Source: Spirosoma sp. KCTC 42546 (lineage in GTDB: Bacteria > Bacteroidota > Bacteroidia > Cytophagales > Spirosomataceae). Taken from it: DNA of 64,000 nucleotides. Shown here piece after piece: positions 1-64,000 of this stretch. The stretch is from contig NZ_CP041360.1 in NCBI RefSeq assembly GCF_006965485.1, positions 6,366,501-6,430,500 on the forward strand. The letters are read 5' to 3'. The notes under the pieces are model-generated. The model searched no databases. It had not been told where the DNA came from and saw only the letters and a list, made by a program, of their open reading frames with translations. A program made the translations under genes and the position numbers. Within the stretch, counting starts at the first letter, position 1. Every line of letters begins with the position of its first letter.

Positions 1-1932
1 GGCGCTCGTAATAAAGAAGTCGGCATAATCAGGAATGGCAATCTTATAGTTTGGTTCGTTCCAGATTTCCCATTCAGTTACCTTATCGCGATAGCGATTG
101 ACGATAGCGGCCACGTAATTCTTCCAGCCTTCCAATGCTTCGCCCGAGTAGGGAATTGCTGCATTCAGCGTAGTACCACCCCCGCCCGAATAAATGGGAT
201 TGCCGTACGACAGATTGATCCAGGGCGTTACGCCTTGTTTCACCATGTCGTTCACAATCTCATCCAGCCACGCAAAATCATACTGTCCCTTCACCTTCTC
301 GCACTTTGCCCAGCCCGACTGAATGCGCGCTTTTTTGACACCGAGTTTGCCCAGATAGTCTTTCCAGTTGGCGTAAACCGTGTAATCCCGGTCCATGTAT
401 TCGGCCCCCACCGACCAGTTAGACGAACGAATATCGCGTGACTGTTTTGGGGTTAGTTTTCCCAGATAGTTAAAGTTCGGATTGGCCGATTGACCCGTAG
501 GCGTTGTAAGCGATAACGCCGACTTTTCGGCAATTACCAGGGGATAATCCACCACCGGAATGGCGGTAAATGTGTAGCTATTGCCCGATTTTTTCCAGCC
601 GCTTTTCGGGATCTCATACACACGTCCTGTGATCAGATCGGCCAGAACAGGCGTAATAAATTTCCCTTCAATCGTTACGTCGGTCAACTTCGGCTCATAG
701 GTTTCGGCGGGTCGCGCTTCACCACTCCACAGCGTAATAAGGCTGCCCCCATTTTTCCGGTGGCGGTACTGAAAAGCGGATACGGTTGCCTGGCTGACAG
801 TCGGTCTGGCTTTATCAAGAAGCTCAAGCTGGTCATCGAACGTAGTAAATACATGTTGGGCCGCTTTGTAGGCTAGTTTAGGCCGGTCGATGGTTTTGTC
901 GGGGTTGGTTTTTAGCAAGCCTTTTGTATTGACACCCGTCATATGGTCGCCCGCTGCGTAGTGAATATCGCTGATGGTAAACAGGTTGGTTGCGATACCC
1001 CGGCCATGATCGCCCAGCATTCGGCGTAAATCCCATTTGGCCTGGCTAAGTTCGGTCCAGTCGTACTGTCGTAGTGCCCCGATAGTGACGGCACTTGCCG
1101 TTGACGGAGCACCGTTTTCGCCCTGCATGAAAATAACGTTTGGATTATACCTCCAAACCAGTTTGCGCATTTCTTCGATCTTTGGGTACGATTCATCAGG
1201 ATTCGCGGCATAGCCGTGATAGGTTAGAATGTCGATCAGATTGAGCGCGTTTTCCTTTTTGAGCCTGTCCAGGAAAGGTTTCATGAACGTCTCGCGTGGC
1301 ACCCCGGCCATACCCAGCGCAATCAGTTTGGCATTGGGCTGAATCGACTTCACCAGCCTGGCCGTTCGGATGTAAAATACAGCCACTTCGTCGCCGGTAT
1401 TCTCTTTATTCAGATCCGGTTCGTTCCAGATTTCCCACTCTGGCACCTGAGCTTTATAGCGATTCACGATGGCTTTCACCCAATTATCCCAGGCTGTGAG
1501 TCCTTCCTCCGACGTTGGAATCCGGCCGCCTAACTTCGGCTCGCCACCACCCGCGTAAAGCGGGTTGCCATACGACAACTCGACCCAGGGTGATACGCCC
1601 CGTGCGTGAGCATCCGGGATAACGGCATCGAGCCAGGCAAACTCATACTCATCCTTTACTTTCTCGCACTTGGCCCAGCCGCCCTGCAATCGGATACGTT
1701 TAGCGCCTAATGGCCCCAGATACGGTTTATAGGACTGATAATCGGTGTAATCGCGATCCAGGGTTTCGCCCCCAATGGACCAGGTTGAGGCATTGATTTC
1801 TTTCGCTGATCGCGGACGCAACTGCCCGATCTCCCGAAAACCTTTGGGTTCGGGAGGAGCCTGGCCAAAAGCTGTTGGCAGGCTTATACTGAGAAGACTT
1901 ACAGCGAGAATAGAGTGATTGAGTAGGCTCAT
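1..1932 (-). CDS. Secreted glycosidase with two tandem clan GH-A (GH39-like) domains, partial
   Basis: The reading frame is open from ATG at 1932 to the window edge (at least 644 residues); the C-terminus is missing. It starts with a signal peptide (about residues 1-23, ending FGQ). Domain 1 has the clan GH-A acid/base motif WNEP (E171) and a probable nucleophile in QGENG (E272), about 100 residues apart as expected for this TIM-barrel clan. Around residue 490 the fold begins again: the N-terminal blocks (WSxGxExxDRDYT, GWAKCEKVK, SYGNPxYxGGG) recur and a second WNEP is seen (E626), 455 residues after the first. It probably cleaves a plant or microbial polysaccharide. The start codon overlaps the stop of the upstream SGNH gene by 4 bp (ATGA), so it is the last visible gene of the susC operon. 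The exact GH family is uncertain. Confidence 0.85.
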   Translation of the reverse strand, partial: MSLLNHSILAVSLLSISLPTAFGQAPPEPKGFREIGQLRPRSAKEINASTWSIGGETLDRDYTDYQSYKPYLGPLGAKRIRLQGGWAKCEKVKDEYEFAWLDAVIPDAHARGVSPWVELSYGNPLYAGGGEPKLGGRIPTSEEGLTAWDNWVKAIVNRYKAQVPEWEIWNEPDLNKENTGDEVAVFYIRTARLVKSIQPNAKLIALGMAGVPRETFMKPFLDRLKKENALNLIDILTYHGYAANPDESYPKIEEMRKLVWRYNPNVIFMQGENGAPSTASAVTIGALRQYDWTELSQAKWDLRRMLGDHGRGIATNLFTISDIHYAAGDHMTGVNTKGLLKTNPDKTIDRPKLAYKAAQHVFTTFDDQLELLDKARPTVSQATVSAFQYRHRKNGGSLITLWSGEARPAETYEPKLTDVTIEGKFITPVLADLITGRVYEIPKSGWKKSGNSYTFTAIPVVDYPLVIAEKSALSLTTPTGQSANPNFNYLGKLTPKQSRDIRSSNWSVGAEYMDRDYTVYANWKDYLGKLGVKKARIQSGWAKCEKVKGQYDFAWLDEIVNDMVKQGVTPWINLSYGNPIYSGGGGTTLNAAIPYSGEALEGWKNYVAAIVNRYRDKVTEWEIWNEPNYKIAIPDYADFFITSA

Positions 1933-2627
1933 TTTCGTTTAGGCGTTAAGGGAAGCAGGCCTTGTAAAAAACCAGCGATGTAGCCCGCCTGTAATTGCAT
2001 AGCCGAATCATCGTAGTGCACATGATCCACGAAATGCTCGCTGCCCAGACTCCGCGTGAAGGTGTACAGGTCAATGATCGAAACGCCATGTTTCCGCATT
2101 ACGTCATCCGCAATGGCATTGTAGGCATCCAGATCACGGGCATACCGTTTGAACGCTTTCGAGCGGGTGTTATGCCGTTCGTCCTCCACCGAAGTGGTAC
2201 GCATCCATACCAGCCGGATATTCCGTTTATGAAGCAGTTGATAAATGGCTTCCAGGTTTTTGCGATAACTGGCCGAATCTACCTGAATCGCGTTCGTTTC
2301 CGGATTTCGTTTAATGTCGTGCAGGCCACAGTTCAGGAGCAATACATCCGGTTGAAAGGACTTGTCGGGCGCTTTCAACTTCAGGTATTCCAGTACCATA
2401 CGGGAATCCCCCCCGTTGGCTCCGACGGGTACGTCCAGATTTTTGGCGGCCTGTCCATCATCACTTTTCCGATCGTACTGCCAAACGCCCTGTACGTATT
2501 TTTCCAGGAATGGCCCGTATCGCATCGAAATACTGTCGCCAATGACGTATAACTTCGGCAACGATGGAGCAGCACCGAGGAGCAAATAAGCAAGCAGAAC
2601 AATGGGTATGATTTGGGAAAGTTTCAT
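1929..2627 (-). CDS. SGNH/GDSL-type esterase, secreted
   Basis: A 232-residue protein with an N-terminal hydrophobic signal segment (residues 1-21). Block I GDS is seen in YVIGDSIS (catalytic Ser). Block III reads CGLHD where GxND is usual, and block V reads DHVH (DxxH), which gives the catalytic Asp and His. This is the size of a single-domain SGNH hydrolase, a family of carbohydrate or lipid esterases. It sits between susD (51-bp gap) and the tandem glycosidase (4-bp overlap), so removing acyl groups from the glycan targeted by the operon is a reasonable inference. The substrate cannot be read from the sequence. Confidence 0.85.
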   Translation of the reverse strand: MKLSQIIPIVLLAYLLLGAAPSLPKLYVIGDSISMRYGPFLEKYVQGVWQYDRKSDDGQAAKNLDVPVGANGGDSRMVLEYLKLKAPDKSFQPDVLLLNCGLHDIKRNPETNAIQVDSASYRKNLEAIYQLLHKRNIRLVWMRTTSVEDERHNTRSKAFKRYARDLDAYNAIADDVMRKHGVSIIDLYTFTRSLGSEHFVDHVHYDDSAMQLQAGYIAGFLQGLLPLTPKRK

Positions 2628-2678
2628 GCACCAAAAGCGTTAAAATCGTAATCAACTGTGACCTGATTAAGCATAAGC

Positions 2679-4091
2679 TCAGTAACCCGGATTCTGCTTC
2701 AGGCTTTTATTTAGATCAATCTCCCGCTGTGGAATCAGAAATAGCGTGTTGAAGTCCTGAACTTTAAGCCCTTTCGCGTTCATAACTGTAACGTACCGGC
2801 CCGTCCGAACCAGATCGAACCAGCGCTGATTCTCAAAGGCAAACTCAACCCGCCGTTCCTGCTCGATGGCCAGTCGGAAACTGGCCTGATCCGCGGCTTT
2901 CGTATCTGCCAAACCGGCTCGCTTACGGACCTGATTCAAATAGGTTACGGCCTCCGGATTAAAGTCCACTTCGTTGAGCGCTTCTGCATACATGAGCAGT
3001 ACATCGGCGTACCGAAGCACGGGGAAGTCGATATCGGAATCGCTGGCTAAGGCACCGAACTGAACGTATTTGCTGACGTAACGCTGATTAACAAGTTGCC
3101 CGGTAGCGTCGAGATAGGACGATTTCATCGAGAAGCTTTTGCGCTGATCACCAGCCTCGTAAGCCGTTTCCATATCGGCCGTTGGGTACCGCATACTACC
3201 GCCGGTAATGCGGGCTCCTTCGCTGGCCTGCACAGGTCCGAAACCGCTTCCCTGACCTGTATTGCCCGATTTATATTGGACGTTGAACAGGATTTCGGCG
3301 TTGGTTGGGGTAGCATAGCTGAACACATCGGCGTATTTGGGCAACAGCTGATACTTGCCCGACGTGATGACTTCTTTTAGTTTAGCAGCCGCCGTAGCCC
3401 AGTCTTTACGCGTCAGATACACCTTACCCAGCAGGGCCTTGGCTGTGCCTTGTGGCACCCGCCCAATATCCGCAGTTCCGTAGGAAATCGGTAGCGCTTG
3501 TTCCGCACTTTGCAGGTCGCTGATGATCAGCTTATACACGTCCTCGGCTGGTGTCCGGGTTAAACTGCTGGCGCCATCGGGGGTTGTAATTTCAGTAGTG
3601 ATCAGCGGAATATCCCCAAACAGGCGGACCAGGTCGAAATAGAACAGGGCTCGTAAGAACTGCGCTTCGCCTTTGTACTGCATTTTCAGGTTATCCGCAA
3701 TTTTGGCGCTTTCAATCCGGGTCAGGATAGCATTGGCGCGGCTGATACCTCGGTAGTGATCCCGCCAGGCCGAGAAGATAATGTCATTGAGCGAGGTATA
3801 CGTATGATCGACGAACTGAAAATTATCGACGTTAACAGCCTGTCGGGTGTTTACGCCAAAGTCGGTGTTATCAGTCGATACTTCACCCATCCAGTACAAG
3901 GATGTGCCGTATACGCCCGACAGTTTGAGCGCATTATAGGTACCGACAACCGCATTATTAAAGTCGGCGGCCGTCTGATAAAAATTGGTGGTGTTCCGAT
4001 CCGTTTCCGGCGTGAGCGACAGAAAATCGTCGTTACAACTGGCTAGCGAAAGCAGACTCAATAGCGGTATAAAAAGATGCTTGATTTTCAT
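2679..4091 (-). CDS. SusD/RagB-family glycan-binding lipoprotein
   Basis: A 470-residue lipoprotein: the signal peptide ends in a lipobox (SLASC) and Cys 19 is followed by N-D-D. The body has the SusD pattern: an N-terminal helical TPR-like part (FLRALFYFDLVRLFG, typical of RagB/SusD) and a C-terminal part with YADVLLMYAEALNE and the closing block LFLIPQREIDLN..LKQNPGY. SusD proteins cap the SusC porin at the outer surface and capture oligosaccharides. The gene is 14 bp downstream of susC, as is usual for a pair. Confidence 0.95.
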   Translation of the reverse strand: MKIKHLFIPLLSLLSLASCNDDFLSLTPETDRNTTNFYQTAADFNNAVVGTYNALKLSGVYGTSLYWMGEVSTDNTDFGVNTRQAVNVDNFQFVDHTYTSLNDIIFSAWRDHYRGISRANAILTRIESAKIADNLKMQYKGEAQFLRALFYFDLVRLFGDIPLITTEITTPDGASSLTRTPAEDVYKLIISDLQSAEQALPISYGTADIGRVPQGTAKALLGKVYLTRKDWATAAAKLKEVITSGKYQLLPKYADVFSYATPTNAEILFNVQYKSGNTGQGSGFGPVQASEGARITGGSMRYPTADMETAYEAGDQRKSFSMKSSYLDATGQLVNQRYVSKYVQFGALASDSDIDFPVLRYADVLLMYAEALNEVDFNPEAVTYLNQVRKRAGLADTKAADQASFRLAIEQERRVEFAFENQRWFDLVRTGRYVTVMNAKGLKVQDFNTLFLIPQREIDLNKSLKQNPGY

Positions 4092-4105
4092 GATAGATGG
4101 GCTGG

Positions 4106-7100
4106 CTAGAAGGTGAGACTTAAACCAAGCGTGTAGGAACGAGCGGGTGGATACCCCAGGTAATCAATGCCGGAAGCCAGCATATTGTCGCCCGAGTTAC
4201 TGATCTCGGGATCGTAGCCAGGATATTTTGTGAAGGTGTACAGGTTGTTGGTGGTCAGATAAACCCGTCCACCCTGCATCCCAATCCGTTTCGCCAGATT
4301 TTGCGGCAGATTGTAATTCAGCGTTACGTTCCGAATCCGCAGATAAGATCCGTCGAAGTTGAAAAAAGAGCTGTAACGCAGGTTGTTATTCAACGCGCCC
4401 CGGATAATGCGGGGAGAATTGCCATCGCCGGGTTGCGAGGGCGATTTGTAGTAGTTTTCGATGACTTCGGCGAGGTTGTTCTGTACGCCATGATACCCAC
4501 GCACAAACACGGCACCCGCCCAGAATACGTCTTTGCCCTGAACACCGTTCATCAGAATGTTCAATGACCAGTTTTTATAGGTGAACGTATTGTTGAAACC
4601 GTAATAGGCTCTGGCCTGCGGATTCCCCAGAATAGTCCGGTCGGCGTCGCTGATTACCCCGTTCCCGTCGATGTCTTTGTACATGAAATCGCCGAGCTTA
4701 GCCCCCGTTTGTTTAGCATGCGTTGATAGCTGTTCCTGGGTCGTGAAAATACCTTCAACCTGGTGGCCGTAGAAACTACCGATGGGTTGTCCTACCTGCG
4801 TGATGCTGACATCGCCCCGGCCACCGTCGGAGAAGAGCTGTTCACCTTCCGTACCGAGACGTAGCACTTTGTTCCGGTTGAAGGTGATGTTGAAGCTACT
4901 GGTCCAATTGAAATCACGCGTAGCGAGCGGTTTGCCCGACAGTGCCAGTTCGACGCCTTTGTTTTCCAGTTCGCCGATATTGACCCAGGCGGAGGTATAG
5001 CCCGTTGTCGACGGAATGGCTTTATTGAGGAGCATATCCGTGTTCCGACGATTGTAGTAATCGCCGGTGAATTGCAGACGACCATTGAAAAAGGCCAGGT
5101 CCAGACCAATATCCACCTGCTTGCTGGTTTCCCAACCCAGGTTATTATTTGTGAAACTTGCTTGCGATAGTCCCGGAACCTGCGTGTTACCCAGCACATA
5201 ATTGGTTGCCGACAGTAAGCCCAGGTAGCGATAATTGCCAATGGAGTTGTTACCGGAAAGCCCATAACCGGCCCGAATTTTGAAATCGTCGAATAGATTC
5301 AGGCTTTTCAAAAAAGGCTCTTCTGATAAGCGCCAGCCGACGGAGAACGAAGGGAACGTACCCCAGCGATTCGCCGAACCAAACCGGGACGAGCCATCCG
5401 AACGAACGGTCGCGGTTACCAGATAGCGGTCATTATAGGCATAGTTGACCCGGCCGAGATAAGACATCAGCGACCACTGTCCTACGCTATAGCTACCACC
5501 CGTAATCTGTCCACCATTGATATTTTCGAGGAGGTCATCGGCAAAGTTCGTGGCGTTCGTTGTGGTTGCGGTTCCGGTTGATTTCTGGATGGTGAAGCCA
5601 CCCAGCGCATCGATGGAGTGAGCGCCAAAGTTTCGGCGGTAATTGAGCGTATTTTCATTCAGCCAGTTCACATCCGACGAATTGACGATGCTGGCGGTGG
5701 CTGGTGATACGGAGGCACTCGTCGATAAGGTCGACGGTTTAAAACTATTCGTTGTGAAGTAGTTAAAATCCGTTCCTACGCTCACTTTGAACTTAAGGCC
5801 TTGGATAATCTCATATTCACCAAATAGATTGCCCAGTATCCTGAATTGCGAGTTGGTGCTTTTATACTCGTTAGCGGTTTGAACCGGATTGGGGATAGCC
5901 CCCATCCCTAGGTTTGTCAGGGCATTGGTATTGCCATAGGTACCGTCTGGATTGTAAACCGGAATCATCGGAGGCATAGACAAAGCCTCGGCTACAATAT
6001 TAAAATCGCTGTAGTGGCCTGACGATGGTACGTTGTCGGTGGCCGTATACGTAGGTGCTAAATTCATGCTGACCTTTAACCGGGGAGTAAGCTGACCGTC
6101 AAGATTGATGCGGGCTGAAAAACGCTCAAAACCGGAGCTGATAAGAATCCCTTTCTGGTTGAAATACCCGCCTGACATAGCATACCGTAACTTATCATTG
6201 CCGCCCGTGGCGCTGATCTGATAATTCTGGATGGGAGCTGTACGAAAAATGACCTTTTGCCAGTCGGTATCCACCTTTGGGAGATTGTTCAAGTCCTGCC
6301 ATTCTTCCGGTATCCGGTAGGAAGTAGACCGTACGCTGTTAGGGTCGGTGATTTTAGCGTTAGGACCGCCATTGTCGAGCCACCCATTGTTATGCCCTTC
6401 AATGACGAATTCAGCAAATTGCCGGGTGTTCATCATCTTTAGCAGTCGGGCGGGTTGCTGAATACCGGTATAGGCATCTACTGTAATCTGCGCCTTGCCT
6501 GATTTGCCACGCTTGGTTGTCACAATAACGACGCCATTAGAGCCCCGTGACCCATAAATAGCAGTGGCAGATGCATCTTTTAGCACTTCGATAGATTCAA
6601 TATCACCCGGATTGATGGTGTTCAGCGGATTCCCCACGCCCGCATTGTTGATTGGAAATCCATCGACGACAAACAAGGGGTCATTCCCACCGGACACCGA
6701 ACCTATACCACGTACCAGAATATTCGTATTACCGCCTGGTGCACCCGATGTGGAGGAAATCTGTAAGCCAGGAACCTGCCCCTGCAACGCCTGATCCAAT
6801 CCCGAAACGGGCAAACGCTGAATGTCTTTAGCGGTTACCGAAGATACGGCCCCGGTCAGGTCTTTTTTCTGCTGTGTACCGTATCCCACCACCACCACTT
6901 CGTTCAGGGCTTTATTGTCTGGTGCCAGCTGAACATTAATGACTGAACGATTATTAATAGCAACTTCCTGACTCGTATACCCAACATACGAAACAACCAG
7001 CGTTGCATTTCCAACCGGTACCGATAGTCGATAATCACCTTTGGCGTCGGTGGTGGTACCATTACTACGGTCCGCCGATGCGGTATTCTTGACAAGTACA

Positions 7101-7246
7101 GTAACACCCGGTAGGGGCTGCCCCGATTCGTCGGATATCCGCCCTGTAACTGTGTTGTTAGATTGGGCTAGCAATTGGCTTATGGTCAGAAGCCAGCTCA
7201 ATCCTAACAGCCAGGCTCGACTTCGATAGAGTGAAAGGTTATGCAT
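4106..7246 (-). CDS. SusC/RagA-family TonB-linked outer-membrane transporter
   Basis: A 1046-residue protein. Signal peptide about 1-27, then a carboxypeptidase-regulatory-like domain (VTGRISDESGQPLPGVTV onward, about 33-110), then a TonB-box-like stretch followed by VVVGYGTQ, the plug (VFVVDGFPIN-type block, SIEVLKDASATAIYGSRGSNGVV) and a long beta barrel ending in a phenylalanine (LGLSLTF). It imports oligosaccharides across the outer membrane using TonB energy, together with the SusD protein encoded 14 bp downstream. It is the first gene of the operon; a promoter with an overlapping palindrome lies just upstream. Confidence 0.96.
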   Translation of the reverse strand: MHNLSLYRSRAWLLGLSWLLTISQLLAQSNNTVTGRISDESGQPLPGVTVLVKNTASADRSNGTTTDAKGDYRLSVPVGNATLVVSYVGYTSQEVAINNRSVINVQLAPDNKALNEVVVVGYGTQQKKDLTGAVSSVTAKDIQRLPVSGLDQALQGQVPGLQISSTSGAPGGNTNILVRGIGSVSGGNDPLFVVDGFPINNAGVGNPLNTINPGDIESIEVLKDASATAIYGSRGSNGVVIVTTKRGKSGKAQITVDAYTGIQQPARLLKMMNTRQFAEFVIEGHNNGWLDNGGPNAKITDPNSVRSTSYRIPEEWQDLNNLPKVDTDWQKVIFRTAPIQNYQISATGGNDKLRYAMSGGYFNQKGILISSGFERFSARINLDGQLTPRLKVSMNLAPTYTATDNVPSSGHYSDFNIVAEALSMPPMIPVYNPDGTYGNTNALTNLGMGAIPNPVQTANEYKSTNSQFRILGNLFGEYEIIQGLKFKVSVGTDFNYFTTNSFKPSTLSTSASVSPATASIVNSSDVNWLNENTLNYRRNFGAHSIDALGGFTIQKSTGTATTTNATNFADDLLENINGGQITGGSYSVGQWSLMSYLGRVNYAYNDRYLVTATVRSDGSSRFGSANRWGTFPSFSVGWRLSEEPFLKSLNLFDDFKIRAGYGLSGNNSIGNYRYLGLLSATNYVLGNTQVPGLSQASFTNNNLGWETSKQVDIGLDLAFFNGRLQFTGDYYNRRNTDMLLNKAIPSTTGYTSAWVNIGELENKGVELALSGKPLATRDFNWTSSFNITFNRNKVLRLGTEGEQLFSDGGRGDVSITQVGQPIGSFYGHQVEGIFTTQEQLSTHAKQTGAKLGDFMYKDIDGNGVISDADRTILGNPQARAYYGFNNTFTYKNWSLNILMNGVQGKDVFWAGAVFVRGYHGVQNNLAEVIENYYKSPSQPGDGNSPRIIRGALNNNLRYSSFFNFDGSYLRIRNVTLNYNLPQNLAKRIGMQGGRVYLTTNNLYTFTKYPGYDPEISNSGDNMLASGIDYLGYPPARSYTLGLSLTF

Positions 7247-7269
7247 GAGAGTTTAGTTATTATTCATCA

Positions 7270-7291
7270 TTGATAAATTAATATTTATCAA
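7270..7291. promoter_or_regulatory. Palindromic candidate operator at the susC transcription start
   Basis: Perfect 8-bp arms TTGATAAA / TTTATCAA separated by 6 bp. It lies immediately downstream of the predicted -7 box of the susC promoter, which is the expected place for a repressor site. The IclR-type regulator at 8383 is one possible ligand, but nothing in the sequence proves it. Confidence 0.55.
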
Positions 7292-7293
7292 TG

Positions 7294-7324
7294 CAATACT
7301 ATATTCTAATAGGGTATTTGTCAA
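7294..7324 (-). promoter_or_regulatory. Predicted promoter of the susC operon
   Basis: On the minus strand, TTG (7324-7322) is followed after 20 bp by TAGTATTG (7301-7294). This is a 7/8 match to the Bacteroidota -7 box TAnnTTTG with the usual -33 TTG. The start of transcription would fall near 7287, inside the palindrome at 7270-7291. Confidence 0.6.
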
Positions 7325-7420
7325 CTTTTTCACTTATTATTTTTTTTATAGAACTATTCTCATTTGACACACTACTCGAATAATTATAACCTACTCTATT
7401 TTTACCGCTAGTAACCTCAA

Positions 7421-7442
7421 TTTGTACTTAGAAAAGTACAAA
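7421..7442. promoter_or_regulatory. Palindromic candidate regulator site upstream of the kduD-like gene
   Basis: Perfect 9-bp arms TTTGTACTT / AAGTACAAA around the 4-bp spacer AGAA. The centre is about 75 bp upstream of the predicted start of the + strand promoter and about 145 bp upstream of the susC start, a position that would suit an activator or a shared upstream site. Its sequence differs from the palindrome at 7270-7291, so two regulators may act here. Confidence 0.5.
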
Positions 7443-7470
7443 TAGCTCATCTTATACTTAATTATACTCT

Positions 7471-7500
7471 TTGTAATTCCACTTTAATCATGTAATCTTG
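7471..7500 (+). promoter_or_regulatory. Predicted promoter of the kduD-like gene
   Basis: TTG (7471-7473), 19 bp, then TAATCTTG (7493-7500), a 7/8 match to TAnnTTTG with optimal spacing. Transcription would start near 7507, leaving a leader of about 18 nt before the ATG at 7525. Confidence 0.6.
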
Positions 7501-7524
7501 CGATTACTATCACAATGATACAGT

Positions 7525-8295
7525 ATGAGTATTTTGCAATCTTTTGATTTATCGGGTAAGACAGCAGTAGTTACAGGCTGTAAACGAGGAATTGGCCGAG
7601 CTATGGCAGTAGCCCTGGCCGAGGCAGGCGCTGATATACTTGGCGTATCCGCATCGCTCGAACTTGAAGGCAGTGCCGTTGAACAGGAAGTGCGGAAACT
7701 GGGTCGATCGTTTCGGGCCTATCAGGCTGATTTGAGTAGTCGGTCGGGCGTGTATACGTTCCTGAAAGCCTTGCAGAACGATGGCGCAGTGGTTGACATT
7801 CTGGTAAATAATGCCGGAACCATTCTACGAAAACCTGCCGCCGAACACCCCGATGACTATTGGGATACCGTCATCAATACCAATCTAAACGCTCCCTTTA
7901 TTCTGACTCGCGAAATTGGTCGGGGTATGATTGAGCGGGGTTCTGGCAAGGTCATTTTCACGGCTTCCCTGCTGACCTTTCAGGGCGGCATTACCGTACC
8001 TGGCTATGCGGCTAGCAAAGGGGCTATTGGCAGTTTGGTAAAAGCCTTTGCCAACGAATGGGCGTCAAAAAATGTCAATGTCAACGCCATTGCACCGGGC
8101 TATATCGCAACTGACAACACCGAAGCCTTACGCCAAGACGCCGAACGCAGCCAAAGCATTTTAGCTCGTATACCAGCGGGGCGTTGGGGTGAGCCGGAAG
8201 ATTTTAAAGGGGTTACCGTTTTTCTCGCTTCTGAAGCCTCCCGATACGTTCACGGCACCGTAATTACAGTAGACGGTGGATGGATGGGCCGATAA
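7525..8295 (+). CDS. kduD: SDR oxidoreductase, KduD-like (2-dehydro-3-deoxy-D-gluconate 5-dehydrogenase type)
   Basis: A 256-residue classical short-chain dehydrogenase. It has the Rossmann motif TGxxxGIG (17-24), NNAG, the catalytic triad Ser148, Tyr161 (YAASK) and Lys165, and the C-terminal VDGGW common in KduD and gluconate dehydrogenases. The opening SILQSFDLSGKTAVVTG and the KPAAEHPDDYWDTVINTNL region are close to what I recall of KduD, which interconverts keto-deoxy-uronate products of pectin or other uronate polymers in the cytoplasm. It is divergent from the SusCD operon and followed by an IclR regulator, a family that includes KdgR; this suggests a uronic-acid-containing substrate. 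A gluconate 5-dehydrogenase is the main alternative. Confidence 0.75.
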   Translation: MSILQSFDLSGKTAVVTGCKRGIGRAMAVALAEAGADILGVSASLELEGSAVEQEVRKLGRSFRAYQADLSSRSGVYTFLKALQNDGAVVDILVNNAGTILRKPAAEHPDDYWDTVINTNLNAPFILTREIGRGMIERGSGKVIFTASLLTFQGGITVPGYAASKGAIGSLVKAFANEWASKNVNVNAIAPGYIATDNTEALRQDAERSQSILARIPAGRWGEPEDFKGVTVFLASEASRYVHGTVITVDGGWMGR

Positions 8296-8298
8296 TCC

Positions 8299-8345
8299 GT
8301 AGGATGTATGCTGTATAACGTCGACGTTTACAGCATACATCCTAC
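8299..8345. repeat. 47-bp near-perfect palindrome between kduD-like and iclR genes
   Basis: Perfect 17-bp arms (8299-8315 and 8329-8345) enclose one unpaired T and a second perfect palindrome, AACGTCGACGTT (8317-8328). The whole element therefore folds into one long hairpin with a single bulge. No T-tract follows, so it is not a plain intrinsic terminator. Confidence 0.9.
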
Positions 8346-8382
8346 AGCATACCTCTCATATCTCACATCATACATAGTCAAC

Positions 8383-9123
8383 ATGGTATTAGTTATTGTA
8401 AAGGCACTGGACATTCTGGAGCTTGTGGCGCAGGATCCTGGCCGGGCACATTCGCTCACGGAGATTGCCGAAACACTGCAAATGAACCAGGCAACCTGTG
8501 TTAACATCCTGAAAACACTCGTTGATAAAAACTATCTGGAACACTTGGGCCGGAAGAAGGGGTACCGTTTGGGGCCAATGGCGTACAACCTGACGAACAA
8601 TCTTTCCTACAGCCAGGATTTAGTGCTGGTGGCAAAAGATATTATGCAGGACTTGACCCATCGGCTCAACGAAACGTCTATTTTGGGGATTATTCGCAAT
8701 CAGAAACGATTCATTGTCCATTTAGTCAATAGTGATCAGGATCTCCAGGTACGAAGCCGCACGGAACGCAACATTTATGAAACAGCATCAGGGCGATTAC
8801 TACTGGCCTTCATCTCTGGCAAAGAGCTGGAGAGTCTAATTAACTCTATTGGCTATCCCACCCCTGACATTTGGCCCAATGCTACCACCCCACAGGGTTT
8901 AGACGCTGAGTTAGCAAAGATTCGCGTTCAGGAGCTCTCCATGACTCGCTCTCAAACGCATATCATTGGTCTGGCTGTACCCATCCGTCGTCAAAATCTG
9001 GTGATTGCCAGCCTAAGTATATTCCTGCCCGAGATTCGCTGTAGCGCCAGTCGCCAGAAAGAAATTGAATTGGAATTACGATCAGCAGCCCAATTAATTA
9101 GTCGGCGACTTTCTGTGTCCTAA
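8383..9123 (+). CDS. IclR-family transcriptional regulator
   Basis: From ATG 8383 the product is 246 residues. Residues about 1-65 form a winged helix-turn-helix (SLTEIAETLQMNQATCVNILKTL); the rest matches the IclR effector-binding domain (TSILGIIRNQKRFIVHLV, ERNIYETASGRLLLAF, and a C-terminal VPIRRQNLVIASLSIFLP block). An ATG at 8308 in the same frame would add 25 residues, but it lies inside the hairpin at 8299-8345 and the extra residues do not fit the family, so 8383 is preferred. IclR proteins commonly control sugar-acid catabolism, and the kduD-like gene 87 bp upstream and the susC operon beyond it are the natural targets (inference). Confidence 0.9.
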   Translation: MVLVIVKALDILELVAQDPGRAHSLTEIAETLQMNQATCVNILKTLVDKNYLEHLGRKKGYRLGPMAYNLTNNLSYSQDLVLVAKDIMQDLTHRLNETSILGIIRNQKRFIVHLVNSDQDLQVRSRTERNIYETASGRLLLAFISGKELESLINSIGYPTPDIWPNATTPQGLDAELAKIRVQELSMTRSQTHIIGLAVPIRRQNLVIASLSIFLPEIRCSASRQKEIELELRSAAQLISRRLSVS

Positions 9124-9339
9124 CTCTCGTACGCCAGGGATTAAGTCATCCTCTGTATGCAAGGGTGCCTGCACAATCCGATGGTTTCAGGACGGGTCAA
9201 CTATAAAACCGTTCAATAAAACTTCCGTATAGTAAGAGCATCAACCTTCTTGCCAAATCTTCCACAATATCTCCTTTAAGACTGTCTCAAATTATTAGCT
9301 CATAAATCAATGCCTCACCTTTCTTTACTCAGTTTGTAA

Positions 9340-9444
9340 TACATTGTATTGAGCTGCGGTTTTCTTCTACAACTGGCGTTAGCAGCCCTCATCGCGCTGC
9401 CCGTAACCTACCTTTTCTTCGAAAATGGGGTACTCACCCGTTGA
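9340..9444 (+). pseudogene. Possible relic of an ABC-transporter permease C-terminus
   Basis: An open stretch with no usable start codon reads YIVLSCGFLLQ then LALAALIALPVTYLFFENG, ending at TGA 9442-9444. It resembles the last membrane segment of MacB/FtsX-like permeases, which are abundant in Cytophagales. If so, most of the gene is lost. The rest of the 9124-9445 gap shows no gene or strong signal. The identification is weak. Confidence 0.3.
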
Positions 9445-9445
9445 C

Positions 9446-10318
9446 TCAAAAAGACTCATACTCAAAATATAAAGTTCCTCTTACAGAATGGTCAGGCAAG
9501 GGACTTCGAGCGGTCCGACTGATAGGCAAGCCTGAACTAGTATACGTATAGCTATACTCATTATAGCCATCGGAGAGGATATTATTCCGGCTCAGCGATA
9601 ATAAATTGGCGATACCGTCATTCTTGGGCGGATAGACAAAAACCGATATAGGAGCAATGGTGACGGGGTCTTGGTTAAGGGTGGCAATAGGCATGATGAT
9701 TCCGTAAAAGGGGTTTATTTTGGAATCATAGGTAAACGTATATTCGAAAGATTGACCGCTCGGGACAAAGGTTACATGGGCTGTTGTTAAATTATTATTG
9801 GAATATAGGTACTTGCTCGTAAATTGAACTGACTCATAGCCATTATAACTATCAACCTGATTTCCATCTAGTTGATTGGCTGCATCATAGTGGGGTTTAC
9901 ATAGAAAAAGAAGACCATTGGCCGCATTATTGACATACCGTATTTCCGCAATTTGGCCCGCCCCTGTATAGCTAAAAGTATAACTGTCGGTTTTCGTTAT
10001 TGGCGGTTCCTGGGGTAGTACAGGTAGTATAATCTGGATAACCCGTTGTATCTGACCTAACCGATTTTGATTATCATAGATATAGGTGCTTTGCTCCCAC
10101 CGAGCTGAGTCTGACTTTTGTGTTTTAATGCCGCTTAGCCTTCCTTGTTGGTCATATTGAAACTGACTAACCAACTGTAAACTACCACTTTGTTCGGTAA
10201 GGGTTTTCAGCCGGACTCGACTTGGACTTAATCCCGGAAACCGGTGGTCATTACAGGCAAAAAGGGTGGCTATCAGTAGGAAACTAATTAACCTCAACAG
10301 TATAGGATGGCTAAACAT
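9446..10318 (-). CDS. Hypothetical lipoprotein with YD-repeat-like segments
   Basis: From ATG 10318 the product is 290 residues; an upstream in-frame ATG at 10348 would add ten polar residues in front of the signal peptide and is less likely. A hydrophobic signal segment ends at a lipobox-like LFAC (Cys near residue 22). The body contains YDQQGRLSGI, YDNQNRLGQI and repeated FxYxxxG / YxYTxSG strings, which recall the YD (RHS-like) repeats of secreted Bacteroidota lipoproteins of unknown role. It is probably exposed on the outer membrane. No enzymatic motif was recognised. Confidence 0.6.
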   Translation of the reverse strand: MFSHPILLRLISFLLIATLFACNDHRFPGLSPSRVRLKTLTEQSGSLQLVSQFQYDQQGRLSGIKTQKSDSARWEQSTYIYDNQNRLGQIQRVIQIILPVLPQEPPITKTDSYTFSYTGAGQIAEIRYVNNAANGLLFLCKPHYDAANQLDGNQVDSYNGYESVQFTSKYLYSNNNLTTAHVTFVPSGQSFEYTFTYDSKINPFYGIIMPIATLNQDPVTIAPISVFVYPPKNDGIANLLSLSRNNILSDGYNEYSYTYTSSGLPISRTARSPLPDHSVRGTLYFEYESF

Positions 10319-10407
10319 GATCGTGAAAATTGGTTTTGAATCAGTCATTGATTACCTATACAAAGAACACGTTTGGGAAGGTGGGCTACTATGATGATTA
10401 TCAGGAA

Positions 10408-10496
10408 GTCATATGATATTAATCGAATAACGGCCTTCTCAGGCGATAATCAGCTAGTCAACTAGGAAGGCCGTTATTCGATTAATATCATGTGAC
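10408..10496. repeat. Long inverted repeat in a divergent intergenic region
   Basis: Arms 10408-10438 and 10466-10496 match in 30 of 31 positions (26 bp perfect: 10413-10438 with 10466-10491) around a 27-bp loop. It lies between two divergently transcribed genes (starts 10318 and 10691), so it cannot be a terminator for either. The remainder of the 10319-10690 gap shows nothing clear. Confidence 0.9.
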
Positions 10497-10690
10497 ACTT
10501 TTTTCTACCAATATCTTGATGCAATATCCGAATTTACCGTCTCGCGAGACGCCCGTGTAAGGAAACCATTGGGGCTTTGCATACCAGGAAATCTTTAGCT
10601 ACCTGTTTAGATAAATTTCTACCTATAGACATAAAAAGGCAAAAATGTCTGGCTCCATATTAAATAACGCCCCTAATACGTACTAATAGA

Positions 10691-12511
10691 ATGAAACAAT
10701 TATTGACCCTAAGTTTTAGTGCCTTAATCCTGACGCAAAGCCTGTCCCAGACACGCCCACCTGTTTCAAATGAAACAGTCAATTTTGGTAGAAAAGGTGA
10801 TGGTTATTATTGGGAAAAAACTAAAACAGGCGTTGAGCGGCCCATACGAGTTGAGCCTAATACGAACCGCATTTCAGTTTTTCAGACAATAAAGGAGGTT
10901 CGCTCATACACTCTTTCTCCTAAGGTAGCGCCGAAAGTAATTAACCTAACCGACCAAGGAAAATCGGGCTATTATGTCCTTGACTCTTTAGATCATAGTA
11001 GTAAGGATAATACAGGAACAGTGCTGGTTACTTCTTCCGGGCTTCGTTACAAACGTCATTATGAAGGCGTAATCCAAGCGGAATGGTTTGGTGTAAAAGC
11101 CGATGGAACGACCGACAATTACACAGTTCTGAATCTGATTAGCAAGACCTTTCCTGCCGGTATTACCATTATGCTACCAGTCGGTAACGTCACTTGGTCA
11201 GGAACTTGGTCAATTAGCCCTTATATGAAACTTATTGCTCAGGGACGAGGAGCTACTACCTTAACGAATACGAATGATGGTGTATATGCCATTGAGTGCC
11301 TGACAGCTCTGATGGACTCTCCCTATGATGTCAATGCCAGCTTGCAGTTGGAAGGCTTTACGCTAGTCAGTAAATATGGAATTCGCCTGAATCAGCCGGG
11401 TAACTTTGCTACTGTTTTCAACAAACTGGGGCACATTAAAAAGCCGATGATTCTGAACGTAGATTTTGTGGGGAAATATGGGCTTAAGGGTAACATTGAC
11501 CCAAATGCAGTGAGTGATATACCCATTATCGAATCCGACCTGGAAGCCTATGGAGTAGGGTTAAAGCTTATAAAAGTTTTTGGGGGAACCTATCAGAACC
11601 TCCGCTTTCAGAACTTCGGTACCTGTGCAAGTCTGGACGGCTGTGATATTAATCTATTTAACACATGCCGTTTTGAAGGATCCGGCCGACATATATATTC
11701 TTATGGCCACAATACATATGGGAGCCAAACACTGTATTTAAACTGCGAATGGATGCACTGTCTACGGGTAGGTGGATTCTATACCGTTAACACACAGTTT
11801 GAGCATATTCAGGGAGGGTATTTTGAGTGCTATACAAAAGCAGCCCAGTACATCAAGACCGAAAACGATCGGGAAACCCTCATAGAAGGCGCTCGGTTTG
11901 ATAACACACGTCAAACAAATACACCCATTTTCAGTTTTGCCCCTGCCTATGGCCTAATGGTGCATAGCAATAGATATAATCCTAATGCTTATGCACAGAT
12001 TATTTCATTTGACAATAAATATTACACTAGTGCAATGCCGGTGTTAGCCCAGTTTTCGGACAATGCAATTACGTTCCCCCCAATCAATCATGCTGGCGTA
12101 CTGACCGATCACTATGTAACCAGCCGAATTTCCCCTACCAATTATACGGTTCTCTATGGTGTAGGCGCGGCTAACTGGCCTTTCAAAACTGGTGTTGGTG
12201 GGCGACCTGCTTTTCAAACTACGACTAGTTCTATCATTGTTCAATTTGATGCTCAACGTCCCTTATCCGATTCTCTCCGTTTAGCTATAATGGTTCGTAA
12301 AATTGGATCGAAACTTGGCTATTTAAAGGTTAAATGGGGTAATGCATACGTATTTCAAAATCATATATCAATCAGCAATGCAACCATTCCCCAAATGGTG
12401 ACTATCTCCATTGCCAGACCCAATGGGCAAGCTATAGATGCTATTATTGAGATTGAGATGGATAATACGAGTGCCGAGTTTTACCAATTTGATTTGATCC
12501 CTCTGTATTGA
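10691..12511 (+). CDS. Secreted protein with right-handed beta-helix (pectate-lyase-3-like) domain
   Basis: A 606-residue protein with a signal peptide (about 1-19, ending SLSQ). Near residue 135 the string AEWFGVKADGTTDN matches the entry motif of pectate-lyase-superfamily (Pfam Pectate_lyase_3-type) beta-helix proteins, and the next 300 residues have the short hydrophobic turns of such a helix (GTYQNLRFQNFGTCASLDGCD, NTCRFEGSG, LNCEWMHC). The last 120 residues look like a separate beta-sandwich. It may bind or cleave a polysaccharide, but catalytic residues cannot be assigned. GC content appears lower than in neighbouring operons, which may point to acquisition by transfer. It stands alone. 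Confidence 0.6.
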   Translation: MKQLLTLSFSALILTQSLSQTRPPVSNETVNFGRKGDGYYWEKTKTGVERPIRVEPNTNRISVFQTIKEVRSYTLSPKVAPKVINLTDQGKSGYYVLDSLDHSSKDNTGTVLVTSSGLRYKRHYEGVIQAEWFGVKADGTTDNYTVLNLISKTFPAGITIMLPVGNVTWSGTWSISPYMKLIAQGRGATTLTNTNDGVYAIECLTALMDSPYDVNASLQLEGFTLVSKYGIRLNQPGNFATVFNKLGHIKKPMILNVDFVGKYGLKGNIDPNAVSDIPIIESDLEAYGVGLKLIKVFGGTYQNLRFQNFGTCASLDGCDINLFNTCRFEGSGRHIYSYGHNTYGSQTLYLNCEWMHCLRVGGFYTVNTQFEHIQGGYFECYTKAAQYIKTENDRETLIEGARFDNTRQTNTPIFSFAPAYGLMVHSNRYNPNAYAQIISFDNKYYTSAMPVLAQFSDNAITFPPINHAGVLTDHYVTSRISPTNYTVLYGVGAANWPFKTGVGGRPAFQTTTSSIIVQFDAQRPLSDSLRLAIMVRKIGSKLGYLKVKWGNAYVFQNHISISNATIPQMVTISIARPNGQAIDAIIEIEMDNTSAEFYQFDLIPLY

Positions 12512-12523
12512 TAGGGCATTTAC

Positions 12524-12550
12524 TCCAGATATTCTTAGGGAATACCTGGA
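12524..12550. terminator. Hairpin between convergent genes
   Basis: TCCAGATATTC (12524-12534) pairs with GAATACCTGGA (12540-12550), 10 of 11 positions. It lies in the 63-bp gap between the converging genes ending at 12511 and 12575. There is no clear T-tract, so termination is only likely from position. Confidence 0.4.
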
Positions 12551-12574
12551 TGTAGCTTAACTAGTTCCATTCAT

Positions 12575-15500
12575 TTACAAGCCACTAATAATTCGAGCGT
12601 AGACATTATTTAACAAGTTGCCATCATAAGTCATGGTCAAATCATCGGCTACGTTCACCGTCAGACTAGCTACGCTACCCGAGTTGGCATTCGTCCGGGT
12701 GATCTGGAACCCTATGCTTGATTGGCTGCCACCGCCAATAAAGGCACCGTTGTTCATGGTCAAGGTCAGTTGGCGATCGTCCAGCGAGTTGATCAAACTC
12801 CACTGCGTATTATTGACCGTCACCGGGTTCTGAGAACCGCCTGAGATATTGATACTGGTCAGGGAATTAGGGAAGGCCAGGGTGTAGCCCAATGGAGCGG
12901 TGAGGGTGATGGTGACCTTGCCTGAGGAAGTGGGTAGCCCCCCTACTTCGAATAGATTGACCACAAACTCACCGACTGTGCCCGCTGCTGCGAAGTTAGC
13001 CTGAGGCAGGAGCAGAATCAGCGCCAAGTCGGGCCCTGCCACCGAAGCGCTGGTACTAGCAGTGCAACCTGAAGGACCGGTGAGGGTTACTGAATAGACT
13101 CCACTGGTGGTAACAGAAATTGTGGGTGAGGTCTCTCCGGTAGACCAAAAGAAGGTGCCGGTTCCTGTTGCCGAAAGGCTGGCCGTTGGGCTGGCGACGG
13201 TAAGGATAGAGGAGCTGGGGTTAATGCTCAGGGAAGGAACTGCTAATCCACTGCTGATGGTGATGGTAGTTACACTAAAACAACCGGATGCATTGGTAAC
13301 CGTCACAGAGTAAACACCAGCGTTATTGACCACTGCTGTTCCGTCCGTGGTGTTCTGGGAAACGATTCCCAGGATAGAGGTTCCTGGTCCGGCAAACTGG
13401 TACTGAGTTCCTGATCCGCCAGAAGCATCTGTGGCGGTTAAGGTCAGGCTGGTTTGTGCGCAGGTGAGGGTACTGGTTAGTACTCCGTTCTGGTTGGTAG
13501 CAACTAAGTTTGGGGTGGGTGGTGCGCTAAGAGTCACGGAGTTGGTGGTCGTAACGCAGCCGTAACTAGCGGTGACCAGGGCCGTGTACACCCCGGCCGA
13601 GGTGGGCGTATATACCAGGCTGGGAGGCCCTTTTTCACACAACACGACACGGCTGTTGCCTTGATCCACTACATACAGCCCCGTCTTTTCATCCATATAG
13701 AGATCAGTAGGACTATTTAGCACATTCGTAGTATAATTGTCCTGGAGTACGGTAGTACCACTACTGGCTCCTGGAGTCCACCATTGAATCCGGTGGTTGC
13801 CAGTATCAGCTATATAAATCCCATCAATGGGATCAGCATGCACACCATTAGGATGAGTTAGTTGATTGGCTGCATTGCCCGCTCCATTTCCTCCGGCCAC
13901 AGTGGTACCACTGGTGGCTCCCGAAGCCCATTTCTGAATCCTATTGTTACTCTCATCGGCCACATACATCGCCCCGCTAACATCCACATACACATCAGTA
14001 GGGCCATTCAACTGATTAGCGGCCGAACCTGCTCCATTTCCTCCCGCCACAGTGATACCACTGGTGGCACCTGCTACCCACTTCTGAATCCTATTGTTGA
14101 GATAATCGGCCACATAGACGGTTCCGGCATCATCGACAAACAAACCACGTGGATAATTCAGTTGATTGGCGGCACTACCGGCATTCCCCTCAATGCCCGC
14201 CACGGTAGTGACACTAAAGCCTCCTTCCGTGATTTTTAAGACTCGGGACAGGTTTCTGTCCGATACATAAATTGCCCCACTCGCATTACCATATATGCCA
14301 CTAGGCCTGGCGGACATATCAACGGATACTGTAAATAGATTAACCAGCGTAGTAGTAGTAGAGGATCCCGCAGCCCTTTGCTGGACACGATGATTAAATT
14401 GATCCGCCACATAGATTGTTTCACTGGCATCCACATACACGCCAGCAGGGACATTTAGATTATCAGCTCCTGTACCCGGTCTTCCGCTACTCCCAAATAT
14501 GGCACCATTCTGATAAGTCAATGTCGAACTGGCTGTATAGGCCAGGGTATTGCCGTTGAACCACTGAACTCGATTAATCGCCTGATCACTGACGACCGAC
14601 AGACTGGCGACGCCAACACAACTGCCCAAGCTCGTGCTAATGGTTGGAGCAACACAGAACGTGAAACTGGCCGTTGCCCAGCAGCCCGCTGCGGTGGTAC
14701 CAGTGACCGAATAGATGGTTGTGGTGGTGGGAGCGACCGTAATATTCGTACCGGTTTGACCAGTGCTCCATTGGTAGGTGTCAGCTCCTGATGCGCTGAG
14801 GATACCTGATACAGAGCTAATGCTAATGGAGAGAGGATCAGAGATGGTCAGCGCATTAGTGGTGGCTGTACATCCGTTAAACGAGGTAATCCGGGCCGTA
14901 TAAACACCACCCGCTGTGGTGGGGGTATAGGCCAGACTGGCTGGCACTGTAGCCCACTTCTGAACACTATTATTGGCCGCAGAATAGATGGCCCCGCTAC
15001 TACCATCAACAACCATACTACGGTTTGATCCAGAAGCTACAATACTCCCTCTGGTGGCACCTGCCTCCCATTTCTGAATCCTATTGTTGCCCGCATCGGC
15101 CACATACACGGCTCCGGCACCATCTACATAAACACCAGCAGGAAGATACAACTGATTAGCGGCTGACCCTTGTCCATTTCCTCCGGCTACGGTAGTACCA
15201 CTGGTAGCGCCTGCTGCCCACTTCTGAATCCTATTGTTAAAATTATCCGACACATACACTGCTCCACTGGCATCTACAAATACACCATTAGGATGATTTA
15301 GTTGATTGGCTGCCGATCCACTGCTACCATTAGTCCCAGCCACGGTAGTACCACTAATGGCGCCTACCGCCCACTTCTGAATCCTATTGTTAAGATTATC
15401 CGACACATACACCACTCCGGTAGCATCCACAAAAAGGCCTAATGGATAGGCCAGTTGATCATCTCCTGTTCCAGGGGTACCATTTCCGGCCACAGTGGTG

Positions 15501-16033
15501 CCGCTGGTGGCGCCTACCGCCCACTTCTGAACCCGACTATTGTTCATATCAAGCACATAAACGGCTCCACTGCCATCGACCCAAACATTCGAAGGACTAT
15601 TTAATTGATTATCGGCCGAACCCCGTCCATTTCCTCCAGCTACGGTGGTACCGCTGGTGGCACCTGCTGCCCATTTCTGAACCCGATGGTTGCCTTTATC
15701 AGCTATATAGAGCGCTCCGGTACCATCCAGATATATACCATAAGCTCCATTAAATTGATTGTCGGCCGAACCTGCCTCATTTTCCCCAGCCACGGTGGTG
15801 CCGCTGGTAGCCGATTGTGAAGTGGCAGTATAAACCAGAGTACTACTGTTATACCATTGAACCAAGGCTGGTGTTTGGTCACTATTAGCCAACAACATAG
15901 TGCTTCCTGCACAATTACCTGGACTGGTATTGGTTAGGTTGATTGAATAGGAAGTACAATTGGTCTGCGCCTGGGCTAGCCAGGGCAGTAAAACCAAAAA
16001 GCCTAGAACGATCACACAGCGCCTTTCCAGCAT
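12575..16033 (-). CDS. Large secreted NHL-repeat protein with Ig-like segments
   Basis: From ATG 16033 the product is 1152 residues and begins with a typical signal peptide (MLERRCVIVLGFLVLLPWLAQAQ). An ATG at 16132 would put 33 residues before it and was not chosen. Two blocks of NHL beta-propeller repeats (about residues 80-360 and 510-830) share the unit VxVDxSGAVYVxDxxNNRIQKW..GATSGTTVAG, about 50 residues each. Ig/PKD-like modules (TYQWSTGQTGTNITV, TFFWSTGETSPTISV, GCTATTNALTIS) separate and follow them. The final domain (about 1020-1152) is a cohesin-like or DUF11-like beta fold. No type IX secretion C-terminal signal was recognised. It is probably a surface or extracellular protein; no enzyme motif is visible. 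Confidence 0.75.
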   Translation of the reverse strand: MLERRCVIVLGFLVLLPWLAQAQTNCTSYSINLTNTSPGNCAGSTMLLANSDQTPALVQWYNSSTLVYTATSQSATSGTTVAGENEAGSADNQFNGAYGIYLDGTGALYIADKGNHRVQKWAAGATSGTTVAGGNGRGSADNQLNSPSNVWVDGSGAVYVLDMNNSRVQKWAVGATSGTTVAGNGTPGTGDDQLAYPLGLFVDATGVVYVSDNLNNRIQKWAVGAISGTTVAGTNGSSGSAANQLNHPNGVFVDASGAVYVSDNFNNRIQKWAAGATSGTTVAGGNGQGSAANQLYLPAGVYVDGAGAVYVADAGNNRIQKWEAGATRGSIVASGSNRSMVVDGSSGAIYSAANNSVQKWATVPASLAYTPTTAGGVYTARITSFNGCTATTNALTISDPLSISISSVSGILSASGADTYQWSTGQTGTNITVAPTTTTIYSVTGTTAAGCWATASFTFCVAPTISTSLGSCVGVASLSVVSDQAINRVQWFNGNTLAYTASSTLTYQNGAIFGSSGRPGTGADNLNVPAGVYVDASETIYVADQFNHRVQQRAAGSSTTTTLVNLFTVSVDMSARPSGIYGNASGAIYVSDRNLSRVLKITEGGFSVTTVAGIEGNAGSAANQLNYPRGLFVDDAGTVYVADYLNNRIQKWVAGATSGITVAGGNGAGSAANQLNGPTDVYVDVSGAMYVADESNNRIQKWASGATSGTTVAGGNGAGNAANQLTHPNGVHADPIDGIYIADTGNHRIQWWTPGASSGTTVLQDNYTTNVLNSPTDLYMDEKTGLYVVDQGNSRVVLCEKGPPSLVYTPTSAGVYTALVTASYGCVTTTNSVTLSAPPTPNLVATNQNGVLTSTLTCAQTSLTLTATDASGGSGTQYQFAGPGTSILGIVSQNTTDGTAVVNNAGVYSVTVTNASGCFSVTTITISSGLAVPSLSINPSSSILTVASPTASLSATGTGTFFWSTGETSPTISVTTSGVYSVTLTGPSGCTASTSASVAGPDLALILLLPQANFAAAGTVGEFVVNLFEVGGLPTSSGKVTITLTAPLGYTLAFPNSLTSINISGGSQNPVTVNNTQWSLINSLDDRQLTLTMNNGAFIGGGSQSSIGFQITRTNANSGSVASLTVNVADDLTMTYDGNLLNNVYARIISGL
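13620..14360 (-). repeat. Second NHL repeat block at DNA level
   Basis: Tandem units of about 150 bp, recognisable by recurring reverse-strand strings for NRIQKW, VYVAD and AANQLN. They are in frame and belong to the NHL protein. Boundaries are approximate. Confidence 0.6.
15040..15805 (-). repeat. First NHL repeat block at DNA level
   Basis: About five tandem units of roughly 150 bp. Some neighbours share long nearly identical stretches (for example the GATSGTTVAG and NNRIQKW codons), which suggests recent duplication or conversion between units. Boundaries are approximate. Confidence 0.65.
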
Positions 16034-16248
16034 CAGTCGCCTGGCGATAGTCAGTTGCCTGCTTTGGTAGGGTATTGATTCAAGTAGGTGCTCAATTCCA
16101 TTGAGCAGGTGATATGGTGTAGAAAACAACATAAAGGTTGAGAGATAATTGGTGGAAAAGAAATGAAAAAGAAAAGAAATATAAGTACAAATTGGTATAC
16201 CGTTACCTAAACTTCTTAATTAACCGAGCTCAGCCAACCAATTCGCCA

Positions 16249-17934
16249 CTACTTTGAAACTTTATACATCATCCCGTCGGCCTTGGTGAACAGATAAAGT
16301 TCACCAGCGGCATCCTGCCCGATTCGCAGATCCACTTTATTGGCTTTGCTCAGTTCTTTCAGGGTTGTCTGTTTACCATCCATAGCGATGGAAATTTCAT
16401 GAATCGTAGCCTGCGAGCCTTCTTTTACCTCGTTGAGATTGACGTAGAAAACCCGTCCCCTCACGATTTCGCCAAAAATATATTTGCCTTTCAACTTCGG
16501 TATCTGGCTTCCCGTGTATTCAAAGCCGCCCATGATGGCGTTTCCCTCGTCGTGATCGAATTGAACCACCGGGTAGGTATATCCATAGGTAGCGTCATTT
16601 TTAGGCAGGGGATACACGCTGTTGGTTCTGGCAGGCGACTCAATGAGAAAGGTACCCTCCCGATCGGGCCAGCCGTAATTTTTACCGGGCTTCAGCAGGT
16701 AAATGGATTCGACTTGCCGTTGTCCTATATTGGAAACCAGTATCCGCCCATCTTTCGTCCACGAAATTCGGTTCGGGTTACGAAACCCTTCGGCATATAC
16801 TTCATCCAGTCCATCTTTATTAACATACGGGTTGGAGTTCGGGATACCATATTTCCCATTTTTACTTGTTCTGCCCGTGGGGTCTATCCGAAGTACCTTT
16901 CCCCAGATATGGTTTTTGTTTCTGGGAATAAACGGGTATCCCTGTTCAACGGCACCACCATCGCCCATGCCAATGTAGAGTAGCCCATAATCGGGATCGG
17001 CTGGCTTTGCGTAGGGGCTGAAGGCAATTTCCTGCATGCCATGAATCTGGTCGACTACATTTACCCGAAGCAATTCGCGGGATTTTCCGCTAAAAACGCT
17101 CGAGCTGGGGTTGTCCACCGTCCATTCCGTAACTACCCATTGCAATCGGACGGGGATACTGTCGGCATACGTAAAATCTGCTTTTACGGTCGTATTTGGT
17201 TCGGAATGGGTCGTATAAAAAAGCCCATTTTTAGCATAGTCTGGATGAAAGGCAAAGCTGCCTAAGCCCGTTGCCAGGCCAGGCGAGTTGGTGAAGTTTT
17301 TAAAATGGTCTGTGGCCTCAAAATACACCTCGGGCTGATAGTTGTTAGTCAATCTGTAGATTTTTCCTTGTAGGTCTTCGACCAGAATTTCCTTTGTGAT
17401 GGGATGAACGCCCATCTTATTGATCCGTGTGCGTGGCTGCGTTTTGTTCGTAAACGGGAACTGGGTTATTTTCTGGATAGTCAGAACAAGATCCGACTTG
17501 GCAATCGAAGGAACTATCGGGTTTTCTAAAGCAGCTTTACCGGAAGAAACCGCAGCTTTAGGAGCGGGCTTGTCCAGAATAAAGGCTGTTAGATCATTGA
17601 TGTCTTTTTCGCCTAACTGCTTAAAATCAGGCATTAATGTGCCAAATTTTTTGAATTTATCTAAAGCCCGGGCAACCCTTGCATCAATCATTGTCCTGGG
17701 ACTTTTGATAAATTCGGCCATATAGCCTGGGGCCACGATTCCTTTCAATCCACCAAGCTGTGGACCAATACCATCCTGTTTGAAATTATGGCAACTGGCA
17801 CAGTTAGCGTCAAATAGAGCTTCGCCCTTTAGTTTATTCTGTGCCCATGAAGCGTCAATGCCTACGAAAGCAAGTAGTACATACACAAATAATCTGCCTA
17901 CAGTGAACTGTAACGAGTAGCTAGGTTTAGTCAT
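16249..17934 (-). CDS. Cytochrome c / PQQ-dependent sugar dehydrogenase fusion
   Basis: A 561-residue exported protein (signal peptide ending at about residue 31, SWAQ). Residues about 35-115 form a class I cytochrome c: heme-binding CASCH (Cys45, Cys48, His49) and a candidate axial Met101 in LMPDF. Residues about 150-560 match the soluble aldose-sugar/sorbosone dehydrogenase beta-propeller (GLLYIGMGDGG, GKVLRIDPTGR, EVYAEGFRNPNRISW, KNYGWPDREG, GGFEYTGSQIPKLKGKYIFGE). Such enzymes use PQQ to oxidise aldoses in the periplasm; the fused heme domain would accept the electrons. No PQQ synthesis genes are in the window. It is a single gene, divergent from the alcohol dehydrogenase at 18200. Confidence 0.85.
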   Translation of the reverse strand: MTKPSYSLQFTVGRLFVYVLLAFVGIDASWAQNKLKGEALFDANCASCHNFKQDGIGPQLGGLKGIVAPGYMAEFIKSPRTMIDARVARALDKFKKFGTLMPDFKQLGEKDINDLTAFILDKPAPKAAVSSGKAALENPIVPSIAKSDLVLTIQKITQFPFTNKTQPRTRINKMGVHPITKEILVEDLQGKIYRLTNNYQPEVYFEATDHFKNFTNSPGLATGLGSFAFHPDYAKNGLFYTTHSEPNTTVKADFTYADSIPVRLQWVVTEWTVDNPSSSVFSGKSRELLRVNVVDQIHGMQEIAFSPYAKPADPDYGLLYIGMGDGGAVEQGYPFIPRNKNHIWGKVLRIDPTGRTSKNGKYGIPNSNPYVNKDGLDEVYAEGFRNPNRISWTKDGRILVSNIGQRQVESIYLLKPGKNYGWPDREGTFLIESPARTNSVYPLPKNDATYGYTYPVVQFDHDEGNAIMGGFEYTGSQIPKLKGKYIFGEIVRGRVFYVNLNEVKEGSQATIHEISIAMDGKQTTLKELSKANKVDLRIGQDAAGELYLFTKADGMMYKVSK

Positions 17935-17980
17935 AAGTTAAACGCGAGGCTTTGAACTATCAGCCGAATGAATTTGGCAT

Positions 17981-18145
17981 TCATTTGTACAATAACAATC
18001 GTTTTCGGGCTGTACTAACTAATTTTTCAGTAAATCTTAGTAGAAAGGCTCTCAATTGGCGGTCATAACTATTCGTCCGGTACTTTTTGGGCAATTCTTG
18101 GTACTTTTGAACCATTTTACGCAGGAAAACTAGCAGGGTAGTCAT
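17981..18145 (-). CDS. Doubtful small basic ORF
   Basis: 54 residues from ATG 18145, rich in Lys and Arg (for example MVQKYQELPKKYRTN and STARKRLLLYK), in the 265-bp gap between two divergent genes. No family was recognised, and the region should also hold both promoters. It may be a chance frame. Confidence 0.2.
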   Translation of the reverse strand: MTTLLVFLRKMVQKYQELPKKYRTNSYDRQLRAFLLRFTEKLVSTARKRLLLYK

Positions 18146-18199
18146 CTTTGATTGCGTATAAGTATTCAGTGTAGAAGTAGATTCTATTGATCGCAATTT

Positions 18200-19213
18200 A
18201 TGAAAGCTGCTTTCCTTCAAGCGCCTAAACACATTCATGTACAGGACATTTCTATCCCAGAACCAGGCTTTGGCGAAGTACGTATAAAGTTGAAACAGAT
18301 TGGTATTTGTGGCTCTGATGTACACCTGTTTTTGGGCCATCGCCAGTTAGACACGCCAACTGTTATTGGCCACGAAGGGCTAGGCTATATCGATAAAATT
18401 GGGACGGGTGTCTCGGATCGTTCACTGGGCGAACGGGTTGTTATTGAACCCAATATTCCCTGTCGGCACTGCCGCTATTGTGTATCTGGCCGGGGTAACA
18501 TCTGCATCAATAAGCGGGTCATAGGTCTGAATGAAGCCGGGTGCTTTGCCGAATACGTTGTAGTGCCCGCCGATTTCTGCTGGAAGGTACCCGATAGCAT
18601 TTCTGACGACGATGCCGTGACCGTTGAGCCCATGGCCGTAGCCTTACATGCGCTACTAACCTCCAGTGCCAAACCCGGCGATACAATTGCGGTCATTGGC
18701 CTGGGTGCCATTGGATTATTGGTTACGCACCTGGCGTTATCTCTTGGCTATCAGGTATTCGTAACCGAAATCAGTTCAACTAAAGTACGATTAGCCGAAA
18801 GTCTGGGCGCTATTGCCCTTTGCCCAACGGGAAGCCCGGCTGAGCAACAGGCGGCTTTAGCGGAGGCCTGGCTAGCCAACGATGTGTGCGCCGTATTTGA
18901 ATGCGCAGGAGCTGCGGCTACAGCATCTCTTGTAACGGCGGCAGCGCCCCGTGGGTCAGAAATTGTGCTGGTGGGTCTGTCGGGACATGCAGCTACGTTT
19001 ACGCCACTCAAAATCGCCCGCGAAGGTATTCATATCGTTCCGTCCATCATTTATGACCACCCGGTTGATTTTAAACGGACACTCCAGTTGATGGCAGCCC
19101 GCATCATTCGTCCAGGCTTTATCATCTCCCGAAAAATTGAACTCGACAACCTGCAATCCGCTTTGGAACTGGCCGCGCTGGGTGAAGACAGCAAAATTTT
19201 AATTACTATATAA
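18200..19213 (+). CDS. Zinc-dependent medium-chain alcohol/polyol dehydrogenase
   Basis: A 337-residue MDR-family protein. Catalytic zinc ligands are Cys37 and His58-Glu59 (GHEG); structural zinc ligands are Cys88, Cys91, Cys94 and Cys102 (CRHCRYCVSGRGNIC). The NAD-binding motif GLGAIG lies near residue 166. The arrangement fits L-iditol/sorbitol, L-threonine 3- or galactonate-type (L-gulonate 5-) dehydrogenases; the substrate is not readable. An MFS transporter follows 106 bp downstream, so the two may import and oxidise one small hydroxy compound (inference). Confidence 0.85.
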   Translation: MKAAFLQAPKHIHVQDISIPEPGFGEVRIKLKQIGICGSDVHLFLGHRQLDTPTVIGHEGLGYIDKIGTGVSDRSLGERVVIEPNIPCRHCRYCVSGRGNICINKRVIGLNEAGCFAEYVVVPADFCWKVPDSISDDDAVTVEPMAVALHALLTSSAKPGDTIAVIGLGAIGLLVTHLALSLGYQVFVTEISSTKVRLAESLGAIALCPTGSPAEQQAALAEAWLANDVCAVFECAGAAATASLVTAAAPRGSEIVLVGLSGHAATFTPLKIAREGIHIVPSIIYDHPVDFKRTLQLMAARIIRPGFIISRKIELDNLQSALELAALGEDSKILITI

Positions 19214-19219
19214 AAATGA

Positions 19220-19306
19220 TTGTAACACAGAGATATACGGAGAGAAAAGGGGATAAACAGAGTTAGCTATTTTCTCTCTGTATCTCCGTGTATCTCTGTG
19301 TTACAA
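19220..19306. repeat. Inverted repeat between dehydrogenase and MFS genes
   Basis: Perfect 16-bp outer arms (19220-19235 and 19291-19306, TTGTAACACAGAGATA and its complement), followed inward by further partial pairing (ACGGAGA, GAGAGAAAA with TTTTCTCTC). The right arm is longer than the left by an extra copy of the TCTCTGTATCTCCGTG type of string. It separates two genes that appear to be co-directional. Confidence 0.8.
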
Positions 19307-19319
19307 CTTTTCTCCAACT

Positions 19320-20636
19320 ATGCTTACCAAACCCGCTCCGCCCGACCTGAAAACACTGCTGGACACCCAGCCAATGAGTTCCTTTCAGATTCTGATGGTA
19401 GCCATCTGCTTTATTCTGAATATGAACGACGGTATCGACGTGCTGGTGGTGTCGTTTACGGGCTCGGAGATTGTCCGCGAATGGTCGTTGTCGAAAAGCG
19501 AGTTGGGGTATATTTTCAGTGCCGGGCTAGCGGGAATGACGGCGGGCTGCTTTTTGCTGGCTCCTTTCGGGGATAAAATTGGGCGTCGTACGATGTTTAT
19601 CATTGCTTTATCCCTAATTACCACCGGCATGCTGCTATCATCTCTGGTAGGGGCCTATTACCAGTTACTACTCTGCCGACTCATCACTGGGCTGGGCATT
19701 GGCGGTATTCTGCCCTCTCTGGCAGCGGTGGCGGCTGAGTTTTCCAATAATAAACGACGCGATTTCAGCGTGGGCTTTGTCCAGGCTGGTTGGCCAATCG
19801 GGGCTATTCTGGCGGGCTTTTTTACGGCCTGGGCTATTCCCTTGTTTGGCTGGCGGTCAGCGTACTTAGCTGCTGGATTGGTTTCGGCACTGATGCTGCT
19901 GAGCATTGTCCTGTTCATGCCCGAATCACTGGCGTTTCTGATCGGGCGGCAGCCTAAAAACGCCCTCCGTCAGGTCAATCAGCTACTAACTCGCATGGGG
20001 CAGGCCAGCATTAGTGTGCTCCCTCCTACGGCCACCAGTCACGCTGCGGTACCAATTAGCGACTTATTTACGCCGGAATACCGGGCATCGACGATACGCT
20101 TGTGGATCGGCATTTTCTTTGGGATGATGACCTTATATACCGTTATGAGCTGGGTACCCACACTGGCTAAAGATGCGGGAATGCCATTTGAACTGGCTAC
20201 TTATATTGGCACAGCGCTAAATCTGGGGGCCTTTAGCGGGAGTCTTTCGTTTGGGCTACTGGCAGGTCGCATTGGGTTGCGTAAACTGATACTTCTGTTT
20301 ATGGTCATTGCCTTTGGCAGTATGGTTTTGTACGGCAATCTCTCGATGACCTATTGGCTGATGTTCATGATGACGTTCTTCATCGGTTTTTTTGTGCAGG
20401 GCGGCTTCAACGGTTTCTACCCGACCACGGCCCGCGTATACCCGGCCCGCATGCGCACCACCGGCGTAGGGCTGTCCATGGGTATCGGGCGATTCGGTGC
20501 TATATTAGGGCCCACGCTCTTTGGGATGCTGTCGGATGCGGAACTCAGCAAATCACTGCTGTTCGTTCTGTTCTCAGCTCCGCTGCTGGTGGCCGGTGTC
20601 ATGGCCTTTACAATTCCTTCCAAAAACCTGGATTGA
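19320..20636 (+). CDS. MFS transporter, AAHS-like (aromatic or sugar acid:H+ symporter)
   Basis: A 438-residue protein with about 12 hydrophobic segments in two halves and a central cytoplasmic loop near residues 200-245. It has the MFS signature between TM2 and TM3 (FGDKIGRRTMF) and ITGLGIGGILPSLAAVAAEF in TM4, as in the aromatic acid/hexuronate symporter subfamilies. The second half repeats the weaker signature GLLAGRIGLRKL. It follows the dehydrogenase at 18200 and probably imports its substrate or a related acid (inference). Confidence 0.8.
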   Translation: MLTKPAPPDLKTLLDTQPMSSFQILMVAICFILNMNDGIDVLVVSFTGSEIVREWSLSKSELGYIFSAGLAGMTAGCFLLAPFGDKIGRRTMFIIALSLITTGMLLSSLVGAYYQLLLCRLITGLGIGGILPSLAAVAAEFSNNKRRDFSVGFVQAGWPIGAILAGFFTAWAIPLFGWRSAYLAAGLVSALMLLSIVLFMPESLAFLIGRQPKNALRQVNQLLTRMGQASISVLPPTATSHAAVPISDLFTPEYRASTIRLWIGIFFGMMTLYTVMSWVPTLAKDAGMPFELATYIGTALNLGAFSGSLSFGLLAGRIGLRKLILLFMVIAFGSMVLYGNLSMTYWLMFMMTFFIGFFVQGGFNGFYPTTARVYPARMRTTGVGLSMGIGRFGAILGPTLFGMLSDAELSKSLLFVLFSAPLLVAGVMAFTIPSKNLD

Positions 20637-20770
20637 TGGCTTTTACTAGATTGCGATCTGTCTCTCATCAGCATTAAACCTATATCCATCCGGTTAAATC
20701 AGCGCTTCATCCAGTTTCGCTTTTGGACATTAAAACTTGGGGTAACCTTTGTTAGGTCAAAAGCAATCTC

Positions 20771-23335
20771 ATGAAAACGAACGTTCTACTTATCGCTGTC
20801 TTTTTACTAACTCTCGGTTTTGTTTCTCCCCTCCGTGCTCAGTTCCCCACAATGGGCGGCTCTACACAACCAAAAGCCCTTCCTGGTACGGCTGGAGATC
20901 AGAGCCCCAAAGGGAGCGCCAAAATCATTGGCTCCATCCTTGATTCGACTCAGGCAAAAGGGGTTGAATTTGCCAGCGTCGCCCTCTACAATAAATCAAC
21001 AGGTAAAGCTGTAGATGGTACGGTAGCCGACGAGAAAGGTAAATTTGCCTTAACGAAACTGGTTGCCGGTGATTACCGGATTCTGATCAGCTTTGTTGGT
21101 TTTCGCAATAAAACGATTGAGAACCTGACCCTGACAAATGGTCAAAGCCTCGATCTGGGTGTTATCAAACTGGCTTCCAGTGTAAAAACCCTGGAAGAAG
21201 TGACCGTGGTCGGTCAGGGCGCCATGATTGAAGAGAAGGTGGACCGGCTGGTTTACAATGCGGATAAAGACATTACCGCTAAAGGTGGTGATGCTACCGA
21301 CATTCTACGTAAAGTGCCCCTGCTCACGGTTGATCTGGATGGAAATGTATCCCTGCGGGGCAGTTCCAATATACGGGTGCTGATTAACAACAAGCCTTCT
21401 ACTATCGTGGCCAGCAGTGTTGCCGATGCCTTGAAGCAAATCCCTGCGGACCAGATTAAAACCGTCGAAGTAATTACCAGCCCATCGGCCAAGTATGACG
21501 CGGAAGGTTCGGGTGGTATCATCAACATTATTACCAAAAAGAACAGCTTACAGGGTCTGAATCTGAATGTCGATTCGGGTGTGGGTAACCGGGGTTCGAT
21601 GCTTTCGCTCAACGGCAACTACCGCAAAGGCAAAGCAGGTTTCACGCTGGGTGGCTTTGGCCGGGCAAGTTACAACACCATCACCAAAACCAACCTCGAC
21701 CAAACCAGTCAGGTAAACGGTGTGTCGACGCTGACCCGTCAATCGGGCGATGGCCACAGCTCATTCCTGTTCGGGCAATATAACCTGGGCTTCGATTATG
21801 ACCTGGCCAAAAACCAGAGTTTAACGGCGGGCGTACGGTATGGTGCGCGTAACATGCTCAGTCAGCAAGATTTAGTGACGCAATTATTCACCAACGGAGT
21901 GGCTGGTTCAACGGCTTACCGGAACGTGGATGCCAAGAACCTATCAGGCACGGTAGATGCGAACATTGATTACCTGCATACCTTCAAACCCCAGCAGGAA
22001 TGGAGTATTTCGACGCTCTACAGCCGGAATGACCTGACCAACAACTTCGACGCCGACTTACTGAGTGGTGCCCGTGAGCTAACTGGCCGTCAGCGAAACC
22101 TGAACAAAAACGTTAACCAGGAATTTACCCTGCAAACGGATTACCAGACGCCGATCAAGAAAAACCAACTCCTTGAGTTTGGGGCGAAAGCTATTCTCCG
22201 GGAGGTCAATAGTGATTACAAGTATTTGCTGGCTGGCCCATCGGGCACGTTCACGACAGAAGCCAACAATACATTGGGCGAGCTGACGTACCATCAGAAC
22301 ATTGCTGCCGGGTATAGCTCATACACCTATACGACTAAAAACCGCTACACATTTAAGGGTGGATTGCGTTATGAGCACACCTTCATTGATGCCAGCACCC
22401 GCGAAGGTGGTAATCTGGGAGTTGGCGATTATGGCGTATTGGTGCCCAGTGTGAACGCATCGAAGACCTTTAAAGGAACTACGTTTAAGCTCGGTTTCAA
22501 CCGCCGGATTCAACGTCCTGGTCTTCAGCAGTTGAACCCTAACTTCAACGCTGCCAACCCGCAGAACATCACTATTGGTAACCCAACCCTACGTCCTGAA
22601 TTAACTAATAACTTTGAACTGGGCTTGAGCAAAACCATCAAAAAGACGTTCATCAACGCTACGTTCTTTGGCCGGGTAACCAACAATGCCATCACGCAGA
22701 TTAGCCGGCCTTCCGATACCCTGGCCGGAGCCATCGTCACGACCTATCAGAACATTGGCCGTCAGTATACCTATGGCACTAACATCTTTGGTAATGTGGC
22801 GGTGACCTCAAAAATTAATGTCGGCGTGTTTTTGAACACGTTCTACACCAGTCTTACAGGCCAAACGGCGGGTGCAGACGGTGTATCTACAACGCTGACC
22901 AATACAGGGATTAACATAAGTGGTGGTTCCTTTGCGTCGGCTCAGTTTAAAAATGGCTGGGGCGCACAGGCCTTCGGATTTTTACAGGGCTCGCAGGTGC
23001 AGTTGCAGGGACGCCAGGGTGGTTTCGGCTTCTACACCGTTGGGGTTAAAAAGGACTTCAACAGTAAAAAAGGTAGCGTTGGTATAGCCGCAGAAAACTT
23101 CCTGAATAACCGGTTCAACATTCACACGGTACTCAATTCGCCCCTGTTCAGTCAGGTCAACGATGTGTATCTGTATAACCGGGGTATCCGCCTGACGTTT
23201 ACTTATAAAATTGGTAAAATGACCATGGAAGCTCCTCGTAAGAAAGCTAAGTCTGTCAATAACGATGATGTCAAAAGTGATGGACAAACACAATCAGGCG
23301 GTACAACCACAGGTGGAGGACAACCTCGTCAGTAG
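20771..23335 (+). CDS. TonB-dependent outer-membrane beta-barrel receptor
   Basis: An 854-residue protein: signal peptide about 1-24, a carboxypeptidase-regulatory-like domain (about 50-135; GSILDSTQAKGVEFASVALY), a plug with RKVPLLTVDLDGNVSLRGSSN and KQIPADQIKTVEVITSPSAKYDAEGSGGIINIITKK, and an OMP_b-brl_3-type barrel (NRRIQRPGLQQLNPNF..NPTLRPELTNNFELGLSK). The last 35 residues are a polar Gly/Thr/Gln tail. No dedicated SusD partner is present. The ligand is unknown. The LolA-like gene follows after 55 bp, probably in one operon. Confidence 0.9.
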   Translation: MKTNVLLIAVFLLTLGFVSPLRAQFPTMGGSTQPKALPGTAGDQSPKGSAKIIGSILDSTQAKGVEFASVALYNKSTGKAVDGTVADEKGKFALTKLVAGDYRILISFVGFRNKTIENLTLTNGQSLDLGVIKLASSVKTLEEVTVVGQGAMIEEKVDRLVYNADKDITAKGGDATDILRKVPLLTVDLDGNVSLRGSSNIRVLINNKPSTIVASSVADALKQIPADQIKTVEVITSPSAKYDAEGSGGIINIITKKNSLQGLNLNVDSGVGNRGSMLSLNGNYRKGKAGFTLGGFGRASYNTITKTNLDQTSQVNGVSTLTRQSGDGHSSFLFGQYNLGFDYDLAKNQSLTAGVRYGARNMLSQQDLVTQLFTNGVAGSTAYRNVDAKNLSGTVDANIDYLHTFKPQQEWSISTLYSRNDLTNNFDADLLSGARELTGRQRNLNKNVNQEFTLQTDYQTPIKKNQLLEFGAKAILREVNSDYKYLLAGPSGTFTTEANNTLGELTYHQNIAAGYSSYTYTTKNRYTFKGGLRYEHTFIDASTREGGNLGVGDYGVLVPSVNASKTFKGTTFKLGFNRRIQRPGLQQLNPNFNAANPQNITIGNPTLRPELTNNFELGLSKTIKKTFINATFFGRVTNNAITQISRPSDTLAGAIVTTYQNIGRQYTYGTNIFGNVAVTSKINVGVFLNTFYTSLTGQTAGADGVSTTLTNTGINISGGSFASAQFKNGWGAQAFGFLQGSQVQLQGRQGGFGFYTVGVKKDFNSKKGSVGIAAENFLNNRFNIHTVLNSPLFSQVNDVYLYNRGIRLTFTYKIGKMTMEAPRKKAKSVNNDDVKSDGQTQSGGTTTGGGQPRQ

Positions 23336-23390
23336 ATTATAGGCCATTCTTATTTCTTACCCTAACAGTTAACTTAATTAGGCTTACCCG

Positions 23391-24104
23391 ATGAAAATCA
23401 ACACACTTCTGGCCTCAACCCTGGCCATCTTCGTCTCGATCAGTGCCAGTGCTCAAACCGTGGACGAAATCATTGACAAACACGTTGCGGCCCTGGGTGG
23501 CATGGACAAACTGAGCGCCGTAAAAACGCTCTATACCGAACGGTCACTGTCGGTACAAGGCATGGAAATCCCCAGTAAATCAACGGTTTTGGTCGGTAAA
23601 GCATTGCGCACCGAATCGTCGGTAATGGGCAACTCAATGATTCAGGTGGTGGATGGCACAACAGGCTGGATGATTCGTCCGGCCATGATGGGTGGCACGG
23701 GCGATCCTGAGGATATGCCTGCCGACCAGGTTAAACAGCAACTGGGCCAGCTTGATCCATTCGGGCCGCTGATAAATTACAAAACCAAAGGCAATACGGT
23801 TGAGTTGGTCGGCAAAGAGAAAGTAGACGGCAAGGATGCCTACCATTTGAAAGTGACCACCAAAGAAGGCCAAACGTTGGATGAATTCATCGATGCAACT
23901 TCGTATCTGGCGAGCAAAATCAAAATGACGATGAATGGTCAGGCTGGTGAAATAAACTTTTCAAATTATAAAGATGTAGATGGGATCAAGTTTGCCAACA
24001 CCATGGACATGACGTCGGCACAGGGGAACCTCACCTTTACAACCGAGAAAGTGACGGTTAATGGCAAAGTAGACGAGTCTATTTTCAAGAAACCAGCCAA
24101 GTAA
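23391..24104 (+). CDS. LolA-like outer-membrane lipoprotein-sorting family protein
   Basis: A 237-residue protein with a signal peptide ending SASAQ (about residue 22). The start of the mature part, TVDEIIDKHVAALGGMDKLSAVKTLYTE, and the alternating beta strands that follow (VDGTTGWMIRP, YHLKVTTKEGQTLDEFIDATSYLASKIK, FSNYKDVDGIKFANTMDM) are typical of the periplasmic, incomplete-barrel LolA/LppX-like family in Bacteroidota. It is in line with the receptor at 20771 and ends at a strong terminator. Its ligand is unknown. Confidence 0.75.
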   Translation: MKINTLLASTLAIFVSISASAQTVDEIIDKHVAALGGMDKLSAVKTLYTERSLSVQGMEIPSKSTVLVGKALRTESSVMGNSMIQVVDGTTGWMIRPAMMGGTGDPEDMPADQVKQQLGQLDPFGPLINYKTKGNTVELVGKEKVDGKDAYHLKVTTKEGQTLDEFIDATSYLASKIKMTMNGQAGEINFSNYKDVDGIKFANTMDMTSAQGNLTFTTEKVTVNGKVDESIFKKPAK

Positions 24105-24138
24105 GCCAATCTCTGGTAACGATAAGAACGTACTTCCT

Positions 24139-24187
24139 AGTGACGAAGTTAACCGGGTTAATTCGGTTAACTTCGTCACTATTTTTT
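24139..24187 (+). terminator. Intrinsic terminator after the LolA-like gene
   Basis: Perfect 17-bp stem AGTGACGAAGTTAACCG (24139-24155) with its complement (24164-24180), an 8-nt loop, then ATTTTTTG. It sits 34 bp after the stop codon. Confidence 0.85.
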
Positions 24188-24314
24188 GTAGATCAAATCA
24201 GCTATTTACAACTAATAAAGTAACTAAAATCGATTCGACACACCTGAATCTGACAACTTCGTAAACATTTTCCCTTTTGGTTTGTCTAATTTTAACTAGC
24301 CATACCTCGCACTC

Positions 24315-26114
24315 TTGAGAACATTTAATACCAACTATAACTATCCTTTTCTGAGCGGAGGTGGTGAACTGGGTGAACTAATCCGAACCTACGATTGGTC
24401 AACATCGCCCCTGGGTACACCAGACCAGTGGCCCACCAGTCTGCGTACGCTAGTCAATATGATGCTTACCTCCCGCTTCCCAATGCTCATTTTCTGGGGA
24501 CCGGAATTGATTACCTTTTATAACGACGCCTTCCGGCCCAGCCTGGGCGACAATGGAAAGCACCCTTCTTCTTTAGGGCAACGGGGCGAACAAAGCTGGG
24601 CTGAATCCTGGCCGGTTATCGGCCCTATGATTTACACGATCATGGCCGGTGGAGATGCCGTATGGTTTGAAGACCAAAAGCTGCCTCTATATCGGGATGG
24701 CCAGATGGGTTATGCTTACTGGACGTACAGTTTCAGCCCCCTTATTGGCGACACTGATTCGGTGAATGGTGTTCTGGTCACCTGCTCGGAAACCACCAAA
24801 GCGGTAGAAAGCCTGCAACAACTCAATGAGACAAATGCGGAACTGAAACAGTCGCTGGAGCAGAATATTGCACTACGGGAGGAGCAACATGCCTCCCAGC
24901 AACAGACAAAAGAAAGCGAAGCCAAATTCCGAACGCTGGTTGAACAGGCGCCCATAGCGGCTTGCCTGTTTATAGGCCGGGAACTCCGCATTGAGATTGC
25001 CAACCAGATCATGCTTCGGTTCTGGGGTAAGGACGCTTCTATTCTGGGGCTACCCCTGGAAAAAGCTCTACCCGAGTTGAAAAGTCAACCGTTTCTAAAA
25101 ATCCTCGACGATGTTTTTACCAGTGGAACGACCTATGAGGCCTGCGATACCCGCGTTGAGCTAATGGTCGATAATCATCTGGGAGCATACTACTTCGATT
25201 TAACGTACAAGCCTCTATATGATGCTGACGGCAACGTTTATGCCATTATGGCCATGGCCATTGATGTTACCAAGCCGGTTCAGTCCCGAATTACGTTAGA
25301 AGAAAACGAAGCCCGCTTACAGGAATTGTCGATGGATCTGGAGCGGCAAGTTCAGGAGCGCACTCAGCAACTGGAAAACTCGGTTCAGGAACTGAAACGA
25401 TCCAATGAAAACCTCCAGCAGTTCGCTTATATTGCCTCCCATGACCTACAGGAGCCACTGCGTAAAGTCCAGCAATTCGGGGATTTGCTAAAGAATCAAT
25501 ATATAGATACGCTGGGTGATGGGGCTATCTATTTGGAACGAATGCAGTCGGCGGCCAGCCGCATGTCTACCCTGATTCGAGATCTGCTCAGTTACTCGCG
25601 CATTTCAACCCGCCAGGATCACACAACGTTAGTGTCGTTGCAACAGGTGGTTACTATGGTCCTTGTTGATTTAGAACTGCGCATTCAGGAAACAGGGGCG
25701 CTTGTGGAGGTGGAGGGCTTACCCGAAATTTATGGCGATCAGGCTCAGCTGGAGCAGCTTTTTATGAATCTCATCAACAATGCGCTGAAGTTTCACAAAC
25801 CGAAGACCAGACCCGTTGTGACTATCCGTGTTCAGACCTTACCCTCTGTAAAGCTCCCGGCTTCGATTAAATTGGCGCGCCCAACCCTGGCCTATCACCG
25901 CATTGATATAGCAGATAATGGCATTGGGTTCGATGAAAAGTATCTGAACCGCATTTTCCAGGTCTTTCAGCGCCTACACGGCAAAAGCGAATTTGCCGGT
26001 ACAGGTATCGGACTGGCAATCTGCGAGAAAGTAGTATTTAATCATGGTGGCGCCATTACCGCCCGTAGTAAGTCTGGTCAGGGAGCCACCTTTAGCGTGT
26101 ACCTCCCCGTATAA
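24315..26114 (+). CDS. PAS-domain sensor histidine kinase (TTG start)
   Basis: 599 residues. The start is TTG at 24315: an in-frame TAG lies at 24297 with no ATG or GTG between, the next Met is about 50 residues in, and the opening GGGELGELIRTYDWSTSPLG is the usual beginning of this kinase type. Residues about 12-155 form a PAS-like sensor, about 205-325 a second PAS with PAC, then a coiled coil (325-370), the phospho-acceptor His376 (FAYIASHDLQEPLRK) and a HATPase_c domain (NLINNALKFH, DIADNGIGF, GTGIGLAI). There is no membrane segment, so it is cytoplasmic. No response regulator is adjacent. Confidence 0.85.
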   Translation: MRTFNTNYNYPFLSGGGELGELIRTYDWSTSPLGTPDQWPTSLRTLVNMMLTSRFPMLIFWGPELITFYNDAFRPSLGDNGKHPSSLGQRGEQSWAESWPVIGPMIYTIMAGGDAVWFEDQKLPLYRDGQMGYAYWTYSFSPLIGDTDSVNGVLVTCSETTKAVESLQQLNETNAELKQSLEQNIALREEQHASQQQTKESEAKFRTLVEQAPIAACLFIGRELRIEIANQIMLRFWGKDASILGLPLEKALPELKSQPFLKILDDVFTSGTTYEACDTRVELMVDNHLGAYYFDLTYKPLYDADGNVYAIMAMAIDVTKPVQSRITLEENEARLQELSMDLERQVQERTQQLENSVQELKRSNENLQQFAYIASHDLQEPLRKVQQFGDLLKNQYIDTLGDGAIYLERMQSAASRMSTLIRDLLSYSRISTRQDHTTLVSLQQVVTMVLVDLELRIQETGALVEVEGLPEIYGDQAQLEQLFMNLINNALKFHKPKTRPVVTIRVQTLPSVKLPASIKLARPTLAYHRIDIADNGIGFDEKYLNRIFQVFQRLHGKSEFAGTGIGLAICEKVVFNHGGAITARSKSGQGATFSVYLPV

Positions 26115-26141
26115 GATCTCAGTTTTTATTATTTATTGTTC

Positions 26142-26180
26142 CACGAACGCCCGGGTAGTAAGCCGGGCGTTCGTGTTTTT
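26142..26180 (+). terminator. Intrinsic terminator after the histidine kinase
   Basis: Perfect 13-bp GC-rich stem CACGAACGCCCGG (26142-26154) / complement (26163-26175), 8-nt loop, then TTTTT. It isolates the kinase gene from the kdp cluster. Confidence 0.9.
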
Positions 26181-26413
26181 GAGCGGCCCAAAGCTCGTAA
26201 GTCAGACCTCTATTGATGCGTTCGGCTTACCAGAATGAAAATCAACCCTACCATTTTGGTAAGATTTTCTTCCCAGACAATTTCCCCTCTCTCGTAGAAA
26301 AAATAGGCAATTACCTGAATTTCATAATATTAAGAAATCAGTAACCGATGAATTCAACTACTGGACAGCTTTTTGGCATACTGAGTTCGAACTAAACAGT
26401 ATCACTCCAAACT

Positions 26414-26500
26414 ATGGGTACGCTTCTGCTTCTAATCGGTTCGGCACTTTTATGCTTTGTCATTTTCTACAAAGCCATCGAGTGGTTCGAGCACATTTAA
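26414..26500 (+). CDS. Tiny single-span membrane protein ahead of kdpF
   Basis: 28 residues, MGTLLLLIGSALLCFVIFYK then AIEWFEHI: one hydrophobic helix with a short charged end. It begins 103 bp before kdpF in the same direction with a clean ATG and stop. It looks like a second KdpF-like stabilising peptide or a leader peptide of the kdp operon; I know no name for it. Its length, position and composition support coding but do not prove it. Confidence 0.55.
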   Translation: MGTLLLLIGSALLCFVIFYKAIEWFEHI

Positions 26501-26516
26501 CTAACCATCAATCACC

Positions 26517-26597
26517 ATGATTACGCTCGTTTTTATTGTTGCGCTGCTGGTTTTCGCCTACATGCTGTACGTGCTGATTAAACCGGAAAAGTTTTAA
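26517..26597 (+). CDS. kdpF: KdpF, small subunit of the K+-transporting ATPase
   Basis: 26 residues (MITLVFIVALLVFAYMLYVL then IKPEKF): one membrane helix ending in the KPEKF tail that is conserved in KdpF. It starts 16 bp after the stop of the preceding tiny ORF and 19 bp before kdpA. KdpF stabilises the KdpFABC complex in the inner membrane. Confidence 0.85.
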   Translation: MITLVFIVALLVFAYMLYVLIKPEKF

Positions 26598-26616
26598 CCT
26601 ATTTCTCTACTACACA

Positions 26617-28332
26617 ATGACAACCGAATGGATAGGCGTTATCGTCATGTATGGGCTCACGGTCCTGCTGGCAATTCCGCTGGGCAAGTATCTTGCTAAC
26701 GTATTTAAAGGCGAACCCACCGCGTTCGACTTTATGAAGCCGCTGGAACGGCTCATTTACCGCATCGGCGGTGTTGACGAAACCGCCGACCTGACCTGGA
26801 AACAGAATTTAGCCGCCCTGCTGACCATTAACCTGGTGTGGCTGGTGCTGGCGTTTGTACTGCTCCTGACCCAGGGAAGCCTGCCGCTCAACCCCGATGG
26901 CAACCCCTCGCAGACTCCCGATCTGGCCTTTAACACGGCCATCAGTTTCATGGTCAACTGCGACCTGCAACATTACTCCGGCGAATCAGGCTTGACGTAC
27001 CTGACGCAACTGGCTGTAATCCTATTCCTGATGTTCACCTCGGCAGCCACCGGGATTGCCGCAGCGGTACTGTTGTTCAGGTCGTTCATGCCGAAGATGA
27101 CCGAAACGGTCGGCAATTTCTACGTCCTGTTCACCCGCTCGATCACGCGTTTGCTGTTACCCGGCTCCCTCGTGATTGCCCTCATTCTGGCTTTCAACGG
27201 CACGCCGGCCAGCTTCGACGGGAAGGATACGATTGTGACCCTGCAGGGCGATACGGTTGGGGTTTCGCGCGGGCCAGCCGCGGCTATGATCGCGATTAAA
27301 CACCTGGGCACTAATGGTGGAGGCTGGTTCGGCGCCAACTCCGCCCACCCACTGGAGAATCCGAACTACCTGACCAATATGGTCGAAATGATTGCGCAGA
27401 TGCTGATTCCAATCGCCATGATCTTTGCGCTGGGCTTCTTCATCAACCGCAAACGGTTTGCCTGGGTGATTTACGCGGTAATGACCATCGGGTTTCTGAT
27501 CCTGGTCATCCCAACGATCTTTAGCGAACTGGGTGGCAACCCGGCCATTGCCCACATGGGCATTGCGCAGCCAACGGGAGCTATGGAAGGCAAAGAAGTG
27601 CGGTTTGGCCCCCTGGCCTCGGCCTACTGGAGCATTGCCACAACCATTATTTCGACTGGCTCAGTCAACTCCATGCACGACTCGTCGATGGCGATGTCGG
27701 GGATGATGGAACTGCTGGGGATGATGGTCAATGCCTTTTACGGCGGTGTCGGTGCGGGTCTGTTGAACTTTTATTATTTTCTGATCATCGCCGTATTTAT
27801 TTCGGGACTGATGGTGGGCCGAACGCCCGAACTGTTTGGGCGAAAAGTAGAAGCGCGGGAGATCAAGATCGCGTCGATTGTGGCCTTACTGAGCACGTTG
27901 CTGGTAAAAGGGGGGACTGCCCTGGCGACCTGGCTATTTATCAATCATGGCGATTCCGCCTGGGCCGTGCAGCCCTCAGCCTGGCTTAACAACCCTGGCT
28001 TTCACGGATTTTCGGAGATGCTGTACGAGTTCACCTCGGCCAACGCCAATAACGGCTCAGGCTTTGAAGGATTGGGAGACAACAACTTCTTCTGGAACTT
28101 CTCAACGGGTATCGTCCTGATTCTGGGTCGGTTTATTCCCATCATTGGCCCCGTGGCCATTGCGGGCCTGCTGGCCCGGAAGAAGTACGTTCCTGAATCC
28201 TCGGGGACGCTACCGGTCGATACACCCACGTTTGGCCTGATGATTTTCGCCGTCATCTTCATTATCACGGCTCTGTCGTTCTTCCCGGCCCTCGCGCTGG
28301 GACCACTGGCCGAGTATTTTAGCCTGAAGTGA
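26617..28332 (+). CDS. kdpA: KdpA, K+-binding and channel subunit of KdpFABC
   Basis: 571 residues, close to the family's usual length, with ten or more membrane spans. Pore-loop regions typical of KdpA are visible: NCDLQHYSGESGLTYLTQ (about 108-126), GGGWFGANSAHPLENPN (about 234-250), TTIISTGSVNSMHDSSM (about 345-361) and NNGSGFEGLGDNNFFWNFSTG. KdpA selects K+ with high affinity and passes it through the complex driven by KdpB. The 3' end overlaps the 3' end of an antisense toxin gene by 14 bp, and kdpB does not follow directly, which is unusual. Confidence 0.95.
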   Translation: MTTEWIGVIVMYGLTVLLAIPLGKYLANVFKGEPTAFDFMKPLERLIYRIGGVDETADLTWKQNLAALLTINLVWLVLAFVLLLTQGSLPLNPDGNPSQTPDLAFNTAISFMVNCDLQHYSGESGLTYLTQLAVILFLMFTSAATGIAAAVLLFRSFMPKMTETVGNFYVLFTRSITRLLLPGSLVIALILAFNGTPASFDGKDTIVTLQGDTVGVSRGPAAAMIAIKHLGTNGGGWFGANSAHPLENPNYLTNMVEMIAQMLIPIAMIFALGFFINRKRFAWVIYAVMTIGFLILVIPTIFSELGGNPAIAHMGIAQPTGAMEGKEVRFGPLASAYWSIATTIISTGSVNSMHDSSMAMSGMMELLGMMVNAFYGGVGAGLLNFYYFLIIAVFISGLMVGRTPELFGRKVEAREIKIASIVALLSTLLVKGGTALATWLFINHGDSAWAVQPSAWLNNPGFHGFSEMLYEFTSANANNGSGFEGLGDNNFFWNFSTGIVLILGRFIPIIGPVAIAGLLARKKYVPESSGTLPVDTPTFGLMIFAVIFIITALSFFPALALGPLAEYFSLK

Positions 28333-28669
28333 GTTGACTGGCAATGAAAGCAAGCACCTTATTCAATGTCATAGGTTCTGACGATTGTACGTTTTCTTCG
28401 GAACCAATGTGCTGGTGGTGAGGTGAAGTTGGCAAATTTACTTCGTGAGCATTATCCCAACGCATGAGTAGCTGATGATTAGAAGTTTGCCATTGATAGG
28501 CATAATCAATCCAGCCTGATGATAAAATATAATTCTCGCGAACGTGTAAAACAGATTGATCTATAAATGTTATGCGACTCCGAATTTGGGTAACCCCCGG
28601 TCGAAAGACTGGCTCAAAAGGACTAGAGAAAGCAATGATTGACTGGAACGGGCTAAGATCAAAAATCAT
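28319..28669 (-). CDS. TumE-family (DUF6516-like) toxin
   Basis: 116 residues. The pattern LHVRENY..WIDYAYQWQ, LLMRWDNA, then SPHHQHIG..ENVQSSEPMTLNKVLAFI matches my recollection of the TumE/DUF6516 toxin family, whose His-rich PHHxH block precedes a conserved ExxxxPMTLxxVL helix. The start overlaps the stop of the 98-residue partner gene (ATGA), the coupling usual in toxin/antitoxin pairs. It is antisense in the kdpA-kdpB gap and its end overlaps kdpA by 14 bp. TumE proteins are proposed toxins; activity here is untested. A related DUF is possible. Confidence 0.75.
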   Translation of the reverse strand: MIFDLSPFQSIIAFSSPFEPVFRPGVTQIRSRITFIDQSVLHVRENYILSSGWIDYAYQWQTSNHQLLMRWDNAHEVNLPTSPHHQHIGSEENVQSSEPMTLNKVLAFIASQLTSG

Positions 28670-28962
28670 ACAGTTAACCGAACAAGGCGTTTTTCAACAG
28701 TGCGAATCACCTCTAGCTCGGCCCGCCAATCCATACTATCATCCTCGCGTTCAAACAGCCCAAACTGGGTCAGTTCATTAAACTTCGCAGCAAATTCAAT
28801 GTAGCCCATACCGTATTTTTTCTCGAACCTGTCTACGGCCTCTAAACTGATTTTTAGTTCTCGCAGCAGCTCTTCACGGGCTTTCTTCACGGCATAATCT
28901 GCCATCGACGTATAGCCCATTTCCTGAAAAGTACTCTCTAAGGCCACCTGTTCAACTGTCAT
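28666..28962 (-). CDS. Putative antitoxin partner of the TumE-like toxin
   Basis: 98 residues, helical, strongly charged, with no signal peptide or membrane span: [60 protein letters not shown]. It lies upstream of the toxin with a 4-bp overlap and is therefore likely the antitoxin. A long helix-turn-helix was not recognised, so autoregulation as in Xre-type TumA is unclear. A TAnnTTTG-type box (TAACTTTG on the minus strand, 28987-28980) lies 18 bp upstream and could serve as its own promoter; no well-spaced -33 TTG was found. kdpB starts 31 bp away in the other direction. Confidence 0.65.
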
Positions 28963-28979
28963 AACGAATCACATTTTTT

Positions 28980-28987
28980 CAAAGTTA
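28980..28987 (-). promoter_or_regulatory. -7-like box of the antitoxin/toxin pair
   Basis: TAACTTTG on the minus strand, a full match to TAnnTTTG, just upstream of the antitoxin ATG and overlapping the 5' flank of kdpB. The -33 TTG at the right distance is missing, so confidence is modest. Confidence 0.35.
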
Positions 28988-28993
28988 ACAAAA

Positions 28994-31078
28994 ATGGCAA
29001 AGCAATCATCCTCCCCTAGTTTGTTCCAGCGTGAGCTTGTTGGAACGGCCATTCGGGAGTCATTTATCAAATTAAATCCGGCCATCCTGATCAAGAATCC
29101 GGTGATGTTTACCGTCGAAATTGGCACCCTCATTATGGTGTTCGTAACGGTTTACATCGCGTTTTCGGGCGATACGACGCAGGGATCGCTGGTGTATAAT
29201 AGCATCATTACCCTGGTTCTGCTCATCACGGTACTATTCGCCAACTTCGCCGAAGCTATTGCCGAAGCACGGGGCAAAGCACAGGCCGAATCGCTCCGCA
29301 AAACCCGTCAGGAAACACCCGCTAAAGTCATTCGGCGGGGCGGCCCTCCGTCTGTAGGCAACTATAAACTGGATGAAGTACAGCTCATTTCATCGGCTCA
29401 ACTGGTTAAAGGCGATGTGTTTCTCTGCGAACCGGGCGACATTATCCCCTCCGATGGCGAAATCATCGAGGGTCTGGCCACCATCGACGAATCGGCCATT
29501 ACGGGCGAATCGGCCCCGGTGATTCGGGAAGCGGGGGGGGATAAGTCGTCTGTAACGGGTGGTACGAAAGTGCTGTCGGATCGGATTAAGGTACAGGTAA
29601 CCACCCAGCCCGGAGAATCCTTTCTTGACAAAATGATTGCGCTGGTGGAAGGGGCTACCCGGCAGAAAACGCCCAATGAGATCGCACTGACCATTTTACT
29701 GGCAGGCTTTACGCTGATTTTTATCATCGTCTGCATTGTTCTCAAACCCTTTGCCGACTACGCCAATACGCCCATTACGATTGCCGCGCTGATCTCGCTC
29801 TTCGTTTGTCTGATTCCAACCACCATTGGTGGGCTGTTATCTGCCATCGGGATTGCCGGTATGGACCGGGCTCTTCGGGCGAACGTCATTGCCAAATCAG
29901 GCCGTGCGGTAGAAACAGCGGGTGATATTGATACCCTACTGCTGGACAAAACGGGAACGATTACCATTGGTAACCGGAAAGCAACGAGCTTTTATCCCGC
30001 ACCGGGCATTGCCATCGACGACATGATTCGGGCATCGGCGCTGAGTTCACTGGCCGACGAAACTCCGGAAGGAAAATCCATCGTCGAACTGGCAGGACCG
30101 AAAGTAACCACCCGACTCTCAACGGAAGGCTCGACGCTGATCAAGTTCACCGCCGAAACCCGTTCTTCGGGTATTGATATGCCAACGGGCAAAAATGGCT
30201 CGATGGTACGGATTCGGAAAGGGGCCACGGACTCCATTCGGAATATTGTGACGCGGGCCGGAAACGCATTCCCTTCCGAGACCGAAGAGCAGGCGAAGAA
30301 GATTGCGGCTAACGGTGGAACACCGTTGGTGGTCTCGGAAAACGAGGTGGTCAAAGGCGTCATTGAATTGCAGGACATTATCAAACCCGGCATTGCCGAA
30401 CGCTTCGACCGACTGCGAAAGATGGGCGTTAAAACCGTGATGGTCACGGGCGACAACCCCCTGACGGCTAAGTTTATTGCTGAGAAAGCGGGCGTCGATG
30501 ATTACATCGCCGAAGCCAAACCCGAAGACAAAATGAACTACATCCGGCATGAACAAACCGGTGGCAAACTGGTGGCCATGATGGGCGACGGTACGAACGA
30601 TGCCCCCGCGCTGGCCCAGGCCGATGTAGGTGTCGCGATGAACTCGGGAACACAGGCCGCTAAAGAAGCCGGTAACATGGTAGACCTGGACAACGACCCC
30701 ACGAAACTGATCGAAGTGGTTGAAATTGGGAAGCAGTTGCTCATCACGCGGGGTACACTGACAACCTTCTCGATCGCCAACGACGTAGCCAAATACTTTG
30801 CCATTGTACCGGCCCTGTTCACGCTGTCGATTCCGGCTCTGCAAGCCCTGAACATCATGGGCTTACACTCGCCTGAATCTGCGATTCTATCGGCCGTAGT
30901 TTTCAACGCGATCATCATCCCGATGCTGATTCCGCTGGCCTTAAGGGGTGTGGAATACAAACCAATTGGGGCTTCGGCCCTGCTTCGCCGGAACCTGTTC
31001 ATCTATGGTCTGGGCGGCATTGTTGCCCCCTTCATTGGCATTAAACTGATTGATCTGGTCGTCGGACTATTTGTATAA
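28994..31078 (+). CDS. kdpB: KdpB, P-type ATPase subunit of KdpFABC
   Basis: 694 residues. P-type ATPase signatures are all present: actuator TGES (about 175), phosphorylated Asp318 in [15 protein letters not shown] and [12 protein letters not shown] in the P domain, with seven or so membrane spans. It hydrolyses ATP to drive K+ uptake through KdpA. It is separated from kdpA by 661 bp that hold an antisense toxin/antitoxin pair, so its transcript must read through that pair or start anew. It is followed by kdpC after 18 bp. Confidence 0.96.
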
Positions 31079-31096
31079 CAACACAACAACAAAATC

Positions 31097-31660
31097 ATGA
31101 AAACTCACATTGGACCAGCCATTCGACTCACCTTGGTCATGCTGGTATTACTAGTCGTTATTTATCCCTTGGTTGTGGCCGGTATTGCCACGTTAGCCCC
31201 CGGTGGCGGCAAAGGAGAGACCGTTACGGTCAATGGCAAAGTCGTTGGCTATAAGCTGATTGGCCAGAAATTCACGGAAGATCGCTATTTCAACAGTCGC
31301 CCTTCGGCGGTAGAGTACAACGCAGCCGGGTCGGCGGGTTCCAACAAAGGGCCTTCTAATCCGGATTATTTGAAGGCCGTGCAGGCTCGTATCGACACCT
31401 TTCTGGTACACAATCCAGGGGTTAACAAAGCCGACATTCCGGCTGAATTGGTAACGGCATCCGGTTCGGGTCTTGACCCCGACCTTTCGCCCGCCGGGGC
31501 TACCATTCAGGTGGCCCGTATTGCGAAAGTCCGTGGTATCTCTACCGAACGCCTTACGCAGTTGGTTGATCAGCAAACAGAAGGCCCATTGTTAGGCATG
31601 TTCGGTCCTGCCAAAGTCAATGTGTTAGCCCTGAATGTGGCACTCGATCAACTGAAGTAA
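31097..31660 (+). CDS. kdpC: KdpC, periplasmic-side subunit of KdpFABC
   Basis: 187 residues, the usual size. One N-terminal membrane helix (LTLVMLVLLVVIYPLVVAGI, about 10-30), then the conserved FTEDRYFNSRPSA, GSNKGPSNPDYL, VTASGSGLDPDLSPAGA and PLLGMFGPAKVNVLALN blocks. It stabilises the complex and assists ATP binding by KdpB. Confidence 0.95.
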   Translation: MKTHIGPAIRLTLVMLVLLVVIYPLVVAGIATLAPGGGKGETVTVNGKVVGYKLIGQKFTEDRYFNSRPSAVEYNAAGSAGSNKGPSNPDYLKAVQARIDTFLVHNPGVNKADIPAELVTASGSGLDPDLSPAGATIQVARIAKVRGISTERLTQLVDQQTEGPLLGMFGPAKVNVLALNVALDQLK

Positions 31661-31680
31661 GACGTACGAGCTAAACTTTG

Positions 31681-31787
31681 TCGATTCTACTGGATGCTAT
31701 GGATTCTATTGATGTTGGTTAGCAGGTGTGTAGCGGCTACAAAATCTACAGTATCAATCAAAAATCCACAGCATCCAGTTAAGTCGA
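31681..31787. repeat. Imperfect inverted repeat after kdpC
   Basis: Left part 31681-31713 and right part 31754-31787 pair over ACTGGATGCTxTGGATT and flanks with several mismatches. It shares the strings GGATTCTATTGA / TCAATAGAATC with the perfect inverted repeat at 34548-34608, so the two may be related elements. It lies between kdpC and the porin gene. Confidence 0.6.
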
Positions 31788-31807
31788 ATGACAACAAAAC
31801 CATGCTA

Positions 31808-31837
31808 GTGGTGTCGGTTACTTTTAACCGACATCAC
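31808..31837. repeat. Short hairpin of the TGTCGGTTA type
   Basis: GTGGTGTCGGTTA / TAACCGACATCAC, 12 of 13 paired, 4-nt loop. The core TGTCGGTTA-N4-TAACCGACATCAC recurs at 56091-56116. Confidence 0.75.
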
Positions 31838-31889
31838 ATAAACCAGCCGCAGGAATGAAAACAAAATCGAATACAACAAAACCATAAAC

Positions 31890-33011
31890 ATGAAACGAGT
31901 TTTAACGACATCGGCCTTTGTGGCTGGTGTTATCACCGCATCGATGGCGCAGATTACCGACACGACCAAGATCGCTGCGCCCAGATCGGGGCTAACCGTA
32001 TCGGGTTATATCGAAGCCTATTATAGTCACGATTTTACGGCACCGAAAACCAGTCAGGAACGTCCCGGCTTTTTGTACAACCACAAGCGAAATCGCGAAG
32101 TAAACGTCAATCTGGCGTTCCTGAAAGGTGCTTATACCAGCGAACGTGTTCGCGCCAATCTGGCTATTCAGGTCGGTACCTATGCGCAATACAATTATGC
32201 AGCCGAGCAGGGATTAATGAAAAATATCTACGAAGCCAACGCAGGTGTCAAACTGAGCAAAACGAAAGATCTGTGGCTCGACGCGGGTATATTCTCTTCG
32301 CACATTGGCTTCGAAAGCGCCATCTCGAAAGACTGCTGGACGCTGACCCGGAGCATTCTGGCCGAAAATTCGCCGTATTATCTGTCCGGTGCCAAGCTGA
32401 CCTATAACACAGCCAATGGGAAATGGACACTCCTGGGATCGGTGTTGAATGGCTGGCAACGCATAGCAAAATTACCGGGTTACAGCGGCCCTGCCGTAAG
32501 TACGCAAGTGCAGTATCGCCCTTCATCGAAAGTAACGCTGAACTGGAGTACGTTCATCGGCTCCGACCGGCCGGATTCGCTGAAACAGGGACGGTTCTTC
32601 AATAACTTTTACGCCGTCATTAACCCGACTGGAAAATTTGGGGTGATTCTGGGCTTCGACATTGGGGCCGATCGGAAGCCAATTGATCAAACTGGCAACC
32701 GGGTAGGCACGGGCAGCTATATCTGGTATTCGCCCGTGGTCATCGCTCGGCTTGCTACCAGTGATAAGAGTTACCTGGCAGGGCGGATTGAGTACTACAA
32801 TGACAAAAACGGGGTTATCATCAGTACGGGTACGGCCAATGGTTTCCAGACCCTCGGCTACTCACTCAACTATGATTATGCCATTTTACCCAATGCGCTT
32901 TTCAGAATCGAAGGCAAGGTTTATAACAGCAAAGACGCCATTTTTGAAAAGGAAAATGGATTGAGTAAAACCAACGCATCACTAACAACGAGTTTGGCCA
33001 TTAGTTTTTAA
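31890..33011 (+). CDS. Outer-membrane porin-like beta-barrel protein of the kdp cluster
   Basis: 373 residues with a signal peptide (about 1-20, ITASMAQ). The mature chain alternates short beta strands and turns (SGYIEAYYSHDFT, REVNVNLAFLKGAYTSERVRANLAIQVGTY, DAGIFSSHIGFESA) and ends in a phenylalanine (TTSLAISF), as outer-membrane barrels do. It fits the OmpL-like putative porin family (Bbp2-type). Its place between kdpC and kdpD suggests that it lets K+ or counter-ions cross the outer membrane when the Kdp pump is induced (inference). Confidence 0.8.
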   Translation: MKRVLTTSAFVAGVITASMAQITDTTKIAAPRSGLTVSGYIEAYYSHDFTAPKTSQERPGFLYNHKRNREVNVNLAFLKGAYTSERVRANLAIQVGTYAQYNYAAEQGLMKNIYEANAGVKLSKTKDLWLDAGIFSSHIGFESAISKDCWTLTRSILAENSPYYLSGAKLTYNTANGKWTLLGSVLNGWQRIAKLPGYSGPAVSTQVQYRPSSKVTLNWSTFIGSDRPDSLKQGRFFNNFYAVINPTGKFGVILGFDIGADRKPIDQTGNRVGTGSYIWYSPVVIARLATSDKSYLAGRIEYYNDKNGVIISTGTANGFQTLGYSLNYDYAILPNALFRIEGKVYNSKDAIFEKENGLSKTNASLTTSLAISF

Positions 33012-33111
33012 GTGATTTGGCTGTAACCACGGGCTTTAGACCGTGTTTTATTTTAAATACGGTCTAATTGATTTGTATCAAAGAATCGCCGTTTTGATTT
33101 CAGTAACTGTC

Positions 33112-33332
33112 CTACCCCCTAAAGGGCATAGCTGTTAAGTGCTGAATTTAGGTTAGTGAAATTAACTTTTTAAACGCCTGTCCATTACCCCCCACCCCCT
33201 GAAGGGGGAGAAAATCCACTTCGGAGTACTCCCCCTTCAGGGGGTGGGGGGTAAAATAAGACAATAAAAGAGGCTGATTAAGTAAAGAAAATTCAGCACT
33301 TAACGGCCTGCCTTTTAGGGGGTGGGGGGTAG
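33112..33332. repeat. Nested inverted repeats upstream of kdpD
   Basis: Inner element: perfect 26-bp arms 33185-33210 and 33229-33254 (core ACCCCCTGAAGGGGGAG), 18-nt loop. Around it, a second pair of perfect 16-bp arms, GTTAAGTGCTGAATTT (33134-33149) and its complement (33289-33304). Outermost, CTACCCCCTAAA (from 33112) faces TTTTAGGGGGT...GGTAG (to 33332). This explains most of the 398-bp gap before kdpD; the remainder shows no gene. Confidence 0.85.
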
Positions 33333-33409
33333 AGCGACTAATTCATTTCGGCGTTTAGATTTTTCAACTTAATAAGCCCTTGGGTACATAAATACGGCCA
33401 CCTACTACT

Positions 33410-34540
33410 ATGCAACCCGACGACCGCGATCAATCCGCCGACCACTTCCTCCGGCTCATTAAGGAGTCCAGGCGGGGTAAGTTCAAAATTTATATTGGTA
33501 TGAGTGCGGGCGTAGGCAAATCCTACCGCATGTTGCAGGAAGCCCATGCGCTGTTGAAAAGCGGCATCGATGTAAAAATTGGCTTTATCGAAACCCATAA
33601 TCGGGCTGAAACACATGCCCTGATTGACGGACTACCCATCATTCCCCGACGAACGCTATTTTACAAGGGTCGCGAGTTAGCCGAGATGGATGTGCAGGCC
33701 GTCATCAACATACACCCGGAACTGGCCATTGTGGATGAGCTGGCGCATACCAACATCCCCGGCTCTAAAAATGAAAAACGCTGGCAGGATGTACTGGAAA
33801 TTCTGGATGCGGGCATCAACGTCATTTCGGCGGTCAATATTCAGCATATTGAGAGCTTGTACGATGATGTTCACCAGATAACGGGCATCGACGTAACCGA
33901 GCGGGTGCCCGACCGGGTGCTGCACCTGGCCGACGAAGTGGTGAACATAGACCTAACCGCCGATGAGCTCATCAACCGACTTAAAGAAGGGAAAATCTAC
34001 GATCAGGCGAAGGTGGCCACGGCGCTGACCAATTTTTTTCAGGCCGAGAAAATCCTGCAACTGCGGGAACTGGCCCTGCGGGAAGTAGCCACCGCCGTTG
34101 AACGAAAAATTGAAACCTCGCTCCCACCGAACGTACAGACCAAGCCCGAACGATTCCTGGCCAGCATCAGCTCGAACCCCGACATTGCCCGGCGGGTCAT
34201 TCGAAAAACAGCACGGCTGGCGGCTTATTTTAACTCCCGCTGGTATGTACTGTACGTACAAACACCCGCCGAATCTCCGGATCGCATTCGGCTGGATGTT
34301 CAGCGCCATTTGATCAACAACCTGAAACTGGCAACAGAATTAGGGGCGGAAGTGATTCAGGCCAGGGGCGACAATGTGGTAAACTGCATCATGGAGGAGG
34401 TTGAAAAACGGAAGGTAACAACGGTCTGCATTGGTAAACCCCATTTCAACCTGATTCAGATTATTCTGCGCACATTTGCTTTCAATCAGCTTCTCTACCG
34501 GCTTTCTGAGTCAGATACAGACCTTATTATTCTTTCCTGA
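33410..34540 (+). CDS. kdpD: Short KdpD: N-terminal sensor and Usp domains only
   Basis: 376 residues. The KdpD N-terminal domain is clear: Walker A GMSAGVGKS (30-38), IGFIETHNRAETHALIDGLP, Walker B with AIVDELAHTNIPGS, and DVLEILDAGINVISAVNIQHIESL. A universal-stress-like domain follows (about 240-376; ending CIGKPHFN..LYRLSESDTDLIILS). The membrane and kinase parts of E. coli KdpD are missing. A separate HAMP-PAS kinase is encoded 104 bp downstream and probably supplies them. It likely senses K+ or ionic stress. Confidence 0.92.
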   Translation: MQPDDRDQSADHFLRLIKESRRGKFKIYIGMSAGVGKSYRMLQEAHALLKSGIDVKIGFIETHNRAETHALIDGLPIIPRRTLFYKGRELAEMDVQAVINIHPELAIVDELAHTNIPGSKNEKRWQDVLEILDAGINVISAVNIQHIESLYDDVHQITGIDVTERVPDRVLHLADEVVNIDLTADELINRLKEGKIYDQAKVATALTNFFQAEKILQLRELALREVATAVERKIETSLPPNVQTKPERFLASISSNPDIARRVIRKTARLAAYFNSRWYVLYVQTPAESPDRIRLDVQRHLINNLKLATELGAEVIQARGDNVVNCIMEEVEKRKVTTVCIGKPHFNLIQIILRTFAFNQLLYRLSESDTDLIILS

Positions 34541-34547
34541 TTAAAAA

Positions 34548-34608
34548 TGGCTTCTTTAGATTCTATTGACTCTCGGATGCCTAGAATCAATAGAATCTAA
34601 AGAAGCCA
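34548..34608. repeat. Perfect 22-bp inverted repeat between kdpD and the kinase gene
   Basis: Arms 34548-34569 and 34587-34608 are exact complements (core GGCTTCTTTAGATTCTATTGA), 17-nt loop. No T-tract follows. It may fold in the mRNA joining the two sensor genes. Confidence 0.9.
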
Positions 34609-34644
34609 CAGAATCAATAAGAATCCGCATAACCCTCATTACCT

Positions 34645-36426
34645 ATGACGCTCAGAACCAAAATATCACTCTCACTGGTCTTTCTCTTTAGCATTATTCT
34701 GATGCTGGGCGGATTAGGAGCGTTTTACCTGAATCAGTTGGCAGAAGACTCCAGGGCAATTTTGAAGGATAATTACATCTCGCTGGAGTTCGTCAGCACT
34801 ATGCAGAAAGCCTTAACTACGCTCGACGACCCCGATGCGCTGGCTGATTTTGAGTCAAGCTTAAAAAAACAGGAAGCCAATCTCACAGAGGTCGGCGAAT
34901 CTCAGGCCACCAGAGCAGTGCGCCGGGAGTTCACTCGGCTACGGGCGGGCGCTACCGATCTGGCCACCATCAACCGTATCCGAATGCATCTGTTTGCCAT
35001 CGATGATGTAAACCGACAGGCCATTGTCCGAAAAAGTAAAACAGCCGAACAAACGGCAAAGGATGCGTTGCTCTGGCTGGGCAGTATCGGTACGTTCTGT
35101 TTTCTGATTGTTTTTTCGTTCGTCATTAACATTCCCAGTTACATTGCGGGTCCGCTTCGGGAGTTAACGCGCGGTATCAAACAGATTGCCAGCCGCAATT
35201 TTGAAGAGCGATTGCATTTTAGCTCCAGTGACGAATTTGGGGAACTGGCTCGCTCCTTCAACTCTATGGCCCAGAAGCTGGATGAATACGAACACTCCAA
35301 TCTGGCCAGGGTGCTGTTTGAGAAGAAGCGGATCGATACGCTGGTGGAGATCATGAGTGAAGGTATCATCGGTCTGGATGAGAAACGTCGGATCCTGTTT
35401 ATCAATCCGGTAGCCGAGCGCTTGCTGGGCGTAGAACGAAATCGACTCATCGGCCAATACGCCCCCGACATAGCTACCTCCAACGATTTGTTACGGGCGC
35501 TTATTCAGGACATTATGCCCGACTCGGCTGCACTTCACGCCCAGCCTGCATCCGACCTGCTACGGTCTGAAACAGGGGGCGATCTGCTAAAAATCTATGA
35601 TCCCGGCCTGAATGGCAAAGGGAAGGAAAGTTATTTTACGAAGGAGATTCACGCGGTAGAGGTAACCCCCACCGGCGAAACCCAGACGGTGCAGGCGGGT
35701 TACGTGATTATGCTGCTCAACATTACCTCCTACAAAGAACTGGATCTGGCCAAAACGAATTTTATCGCCACGGTTTCCCATGAATTAAAAACGCCTATTT
35801 CGGCCATCAAAATGAGCCTGAAACTCCTGGCCGACAAACGATTAGGCACCCTGAACAGCGAGCAACAGGAAATGGTGAACCACGTGGAGGAAAACACCGA
35901 CCGGCTATTACGATTAACCGGCGAGTTGCTGAATATGGCCCAGGTGGAATCAGGACAAATTCAGCTCCAGATTCAGGCTACCAACCCGGCCGAACTGGTA
36001 CGGGTAGCCACCAGCGCACTCCGAACGCAGGCCGAGCAGAAACAGATCAGGTTTGCCCTGAACCTGCCCGCCGATTTACCCGCCGTGAAAGCCGACTCCG
36101 ACAAAGCTTCCTGGGTCCTGATCAATTTCCTGTCGAATGCAATACGGCATAGCCCTGAACAGGCATCTATCGATATTACGGCTCGTCAACTGGGTGATCA
36201 GATTGAATTTACCGTGCGTGACTACGGCCCCGGACTCCGGGACGAACACCGCGACCGCGTTTTTGAGCGCTATTTTAAAGCGCCGGGGCTGAATGGCCCC
36301 TTTAGTGGAACGGGTCTTGGACTAGCCATTTCCAAAGAGTTTATTCAGTCGATGGGTGGGCAGATTGGGTTGCACGCAGAGGTATCTCCAGGGGCCGCAT
36401 TCTATTTCCGGCTGGCCATTGCCTGA
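34645..36426 (+). CDS. HAMP-PAS sensor histidine kinase of the kdp cluster
   Basis: 593 residues. Two membrane helices (about 7-29 and 141-165) enclose a periplasmic helical sensor; then HAMP (about 165-220), PAS (about 232-350, ISEG..LDEKRRILFINPVAERLLG-like), HisKA with His379 (TVSHELKTP) and HATPase_c (NFLSNAIRHS, DYGPGL, GTGLGLAI). It follows the short kdpD, so together the two make a split KdpD. No KdpE response regulator is found in this window. The kinase must phosphorylate a regulator encoded elsewhere. Confidence 0.9.
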   Translation: MTLRTKISLSLVFLFSIILMLGGLGAFYLNQLAEDSRAILKDNYISLEFVSTMQKALTTLDDPDALADFESSLKKQEANLTEVGESQATRAVRREFTRLRAGATDLATINRIRMHLFAIDDVNRQAIVRKSKTAEQTAKDALLWLGSIGTFCFLIVFSFVINIPSYIAGPLRELTRGIKQIASRNFEERLHFSSSDEFGELARSFNSMAQKLDEYEHSNLARVLFEKKRIDTLVEIMSEGIIGLDEKRRILFINPVAERLLGVERNRLIGQYAPDIATSNDLLRALIQDIMPDSAALHAQPASDLLRSETGGDLLKIYDPGLNGKGKESYFTKEIHAVEVTPTGETQTVQAGYVIMLLNITSYKELDLAKTNFIATVSHELKTPISAIKMSLKLLADKRLGTLNSEQQEMVNHVEENTDRLLRLTGELLNMAQVESGQIQLQIQATNPAELVRVATSALRTQAEQKQIRFALNLPADLPAVKADSDKASWVLINFLSNAIRHSPEQASIDITARQLGDQIEFTVRDYGPGLRDEHRDRVFERYFKAPGLNGPFSGTGLGLAISKEFIQSMGGQIGLHAEVSPGAAFYFRLAIA

Positions 36427-36438
36427 TGGCCTAGACAA

Positions 36439-39400
36439 TTACCGTCCCATAACCAGCCTTGTTTGCGCAGGAGAGCTCTCCGCATCCTGTAACTGAATGC
36501 TCAGCGGATCGTCTTTATGTACCGATCTGTCAATAGCCACCGTAAAGGTGTGAATCCCTTGGGACAGATCGACCAGTAGGCCACTCCCAGTCAGTTTGAC
36601 TGGCTTTTGATCCACCCAGACGGTTAGCCCTGCCGTTGTGTTCAGCGCCAGACTTACATTTCCCTTGCTAACTACTTCAATGTCAAACCGAACAATGCTG
36701 TACGGTTTGTTCGCGTTTGTAACGATGACGGGCAGTTCATCAATGGGCAAATCACCCGAAACTTTACTGTAGGCGGGTTGTAGTGCTAGTTTGGTCGACT
36801 CCTTCACAACAGTGCCCACGCCTTCCTCTTTGAGCTTCCGGGCCAGTTCTTTTGTGCCCGAAACGGTGTTCCAGCGACGAATAAAACGGGCGGTGGGTAC
36901 CCGAAACTTGCCCGATTCGCCCATTTTGGAGAGGAAGCCTAACAGGTTGATAAACTCTTCTTTATCCAAACTGGCCGTTAATCCCGCAGGCATCAGTGAA
37001 CCTGGTACTTTTTCAATGCTGTTGACCTGACTTTTAGGGATGGAAACCTCTAAACCTGATACGTCACGTATCACCAGTTCAGACGTGCCGTTACTCACCA
37101 GATAGCCCAGTTGTTCGCTTCCATCTTTTTTCACCAGCCGTTGTAGCTCGTAGCCTTCTTTGATGGACAGGTTCGGGTAAAGAATGGACCGGGTGATGGT
37201 TTCGATTGGTGAGCTTGTACCAAGACTGCTTAAGTCGGGTCCGATACGCCCCCCGGCTCCGCCAATGGCGTGGCAGGTCAGACAGGTCAGGTTGCTTTTC
37301 CGGAATACCAGTTCACCTTTCACCGGATCGGCAGTTTCTTTCACCACTTTGGCCAGGCTGGTTATTTCCTGCGCCGTAAGTTCCTGCGGCATTTTTTCAA
37401 TGGGCAAAACCCCACCAGAGGCTTCCAGTGCCTTCGCCAGTAGTTTAACATCGTCGCTGTTACGCCGATTAAAGGGCACACTGCGCTGCATAATCTGCCG
37501 ACTGGCGATGGCCATTTTTTCAGGTATTTTCCGGGCCGTCAGTTCGTCGGCAAGCGCCTGTACCCCTTGTTTGCTGGTTAAAAAGGCTTTGAGCAGTTCA
37601 GTCACATCGGTTTGTTCCGGTACGGTTCGTAACAGGTCAGCACTGATCCGGGCGGCTTCCGTGGCATTTACGGAAACGAGTTGCGATGCAGCCGCCAGTC
37701 GTAATTCGACCGGATTTTTAGCCGTTGTCAGGCTAATCAGCGAGGCTTTGGCTTTATCGGTCTTTAACGTTGCCAGTGCGCCCAGCGCGGCTTTCTGAAC
37801 GCTTTTATCACCCTTTTGGGCCAATCCTACCAGCGTTCCGGTCAACTCGTCCAGATGCCATAAGCCGATCAATCGAATGGCGCTTGTTGCTACGGCCTCG
37901 TCGTCGCTGTCGATAAAGTCCGTAATTCGGTCCAGTTGTCCGGCTGGTTTGACACCCCGACGGGCGGCTTCTTCCAGCGTACTGAGTACCATAGCAAGCT
38001 CGTTAGCCGTACTGCTTTTAACCTGTATCTCTTTTCCAAACAGACCGCCCATGTCAGCCGCACTGCCGAACTTCGCTATCGACCCGAGCACGTCCTTCCT
38101 GTAGTCTTCCGGCACTTTACCCTGCTGATACAGTTGCCTCAACTGCGTCACCGCTTCCGGGCTGCTCACCGATTTCAGTGCGAAAACGGTTTTGCGGGCA
38201 TCGCCAAAGAAGTTGGGATCGGTTTTCAGGCGGCTTGCCCATAGGGGTTCTCCTTCGCGAACGGTTTGCCAGAGCGCATAATCCAGGAACTCGTCCATTG
38301 GATTGTCCAACACCGATAAAGCCGTCCGGACAGCGTCGGGCGTTTTTACGTTTCGTAGCGCAATAACGGCCTCCATCCGTACCTGTGGATGTTTATCTGC
38401 TACCGCCTTGGTAAGCAGTGCCGGTACGTTGGATAGCTTAGGATACCATAACTCCAGGGCACGTAAGGCCGCAGCCCGTGCTTTATGGTTTTCGGCATTC
38501 AGCAACCGTAGCAAAAGCGGTTCGTTCACCACCTCAAGCGTTTGATAGAGCCAAAGAGCTTCCAGCAGATTATGTTCGTAGTCGGGGTTCGTTTTGTCCA
38601 GTTCCTGAACCCATTTCTGAAGTGCGGGAATTACGTCGGTAGCGCCACGCGCTTTCAAGACCTGTTTCGCCTGCCCACGGGTCCAGTCTTCGGGTAGCTT
38701 TAGGGCGTCTAACAGGTCGGGAACACTGGCTTTTGTTAACGCGGGCTTTTTGACCAACGGGCGATTTTTAGCAACAATTCGCCAGATTCGGCCGTGCTGC
38801 TGATCCCGGCGCGGGTCGTGAAAATCTACTTCGCCGTGCTGAATGATTGGGTTATACCAGTCGGCTACGTAAATGGCTCCATCCGGCCCAACGGATATAT
38901 CGACGGGACGAAACGCGACATTATCCGTCCACATCAGATCCTCCATCTGCTTGGACGCGTATCCACTCCCCTGCTCTTCCAGCTTAAATCGGTTAATCCG
39001 ATTGGCCCGGAAGTCGTTGGTAATGACGCTCCCCTGCCAGGATTCCGGCAAATGCCGACCCGAAATCATTTCCAGTCCGCTGTGTTTGGGCTGTCCCGGA
39101 TTTAAGCCCCTGAGAATGCGGGCGGCACCCGGCGAGGTGAGAAACGTAGCCCCCGGAAACGCATAATTGATCCCTTCGAAACCGGCTCCATCGGTCAGGA
39201 AGGTTTGCCCCCAACGGTCAAACTGCAATCCCCACGGATTGACCAGACCTTTAGCATAGATATCCAGTTCGAGGTGTTTGGGATTCAATTGCCACACGCC
39301 ACCCCCTTCCAGCCGTTTGATACCGGAGGGAGTTTCCACGTGGCTATAGATATAAATAGACTGGTTGAAATACAGCAGACCTTCGGGTCCCCAGCGGAAC

Positions 39401-39903
39401 GTGTGAATCAGATGGTGGGTATCCGCAGTACCGAATCCGTTTAAAATCCGGCGCTTTTTGTCGGCTTTCCCATCGCCATCCGTATCCATAAAATGCAGGA
39501 TTTCGGTTGAGTTAGCTACATACACACCGCCATCGCCCGGCAGGATTCCCGTGGGCGTTAACAAGCCTTCGGCAAAAATGGTCGATTTGTCGGCCTTGCC
39601 ATCGCCATCGGTATCTTCCAGAACAAAGATTTTGTCGTTCGCCGTTTCGCCCGTTTTCAGGTGCGGGTACGCGGTGCTGCTTACTACCCATAAGCGGCCG
39701 TCGGCATCCCAGTTCATCTGAATGGGTTTGGCCACCAGCGGTTCAGCGGCAAACAGGGTCACTTCAAACCCATCAGCAATCTTGAATGACTCCAGTTCAC
39801 GCTTCGGGTCGGGGTCGGGATTGTCTTTTCGATTATCCTGGTTGATGGCCGAGACACTCAGCAGAACGACAGAAAACAGGATAAGTCTACTTATTACGTT
39901 CAT
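36439..39903 (-). CDS. PVC-type dehydrogenase with HEAT repeats and cytochrome c domain
   Basis: 1154 residues, exported (signal about 1-20). Residues about 40-390 form a PVC-type beta-propeller dehydrogenase domain (FEVTLFAAEPLVAKPIQMNWDADGRLWV, GDGGVYVANSTEILHF, GPDGAIYVADWYNPII). About 400-840 are HEAT-like helical repeats. About 855-960 is a cytochrome c with heme motif CLTCH (Cys near 873) and the GGxIGPDLSSLG block. The last 150 residues are a beta domain with VWVDQKPVKLTGSG, similar in style to a carbohydrate-binding or PA14-type fold. It probably oxidises a sugar in the periplasm. It follows the SGNH gene by one base. Confidence 0.85.
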   Translation of the reverse strand: MNVISRLILFSVVLLSVSAINQDNRKDNPDPDPKRELESFKIADGFEVTLFAAEPLVAKPIQMNWDADGRLWVVSSTAYPHLKTGETANDKIFVLEDTDGDGKADKSTIFAEGLLTPTGILPGDGGVYVANSTEILHFMDTDGDGKADKKRRILNGFGTADTHHLIHTFRWGPEGLLYFNQSIYIYSHVETPSGIKRLEGGGVWQLNPKHLELDIYAKGLVNPWGLQFDRWGQTFLTDGAGFEGINYAFPGATFLTSPGAARILRGLNPGQPKHSGLEMISGRHLPESWQGSVITNDFRANRINRFKLEEQGSGYASKQMEDLMWTDNVAFRPVDISVGPDGAIYVADWYNPIIQHGEVDFHDPRRDQQHGRIWRIVAKNRPLVKKPALTKASVPDLLDALKLPEDWTRGQAKQVLKARGATDVIPALQKWVQELDKTNPDYEHNLLEALWLYQTLEVVNEPLLLRLLNAENHKARAAALRALELWYPKLSNVPALLTKAVADKHPQVRMEAVIALRNVKTPDAVRTALSVLDNPMDEFLDYALWQTVREGEPLWASRLKTDPNFFGDARKTVFALKSVSSPEAVTQLRQLYQQGKVPEDYRKDVLGSIAKFGSAADMGGLFGKEIQVKSSTANELAMVLSTLEEAARRGVKPAGQLDRITDFIDSDDEAVATSAIRLIGLWHLDELTGTLVGLAQKGDKSVQKAALGALATLKTDKAKASLISLTTAKNPVELRLAAASQLVSVNATEAARISADLLRTVPEQTDVTELLKAFLTSKQGVQALADELTARKIPEKMAIASRQIMQRSVPFNRRNSDDVKLLAKALEASGGVLPIEKMPQELTAQEITSLAKVVKETADPVKGELVFRKSNLTCLTCHAIGGAGGRIGPDLSSLGTSSPIETITRSILYPNLSIKEGYELQRLVKKDGSEQLGYLVSNGTSELVIRDVSGLEVSIPKSQVNSIEKVPGSLMPAGLTASLDKEEFINLLGFLSKMGESGKFRVPTARFIRRWNTVSGTKELARKLKEEGVGTVVKESTKLALQPAYSKVSGDLPIDELPVIVTNANKPYSIVRFDIEVVSKGNVSLALNTTAGLTVWVDQKPVKLTGSGLLVDLSQGIHTFTVAIDRSVHKDDPLSIQLQDAESSPAQTRLVMGR

Positions 39904-39904
39904 A

Positions 39905-41152
39905 CTACTTCAAAAAGGAAAGTTGATACACGCTGGATTTGGGCTTGCGGGCTACGGCAATCTGTCCTTCCAGCCACTTAATGAGAATACTTTGTTCTTC
40001 GAGGCCTTTCACATGACGGCCCTGCTCATAGGAGCGAAATCCAAGAATATAGGTCGTGTTTAGTGGGCGATACTGGAAGAAAAACAACTCATTCTTTTTC
40101 AGGATCATCTGCCGGAGTTCACGCACCTGTTCAAAATTACTGCCCTGCCGGATCGCAACGCCTTCCTCCCATTGTTTCGCCGAAGCGGTTACTAGTTCCT
40201 CGTTATCGGCGGTGAGCGTATAGAACCCCTTTTTCAAACCCGTTAGTTTAAGCACCTGTGCCTGATCGGGTAGCCCTTTTGCGTCTGCTGGCGTTGGGAG
40301 CGGGAGGGAGCGTTCGTCGATGGTGAAGCGCAGGTTTTCGTTCGTATTGCCAGTGCCCAGCAGTTTAGCCGGTCCCGAAGTCTCCGCAGTTTGTTTTGAT
40401 ATGCTGATCGAGATGGGAGCCGTTCGGGCTCCTAGTCCCAGACTTCGTTCAAGGATCATGGCCAACTGATAGTAGCCGGTTTCGTTCAGGTGAATACCGT
40501 TATCGGTCAGTGGCGTTTGTTTGCTGATCTCCTGAATCGGCTTAAATATGTCGATATAGCGTTTGCCGCGCGCAGAAGCCATTTTTTCAATCGCCGACGC
40601 ATAGACTTCCAGCATGGCATTTCGCTTCGCCAGGCTTTGGGCGGAATCAGCGGCCAGGATTGGAATCGGCGACAGCAGAATCGCTTTGGCACCTAGCTGA
40701 TCAATTTTGTCGAGCAGCTTGCCTAATCCTTCGGTAAAACTGGGCAGACCAGCCTCTCCATCCTGCGCTTCAATGCCACCGTAGGCAACAAAAACCAGGG
40801 TTGGCTGTGCCTTGGTAATGTGTTCCATCAGCAAGTCATAGCCCGTGGGTGGGTTGGTAATCGTGCTACGAGCTACACCATATACGTTGTCGCCAGTCCA
40901 GCCAAGATTTCGGTAAGTAACGTCACGATCGGGCCAACGGGTGGTGAGGGCTAATTCCAGATAACCGTATTGAAAATCATTTTCGAAGAGTGAGTTTCCC
41001 AGAAACACTACCCTGTCGCCATTTTTAAGCTCAAACGGGGCGTTTGCCGATTCAGTACCAACTTGTGGCTTATTCTGAGCAACGGCCAATCCGAAGGGGA
41101 GGAAAAGGAACACCAACAAACGATACCCAAGCGTGGCCTTAATCTTTCTCAT
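39905..41152 (-). CDS. SGNH/GDSL hydrolase family protein paired with the PVC-type dehydrogenase
   Basis: 415 residues with signal peptide (about 1-25, GLAVAQ). Block I reads GNSLFE in place of GDS (Ser kept); the block III position reads YGGIEA, unlike GxND; block V is TDNGIHLNETGY with the catalytic His. The middle and C-terminal parts add a beta-rich extension. The one-base gap to the dehydrogenase gene implies coupling. It may be a deacetylase for the same substrate; departures from the standard motifs leave its activity uncertain. Confidence 0.75.
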   Translation of the reverse strand: MRKIKATLGYRLLVFLFLPFGLAVAQNKPQVGTESANAPFELKNGDRVVFLGNSLFENDFQYGYLELALTTRWPDRDVTYRNLGWTGDNVYGVARSTITNPPTGYDLLMEHITKAQPTLVFVAYGGIEAQDGEAGLPSFTEGLGKLLDKIDQLGAKAILLSPIPILAADSAQSLAKRNAMLEVYASAIEKMASARGKRYIDIFKPIQEISKQTPLTDNGIHLNETGYYQLAMILERSLGLGARTAPISISISKQTAETSGPAKLLGTGNTNENLRFTIDERSLPLPTPADAKGLPDQAQVLKLTGLKKGFYTLTADNEELVTASAKQWEEGVAIRQGSNFEQVRELRQMILKKNELFFFQYRPLNTTYILGFRSYEQGRHVKGLEEQSILIKWLEGQIAVARKPKSSVYQLSFLK

Positions 41153-41181
41153 ACTTTTTTAGTCGACGTCAAGAGGGTTTC

Positions 41182-41264
41182 GATTTGGTTGGCGGTGTCA
41201 GATACACCATACGCCATATCTTGGAGATATGGCGTATGGTGTATCTGACACCGCCAACCAAATC
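41182..41264. repeat. Perfect 40-bp inverted repeat with a 3-nt loop
   Basis: Arms 41182-41221 and 41225-41264 are exact complements over 40 bp, loop TGG. It contains GGTGTCAGATACACC, itself palindromic. It lies between two co-directional genes (DUF4886 and SGNH), 30 bp upstream of the SGNH start. No T-tract. Confidence 0.95.
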
Positions 41265-41327
41265 TATTTTTACTCCGAAATATCCCTTTCGGAAGTGCTC
41301 TATAAAGAAGAGAATACCGGTACGGTC

Positions 41328-42269
41328 TTACTCTTTCTTTTTCTCCTTTTTAACGGTTGCCCAGGCTGTTTTCCGTAACTGTTTAGAAAAAGCCGGATCA
41401 ACCCCTTCGGGACTAAATGTCAGTTTAACTGGTGATTCGTTATACAGAAACCCATACCATACCAAAGCCCCTAAGTAGCAACCCGCATCGTTCGCATGGT
41501 GCGAATCAAAGGCCAGTTTCCCGTTATCCCAGCGATACCCCATATGCAGGGAATGCGTTTGGTCTGGTAGGTTTGGCGCTTGAAGCTGACGGAAGTCAAC
41601 GGTATTATCCGCCTGGTACGCCCATTTCTTCTTCGCATTCATCTGATAAAAAGCATCGCCATTGGGAATGACCGGAATCCCCAGCTCGTTCGCAATCGTG
41701 TGATAGGCCGCTCTTGATTTCTCCCACATTTCCTGTGCACTCTTTGCCGAATCTCCTTTCGAAATTTGACTAAAATCCTTTGAGTCGGCCCGGTACGCCC
41801 AGGTCTGATGAAAGACTACGTTAGCCCGAGGCTGTAGTTTTTTCACGTACTCATACAACTTACGAGCGTAGGGTCGATACGTTTCCACATCGCCGGAAAG
41901 GATGGAAGCCTGCTGAATGGTAACCACATCCCAGACGCCGTCTGACAAGAGCATCTTCAACGATTTTCCGCCATAGGGTTTCCCCTCGGGGTCATCGGGA
42001 TTCCGTTCTGCTGCTTCGGCATGGTTCCAGTGCCGCTGTAGGGAGCTCCCACCAATTTCGGCACGCCCAATCACCAGGTTATGTCCACCCTCTTTGCTTA
42101 GTTGCGGCAGGTATTTCGTTGCGTTTTGCGAAAAACTATTACCAATCAGAAATAAGCGCAATGGCTGTTTCCCACCGTTGGTAACGGACTGCGAGAAGGC
42201 AGTTCCGACAATAAAGAACAGTATAATAAGGAGTCCTGCCTTTTGTCTGGTATGTCTGAGATCAATCAT
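41328..42269 (-). CDS. DUF4886 protein (SGNH-like fold), secreted
   Basis: 313 residues with signal peptide (about 1-27, GTAFSQ). The opening LRLFLIGNSFSQNATKYLPQL, VWDVVTIQQAS and RANVVFHQTWAYRADS, and the end HANDAGCYLGALVWYGFLYN, fit the DUF4886 family, a group with an SGNH-hydrolase-like fold (GNSFS supplying Ser, and HANDAG the His). It is in line with the other genes of the GH32 cluster. The reaction is unknown. Confidence 0.8.
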   Translation of the reverse strand: MIDLRHTRQKAGLLIILFFIVGTAFSQSVTNGGKQPLRLFLIGNSFSQNATKYLPQLSKEGGHNLVIGRAEIGGSSLQRHWNHAEAAERNPDDPEGKPYGGKSLKMLLSDGVWDVVTIQQASILSGDVETYRPYARKLYEYVKKLQPRANVVFHQTWAYRADSKDFSQISKGDSAKSAQEMWEKSRAAYHTIANELGIPVIPNGDAFYQMNAKKKWAYQADNTVDFRQLQAPNLPDQTHSLHMGYRWDNGKLAFDSHHANDAGCYLGALVWYGFLYNESPVKLTFSPEGVDPAFSKQLRKTAWATVKKEKKKE

Positions 42270-42285
42270 TTTTGTTATGGAGAAA

Positions 42286-42545
42286 AGTAGCCAGGACGTC
42301 CACGTCTGGGCTAATAAATCAGTATTTGTTCTACCCGGACGTGGACGTCCAGACTACTTCCGTTCTCCGTTCTCGCTTGGCTTTGCCGAGTGAGGGGTAT
42401 TGGTTCAAGGGCCTCTGGCCGGTGCATTGCGACAGAAACGGGCCAGAGGCCCTTGAACCAATACCCCTCACTCGGCAAAGCCAAGCGAGAACGGGAGCTA
42501 ATAAGTCCGTATTTGTTCTGCCCGGACGTGGACGTCCTGGCTACT
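42286..42545. repeat. Compound nested palindrome, first copy of a dispersed repeat family
   Basis: Core: 53-bp perfect arms 42368-42420 and 42441-42493 (containing GCCGAGTGAGGGGTATTGG and GGGCCTCTGGCC), 20-nt loop. Flanks: AGTAGCCAGGACGTCCACGTC (42286-42306) is an exact inverted copy of 42525-42545. A third, related copy (GGACGTGGACGTCCAGACTACT-like) is at 42336-42357, and the string CTAATAArTCnGTATTTGTTCT occurs on both sides. The core family recurs at 53941-54072. It fills the gap between DUF4886 and the esterase gene. Confidence 0.93.
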
Positions 42546-42580
42546 CCCGTTCCCAACAGAATCCAAACCTGCTTAAATAC

Positions 42581-44236
42581 TTATAACCTTGGCGCAGTAG
42601 GTTTAATAGGTGCTTCCCAGGCATTGGCGCCTTTGACATATAGTTTACGTTTGTACACCTTATCACCGCAAGTTGCGTAGAGTATATCGAAATTCGATCC
42701 GCCAAAACAGATGTTGGATACGTTTCTGTTGGGAATAGGCAGGATGGCATTGACCCGACCTGCCTGATCGCATACCTGAATTCCCAATCGCGAGGCAACG
42801 TATAACCGCCCGTCGCGGTCCGTTTTGAGGCCATTCGCCCCAGCATCATCGGCGGTATCTGGTGCGTGAAGCCAGTAATATTTCTGCTTATTAGCCAGCG
42901 TGCCATCCGGCTTGATTGAAAAACTATAGACCCAGTGCGAGCGATTGTCAGCCACATATAACAGCGTTTGATCGGGTGAAAGCGTCACGCCCGTGGCCGA
43001 CATAAGACCCGTATCGACCTTGCTCTTTTTGCCATTGGGTTGAATCAGCCACACGCTACTCGGCTCGTTGGCATGCTGAGCCGGGCTGGTGAGGTACCCG
43101 TTTCCATTGCTGGCTACAACACTGAAATTCCCCTTGAGTCCGTTGGCGACCGAGCTAGTTTTACCATCATCCCGGCTTAGTTTATCATCCAGGCCTACCT
43201 TCCATAGTTTTCCAGCCGACCCATCCGAAAAAAATACCTCGCCTTTGGCGTTGGCACTAAGTCCTTCGGCGCGTCGATAACCTTCGCCAACCAGTTGCCA
43301 GCCTTCATTGGGCAGTAAAATATCGGTAAGCATCTGATTTTTAGAAGTCCCTGTTTTTACAGGCTCGGGCCATCCTTTCCACAGATAACGCATGGCATCG
43401 GGAAAAATAGCCGTTCCATGTTTGCCATTGTGAGCTCCTTCTCCCCAGACGTGCTGTACCTCATAGCCCGAAAATGTGAGCGCGCGTTCCATCGTCTGGT
43501 TCGCCATCCACCAGTCGCCAGCGTAGATGTTGAGGTCGTTAGTACCATCTTGTAGAAAAATACGGAGTGGTTTAGGCTCCGTTTTACGGACCAATGTATG
43601 TTCCTCATCGGCCCCGCGTAACCCAACGTATGTACCAATCGTACTGAATACCCGACTAAAGGCGTCTGGGCGTTCCCAGGCCGCGGTGAATGCACAAACC
43701 GCCCCGCTGCTTGATCCGCCAATGGCGCGATCGTTACCATTTTTAGATAGGCGTATCGCTCGTCCGTCAGTCGTTTTTCTGGTTTCTACGTCGGGCAAAA
43801 GTTCGTCCAGCAGGAAACGGGCATAATTATCGCCCAATCCATCATATTCAAAACTACGATTGAACCGATCGAGCGCAGCGTCTGGATTAGCTGCTTTAAC
43901 CCGCCCATGCATAACGAATACGCCAATGGTAACAGGCATTTCTTTTTTATGAATCAAATTATCAAAAACGGCCGGGGCCTGCCACTGAATACCGTCCTGA
44001 TTTATATAAACGCAGGCGGGCTGAGAGGGCTTGTATTGGGCAGGTACATACACCCAGTACTCACGCCAGGTACCCGGAAAGATTGTAGAGGTTTCAAACG
44101 TAAATTTGAGTACTTCGCCTTTGGGAACACCCTCCTGAGGCTGGGCATCGGGATGAACCGGATACGATTCGGTTGGTTGGCCCCAAAGTAATAATGGGGT
44201 AAAGACCAAAAGGCAAAGCAGAGAAAGCGCTTTCAT
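42581..44236 (-). CDS. Esterase / SMP-30 (gluconolactonase-like) fusion, secreted
   Basis: 551 residues from ATG 44236, which begins a clear signal peptide (MKALSLLCLLVFTPLLLWGQ); upstream in-frame Met codons to 44425 run into the GH32 coding region and are rejected. Residues about 40-310 form an EstD-type alpha/beta hydrolase: nucleophile Ser176 in GGSSSGA, and the end GEGAHNGKHG with the His. Residues about 320-551 are an SMP-30/LRE beta-propeller (AEGLSANAKGEVFFSDGSAGKLWKV, GANGLKTDRDGRLYVASRLGIQV, SNICFGG). It may remove acyl or lactone groups from the sugar released by the GH32 enzyme 55 bp upstream. Confidence 0.85.
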   Translation of the reverse strand: MKALSLLCLLVFTPLLLWGQPTESYPVHPDAQPQEGVPKGEVLKFTFETSTIFPGTWREYWVYVPAQYKPSQPACVYINQDGIQWQAPAVFDNLIHKKEMPVTIGVFVMHGRVKAANPDAALDRFNRSFEYDGLGDNYARFLLDELLPDVETRKTTDGRAIRLSKNGNDRAIGGSSSGAVCAFTAAWERPDAFSRVFSTIGTYVGLRGADEEHTLVRKTEPKPLRIFLQDGTNDLNIYAGDWWMANQTMERALTFSGYEVQHVWGEGAHNGKHGTAIFPDAMRYLWKGWPEPVKTGTSKNQMLTDILLPNEGWQLVGEGYRRAEGLSANAKGEVFFSDGSAGKLWKVGLDDKLSRDDGKTSSVANGLKGNFSVVASNGNGYLTSPAQHANEPSSVWLIQPNGKKSKVDTGLMSATGVTLSPDQTLLYVADNRSHWVYSFSIKPDGTLANKQKYYWLHAPDTADDAGANGLKTDRDGRLYVASRLGIQVCDQAGRVNAILPIPNRNVSNICFGGSNFDILYATCGDKVYKRKLYVKGANAWEAPIKPTAPRL

Positions 44237-44291
44237 GTACGTAACGTTTAGGCTTATAAGATAAATCCTATGGTTTCTTCTGAAGCACCTT

Positions 44292-45941
44292 CTACTTCCA
44301 GATCGACTTGACCCTATACAGCGTAAAGTCCTTAACATCAATTCGATTTCCCCAAAACAATAGACCTTCTTTATTGCCTGAGACAGGCTTTCTTTCCATC
44401 GAATACGAGTAAGCCCCACCATCAATGAAGACTTCTATGGAGGTTCGGTCCACATAAATATCGGCCGTAAGCTCCATGCTGGTCATGTTTTCCGGCGAAT
44501 AGAATACCTTATTTACCAAGTTGGCATTCAGATCATAATCGAGTATTCGCTGGCCGAAAAGAGACAAGCCCGCACTGGTTGCATGCGACAGTTTAACGGT
44601 TGTTTTTATCCTGAACTGGTCGAGCTGATTAAACGATTTCAATTTCTGATTGGCATCATCGGCGCTCAGAGACGCCCCGTGCAGAATTGGTTCAACGAGT
44701 TGTTCCGTTTCCTTGACCGGTACGCTACTCAATCGCAGGCCATTTTTGGTTGTGTGAAGCCTGAGTTCAGTGGGTAGAAGCATCATGTGGTTAAAGGGCA
44801 TTCCGGGCTGCGGAACCCGGCCCCAGCCAATCTGAATGCGTCGGGGATCACGTTCGGGCATATTGGCAAAAGTTTGTGCCGCATAGATGGTCCCGGTTGT
44901 ATAGTAGTGTTTCCCCGATTCGGGTGTGAAGGTTTTCCCATCGAATGAGCCGATCATATACGTAGTCGATGCCCCATACATGACCCATTTCGTCTTACTT
45001 TTATCGCCATCTATGGGTAATTCGAATAAATCAGGGCATTCCCAAAAACCCGTCACATGGCTCGCATACGTCCATTCCTTCAGGTTTCTTGAGGTATAAA
45101 TCGAATGCCCGTCCCGTTCGTTCAGAACCATTACCCAATGGTTGCCTGGCTTATACCAAAACACCCGTGGATCACGAGTATCCTTGCTGCTCCATTTCGC
45201 TTTCGAATCAATCAGTGGGTTACGGTCGTATTTTGTCCAGGTGCGGCCTTTATCCAAACTATAGGCCATGCACTGAACTTGTTTTTCCGGATTATCGACG
45301 GTAAAAAAAGCAATCATGGCGGGTATGCTCCCTTTGTTAAATCCAGCGGTATTGTCGTAGTCGATTACGGTTGAGCCCGAAAACATGGTTCCCATACTAT
45401 CGGGAGATAGGGCGGTTGGCAGTTCCTCCCAATGGATCATATCCTTGCTTACTGCATGCCCCCAGGACATGTTTTCCCATTCCCGTTCGTAGGGGTTATG
45501 CTGATAAAAAAGATGGTACTCCCCTTCATAGAAAATCAGTCCATTCGGGTCGTTGATCCAGCCCCGGCGGGTTGAGAAGTGGTATTGCGGACGGTTCGTT
45601 TCGGTATACAGCGAATCCTGACCAGCAATTTTATCGTCCTGATAAATTTTACTCAAGCCCTCTAACTTGCCATCGTAATTAATGGTGATGGTTTTCCCCT
45701 GAAGAGCAGCCATATCGCAAAACACCCAATAGTCGGGCTTATCGGCCGCCAGGCGTATCTTAAACGAGCGCTCCTGTTTGTTATTGATCAGGAACTGCAT
45801 CGTTCCCCTAGTTTGAGTTTGGGAGACCGGCAGATTGAGGTATCGTTTCGTGATTGTTAGGGAAAGCGGTTGTGCCAGAAGTGAACGACTGCCGGATATA
45901 ATCAATACGGCTAGAACTATACGGGTAAAAGCTAATTTCAT
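44292..45941 (-). CDS. GH32 fructan hydrolase (levanase/inulinase-like), secreted
   Basis: 549 residues with signal peptide (about 1-23). An N-terminal domain of about 100 residues (as in DUF4980-bearing GH32 enzymes) precedes the five-bladed propeller. The three catalytic residues of GH32 are seen: nucleophile Asp131 (WINDPNG), transition-state stabiliser Asp257 (TRDPRVF) and acid/base Glu301 (WECPDL). The C-terminal beta sandwich (DIYVDRTSIEVFIDGGAYSYS) is complete. It hydrolyses fructans or sucrose outside or in the periplasm. It heads the minus-strand cluster that continues to 36439; no SusCD pair is attached. Confidence 0.92.
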   Translation of the reverse strand: MKLAFTRIVLAVLIISGSRSLLAQPLSLTITKRYLNLPVSQTQTRGTMQFLINNKQERSFKIRLAADKPDYWVFCDMAALQGKTITINYDGKLEGLSKIYQDDKIAGQDSLYTETNRPQYHFSTRRGWINDPNGLIFYEGEYHLFYQHNPYEREWENMSWGHAVSKDMIHWEELPTALSPDSMGTMFSGSTVIDYDNTAGFNKGSIPAMIAFFTVDNPEKQVQCMAYSLDKGRTWTKYDRNPLIDSKAKWSSKDTRDPRVFWYKPGNHWVMVLNERDGHSIYTSRNLKEWTYASHVTGFWECPDLFELPIDGDKSKTKWVMYGASTTYMIGSFDGKTFTPESGKHYYTTGTIYAAQTFANMPERDPRRIQIGWGRVPQPGMPFNHMMLLPTELRLHTTKNGLRLSSVPVKETEQLVEPILHGASLSADDANQKLKSFNQLDQFRIKTTVKLSHATSAGLSLFGQRILDYDLNANLVNKVFYSPENMTSMELTADIYVDRTSIEVFIDGGAYSYSMERKPVSGNKEGLLFWGNRIDVKDFTLYRVKSIWK

Positions 45942-46139
45942 CTGATCAGGGTAATTATAAGCTTGAAGCAGCTACTAAGTCAGTTATACTTTTTGAGGTG
46001 TAGATCGTCCTTAAGGAATGGAAGTTAGTTGCTGACTGGGAAGACCTTTGTTGCACAGGTTATCTGCTAACACACCTGATTACTCTACAGAAGTTGACAT
46101 AGTTCATAAGCTTTTCCAGCTTTGCGTAACCCCATTAAA
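45942..46139. other. Intergenic region between GH32 and the iron locus
   Basis: Divergent gap that should hold the GH32 promoter (-) and the first promoter of the iron locus (+). On the plus strand TTG (46094-46096), 20 bp, CAGCTTTG (46117-46124) is a fair promoter match. Nothing else is evident. Confidence 0.4.
46094..46124 (+). promoter_or_regulatory. Candidate promoter of the small-ORF/Fur-like segment
   Basis: TTG-N20-CAGCTTTG, 7/8 match to the -7 box. It precedes the TTTAGAT...TCTAAA palindrome at 46140, which would lie just downstream of the transcription start near 46131. Confidence 0.4.
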
Positions 46140-46162
46140 TTATTTAGATTTTTTCTAAATAA
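46140..46162. promoter_or_regulatory. Fur-like box 1 (perfect 9-bp arms)
   Basis: TTATTTAGA-TTTTT-TCTAAATAA, perfect palindrome. The core TTTAGAT-TTT-TTCTAAA resembles the 7-3-7 ICE/Irr box (TTTAGAA-N3-TTCTAAA) of Fur-superfamily regulators. It is 18 bp upstream of the small ORF at 46181. Confidence 0.65.
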
Positions 46163-46180
46163 ATAGGGCAATTATTTGGA

Positions 46181-46354
46181 ATGAGTATAAACAAGAATTA
46201 CGTTTGTAAGGAATTAAGCGGGTGTGATTTATTTTCTGCCCAGCTTGATCGAATAACCGTAGTCCACTGGAATCCACATCAACCACGTATTCAGTTTTTA
46301 ATGCCTTCGACCAACCTCAGATTTAGCTTTTTGCTTGTGAGCTATCTGGCTTAA
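46181..46354 (+). CDS. Small ORF directly downstream of Fur-like box 1
   Basis: 57 residues (MSINKNYVCKELSGCDLFSA, ending FSFLLVSYLA). No family recognised; two Cys and no signal peptide. It is the first frame after a candidate promoter and operator, so it may be an iron-responsive small protein, or the leader of the downstream genes. The stretch 46355-46537 holds no clear feature. Confidence 0.35.
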   Translation: MSINKNYVCKELSGCDLFSAQLDRITVVHWNPHQPRIQFLMPSTNLRFSFLLVSYLA

Positions 46355-46537
46355 AGCAATTACTGAGGGATGCTAGTGTAATTGTACACTAGCGGGAAGT
46401 CCTGAAAAAACTCGGAACTAAGTACGTTTCAGTTCTTCAATAAAACTCGATTGAGTACCCAAGCCCTAAGCGTGGCGGCTGCTGTTTCAGATTAATGCTC
46501 ACATCAGTCGCCCGCTCAGGCACAAAACCTGGTAATC

Positions 46538-46828
46538 ATGAATAACTGGATGAAATGCCCTTTACAACTGGCCAAAACACAGCATGGGGAGGTTGTACTC
46601 CACAACGATGCCGAATTTCAGTATGCTTTCCGCTTTGGCTCTATACACCGGCTACTCACCGCTGAACAGTTTCACCTTCTTTATCATTCTGCATTGAGCA
46701 TTGACCTTAATCCTGTTTCAATGCCACCCAACCAACCGGATAGCAGAATGGTATCACCCACTACAGCCATGTTTACACTGTTTGGCCCATTGACCCATGT
46801 TGAACTTTTAGAGTTAAAACCCTGCTAG
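46538..46828 (+). CDS. Small conserved-type protein 1 of the iron locus (DUF6686-like)
   Basis: 96 residues. KTQHGEVVLHNDAEFQYAFR then FGSIHRLLTAEQFHLLYHSA resembles the short DUF6686-type proteins of Bacteroidota (G.VV.C/H..fq.aFG...L...F), recalled from memory and not certain. No signal peptide. It shares a loose pattern with the 115-residue protein that follows, so the two may be paralogues. Confidence 0.5.
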   Translation: MNNWMKCPLQLAKTQHGEVVLHNDAEFQYAFRFGSIHRLLTAEQFHLLYHSALSIDLNPVSMPPNQPDSRMVSPTTAMFTLFGPLTHVELLELKPC

Positions 46829-46959
46829 GCCAAGCAACTTTGTTGATCACAAGCTTAGCGAGAGCTTACGAATCCATTAACTAACAATTGGATAAAACAG
46901 GACAGCTATGTGAACTGGATCGGCTCCTGGAGCTACTGTTTCTTCTAAACTAACCCAGT

Positions 46960-47307
46960 ATGAACCAACGAAAAGAACCTCTCTTTCAAAGTTGTTACGG
47001 GCAGGCTACAGTTTGTCGTCGTAGTGGTGGATTCTGGCTTGATTTCGGTGAAACCCAGATTTGGCTTTGTCACGAGCGCTTACGGCAATTAGCCCGCAAG
47101 GTAAATCACCTGGTGAACGTTTCGGAACGGCCACACGGCCAGGCATTTTCCCAGCAACTATTGTTGTGTCTACCTGGCTCGTATGACACTGTGTCGGTTT
47201 TCTCCTTTGACGAATTGCTGGATTTGCAGGCTTTAGTCAATGGCTCACTAGCGATGGTAGATCTGTACGATTTCCTGCACGTTAATCAACTCCATATTGC
47301 CAGTTGA
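46960..47307 (+). CDS. Small conserved-type protein 2 of the iron locus
   Basis: 115 residues. YGQATVCRRSGGFWLDFGET followed by QIWLCHERLRQLARKVNHLV has the same layout as the preceding protein (beta hairpin, FG turn, hydrophobic strand, helix). The C-terminus (SFDELLDLQALVNGSLAMVDLYDFL) is helical. No signal peptide or metal motif is obvious. It may be a cytoplasmic iron-responsive factor (inference from context). Confidence 0.5.
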   Translation: MNQRKEPLFQSCYGQATVCRRSGGFWLDFGETQIWLCHERLRQLARKVNHLVNVSERPHGQAFSQQLLLCLPGSYDTVSVFSFDELLDLQALVNGSLAMVDLYDFLHVNQLHIAS

Positions 47308-47549
47308 TGTGCGTGCAGGAGTCTGGCTCGGGTAACTATCCGCACCAGCCAGAGTAGCCTGTATCGGCAAGTATAAATACTTATACGTATATAGATACAC
47401 GGTAGAAAAAGAACGCTCAGCATATAAACCTGAAAGTAGTATCGCTATTGACTAAACCTGCGGAGACTACTGATAGCAATACCGATGTGCTTCTATTGAT
47501 AGATACCAATTGATCTGTACCCGCATCTCTACCTATACACGTAACGAGT
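47308..47549. other. Gap upstream of the Fur-like gene
   Basis: AT-richer than its surroundings, with near-palindromic TATA-like strings such as AAGTATAAATACTT (47370-47383). No gene and no clear promoter or Fur-like box was found. Confidence 0.3.
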
Positions 47550-47882
47550 ATGAACTATCAGACTGGATTGGCTAATGAGATAGCCATTGATCCGCAGGAA
47601 TGGAGAGAACGGTTAACGAGTTATTATCGTGAAACAGGCACCAGATCGTCCGCAAAGCAGATATCGGTAGCCATGGCTCTTGGCGAACAAATGGCCTATA
47701 CAAATGCAGATACCTTATGGCTGTTTATGCGTAGACAAAAAATTCAGATTAGTAGGGCAACTGTTTATAAAACCCTAACGTGGCTGGTTGGGGCTGGTTT
47801 TGTTCATAAAAAGGGGAATGGCCATCGAACCGCCCTGTATTTAGTGAATCAAATACAGGCCAGATTTTTAGCTACAGAATAA
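47550..47882 (+). CDS. Fur-like regulator reduced to the DNA-binding domain
   Basis: 110 residues. The second half is a clear Fur winged helix: LWLFMRRQKIQISRATVYKT, where RATVYKTL is the recognition helix, followed by the wing FVHKKGNGHRTALYL. The first 60 residues include the expected helices (WRERLTSYY, SVAMALGEQM). Fur proteins are 135-150 residues and continue with the metal-binding and dimerisation domain (HHHxH and Cys motifs); this one stops right after the wing. The following bases are a Fur-like box and promoter, not a lost reading frame, so it is not a simple frameshift. It could act as a dimerless repressor, antagonist or partner of a full Fur (inference). Confidence 0.78.
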   Translation: MNYQTGLANEIAIDPQEWRERLTSYYRETGTRSSAKQISVAMALGEQMAYTNADTLWLFMRRQKIQISRATVYKTLTWLVGAGFVHKKGNGHRTALYLVNQIQARFLATE

Positions 47883-47884
47883 AT

Positions 47885-47907
47885 TATTCAGAAAAATTCT
47901 AAATAAG
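47885..47907. promoter_or_regulatory. Fur-like box 2, upstream of the heme receptor promoter
   Basis: TTATTCAGAA-AAA-TTCTAAATAA, 9 of 10 paired; it fits TTTAGAA-N3-TTCTAAA in 13 of 14 core positions. It begins 3 bp after the Fur-like gene's stop codon and ends 3 bp before the -33 TTG. Confidence 0.65.
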
Positions 47908-47910
47908 GCT

Positions 47911-47940
47911 TGTTTACAAGCGCGGCATCCCTACATTTGT
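47911..47940 (+). promoter_or_regulatory. Promoter of the heme-uptake operon
   Basis: TTG (47911-47913), 19 bp, TACATTTG (47933-47940): an exact match to the Bacteroidota consensus with optimal spacing. Predicted start near 47947, leader about 170 nt. Confidence 0.75.
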
Positions 47941-47943
47941 GCA

Positions 47944-47966
47944 TTATTTTTAATTTGTCTAAATAA
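47944..47966. promoter_or_regulatory. Fur-like box 3, over the heme operon transcription start
   Basis: TTATTTTTAATTTGTCTAAATAA matches box 1 in 19 of 23 positions, with a perfect right arm and a degenerate left arm. It covers the predicted start point, so with box 2 it brackets the promoter. Confidence 0.55.
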
Positions 47967-48116
47967 AAACCATTATTGATTGGCGCATGCCTTTTGCCAA
48001 ACAGGTGCCAACTCTGAATGCTACGCTGTTTGCCAAAGTACTGATATTCAGGAAAAAGGTTCGTGAATTAGATACTAGTAAGCCGATTGACTCCCCGCTA
48101 TTTTGACATAATTACT

Positions 48117-50408
48117 ATGAAAAAGAAGTATACCCGTCACCTATATACAGCATGGTTTCTGTTCCTACTCATGAATACAACCCGGCTCTGGGCGCAACAA
48201 ACCGTTGGCAGCATAGAGGGCACAATTTTGCTGGCTGATGGCACACCCGGCGCATTGGCTACCGTACAACTTAAGGGTATCAAAAAAGCCACAATGGCCA
48301 ATGGAAATGGCCAATTCACCATAACTGGCCTGCCGGTCGGCAAACATGAATTGCAACTATCTATGGTCGGCTATGAGTCTGTTAGCCAGATCATTCAGGT
48401 TGAAAACAACAGGCCGACCAACGTGACCATCCGCCTGAAAGCTGCCAGTAATGCACTCGATGAAGTGGTTGTAACCGGGCAATATGAGCCGCAGTCAATA
48501 AAAAAATCGGTGTATCAGGTTCGGGTGATCAGTAGCGAACGCATCCGTTTACGGGGCGCGCTGAACGTAATGGGCGTATTGAATAATGAGTTAGGCTTCC
48601 GATTCTCCAATGACCTTACGCTAGGCACAACGGATGTTCAGCTAATGGGTATGGCCGGGCGTAGCGTGAAGATCCTGCTGGACGGGTTGCCGATGGTTGA
48701 CCGGGGCGATACGCGGGAAAGCATCAACCAGATCGATATCAACAGCATCGAACGGATTGAGATTGTCGAAGGGCCAATGTCGGTTTCGTATGGCTCAGAT
48801 GCGCTGGCAGGTGTCATTAACATTATCACCAAAAAACCAGGTGCCGAACGGCTGGGAATCACGGCCAGAATTCAGGAAGAAACAGCTGGCTCAGACTATA
48901 ATCTATTGACCAAGCAAGGTGTTCACCTGCAAAATGTAGGGGCCACCTGGCAAAAGAACGGCTGGAACGTATCGGCTGGCGTGACCAACAATACCTTTGG
49001 GGGCTGGCAGGGGCTATCGGAAGGACGCGTAAATGACTGGTTACCCAAAGATCAATTGTTTGGTCATGGCAAATTCGGTTACCGGTCAGCAAGAGCTAAC
49101 GTGTACTATCGGCTGGATGCCCTGAAGGAAAATCTGCTCAGTCAGGGAGCCGAAAATGTTAACACAAATCAGGCGCGTGACCAGAAATACATCACCAACC
49201 GCTATGTACATCAGCTACAGGGCGACTGGAAAGTAAACGACCGATTCCAGCTTACCGGGCAGGCTTCTTACACGGATTACCAGCGCCGGACACAAACCAC
49301 AATTCTGGATGTAAGCACGGGCTTACGCACCCTATCGCTCGGTACGGGTGAACAGGATGTATCGAAATTTACGAGTCAGACATACCGGGCCACTACTCAA
49401 TACACGGCATCATCGGCATTTTCCCTGCAATCTGGCATCGACATCAACCTGGATGGAGCGTCTGGTGCCCGGATTTCAGGATCACCTACCATTAACGACT
49501 ATGCGCTTTTCGTTTCGTCAACCATCAGCCCTACGGCCCGCATCAGTATTCGTCCGGGTTTGCGTTTCATCAGGAACTCGGTCTACGACGCGCCACCGGT
49601 CATTCCGTCCCTTAACGCCAAATTCGCACTGACCAGCAAGCTTGACCTTCGGGTAGCCTATGCTCGTGGCTTTCGCTCCCCCGCCCTGCGCGAATTGTAT
49701 TTCAACTTTTTCGACGCCAGCCATTCGATTCGCGGGAATCCGGATCTGAAAGCCGAGACCTCCAACAGTTTTAACGGATCGCTGGCGCTGCAAACCAGTT
49801 CGAAAGTCAAATCGACACTCGGCTTTTTCTACAACGACTTCAATAACCTGATCAGCTACGGTGTCGATCCAACGAACCCGAGTATCTCGATGACCATCAA
49901 CATCGACAAATTCAAAACGACGGGTGCCACCCTGGAGAACGTCTTTACCTGGAAAGATCTGCAAGCTACCGTGGGGTTCTCCTACATCGGTCGTTACAAT
50001 AGCCTGCTGTCCGACACCACGGCTTATGGCTCGTTACCCACGTTTATCTGGTCGCCGGAGGTCAATACGAACCTGACGTACAGCCTGAAAAAGATTGGTA
50101 CGAAACTGAGCGTTTTCTACAAATACACCGGCAAACGACCCAGCTACACCGCTACGGTAACCGCCGACAATCAGGTATCGGCCACCTTGACGGAGATCGC
50201 GGCTTTCCATTGGGCTGATGCTACGCTCACGAAAACGCTCAATAAATTCCTGATCCTCAACGCGGGTGTTAAAAACCTGCTCAACATTACCCGCCTGGCC
50301 AATACCTCAACCGATACAGGCAGTGCGCACAGTACGGCTGGGCCTGTGCCCTACAGTTATGGGCGTTCTTATTTCCTTGGGATCAGCTTTCAATGGTATA
50401 AAAACTAA
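48117..50408 (+). CDS. TonB-dependent heme/iron receptor (HmuR-type)
   Basis: 763 residues from ATG 48117, which starts the signal peptide (MKKKYTRHLYTAWFLFLLMN, cleavage near LWAQ); a TTG 30 bp upstream was rejected. A carboxypeptidase-regulatory-like domain (about 33-115) precedes the plug (SIKKSVYQVRVIS, KILLDGLPMVDRGD, IERIEIVEGPMSVSYGSDALAGVINIITKK) and a barrel with the FRAP/NPxL-type motif GFRSPALRELYFNFFDASHSIRGNPDLKAE, which is typical of heme receptors. It ends in a barrel strand (YFLGISFQWYKN). It is the first gene of the hmu operon and likely passes heme received from the HmuY encoded next. Confidence 0.88.
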   Translation: MKKKYTRHLYTAWFLFLLMNTTRLWAQQTVGSIEGTILLADGTPGALATVQLKGIKKATMANGNGQFTITGLPVGKHELQLSMVGYESVSQIIQVENNRPTNVTIRLKAASNALDEVVVTGQYEPQSIKKSVYQVRVISSERIRLRGALNVMGVLNNELGFRFSNDLTLGTTDVQLMGMAGRSVKILLDGLPMVDRGDTRESINQIDINSIERIEIVEGPMSVSYGSDALAGVINIITKKPGAERLGITARIQEETAGSDYNLLTKQGVHLQNVGATWQKNGWNVSAGVTNNTFGGWQGLSEGRVNDWLPKDQLFGHGKFGYRSARANVYYRLDALKENLLSQGAENVNTNQARDQKYITNRYVHQLQGDWKVNDRFQLTGQASYTDYQRRTQTTILDVSTGLRTLSLGTGEQDVSKFTSQTYRATTQYTASSAFSLQSGIDINLDGASGARISGSPTINDYALFVSSTISPTARISIRPGLRFIRNSVYDAPPVIPSLNAKFALTSKLDLRVAYARGFRSPALRELYFNFFDASHSIRGNPDLKAETSNSFNGSLALQTSSKVKSTLGFFYNDFNNLISYGVDPTNPSISMTINIDKFKTTGATLENVFTWKDLQATVGFSYIGRYNSLLSDTTAYGSLPTFIWSPEVNTNLTYSLKKIGTKLSVFYKYTGKRPSYTATVTADNQVSATLTEIAAFHWADATLTKTLNKFLILNAGVKNLLNITRLANTSTDTGSAHSTAGPVPYSYGRSYFLGISFQWYKN

Positions 50409-50482
50409 ATAATGAATAATGAATAATGACAAAACACTGACTATCAGACATTATCCATCCTCCATTATACATTATTCATTAT
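50409..50482. repeat. AT-rich inverted repeat between receptor and hmuY
   Basis: Arms 50409-50428 and 50463-50482 (ATAATGAATAATGxATAATG) pair at 19 of 20 positions, 34-nt loop. It lies within the operon and may form an RNA hairpin that sets expression of receptor versus downstream genes. Confidence 0.8.
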
Positions 50483-50543
50483 AAATCAGCTTTGCCAACA
50501 AACCTCCTCCATGTTTTTTAATCCTTCAAATTCCAACAATCAA

Positions 50544-51932
50544 ATGAAAAGAGTCTTCATAATCATGTTCGCCCTAGCGGTAAGTACACTGAATGCCTGT
50601 AAAGAATCCGATCCCCCACTTCCAGACAATTTAGTGCAATTCGAAAGCGCGGAACAGGGTCTGGATGCAGCCACTAAAGAAGCGACCATTAAACTCAAAC
50701 TATCACGGGCGGTTGATGCCGCTACACCCGTAACCATACAAGTGACGCCTACGGGCATTGCCAGTGGAACCCAGTTCACGACAACACCAGCGCTAACCTC
50801 GAATACATTGTCTCTGACAGTGCCAGCGGGTGCCAGCGAAACCTCCTTTAAACTGACCAAAGCCGACAATATTTTTCTCTCCGGCACGGAAACCATTGCA
50901 TTCGCCATAGCCTCGGCAGGTAGCCCGGTTTTGGTTGGAACGACGAAACAGCTGACGGTTAAGTTCACCTCCATTGTATCGGCGGGCACGACACTGACGC
51001 TGGATGGTGGAACGGGGGGCTCCAGTGCCATCAATGCCGTATTCGTCGATTTGAGCAACAATACCCAAAACGCGGTGAAGCGCGCAAGCTGGGATTTAGG
51101 CTTCTCTTCGGGCACTGACTTCCGGGTTATTATCAACAATATGACTGGTGCGGCTGCCATTGCCCTGACCAAAACCGATCTGACACAGGTAACGGCTGCC
51201 GATACCGTTGGTCTTGTACTGAGCACAAGTGATTTCAGTCCAGCCGGATTGAAATTGATAGACGATGTATCGGGGGATCTGACGAAAACAGTAATTCCGG
51301 CTATCTCGGCTACCGACGCTGACAACAAAGTGTACATTCTTAACCGGGGTACAGGTGGTGCAACACCCGCCAAAGGTTGGATAAAGCTCAGAGTATTGCG
51401 GAATGGCACCACGGGTTATACGCTTCAGTATGCAGGGATTAAAGAAACGACGTTCAAGACCGTTTCAATCACGAAAGACGCGGCCTATAATTTTAACTAC
51501 GTATCGTTTGATACCGGAGCGGCTGTAGCCGTTGAACCGGCCAAAGCCAAGTGGGATATTGAATGGACCGGCGGCATCTACCTAACCAGCGATGGCACCA
51601 ACAACATCCCCTACTACTTCTCCGATCAGGTCTATATCAACTTTCTGGCGGGTGTAACAGCGGCCGAAGTACTGACCAGTACAGTTACGTATGATGCGTA
51701 TGTCGAAACCAATATTGCAACAACCACCTTCAAAAGCGATCGCTCTGTCATTGGGTCAAACTGGCGGGCAACTACGGGAACACCCATCGGCGTAAAAACC
51801 GACCGGTTCTACGTGATTAAGGATGCTGCGGGCAACGTTTACAAACTGAAATTCATCAGCTTCATCTCCAACGATGGTGGCGTACGGGGCAACCCGAAAT
51901 TCGAATTCAAACTGGTTAAACAAGGTAGCTAA
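50544..51932 (+). CDS. hmuY: HmuY-family heme-binding lipoprotein with N-terminal Calx-beta-like domain
   Basis: 462 residues from ATG 50544; the signal peptide ends at lipobox LNAC (Cys near 18), so a lipoprotein. An ATG at 50511 would add 11 residues and is less likely. Residues about 25-150 form a Calx-beta or Ig-like domain (FESAEQGLDAATKEATIKLK..). Residues about 160-460 match HmuY: RASWDLGFSSGTDFRVIINN, DNKVYILNRGTGGATPAKGW, IKLRVLR, FNYVSFDTG, KAKWDIEWTGGIY. Classical HmuY is about 200-220 residues, so this form is roughly doubled. It captures heme at the cell surface for the receptor upstream. HmuT starts 11 bp after its stop. Confidence 0.85.
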   Translation: MKRVFIIMFALAVSTLNACKESDPPLPDNLVQFESAEQGLDAATKEATIKLKLSRAVDAATPVTIQVTPTGIASGTQFTTTPALTSNTLSLTVPAGASETSFKLTKADNIFLSGTETIAFAIASAGSPVLVGTTKQLTVKFTSIVSAGTTLTLDGGTGGSSAINAVFVDLSNNTQNAVKRASWDLGFSSGTDFRVIINNMTGAAAIALTKTDLTQVTAADTVGLVLSTSDFSPAGLKLIDDVSGDLTKTVIPAISATDADNKVYILNRGTGGATPAKGWIKLRVLRNGTTGYTLQYAGIKETTFKTVSITKDAAYNFNYVSFDTGAAVAVEPAKAKWDIEWTGGIYLTSDGTNNIPYYFSDQVYINFLAGVTAAEVLTSTVTYDAYVETNIATTTFKSDRSVIGSNWRATTGTPIGVKTDRFYVIKDAAGNVYKLKFISFISNDGGVRGNPKFEFKLVKQGS

Positions 51933-51943
51933 TCAAGATAATC

Positions 51944-52819
51944 ATGACGAAATCAATCCTATCCACAACGGGGCTTATGTGCCTTTTGTGGAGCCTGCTG
52001 ATCGGAAATCATCCGATATATGCAGCCAAACCGCCTAAAGAGGAACCGGTTCGTATTGTGTCACTTGATGGCACAGTCAGTGAAATTCTGTGCGAATTAG
52101 GCTTACAATCCCATTTGATCGGGGTCGATGTAACGAGTACGTATCCCGAATTGCTGAAAAGCCTGCCGAAAGTGGGCCATAACCGCAGCATTTCGGCCGA
52201 AGGCGTTATTTCGCTAAAGCCAACGCTTGTACTCACGACCCAAACTGCGGGAACGAAACCAGAAGTGATCGACCAGATTAAAGCTGCGGGCATCAAGGTT
52301 ATTTCGTTCCAGCAGGAATACAGTGTTGCCGGAGCTAAAAAACTGATTCAGGATGTAGCCACTACCTGCCAGGTTGGTTCGAAAGCCAAGTCAATACTCA
52401 AAAAACTGGACGCCGATCTGGCGCAGGTCAGGAAGGCACCAACCAGCCCAAAAGTGCTCTTTATTTACGCTCGGGGTACGGGTACCATGATGGTATCGGG
52501 CCGGGGCACGCAGGTTGCCAAAATGATTGAACTGGCGGGCGGTGTCAATGCCACACCTGACTTCGAGAATTACAAACCCCTCACCGCCGAAGCCCTGGTG
52601 ACGGCCAATCCCGACGTGATTTTGCTGTTCGACAGTGGACTCGAAAGTCTGGGGGGTAACGAAGGCTTATTGAAAGTGCAGGGTATTGCCCAAACGAATG
52701 CGGGCAAAAACGGCTGGATCATCGATATGGATGGCCATTTGCTGAGCGGCTTTTCACCCCGTTTAGGAAAAGCATTACAGGAGTTAGCGCAGAAACTTAC
52801 CCAAAAACCCAAAGCGTAA
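51944..52819 (+). CDS. hmuT: Heme ABC transporter substrate-binding protein
   Basis: 291 residues with a signal peptide (about 1-27, IYAAK). The periplasmic-binding fold of heme carriers is clear: RIVSLDGTVSEILCELGL, LIGVDVTSTYP, VGHNRSISAEGVISLKPTLVL, KVISFQQEYSVAGAK, MMVSGRGTQVAKMIELAGGVNAT, LTAEALVTANPDVILLFDSGLESLGG. It carries heme from the outer-membrane receptor to HmuUV. It is 5 bp upstream of hmuU. Confidence 0.92.
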   Translation: MTKSILSTTGLMCLLWSLLIGNHPIYAAKPPKEEPVRIVSLDGTVSEILCELGLQSHLIGVDVTSTYPELLKSLPKVGHNRSISAEGVISLKPTLVLTTQTAGTKPEVIDQIKAAGIKVISFQQEYSVAGAKKLIQDVATTCQVGSKAKSILKKLDADLAQVRKAPTSPKVLFIYARGTGTMMVSGRGTQVAKMIELAGGVNATPDFENYKPLTAEALVTANPDVILLFDSGLESLGGNEGLLKVQGIAQTNAGKNGWIIDMDGHLLSGFSPRLGKALQELAQKLTQKPKA

Positions 52820-52824
52820 GCAGC

Positions 52825-53925
52825 ATGACCAGCACCACGATCGATCCGCCAGAAACACTAAAGCTAACCCAGAAATCAGTGCTGAGAACAACCCTCAATC
52901 CGTGGTTGCTGCCTACGCTGATTGCCGTATTGGTGGTAACGGTTATCCTGTCGGTAGGGATTGGTGCCGTGCAGGTAACGCCCTATGAAATCGGGCTCAT
53001 TCTCCGCAAGGCGTTGGGAGAATCGGTGGACGTAGATGGGACGAAAGAGGCCATTCTGCTGGTCATTCGGTTGCCCCGCGTCTGTCTGGCTGTGCTGATC
53101 GGTGCAGGATTGGCCATCTCTGGAGCCGCTATCCAGGGGTTGTTCCGGAATCCCCTTGCCGACCCCGGTCTGATTGGGATTTCGGCAGGCGCTTCACTGG
53201 CCGCAGTCACAATGATTGTGCTGGAAGTGAAATTCTTCCAAACCCTCACGGGTGTGTTGGGCATGTATGCGTTGTCGGTGGTGGCGTTTGCGGGGGCCTG
53301 TGTAACGGCTTTTTTCGTGTACCGGATTGCCCGCATGGCGGGTAAAGACCTAATCACAACCATGTTGCTAACAGGTATTGCCATCAACGCACTGTCGGGC
53401 GCGTTAACCGGCATTATGACCTATCTGGCGACCGATGAACAACTTCGCAACATTACGTTCTGGAGTCTGGGTAGTCTGGGAGGGGCCAGCTGGACATCGG
53501 TACTGGGAATTTTACCCTTTACGGTTGTGGCGTTAGCGGGTATTCCACGCCTGGCAAAGTCCCTCAATCTGCTGGCTCTGGGCGAGAGTCAGGCCAGTAT
53601 GCTGGGGGTGAATTTAAAAAGCGTCAAACGACAGGTCATTATTTTCGCCACAATGGCCGTGGGTACATCGGTAGCGGTTGCGGGCATCATTGGTTTCGTT
53701 GGGTTGGTCATTCCGCACCTGATCCGGATGGGCGTCGGTTCCGACCACCGCCGGGTACTAACCGGCTCAGCTTTAGGTGGTGCCATCGTACTGACGTTAG
53801 CGGATTCGCTCGCCCGAACGCTGGTTGCCCCGGCAGAACTGCCCATTGGCATCTTGACTGCGCTGGTCGGAACACCCGTTTTCTTATGGATTTTGTTTCG
53901 GGACAGACGCAGGACAGGTGCTTAA
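52825..53925 (+). CDS. hmuU: Heme ABC transporter permease (FecCD family)
   Basis: 366 residues with about nine or ten membrane helices after a short cytoplasmic N-terminus. FecCD motifs: RLPRVCLAVLIGAGLAISGA (about 89-108), QGLFRNPLADPGLIGISAGAS, LLTGIAINALSGALTGIM, SLGGASWTSV, GFVGLVIPHLIRMGVGSDHR (coupling helix near 300). It forms the inner-membrane channel of the heme importer. The repeat at 53941-54072 separates it from its ATPase. Confidence 0.93.
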   Translation: MTSTTIDPPETLKLTQKSVLRTTLNPWLLPTLIAVLVVTVILSVGIGAVQVTPYEIGLILRKALGESVDVDGTKEAILLVIRLPRVCLAVLIGAGLAISGAAIQGLFRNPLADPGLIGISAGASLAAVTMIVLEVKFFQTLTGVLGMYALSVVAFAGACVTAFFVYRIARMAGKDLITTMLLTGIAINALSGALTGIMTYLATDEQLRNITFWSLGSLGGASWTSVLGILPFTVVALAGIPRLAKSLNLLALGESQASMLGVNLKSVKRQVIIFATMAVGTSVAVAGIIGFVGLVIPHLIRMGVGSDHRRVLTGSALGGAIVLTLADSLARTLVAPAELPIGILTALVGTPVFLWILFRDRRRTGA

Positions 53926-53940
53926 CTTATCATGACTCAC

Positions 53941-54072
53941 GTTCTCGCTTGGCTGTGCCGAGTGAGGACTATTAGTTCAAGGGCCTCTGGCCCGTGTGAT
54001 AAAAAATAATCTCTAAAACGGGCCAGAGGCCCTTGAACCAATACCCCTCACTCGGCACAGCCAAGCGAGAAC
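53941..54072. repeat. Second copy of the dispersed palindromic repeat family (inside the hmu operon)
   Basis: Arms 53941-53995 and 54018-54072 (55 bp, 3 mismatches), 22-nt AT-rich loop. The arm sequence is nearly the same as at 42368-42420: GTTCTCGCTTGGCT then GTGCCGAGTGAGG, and ending GGGCCTCTGGCC. Where the copy at 42368 has T paired with A in GGCTTTGCC, this one has G paired with C in GGCTGTGCC, so both arms changed together. The flanking GGACGTCC-type elements of the first copy are absent. It lies in the 186-bp gap between hmuU and hmuV. Confidence 0.93.
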
Positions 54073-54111
54073 ATAGAAGCACATAGGGAAGGCACTTAAC
54101 GTATCACGACT

Positions 54112-54909
54112 ATGCTAGAGGTCAACAATTTGTCGTATCGAATTCGGAATCGGAAACTGCTCGATGGGGTTTCGTTCCAGGCTAAACCGGGTGAATTGCT
54201 GGCCATCGTTGGGGCAAATGGCGCGGGGAAATCAACCTTGCTCAAGTTGTGCACCCGTGAACTAACGGCTTCGGAAGGTGGAATCCAGCTCTACAGCCGG
54301 GCGATTAATACATATTCCGAAAAAGAGCTTTCCCTGTTTCGGGCGGTATTGCCGCAACAGAACTCGGTGGTGTTTCCGTTTCTGGTCAGCGAGTTAGTCC
54401 TGATGGGTCGGTATCCTCATTTCGAGTTTCATCCGTCTGAACAGGATTATCTGATTGCCGAAATGGCGCTTAAAAAAGTGGGTATGTGGGCGTTTGCCAG
54501 CCGCATTTTCACGACCTTATCGGGTGGGGAACAACAGCGGGTACAATTGGCGCGGGTGCTGGCCCAAATCTGGGATGTGGAGCAGGGAATTCTATTTTTA
54601 GATGAACCCACCACCGGTCTCGATCTGCTGCATCAGCAGCAGATGCTGGAACTCGCCCGTGAATTCACCCAACGAGGCTTTTGCGTCGTCGTGATTTTGC
54701 ACGACCTGAATCTGGCCGCACAGTATGCCGATCAGATCATTATGCTACGGGCCGGTCAGGTGGAAGCCGCCGGGACACCCCGAGATGTTATCACGGAGGC
54801 CACAATTCTCCGCGTATTCAACTTGAAAGTATGGCTCCTTTCACATCCCGAAATGGACTGCCCTATGGTAGTCCCTCAACATCACCAATTCTCTGACAAT
54901 CAACTTTAA
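54112..54909 (+). CDS. hmuV: Heme ABC transporter ATP-binding protein
   Basis: 265 residues. Walker A GANGAGKST (34-42), Q-loop at PQQNSVVFPF, signature LSGGEQQRV (about 141-149), Walker B ILFLDEPTTG and H-loop VILHDLN are all intact. It energises HmuTU. It is 20 bp upstream of the HmuS gene. Confidence 0.95.
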   Translation: MLEVNNLSYRIRNRKLLDGVSFQAKPGELLAIVGANGAGKSTLLKLCTRELTASEGGIQLYSRAINTYSEKELSLFRAVLPQQNSVVFPFLVSELVLMGRYPHFEFHPSEQDYLIAEMALKKVGMWAFASRIFTTLSGGEQQRVQLARVLAQIWDVEQGILFLDEPTTGLDLLHQQQMLELAREFTQRGFCVVVILHDLNLAAQYADQIIMLRAGQVEAAGTPRDVITEATILRVFNLKVWLLSHPEMDCPMVVPQHHQFSDNQL

Positions 54910-54929
54910 CATTAACAGATCAATACGCC

Positions 54930-55955
54930 ATGACAACAACACAAAGTCTCAAAGAACGCTGGGCTGCGTTCAACCTGGAAAATCCAAAAACCAGAATCCG
55001 CGATGCGGCAAAACAACTGGGCGTCAGTGAAGCTGAACTCCTACAAACGCAGGTTGGCGAAACGGTGCAGCGACTGGACGGTGATTTTCGCGACTTACTG
55101 AAAGGGGTGACAACCCTGGGCCATGTGATGGCGCTGACCCGTAATGACAACATCGTTCACGAACGCAAGGGCGTCTACGAAAAAGTATCCTTCAACGATC
55201 AGACAGGACTCGTTCTCGGGCCAGACATTGATCTGCGCCTGTTTATGTCGCACTGGCATTTTGGGTTTGCAGTCGATGAAAACGGCCGGAAGAGCCTTCA
55301 GTTCTTTGATCTGGATGGCACCGCTGTGCATAAGATCTATCTGACGGATAAATCCGACACTGCTGCCTATGATGCCTTGGTTCAAAAATACCTGGCGGTT
55401 GACCAGACGAGCCCGATTGTTACGGTAGCCTACCCCGAAAAAGAAGCCGGTATATCCGACGCGGACGTTGACGTACAGGCATTTCAGGAAGCCTGGTTGG
55501 CGATGGAAGATACGCACCAGTTTTTCGGCCTTCTGCGCAAACACAAACTCGAACGGGAACAGGGACTTCGGCTGGCTCCTGAAGGGTACGCGCAGTTGAT
55601 ATCGGCAGAGCAACTACAAAAGCTATTCGAAACCGTGGCTGAACGGGCGCTCCCCATCATGATTTTTGCCTCAAGCCCAGGGTGCATTCAGATTCATACC
55701 GGGCCGGTTAAGAAGTTAGTCACCACAGGTCCCTGGTACAATGTACTAGACCCCGAGTTCAACATGCATTTGCGTTTAGATCAGGTTCACCATATCTGGG
55801 TAACCCGCAAACCAACGAAAGATGGTATCGTAACGGGACTCGATTTATTCGATAGCGAGGGCAACAATATTGCGTTAGTATTCGGGAAACGTAAACCGGG
55901 CGTTCCTGAACTAAAAGAGTGGCAGGAAGCTGTAAGCGAAGTGGTTAGCGCATAG
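54930..55955 (+). CDS. hmuS: HmuS/HemS-family hemin-degrading factor
   Basis: 341 residues, the usual size. Two HemS/ChuX-type repeats are visible: the first about 1-165 (RIRDAAKQLGVSEAELL, LKGVTTLGHVMALTRNDNIVHERKGVYE, LRLFMSHWHFGFAV), the second about 185-340 (IMIFASSPGCIQIHTGPVKKL, WYNVLDPEFNMHLRLDQVHHIWVTRKP). HemS-like proteins bind imported heme in the cytoplasm and release its iron. It closes the operon; a hairpin with a T-run follows 31 bp later. Confidence 0.93.
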   Translation: MTTTQSLKERWAAFNLENPKTRIRDAAKQLGVSEAELLQTQVGETVQRLDGDFRDLLKGVTTLGHVMALTRNDNIVHERKGVYEKVSFNDQTGLVLGPDIDLRLFMSHWHFGFAVDENGRKSLQFFDLDGTAVHKIYLTDKSDTAAYDALVQKYLAVDQTSPIVTVAYPEKEAGISDADVDVQAFQEAWLAMEDTHQFFGLLRKHKLEREQGLRLAPEGYAQLISAEQLQKLFETVAERALPIMIFASSPGCIQIHTGPVKKLVTTGPWYNVLDPEFNMHLRLDQVHHIWVTRKPTKDGIVTGLDLFDSEGNNIALVFGKRKPGVPELKEWQEAVSEVVSA

Positions 55956-55986
55956 CACACTCCCTGTATTTTGTGATGTTTTTGTG

Positions 55987-56014
55987 GTGTCAGATGCTTT
56001 CATCTGACACTTTT
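55987..56014 (+). terminator. Terminator of the heme operon
   Basis: Perfect 10-bp stem GTGTCAGATG / CATCTGACAC, 4-nt loop CTTT, then TTTT (56011-56014). Placed 31 bp after hmuS. Confidence 0.75.
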
Positions 56015-56018
56015 AGGT

Positions 56019-56051
56019 TTCTCAAAACCTACTAACACTAGGTTTTGAGAA
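56019..56051. repeat. Second hairpin of the convergent gap
   Basis: Perfect 13-bp arms TTCTCAAAACCTA (56019-56031) and complement (56039-56051), 7-nt loop. It may add to termination from either side. Confidence 0.75.
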
Positions 56052-56090
56052 TCGCAACCGGTACGCCGGGGCGGGCGAACCGTCCTAAGT

Positions 56091-56116
56091 TGTCGGTTAT
56101 CAGTAACCGACATCAC
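56091..56116. repeat. Third hairpin, TGTCGGTTA type
   Basis: TGTCGGTTA / TAACCGACA, 4-nt loop, followed by TCAC as in the element at 31808-31837. It lies 16 bp from the end of the minus-strand gene at 56132 and may help to end that transcript. Confidence 0.7.
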
Positions 56117-56131
56117 GGCATGCTATATCGG

Positions 56132-56347
56132 TTACCGAACTCGCTCCTTTTTAGGGCCCGTTGGTTTGATCACAAACCGGGCAATTACAAGGAGTGGAAT
56201 ACCGAGGGTGAGCCAGGAAAGCGCATCCCAACTACCGTCGCCGACCAGGGCCGATATAAGCCCGACGAGGCTGCTGATTCCCAGTAAAATAGGTATTGTC
56301 CAGGTATGTCCGAATGGCTTAGTCACGGTAGTCTCCCTCCTGGGCAT
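56132..56347 (-). CDS. Small two-span membrane protein of the siderophore cluster
   Basis: 71 residues from ATG 56347, or 64 from a GTG at 56326 that overlaps the PepSY stop codon (GTGACTAA); the second start gives the tighter coupling and cannot be excluded. Two hydrophobic helices (TWTIPILLGISSLVGLISAL and ALSWLTLGIPLLVIARFVI) and a basic tail (KPTGPKKERVR). Small proteins like this often follow PepSY genes in iron clusters; the function is unknown. Confidence 0.65.
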   Translation of the reverse strand: MPRRETTVTKPFGHTWTIPILLGISSLVGLISALVGDGSWDALSWLTLGIPLLVIARFVIKPTGPKKERVR

Positions 56348-57530
56348 TTAGGGTTAAAATTTCGGTTTCCTCCAACTGCTGACTGGTTTTAGCCGTTTTG
56401 GTTTTCTCCATACGCGCCATCTGCGCTTTGGTGGCTTTGTTTCGGGCAAACCACAAATACAGCCCACTGATCAGGACCACAATCGTGATGATATCGAATA
56501 TAGCCCAGATGATTTTCAGGGGCAGTCCGCCGTAATCGCCGAAGTGCAGCGGTTGCGAAAGAAATACGGCATTGACGTACCAGGGCATACTTCGCATATC
56601 GGTTAATTTGCCCGTTTTAGCGTCAATCAGAGCCGGTTTAGCCAGCCGTTCGGTTAGGGGTGTGCTCCCTTTCATAAAAACGGCGTAGTGGTGCTGACTG
56701 GAATATAAGGTGCCCGGATAGGCCACAAACGAGGGTTCCATATCGGGAGCGGCTTGCTGGGCCACCTTAAGCGCCTGATCGAGCGGGCTCAATTTACCTT
56801 CTAACGGAGCGGCATCTTTGTAGGGAGCGACCATCTCGGCGAGTTGCCCCTGCTGCCATAGTCCCTGTACCACTTCGGCCAGGGTGTTTACTACCCCCGT
56901 GAAGCCAACAACCGTGGCCCAGACGACTGTTACCACGCCAAGCAGGTTATGCAAATCGAGCCACTTCAGCCGGGTTGATTTTTCAGTGCGGACCATCCCG
57001 AAATTAAACCGACGCATGATCGGACTGTAGAGCATGAGTCCAGACACAATCGCGACCACAAACAAAAGCCCCATCAGACCAAGAAATAGCTCCCCCTTGA
57101 GCCCCATGAACATATTGATGTGCAGTTGCAGCATCACGTACATAAAGCCTTCCTGCAACTTGGGCACCTCCAATACGCGAGCCGTCCGGTTATCAAAAAT
57201 CACCAGCTTATAGTTATCCGCCGGAGCGGTCATCGAATCCGACAACGTAAAAGTGGTGGTATTGGGCTCGTGCTCGTCCCAGTACACAAAGCGGATAACA
57301 TTTTTTGGAAATTTCTGACGAACCGTTTCCGCCAGTCGCTCCAGTGGTACAGATGGCGTTCCCGCGGGCATGGCTGGAGCCAGCGGGGGCTTGCCTTCCA
57401 GCCGCTCAATCTCTTCCGTAAAAATTAGCGGCAAGCCTGTCAGGCAGAGCATGAGCAGGAACGCCGTGCAGATCAGACTTGTCCATTTGTGGATTTGAAA
57501 CCAGGTTTTGACTTGTTTGGCGGTACTCAT
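56319..57530 (-). CDS. PepSY-associated transmembrane protein (iron reductase-like context)
   Basis: 403 residues. Membrane helices near residues 18-35, 145-175, 195-220 and 350-375 with a large periplasmic part between, as in PepSY_TM proteins: KTWFQIHKWTSLICTAFLLMLCLTGLPLIFTEE, LHINMFMGLKGELFLGLMGL, LKWLDLHNLLGVVTVVWATVVGFTGVVN, QPLHFGDYGGLPLKIIWAIFDI. His residues within the helices recur as in heme-coordinating relatives. Members are thought to help reduce or release iron from siderophores. It follows the siderophore receptor (68-bp gap with a hairpin). Confidence 0.85.
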   Translation of the reverse strand: MSTAKQVKTWFQIHKWTSLICTAFLLMLCLTGLPLIFTEEIERLEGKPPLAPAMPAGTPSVPLERLAETVRQKFPKNVIRFVYWDEHEPNTTTFTLSDSMTAPADNYKLVIFDNRTARVLEVPKLQEGFMYVMLQLHINMFMGLKGELFLGLMGLLFVVAIVSGLMLYSPIMRRFNFGMVRTEKSTRLKWLDLHNLLGVVTVVWATVVGFTGVVNTLAEVVQGLWQQGQLAEMVAPYKDAAPLEGKLSPLDQALKVAQQAAPDMEPSFVAYPGTLYSSQHHYAVFMKGSTPLTERLAKPALIDAKTGKLTDMRSMPWYVNAVFLSQPLHFGDYGGLPLKIIWAIFDIITIVVLISGLYLWFARNKATKAQMARMEKTKTAKTSQQLEETEILTLNAQEGDYRD

Positions 57531-57564
57531 ACTGACAGGTGATATAGGCTAAACGAACGAATTA

Positions 57565-57592
57565 AGCCCCCGGCATGTGCTTACCGGGGGCT
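57565..57592. terminator. GC-rich hairpin between siderophore receptor and PepSY genes
   Basis: AGCCCCCGG (57565-57573) / CCGGGGGCT (57584-57592), 10-nt loop. On the minus strand it is followed by TTAATTCG, a weak T-run, so it may act as an attenuator that lowers PepSY expression relative to the receptor. Confidence 0.6.
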
Positions 57593-57598
57593 ACTTTT

Positions 57599-60028
57599 CT
57601 AGAATTTATACGCAACACTGCCCACAAAGCTCCGCAGTTTCTGCGCGTTCATGGTGGTATAGCCAATCCAGTAGTGCTGGTTGGTCAGGTTATCTACTTT
57701 AGCCGCCAGCCGGAATTTCCGTCGGTCGTAAAAGGCCGATGCATTCAGAACGGTATACGCAGGCAGGATGAATTCACCTAAACTGACACTATTCTGAATC
57801 TTGTTGTCGCTGGCGTAGTTACCACCAAACCCAAAACCAAGGCCTTTGACCAGGTAATCCGGCAATCGGTAGCTGAGCCACAGGTTCGCCCGTACCGGCG
57901 AGGAAGCCGTACTTGGCCGGCGACCATTCACATCCGCGTCTGCATTGGTCAGCTTCGAATCGTTGTAGGAAAAACCGGCTACGACATTGAAACCGGTAAA
58001 CGGATTGGCAATAACGTCCACCTCAACTCCACGGCTCAACTGAGTCCCATCCTGTGTCTGCGCAAAACGAGCGGCTGCCAGTGGATTAGGATCGGTGCGG
58101 AGCAGGTTCTTCACCTGAATATCATAATAGCTGACAGTTGTGCTCAGTCGCCCACCGAAAGCATTCAGTTTCACCCCCGCTTCGAACTGGTTGGCCTGTT
58201 CAAGCTTGGCGAATCGTTGCGTCAGGCTATCGACTGCCGTTACGTCGTAGGCATTGTAAATACCCTGGTTATTGAAACTGTTCTGGTAGTTCGCGAAGAC
58301 TGACACCTTGTCTTTAATCGGTTGATACACCAGACCCAATTTGGGCGAGAACGCCGTTTGGTTATAGCCAGCCACTTCGGAACCAACCAGGCCGCCCTTA
58401 TTATGGAAATCATCGACCCGTAAAGCGGCCAGGATGCTGAGTTTGTCGGTCAGGTTCAGCACGTCGGAAACAAAGGCGCTATAGGTATCCCGAATTCCGG
58501 TAAGGGGATAATTAAAATCAGGGGCTTTGCTGGCATACAGAGCGGCCATAGCTGCCCCGTTGAATTTGCTGTAATCGTATCCCGTTGTAAGGGGCACCGT
58601 ATCGTAGGTACTGCCGTAGAACAACTGGTTCGCGTTAGTGTGCAGGTAATCCAGGCCCACAACGATCCGGTTACGCAGGCCACCCAGTTGGAAATCGCCG
58701 TTGAACAGTTGCTGAACTTCGAACACATCGTTGGTACTGTTCCGGGTCGATTGATCGGCGCGTACGAGTAGGTTTGACCCTAACGTCTTTCCATCCGGAA
58801 TGATGTAGAAGTAAGGGCCATTCCCGTTCGAGTAGCTGTGACTCGAACTGAAATTAGTCGATGACGTAAATGAAGGTGAGATACGGTAGTTGACCTGACC
58901 AAACAGGTTCGTACTGCGTGACTTCTGCGATAGACCGCTACCCATGTAGGAGTTGCGGTAATCGACGTTCAACTGATCGGCACGGGTAGCACCGAGCGTA
59001 TAGCCGGGCACATAGAAAAAGAAATTCTGCTCAACCACATTCTCGATCCGATAAATCTCGGCATCGAGCAAAATCGACAACCGCTCGGTGGGTTTAATTA
59101 ACAAACTGGGGGCCAGCGCAAAACTCTTATTGAAGCCTTCGGTCTGAAACGTTCCTTCGTGACTGGCGGCTGAGTTAAGGCGCAGGAGTATGTTACGGCT
59201 TTTGTTGAGGGGCGCATTCACATCCACGCTCACCCGCTGGAAATCGTAGTTACCACCCGAAACGGCGACTTCGCCCCCGAATGTTTCATAGGGCTTCTTG
59301 GTCACCCGATTGACCAGGCCACCGTAGGAGGTTAACGCACTTCCGAACAAGGTCGCCGAAGGGCCTTTGATCACTTCTAGTTTTTCCAGATTGACGGCGT
59401 CGATACTGCTCGTGACGTTTCCGGCTAATCCATTGCGAAGCTGGCTTTGCACGTAGAACCCACGGGTGTTGTAATACGCGCCACCATCGCCGGAACGGCC
59501 CGTAGCGTTCCACATCTTCTGTAGACCAGGCGCATTTCGCATGGCATCATCCACCGTAAAAATGACCTGTTCGGTCAGCAATTCCTTGCCAATCGTATTG
59601 TATACCTGCGGATTTTCCAGGTTTTTTAAGGGCATCTTGGAAACATAGTCGCTGGACGACCGCGAAAAGCGGTTCGTGCGGCTGCCGTTTACGATCACCT
59701 CATTCAACTGAGCGGCATTTTCCTGTAAGGTAAAATCGATCGTTATCGGTTGTGCATCCTGTACCGTAACGGTTTGTTCGGTCGTTTTCAGACCCACCGC
59801 CGACACCTGAATCTGATAGGTACCTACTTTAATGTGGCTGATCGTAAAATCACCTTTGGCATTGGTGACGGCTCCTTGTCCTTTTCCTTTCAGGCTGACC
59901 GTAACAGCCTCCGCCGGATTCCCATCCGAGGTTTGTACATGGCCCCGAATAATTGCCGTTTGTTGAGCCAGAGCGGGCAATGTGGTTAACAAAAATAGGA
60001 GTCTAAGTAGAGATTTCGTTGTATTCAT
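57599..60028 (-). CDS. TonB-dependent siderophore receptor
   Basis: 809 residues from ATG 60028 (signal peptide MNTTKSLLRLLFLLTTLPALAQ); an in-frame start at 60067 would precede it by 13 residues. A carboxypeptidase-regulatory-like domain (about 25-110) leads to a plug of the FhuA/FcuA type (VFTVDDAMRNAPGLQKMWNATGRSGDGGAYYNTRGF, LEVIKGPSATLFGSALTSYGGLVNRVTKKP). The barrel ends FVGSVAYKF. It likely imports a ferric siderophore. A Fur-like box lies 14 bp upstream of the start codon. The PepSY and small membrane genes follow in the same direction. Confidence 0.9.
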   Translation of the reverse strand: MNTTKSLLRLLFLLTTLPALAQQTAIIRGHVQTSDGNPAEAVTVSLKGKGQGAVTNAKGDFTISHIKVGTYQIQVSAVGLKTTEQTVTVQDAQPITIDFTLQENAAQLNEVIVNGSRTNRFSRSSSDYVSKMPLKNLENPQVYNTIGKELLTEQVIFTVDDAMRNAPGLQKMWNATGRSGDGGAYYNTRGFYVQSQLRNGLAGNVTSSIDAVNLEKLEVIKGPSATLFGSALTSYGGLVNRVTKKPYETFGGEVAVSGGNYDFQRVSVDVNAPLNKSRNILLRLNSAASHEGTFQTEGFNKSFALAPSLLIKPTERLSILLDAEIYRIENVVEQNFFFYVPGYTLGATRADQLNVDYRNSYMGSGLSQKSRSTNLFGQVNYRISPSFTSSTNFSSSHSYSNGNGPYFYIIPDGKTLGSNLLVRADQSTRNSTNDVFEVQQLFNGDFQLGGLRNRIVVGLDYLHTNANQLFYGSTYDTVPLTTGYDYSKFNGAAMAALYASKAPDFNYPLTGIRDTYSAFVSDVLNLTDKLSILAALRVDDFHNKGGLVGSEVAGYNQTAFSPKLGLVYQPIKDKVSVFANYQNSFNNQGIYNAYDVTAVDSLTQRFAKLEQANQFEAGVKLNAFGGRLSTTVSYYDIQVKNLLRTDPNPLAAARFAQTQDGTQLSRGVEVDVIANPFTGFNVVAGFSYNDSKLTNADADVNGRRPSTASSPVRANLWLSYRLPDYLVKGLGFGFGGNYASDNKIQNSVSLGEFILPAYTVLNASAFYDRRKFRLAAKVDNLTNQHYWIGYTTMNAQKLRSFVGSVAYKF

Positions 60029-60041
60029 TTGCACTAAACTA

Positions 60042-60058
60042 TTTAGATTTATTCTAAA
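60042..60058. promoter_or_regulatory. Fur-like box 4, at the siderophore receptor start
   Basis: TTTAGAT-TTA-TTCTAAA, 6 of 7 positions paired and nearly the same as box 1. It lies 14 bp upstream of the receptor ATG, where it would block initiation or early elongation. A half site (AATTCTAAATAA) is at 60108-60119. Confidence 0.65.
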
Positions 60059-60112
60059 GAGTTGCAAAAGAACAACAGAATCCGATCAGATAAAAATTAT
60101 TTTTATTAATTC

Positions 60113-60150
60113 TAAATAAAAACCCTTCCATATCTACCTAAATGGAAGGG
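60113..60150 (-). terminator. Terminator downstream of the FHA gene
   Basis: On the minus strand CCCTTCCAT (60150-60142) pairs perfectly with its complement (60131-60123), followed by a T-rich run (TTTTTATTT). It also shields the siderophore promoter from read-through. Confidence 0.7.
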
Positions 60151-60158
60151 CAATTGCT

Positions 60159-60227
60159 GTAGTACCGACCGGGACGGTCGGGCGTGTATACAACGGCTTC
60201 CCATCCGACTGGGACGGTCGGTGCTAC
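60159..60227. repeat. Inverted repeat built from CCGACYGGGACGGTCGG units
   Basis: Outer arms GTAGTACCGACCG (from 60159) and CGGTCGGTGCTAC (to 60227) pair with one mismatch. In addition the unit CCGACYGGGACGGTCGG occurs twice in direct orientation (60165-60181 and 60205-60221), and each unit is itself a near palindrome. It sits just after the FHA gene's stop. Confidence 0.8.
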
Positions 60228-60239
60228 AAAAAATCAATC

Positions 60240-61097
60240 TTAGAGCAGCTCAAACAACAGCATCACTTCGCCCCCCAACTCAATCTGGTCTCCGCTTTGG
60301 AGTGGGTAGCTCATACCCGCAATATCAGCCCGCTCCATCGTATCGTTCGGATGGATGAGTTTCGTTTTATTGCCTCCGGCGGGTAGTCCGCCCGGGTCGA
60401 CAAGGAGGGCGTACCGTCTTTGAACCATATCATAGCGGATCGTTGCATGCGCCCGGCTCACAGCGCCATTGCCAGCCCCTTTTTGAGAGTCGAAACCAGG
60501 ATCATCGTCATTCAATAGGACAATATCGTTGGTCCGAACCCGTCCCGATGCCGTTTGAGTCGTATGCCCGCGACCGATGCAGAAGGTGGTCTGTTGAGCT
60601 GAATCGAGGATATACTCAGTCTGCTCCATCTGGCCGACCAGGGCAACGATTCTGGCTAAACGTGGTGAACTTTCCGGCTTCGACTTATCGACGACGACCA
60701 GCCCCAAACTCCCTTCCCGATAGGTGCTTTCGGGCAAGTCGTCCGTAAAAAAGGCATAGTCGAACTGCCAGTTTTTAGGAAGCGTAATGTAATTATCGGC
60801 CAGTTGGCGACTTAGTTCAGCCTGAAACTTCCCCGGCTGATTTGTCCATAAAGCGACCCGGTACAACTCTTCGTCCTCAGGGCTGGTGCCTAAAATAGAC
60901 AACCGAAGTCCCACAGGCGCGGTATCCGGCTCATTCTGATAAGCCCGAAGCTTACTCACCACAAACCGTATGACCTGTTCCCGCAGCTGAGCAGCGGGCG
61001 GAGGACCGGTTGGGGTTGGGGTAACAGGAGATGACTCACTGCGTTCATTCGCAGGCGTAAACCCAAATAAGTTCTTGACCTTTTCTAATAAGCTCAT
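60240..61097 (-). CDS. FHA-domain protein
   Basis: 285 residues, cytoplasmic (no signal peptide). The C-terminal part (about 175-285) is an FHA domain: FCIGRGHTTQT with the GR motif, NDIVLLNDDD, the phosphothreonine-binding block SRAHATIRYD, and a final SGDQIELGGEVMLLFELL. The N-terminal 160 residues resemble the N-terminal part of FhaA-like or DUF3662-type proteins in size but were not firmly identified. FHA domains read Ser/Thr phosphorylation; next to a RodA-PBP fusion this hints at kinase control of wall synthesis, as in the actinobacterial fhaA/fhaB-pstP-rodA-pbpA cluster (inference). Confidence 0.8.
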   Translation of the reverse strand: MSLLEKVKNLFGFTPANERSESSPVTPTPTGPPPAAQLREQVIRFVVSKLRAYQNEPDTAPVGLRLSILGTSPEDEELYRVALWTNQPGKFQAELSRQLADNYITLPKNWQFDYAFFTDDLPESTYREGSLGLVVVDKSKPESSPRLARIVALVGQMEQTEYILDSAQQTTFCIGRGHTTQTASGRVRTNDIVLLNDDDPGFDSQKGAGNGAVSRAHATIRYDMVQRRYALLVDPGGLPAGGNKTKLIHPNDTMERADIAGMSYPLQSGDQIELGGEVMLLFELL

Positions 61098-61112
61098 GGT
61101 AAGTTGGTTTAA

Positions 61113-61280
61113 AAGCTGTTTAAACTTTTAGTTTTCTAGCTAGGATTTGCGCGATTTTTGTCATTCCGACTTTAGGAGGAATCTCAAGCTTGACTATTAC
61201 GGAAGCTTGAGATTCCTTCTAAAGTCGGAATGACAAAAATCGATTTAGTATCAATAGAAATTAGAAAGTTTGAACAGCTT
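61113..61280. repeat. Nested inverted repeats between FHA and RodA-PBP genes
   Basis: Inner element: 40-bp arms 61152-61191 and 61203-61242 (TTTGTCATTCCGACTTTAGG, AATCTCAAGCTT), 39 of 40 paired, 11-nt loop. Outer element: AAGCTGTTTAAACTTT and flank (61113-61138) facing its imperfect complement (61255-61280). A further small GC hairpin at 61288-61312 lies next to the RodA-PBP stop codon and may be its terminator. Confidence 0.9.
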
Positions 61281-61315
61281 CTTAATGTAGCGTGGATATC
61301 CCACCCGCGCTACGG

Positions 61316-64000
61316 TTAAAAGCTACCCAAATAATTCCGCTGTTTTAAAATGGGCGCTACTACAGTGTTCGCTAAGTTGACCGCATCGGCAGAGGATTCG
61401 CCCAGCTCGATCCGCACCGTAACTACGGTATGCGAACGGCCATCGGGTGTAGGGGCGAAAAATACGTACCAGCCATCGTTCCGCTGAACGCCCTGCACGA
61501 TCCGTTCGGGGGTGCCGGTTTTACCCGCCACCCGCGCTACACTAATCTTACTCCGCCCCGCCGATGGATTCGACTGTTCGATCATAAACTCCTCTAACTG
61601 CTCCGCATAATCAGGCCGACGGGCAATGGGTTTCCCTGCACTGATCGACTTGAGTTTCCCGCCCAGATCCAACACGTAACGCGACGGCTGCAAGACACCT
61701 CGGTTAGCAATGGCACCCGCCATTCGGCCCAGGGCTGCAGGAGTTGTAGTCAGTTGCCCCTGCCCCCATGCCAAGCCCGAGAACTCACTCCGGTAGCGTC
61801 GTGGATACTGCGTGCTCTGGTACAACTTCCGACGAACGACAAACGAAGAATCACGCCAGTGCTGCCGAATCTGAACACGTTCGGCGTCGGTATGGGTGTC
61901 CGAAAAAGAGTAGCCACCAATCAGATCGACGTTCATGCCCGTGGCCAGATAGAGATCGGCCAGTTCGTTATCCAATGCATTATCGTTCGCCGTTCGGATA
62001 AAATAGACGTTGCTCGACCGAACAATCGCCTTCCGCATATCGACCAGTTCTCCACAGGGTTCCGATTCCCGCGTGCCTCGGCGAATGATCTCCTGACACG
62101 AAATCGGGTAGCGAACCGCCGAGGCCGACGAGCCCAGTTTATTAAACGCAGCCATCGCCGTCAGAATCTTAGCCGTCGAGCCGGGCGCCGTTGGATAGGT
62201 CATACCCAGATCGCGTTCGGTTACCAGGTAGGGTAGTTCCAGCCGATCCCGATCCGAGAGCAACATGACTTCGGGCGTTTTAAGGTTCGGTAACGGGTGA
62301 ATCGCCGACGCCAGCACATCGCCCGAAGCCGCGTCCAGCACCACTACCGAAAGGCGTTTGTTGTTATATTTAGATTGGGCCAGTGCCTTCTGCAACGTCA
62401 CTTGTAGCTCGGCATTTACGCTTAGGTGGAGATCACGATTTTTAGCTTTCCGTTCGGCAACTTCGCGACTGTCGATCCCGGCCCGCAAGGCCGGAGCGAG
62501 TTCGCTGTAATCATAAACGGATAGCGTACGCGTTTGCTGAACCGTCGGACTGAACCGATCGGCCTGGTAATCGGTGGCTACAAGGGTCGTTTTACGCGGG
62601 CGACTGTTAAATCCCCGCAACTCGCTGAAGTGTGTAGCCTCGGCATAATAGCCATTGCTTTGCCCCCAGAAAAGTTGCGTATTCAAATCGCCGATCCAGA
62701 AAAACAGGTGTTCACCGAAGGGGTAATAGCGTTGAAGCCGCTTTTGGGTGAGCGTTTGAAGCTGATCAGCAGTCAGGCCACTTTGCCGAAGCCGTGCTGA
62801 CTGCTGCGTAACCAGTTCGGGCGAGCTTGTTGCCAGCACAAGGCCGTTCCGGTCGTAGACGGTGCCTGCTGCCAGCACACGGGTCAGCCGCTCGATTCGG
62901 GGATTGTAGCTGTACACAGGATCGCCGTTGCGGGTCACTACCCGCGCGGGCCGTACAATATACTCGCTGCCCTTCCAGCCAACAATCGGCAACAAGCGAC
63001 CAATCAAAACCACTACGCCGATCAGAAATCCGGCAATACCGGCCATCAGCACCACATAGTAGTTCTTCTCCAGGTATTGCCGTTGCTCTGGCTGCCCCGG
63101 CCGATGCGCCACACTGAATACAACGCCCATCGCCATTAAATTGATAATCAGCGAGATTTTTCCGTAACTCAGAAACGGCACGCTAATTCCCGTTAAGGGC
63201 AACAACCCAATAGAACCACTGGCGATGATCAGGAATTGAACGCCTGTCGCAATGGCGATACCTGCCACCAAGAAAAAACTGAACGGCTGCCCAGCCCGCC
63301 GGGCGTGCAACAAGGTCCGGTGCAATAGTATGCCCATGAGCAGAAAAACGACCACTACACCCAATCCGCCCAGTTCTTCGCCCACGCTGGGTAAAATCAT
63401 GTCGGTATGGGCGGCTGGCATGGCATTGGCATACCCTTTTCCAAGCCCCTGTCCCGTCCAGCCACCAGCGGCCAATGCCCAGAAACTGTGCGCCAGATGA
63501 TCGCCCCCATATACATCGTTATTCCAGGGATTGAGCCACATGGCTTTCCGGTCGGCCAGACGGCTCCCCACGAACGGCAACTGATCGCCAAAGGCGAACA
63601 TCGCGATCACCAGCAGGAGCAATACGGGGGCTTCGGTCAATAAAGCGGCCCAGCCCAGTCCGGTTCGCGAACGAGCCTCGCCCTGCCAATACATATACCC
63701 GACCAGCACGACTAAACTGAGCAGTGTTGCGATCCAGCCGGGTAATAGCCAGAGTGCGATGCCATAGCCGAGACCTGTTGCCAGGGTCAGGGGCAGGTTT
63801 CCCCGAGCGATGCTGTAAAACAGCAAAAACGTAAAGCAGACAACCAGCGACGGCCCCATATCGCCCAGCAGGAGGTAAAGCAGCATGAGCAACCCCGCTC
63901 CGGCCAATGCCCCAAAGCTCACCCGAAAGCGCCAGCGAAGATCGGGCAGTTGCCTGATTTGCTGCTCATTCGCGGCAAAGAACCCCGCAAAGAAAATCAG
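61316..64000 (-). CDS. SEDS (RodA/FtsW) - class B PBP fusion, 5' end beyond window
   Basis: The frame stays open to the right edge (26 codons past a GTG at 63922), so at least 894 residues are visible and the true start is outside. The first part is a SEDS glycosyltransferase with about ten helices: the HTDMILPSVGEELG loop bearing the essential Asp, and LPLTGISVPFLSYGKISLIINL. A membrane helix (FLIGVVVLIGRLLP) links it to a penicillin-binding transpeptidase with SxxK (PGSTAK, Ser about 582 counted from the GTG), SSN and KTGT (Lys about 801). Normally rodA/ftsW and the class B PBP are two genes whose products form a complex. Here both activities are on one chain that polymerises and crosslinks peptidoglycan. 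FHA protein encoded downstream. Confidence 0.92.
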   Translation of the reverse strand: MIFFAGFFAANEQQIRQLPDLRWRFRVSFGALAGAGLLMLLYLLLGDMGPSLVVCFTFLLFYSIARGNLPLTLATGLGYGIALWLLPGWIATLLSLVVLVGYMYWQGEARSRTGLGWAALLTEAPVLLLLVIAMFAFGDQLPFVGSRLADRKAMWLNPWNNDVYGGDHLAHSFWALAAGGWTGQGLGKGYANAMPAAHTDMILPSVGEELGGLGVVVVFLLMGILLHRTLLHARRAGQPFSFFLVAGIAIATGVQFLIIASGSIGLLPLTGISVPFLSYGKISLIINLMAMGVVFSVAHRPGQPEQRQYLEKNYYVVLMAGIAGFLIGVVVLIGRLLPIVGWKGSEYIVRPARVVTRNGDPVYSYNPRIERLTRVLAAGTVYDRNGLVLATSSPELVTQQSARLRQSGLTADQLQTLTQKRLQRYYPFGEHLFFWIGDLNTQLFWGQSNGYYAEATHFSELRGFNSRPRKTTLVATDYQADRFSPTVQQTRTLSVYDYSELAPALRAGIDSREVAERKAKNRDLHLSVNAELQVTLQKALAQSKYNNKRLSVVVLDAASGDVLASAIHPLPNLKTPEVMLLSDRDRLELPYLVTERDLGMTYPTAPGSTAKILTAMAAFNKLGSSASAVRYPISCQEIIRRGTRESEPCGELVDMRKAIVRSSNVYFIRTANDNALDNELADLYLATGMNVDLIGGYSFSDTHTDAERVQIRQHWRDSSFVVRRKLYQSTQYPRRYRSEFSGLAWGQGQLTTTPAALGRMAGAIANRGVLQPSRYVLDLGGKLKSISAGKPIARRPDYAEQLEEFMIEQSNPSAGRSKISVARVAGKTGTPERIVQGVQRNDGWYVFFAPTPDGRSHTVVTVRIELGESSADAVNLANTVVAPILKQRNYLGSF

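Follow-up and report, generated by a model that had tools for sequence, protein, structure and literature searches.

The ICE box of Alphaproteobacteria is a palindrome with TTTAGA..TCTAAA arms. Irr, the regulator of the ICE/Irr system, represses under iron depletion, according to PMC3413700. Among Bacteroidota, the closest described counterpart is the Fur box of Riemerella anatipestifer, given as ATTTAGAATTATTCTAAAT (PMC5609570). The same study describes gel shifts of Fur with the promoter of hmuR and three others, and lists HmuR, TonB-dependent receptors, and an imelysin lipoprotein among the genes that carry the box or are regulated by Fur.

A preliminary description of a 64-kb stretch of the Spirosoma sp. 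KCTC 42546 genome (64,000 nucleotides; hereafter, the window) had proposed that a single Fur-type operator joins its heme and siderophore loci. The sequence bears this out, with phylogenetic footprints at three promoters.

Paired Fur-type operators at three promoters

The Fur-type motif of the window is a 23-bp palindrome, TTATTTAGA-N5-TCTAAATAA, whose TTTAGA-N5-TCTAAA arms carry extended TTA/TAA flanks and have the sequence of a Bacteroidota Fur box. At up to three mismatches, it occurs six times in the 64-kb window (mean 0.05, largest 1 in 100 shuffles), and the six sites form pairs at three promoters. The four sites described previously are all present, and the coordinates of two of them (46140–46162 and 47944–47966) agree with ours, but the second site, at 47884–47906, had been placed one base off. 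The 17-bp core that they were said to share is exact at 60042–60058 but fits the third site poorly, with TTTTTA as its left arm. Two further sites are added here, at 46172–46194 (the partner of 46140) and at 60097–60119 (the partner of 60042).

The first pair comprises predicted box S1 (46140–46162), an exact palindrome with no mismatch whose arms show at most one or two changes among five aligned genomes, and predicted box S1b (46172–46194; three mismatches), which lies 32 bp from S1 and overlaps the -33 element of a Bacteroidota-type promoter, TTG-N20-TACGTTTG (46176–46206, plus strand). Both the TTG and the TAnGTTTG of this promoter are conserved in all five aligned genomes. It stands ahead of three plus-strand genes, the first two of which encode DUF6686-like small proteins. 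The protein encoded at 46538–46828 (96 aa vs 115 aa in S. arboris) has no Pfam match itself, and its counterpart matches PF20391 weakly (E 0.031); that encoded at 46960–47307 likewise has none, and its counterpart falls below the cut-off for PF20391 (E 0.0011). The third gene (47550–47882) encodes a protein of 110 aa with a Fur-type winged helix only (positions 2–74 of the 121 of PF01475), here called mini-Fur; a single base separates its stop codon from box S2.

Predicted boxes S2 (47884–47906; one mismatch) and S3 (47944–47966; two mismatches), 60 bp apart, flank the promoter of the heme operon (47910–47939, plus strand). The exact promoter claimed earlier, TTG (47910)-N19-TACATTTG (47932–47939), was confirmed, and its -7 element is identical in all three aligned sequences. 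S2 lies just upstream of the -33 element, and S3 begins at the fifth base after TACATTTG, over the expected start point. The genes that follow on the plus strand encode an HmuR-like TonB-dependent heme receptor (48117–50408; TIGR01785 best, below cut-off), an HmuY-type heme-binding protein (50511–51932; PF14064), the periplasmic binding protein (51944–52819; PF01497), FecCD-type permease (52825–53925; PF01032), and ATPase (54112–54909; NF010068, above its cut-off) of a heme ABC transporter, and a HemS/ChuX-type heme protein (54930–55955; PF05171).

The siderophore locus is located on the minus strand and encodes a TonB-dependent siderophore receptor (57599–60028; TIGR01783 best, below cut-off) and a PepSY_TM protein (56319–57530; PF03929). 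Predicted box S4 (60039–60061) has three mismatches around the exact core and lies close to where transcription of the receptor gene is expected to begin; predicted box S5 (60097–60119; two mismatches) is 58 bp away. A promoter search with up to one mismatch found none here, and the putative -7 element, TTCTTTTG (60065–60072, minus strand; TTCATTTG in S. arboris and genome G008), is weak. A search of Rfam over 45900–60400 returned no match.

Distribution of the operator

The statement that the motif occurs only next to iron genes in the window holds for the 23-bp form, provided that the heme locus is taken to include the DUF6686-like genes beside 46140. It does not hold for the 17-bp core, which at one mismatch also matches within a coding frame at 17649 and within an inverted repeat at 61207. 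Genome-wide, the core as written carries no signal, because its matches at up to one mismatch (9 + 11 on the two strands) do not exceed those of the control (10 + 12), i.e., the reversed pattern with unchanged composition. As a genome-wide signal, the core was rejected at background level and replaced by the 23-bp palindrome, which is enriched. One 17-mer match (L011) adjoins a ferritin gene, a suggestive observation that does not recur in the 23-bp list.

At up to two mismatches, the palindrome has nine sites in the genome and none in the reversed control. Six of the nine adjoin iron or heme genes, and the other three adjoin DUF6686-like, DUF6607/DUF6686, or DUF4856 genes; beyond the four in the window, the operator is found at feoB, hemA, a multiheme cytochrome gene, the DUF4856 gene, and the DUF6607/DUF6686 pair. 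Ten places have exactly three mismatches (six in the control), two of them in the present locus. The other eight are about at control level, four of them (L030–L033) inside unrelated coding frames, so that only the two sites in the window were retained in the regulon; contexts were read for all ten except 7026178, 8023367, and 8050515. Although the background level of the 17-bp core alone would fit a motif that arises by chance in AT-rich intergenic DNA, the near-zero reversed-pattern controls of the 23-bp form and the footprints at three promoters leave this explanation with practically no probability.

Throughout the genus, the palindrome is present (all 36 genomes; 256 sites vs 15 in the control). 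At up to one mismatch, it occurs in 124 of the 247 Bacteroidota genomes sampled (13 for the control), and R. anatipestifer has the same box, which contradicts the earlier view that such a motif would be unexpected in this phylum. The genomic context was read for 77 sites, nine in the genome itself and 68 in eight relatives. Of these, 73 lie between genes, and the same number have a gene that begins no more than 450 bp away, which leaves four without one; several of the relatives' sites adjoin no recognizable iron gene. T11 and A13 reach 72%, although the search left the five central bases free, and the same bases are found in the Riemerella box; the two positions share one figure because both strands were counted.

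Among relatives of the heme receptor, boxes were found at 16 of 31 named loci (25 boxes with up to two mismatches, no more than 350 bp from the match start; none in the control), the comparison excluding 16 of 47 loci, all from Acinetobacter, with partial matches of 23–30%. Paired boxes 59–62 bp apart occur in Spirosoma and two Runella. Twelve of the 31 relatives have no box at up to four mismatches, namely all ten Chitinophagales-type loci and two of the four Runella. A Fur gene other than L017 (see below) comes after such a box in five relatives, either immediately or with one or two DUF6686-like genes in between.

Candidate regulators

Three Fur-family proteins were found in the genome: L017 (169 aa), L018 (138 aa), and mini-Fur. 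L017 (L017:1417-1926, minus strand, about G000:C1:3152932-3153441) is a full-length Fur with a winged helix and a C-terminal metal domain; it matches PF01475 over positions 2–121 of 121 (E 8.5e-28), and its residues 16–154 of 169 align to the solved Fur 6d57. Its best NCBIfam matches are Fur models, below their cut-offs (83 vs 146 bits). Autoregulation of L017 is not visible, since its 3.4-kb locus contains no box with fewer than five mismatches.

Since both the box and its binding by Fur in gel shifts are documented in R. anatipestifer (PMC5609570), the motif is regarded as a Bacteroidota Fur box and is most likely read by the full-length Fur of the genome. With considerable confidence, we interpret the palindromes as Bacteroidota-type operators at which iron-loaded Fur, most likely L017, closes the promoters. 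Iron-loaded Fur would bind one box just upstream of the -33 element and the other at the start point, and the pair would shut the promoter that lies between them. Falling iron would cause Fur to release the promoter, and the heme operon (48117–55955), the siderophore receptor gene (57599–60028), and the small-protein genes after 46206 would then be co-expressed.

L018, a Zur/PerR-like protein, is the only other Fur-family member found in the genome with a C-terminal domain, and if it were the regulator, the regulon would answer to another metal or to peroxide. This is very unlikely, given that the targets of the boxes include iron and heme genes, that the best NCBIfam match of L018, Zur, reaches 34 bits where the cut-off is 167, and that Fur binds the Riemerella box (PMC5609570). 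An Irr-type regulator acting through an ICE box is even harder to credit. The likeness to the ICE/Irr box pointed out in the preliminary description is real as sequence, but nothing points to Irr: no protein near the Irr cut-offs exists among the three Fur-family proteins, whose best scores with Irr models are 36 (L017), 21 (L018), and 20 bits (mini-Fur) against cut-offs of 150–170, and the same box is already known as a Fur box in Bacteroidota, from Riemerella (PMC5609570).

A family of sensorless Fur proteins

Mini-Fur represents a family with 45 copies, spread over 31 of the 222 family genomes, as seen by a search confined to candidates that share short words and have 0.55–1.75 times the query length. 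The Fur-type winged helix is evident from matches of 44 of the 45 members to PF01475 and from the structural model, whose 20 Foldseek matches at E 0.001 or better are all PerR and Fur entries; the isolated DNA-binding domain of E. coli Fur (2fu4) is covered with a TM-score of 0.82 (E 1.4e-3). A C-terminal dimerization and metal-binding domain is absent from all 45 members, which measure 80–110 aa with the chosen start codons (an earlier start of the L245 frame could lengthen its N-terminus to give 156 aa), and a CxxC motif was found in none of them. The regulatory metal ligands inside the retained domain are His33 and Glu81 in E. coli Fur; the column of the former has His in all 54 full-length Furs vs none of the 45 mini-Furs, and that of the latter has Glu in 54 of 54 vs 2 of 45. 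The recognition-helix Tyr is conserved in all 45 members, which are predicted to bind DNA, and the same helix has a family-specific Trp (45/45) that may form a new contact with the protein itself, with Fur, or with another partner.

In a tree of 90 columns, the 45 copies form one clade apart from the 54 full-length Furs (support 100); the tree is short, selection of its full-length set with the mini-Fur model left L018 out, and a long-branch effect is possible. Because of this single clade and the values of dN 0.22 and dS 1.26 (NG86) between the protein and its S. arboris counterpart, the notion of a decayed Fur was rejected. All 45 genes are preceded by a gene on the same strand; among the 44 upstream neighbors analyzed (the other is itself a mini-Fur, in the L249 tandem pair), most are receptor, PepSY_TM, or DUF4198 genes. 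In 34 of 45 cases, the next gene starts no more than 180 bp away, and 24 of the 25 same-strand downstream neighbors were analyzed, the remaining one again being a mini-Fur.

The location of its gene between S1 and S2 and the retention of SRATVY in the recognition helix might indicate that the boxes are read mainly by mini-Fur (47550–47882) rather than by full-length Fur, i.e., that the locus has a private regulator. Such a role is highly improbable and was rejected on distribution: all 36 genomes examined for the genus have boxes, whereas mini-Fur (E 1e-16) occurs in four, and at the 31 named heme-receptor loci (with 5-kb flanks), mini-Fur accompanies the receptor only in S. arboris, whereas boxes are present at 19. 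Moreover, recognition-helix residues of Fur (Arg 52/54, Asn 48/54) are rarely found in mini-Fur (Arg 4/45, Asn 2/45).

With full-length Fur as the principal reader of the boxes, mini-Fur would act as an accessory. The family is apparently undescribed and retains the DNA-binding half of Fur without its iron-sensing half. Open-access literature yielded no truncated or DNA-binding-domain-only Fur, no metal-blind accessory regulator with a Fur fold, and nothing on DUF6686 or on Fur in Spirosoma or Dyadobacter, although narrow phrase searches make such absences weak. We tentatively propose, with slightly more doubt than conviction, that this sensorless family evolved once from the Fur winged helix and that its members are iron-blind half-site binders that tune uptake operons. 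Mini-Fur would be expressed from within iron-type uptake operons once Fur lets go and would bind operator half-sites at any iron level, where it might either hold the operon open as an antirepressor competing with Fur or cap expression as a feedback repressor.

Comparison with known systems

The box provides Cytophagales with a usable, quantified Fur operator of 23 bp, paired around a -33/-7 promoter, and ties the families of unknown function DUF6686, DUF6607, and DUF4856 to iron. Should the mini-Fur family be confirmed, the Fur fold would be convertible into a metal-blind accessory regulator, and the tuning of an iron regulon by an iron-blind paralogue would become testable. Mini-Fur shares the winged helix with the Fur family but is missing its C-terminal dimerization and metal domain. 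The ICE/Irr box and the Spirosoma box are both palindromes with TTTAGA..TCTAAA arms, but the systems differ in that no protein found in this genome scores near the Irr cut-offs. R. anatipestifer (Flavobacteriales) and Spirosoma (Cytophagales) both belong to Bacteroidota, and their boxes are the same palindrome with the same center; those of Riemerella are described as single 19-bp boxes (PMC5609570), whereas those of Spirosoma span 23 bp and are paired across the promoter, about 60 bp from each other.

Paired Fur boxes at the iron loci

The motif is best described as a 23-bp palindrome, TTATTTAGA-N5-TCTAAATAA, which occurs six times in the window at up to three mismatches (average over 100 shuffled sequences, 0.05). 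The boxes are located at 46140 and 46172 (S1 and S1b, ahead of genes for DUF6686-like proteins and a short Fur-type protein, mini-Fur), at 47884 and 47944 (S2 and S3, heme receptor), and at 60039 and 60097 (S4 and S5, siderophore receptor). All four sites claimed in the preliminary description are present, but those at 46172 and 60097 were absent from its list; their addition yields three pairs with spacings of 32, 60, and 58 bp. The heme receptor pair indeed brackets the exact TTG-N19-TACATTTG promoter that had been placed between two sites. The first pair has an exact TTG-N20-TACGTTTG promoter, with its -33 within the second box. Between the two boxes of the siderophore pair lies a weaker element (TTCTTTTG in the window, TTCATTTG in relatives), and a promoter search at up to one mismatch found none there.

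S2, S3, and the -7 element of the heme receptor promoter are conserved among this strain, Spirosoma arboris (G003), and a further relative (G008), whereas the flanks diverge. S5 and S4 likewise stand out in the siderophore promoter, as do S1, S1b, and their -7 element in five genomes. Among 31 named relatives of the heme receptor, boxes lie no farther than 350 bp from the start of the match in 16 cases at up to two mismatches and in 19 at up to four; the reversed pattern, which served as control, gave 0 and 1. The pairs are spaced by 59–62 bp in Spirosoma and two Runella; Emticicia has spacings of 40–41 bp, Rhabdobacter of 44 bp, and one Pedobacter of 92 bp. Boxes are lacking in ten entries from Ferruginibacter, Niabella, Chitinophagaceae, and Chitinophagales, and in two Runella. 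In a sample of 247 genomes from the phylum, the motif occurs in 124 at up to one mismatch, the control in 13.

In the window, an inverted repeat with GTCATTCCGACTTTAG arms (61153–61241) separates the 3' end of the FtsW/PBP gene from the start of the gene at 60240–61097. Its core also matches G000:C1:2886353 of the same genome, so the inverted repeat is possibly a dispersed one.

Extent of the regulon

In the entire genome (8.66 Mb, single contig), the 23-bp form matches nine places at up to two mismatches (reversed pattern, 0) and 19 at up to three (reversed pattern, 6). Four of the nine are those in the window; the others lie at hemA (L021), feoB (L026), and genes for a multiheme cytochrome (L023), for DUF6607 and DUF6686 proteins (a pair, L024), and for a DUF4856 protein (L025). 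At the sequence level, the 23-bp form supports the proposal that a shared motif joins the iron loci. The 17-bp core originally proposed shows no enrichment, with 9 + 11 matches on the two strands (control, 10 + 12).

All 36 Spirosoma genomes, including this one, contain sites at up to two mismatches (256 versus 15 in the control). Of 77 sites read in context (nine from this genome and 68 taken from the sites listed for eight relatives), 73 are intergenic and 73 have a gene start within 450 bp. Their neighbors include 17 receptor proteins like those of the window, seven FeoB, seven multiheme cytochromes, three DUF4856 proteins, three HemA, and, directly, two Fur (by sequence cluster), together with four ankyrin-like-repeat proteins and three lookalikes of siderophore-interacting flavoproteins (judged by eye). 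Another 13 neighbors, in six clusters, are small DUF6686-like proteins; Pfam was applied to cluster representatives only, and several DUF6686 matches fell below the cut-off. No iron gene was recognizable at some sites (e.g., L085, L090, L104, L109, L110, L113, and L116).

In Spirosoma, genes for the DUF6686-like proteins (ca. 115 aa) are repeatedly located behind Fur boxes (window, 46538–47307; L084, 2283–3739; L024, L093, L096, L098, L103, and L114), with four genes in a row at the heme locus of S. arboris. At L011 (G000:C1:6150963), such a gene precedes a ferritin gene, with a 17-bp core match (one mismatch) between both. The DUF6686-like proteins make up a putative iron-regulon family whose members often score below the Pfam cut-off.

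A clade of mini-Fur proteins

Only three proteins of the genome match PF01475: a full-length Fur (L017, 169 aa), a Zur/PerR-like protein (L018, 138 aa), and the mini-Fur of the window. The boxes are predicted to be read by L017, the likely regulator. In five relatives (G001–G004 and G008; L069, L070, L087, L098, and L105), a gene for a full-length Fur other than L017 follows a Fur box, either directly or behind one or two DUF6686-like genes; G001 and G002 have another Fur gene elsewhere. In Runella defluvii and R. limosa (L260 and L262), the strand of the heme receptor gene also carries a full-length Fur-like frame, ca. 1.5 kb upstream of that gene.

The mini-Fur gene (47550–47882, plus strand) encodes 110 aa, with a Fur match confined to positions 2–74 of 121; a single base separates its stop codon from S2. 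Its relatives are not sporadic truncations. In the protein collection, 38 of them measure 81–127 aa at E 4.4e-19 or better, followed by a gap to a single match at E 1.7e-4; those with names come from Siphonobacter and Dyadobacter. The family-level survey (E 1e-16 or better) recovered 45 copies, spread over 31 of the 222 genomes and three of the 36 genera, with lengths of 80–110 aa that depend on the start codon chosen. Among the matches listed for a larger phylum sample (296 genomes), all but the window's own have frames of at least 148 aa. In a tree with 54 full-length Furs, the 45 mini-Furs form a single clade (support 100).

The His that is invariant in the 54 full-length Furs is present in none of the 45 mini-Furs, a Glu of Fur in only two; another Glu is replaced by Lys in 42, and no CxxC was found in any copy. 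In the recognition helix, a Trp is fixed and a Tyr retained in all 45. The structural model (mean pLDDT 78.9) consists of a winged helix and, beyond it, nothing but a short tail of low confidence, and its structural matches are PerR and Fur. Between this strain and S. arboris, dN is 0.22 and dS is 1.26.

Genomic context of the mini-Fur genes

The gene upstream of mini-Fur is always on the same strand (45 of 45) and in 38 cases no more than 150 bp away; at 49 full-length Fur loci, it is on the same strand in 22, on the opposite strand in 26, and absent in one. The 44 upstream genes scanned include matches to DUF4198 (14), PepSY_TM (12), the TonB-dependent barrel (8), and the OMP_b-brl_3 barrel (7), although the two barrel counts may overlap in the same proteins. 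At L249 (2977–3724), a tandem mini-Fur pair lies downstream of an 805-aa gene resembling an outer-membrane receptor. In 42 mini-Fur loci (263 kb), 14 boxes with up to three mismatches occur in 13 loci (reversed pattern, 0; each of 20 simulations, 0–1), which means that about a third show a box within 3 kb and the majority do not.

In the window, as in S. arboris, mini-Fur follows the DUF6686-like genes downstream of S1, ahead of the heme receptor. It is absent from this position in the other 30 named relatives, and G008 carries a transposase-like gene pair (L096, 15259–16367; by eye) where S. arboris has mini-Fur and two DUF6686-like genes. Mini-Fur at the heme locus is therefore recent or easily lost.

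Proposed regulation and relation to a known Fur box

Iron-loaded Fur would shut the three promoters of the window, which would open when iron is lacking. Mini-Fur would then be produced along with the uptake genes and, having no sensor, should itself not respond to iron. Most simply, it would act on Fur-type half-sites as a competitor or second repressor. Its own target may differ from that of Fur, because two positions of the recognition helix that are conserved in Fur are changed in mini-Fur.

The resemblance to the ICE box had made the motif seem unexpected in Bacteroidota. However, the Fur box of Riemerella anatipestifer, a member of this phylum, is given as ATTTAGAATTATTCTAAAT, with gel shifts that include the hmuR promoter among others (PMC5609570). 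The motif is therefore of an already known kind, and the resemblance is no surprise. The search placed no constraint on the five center bases, yet T11 and A13 reach 72% at the Spirosoma sites (both strands counted), and the Riemerella box has the same T11/A13 center.
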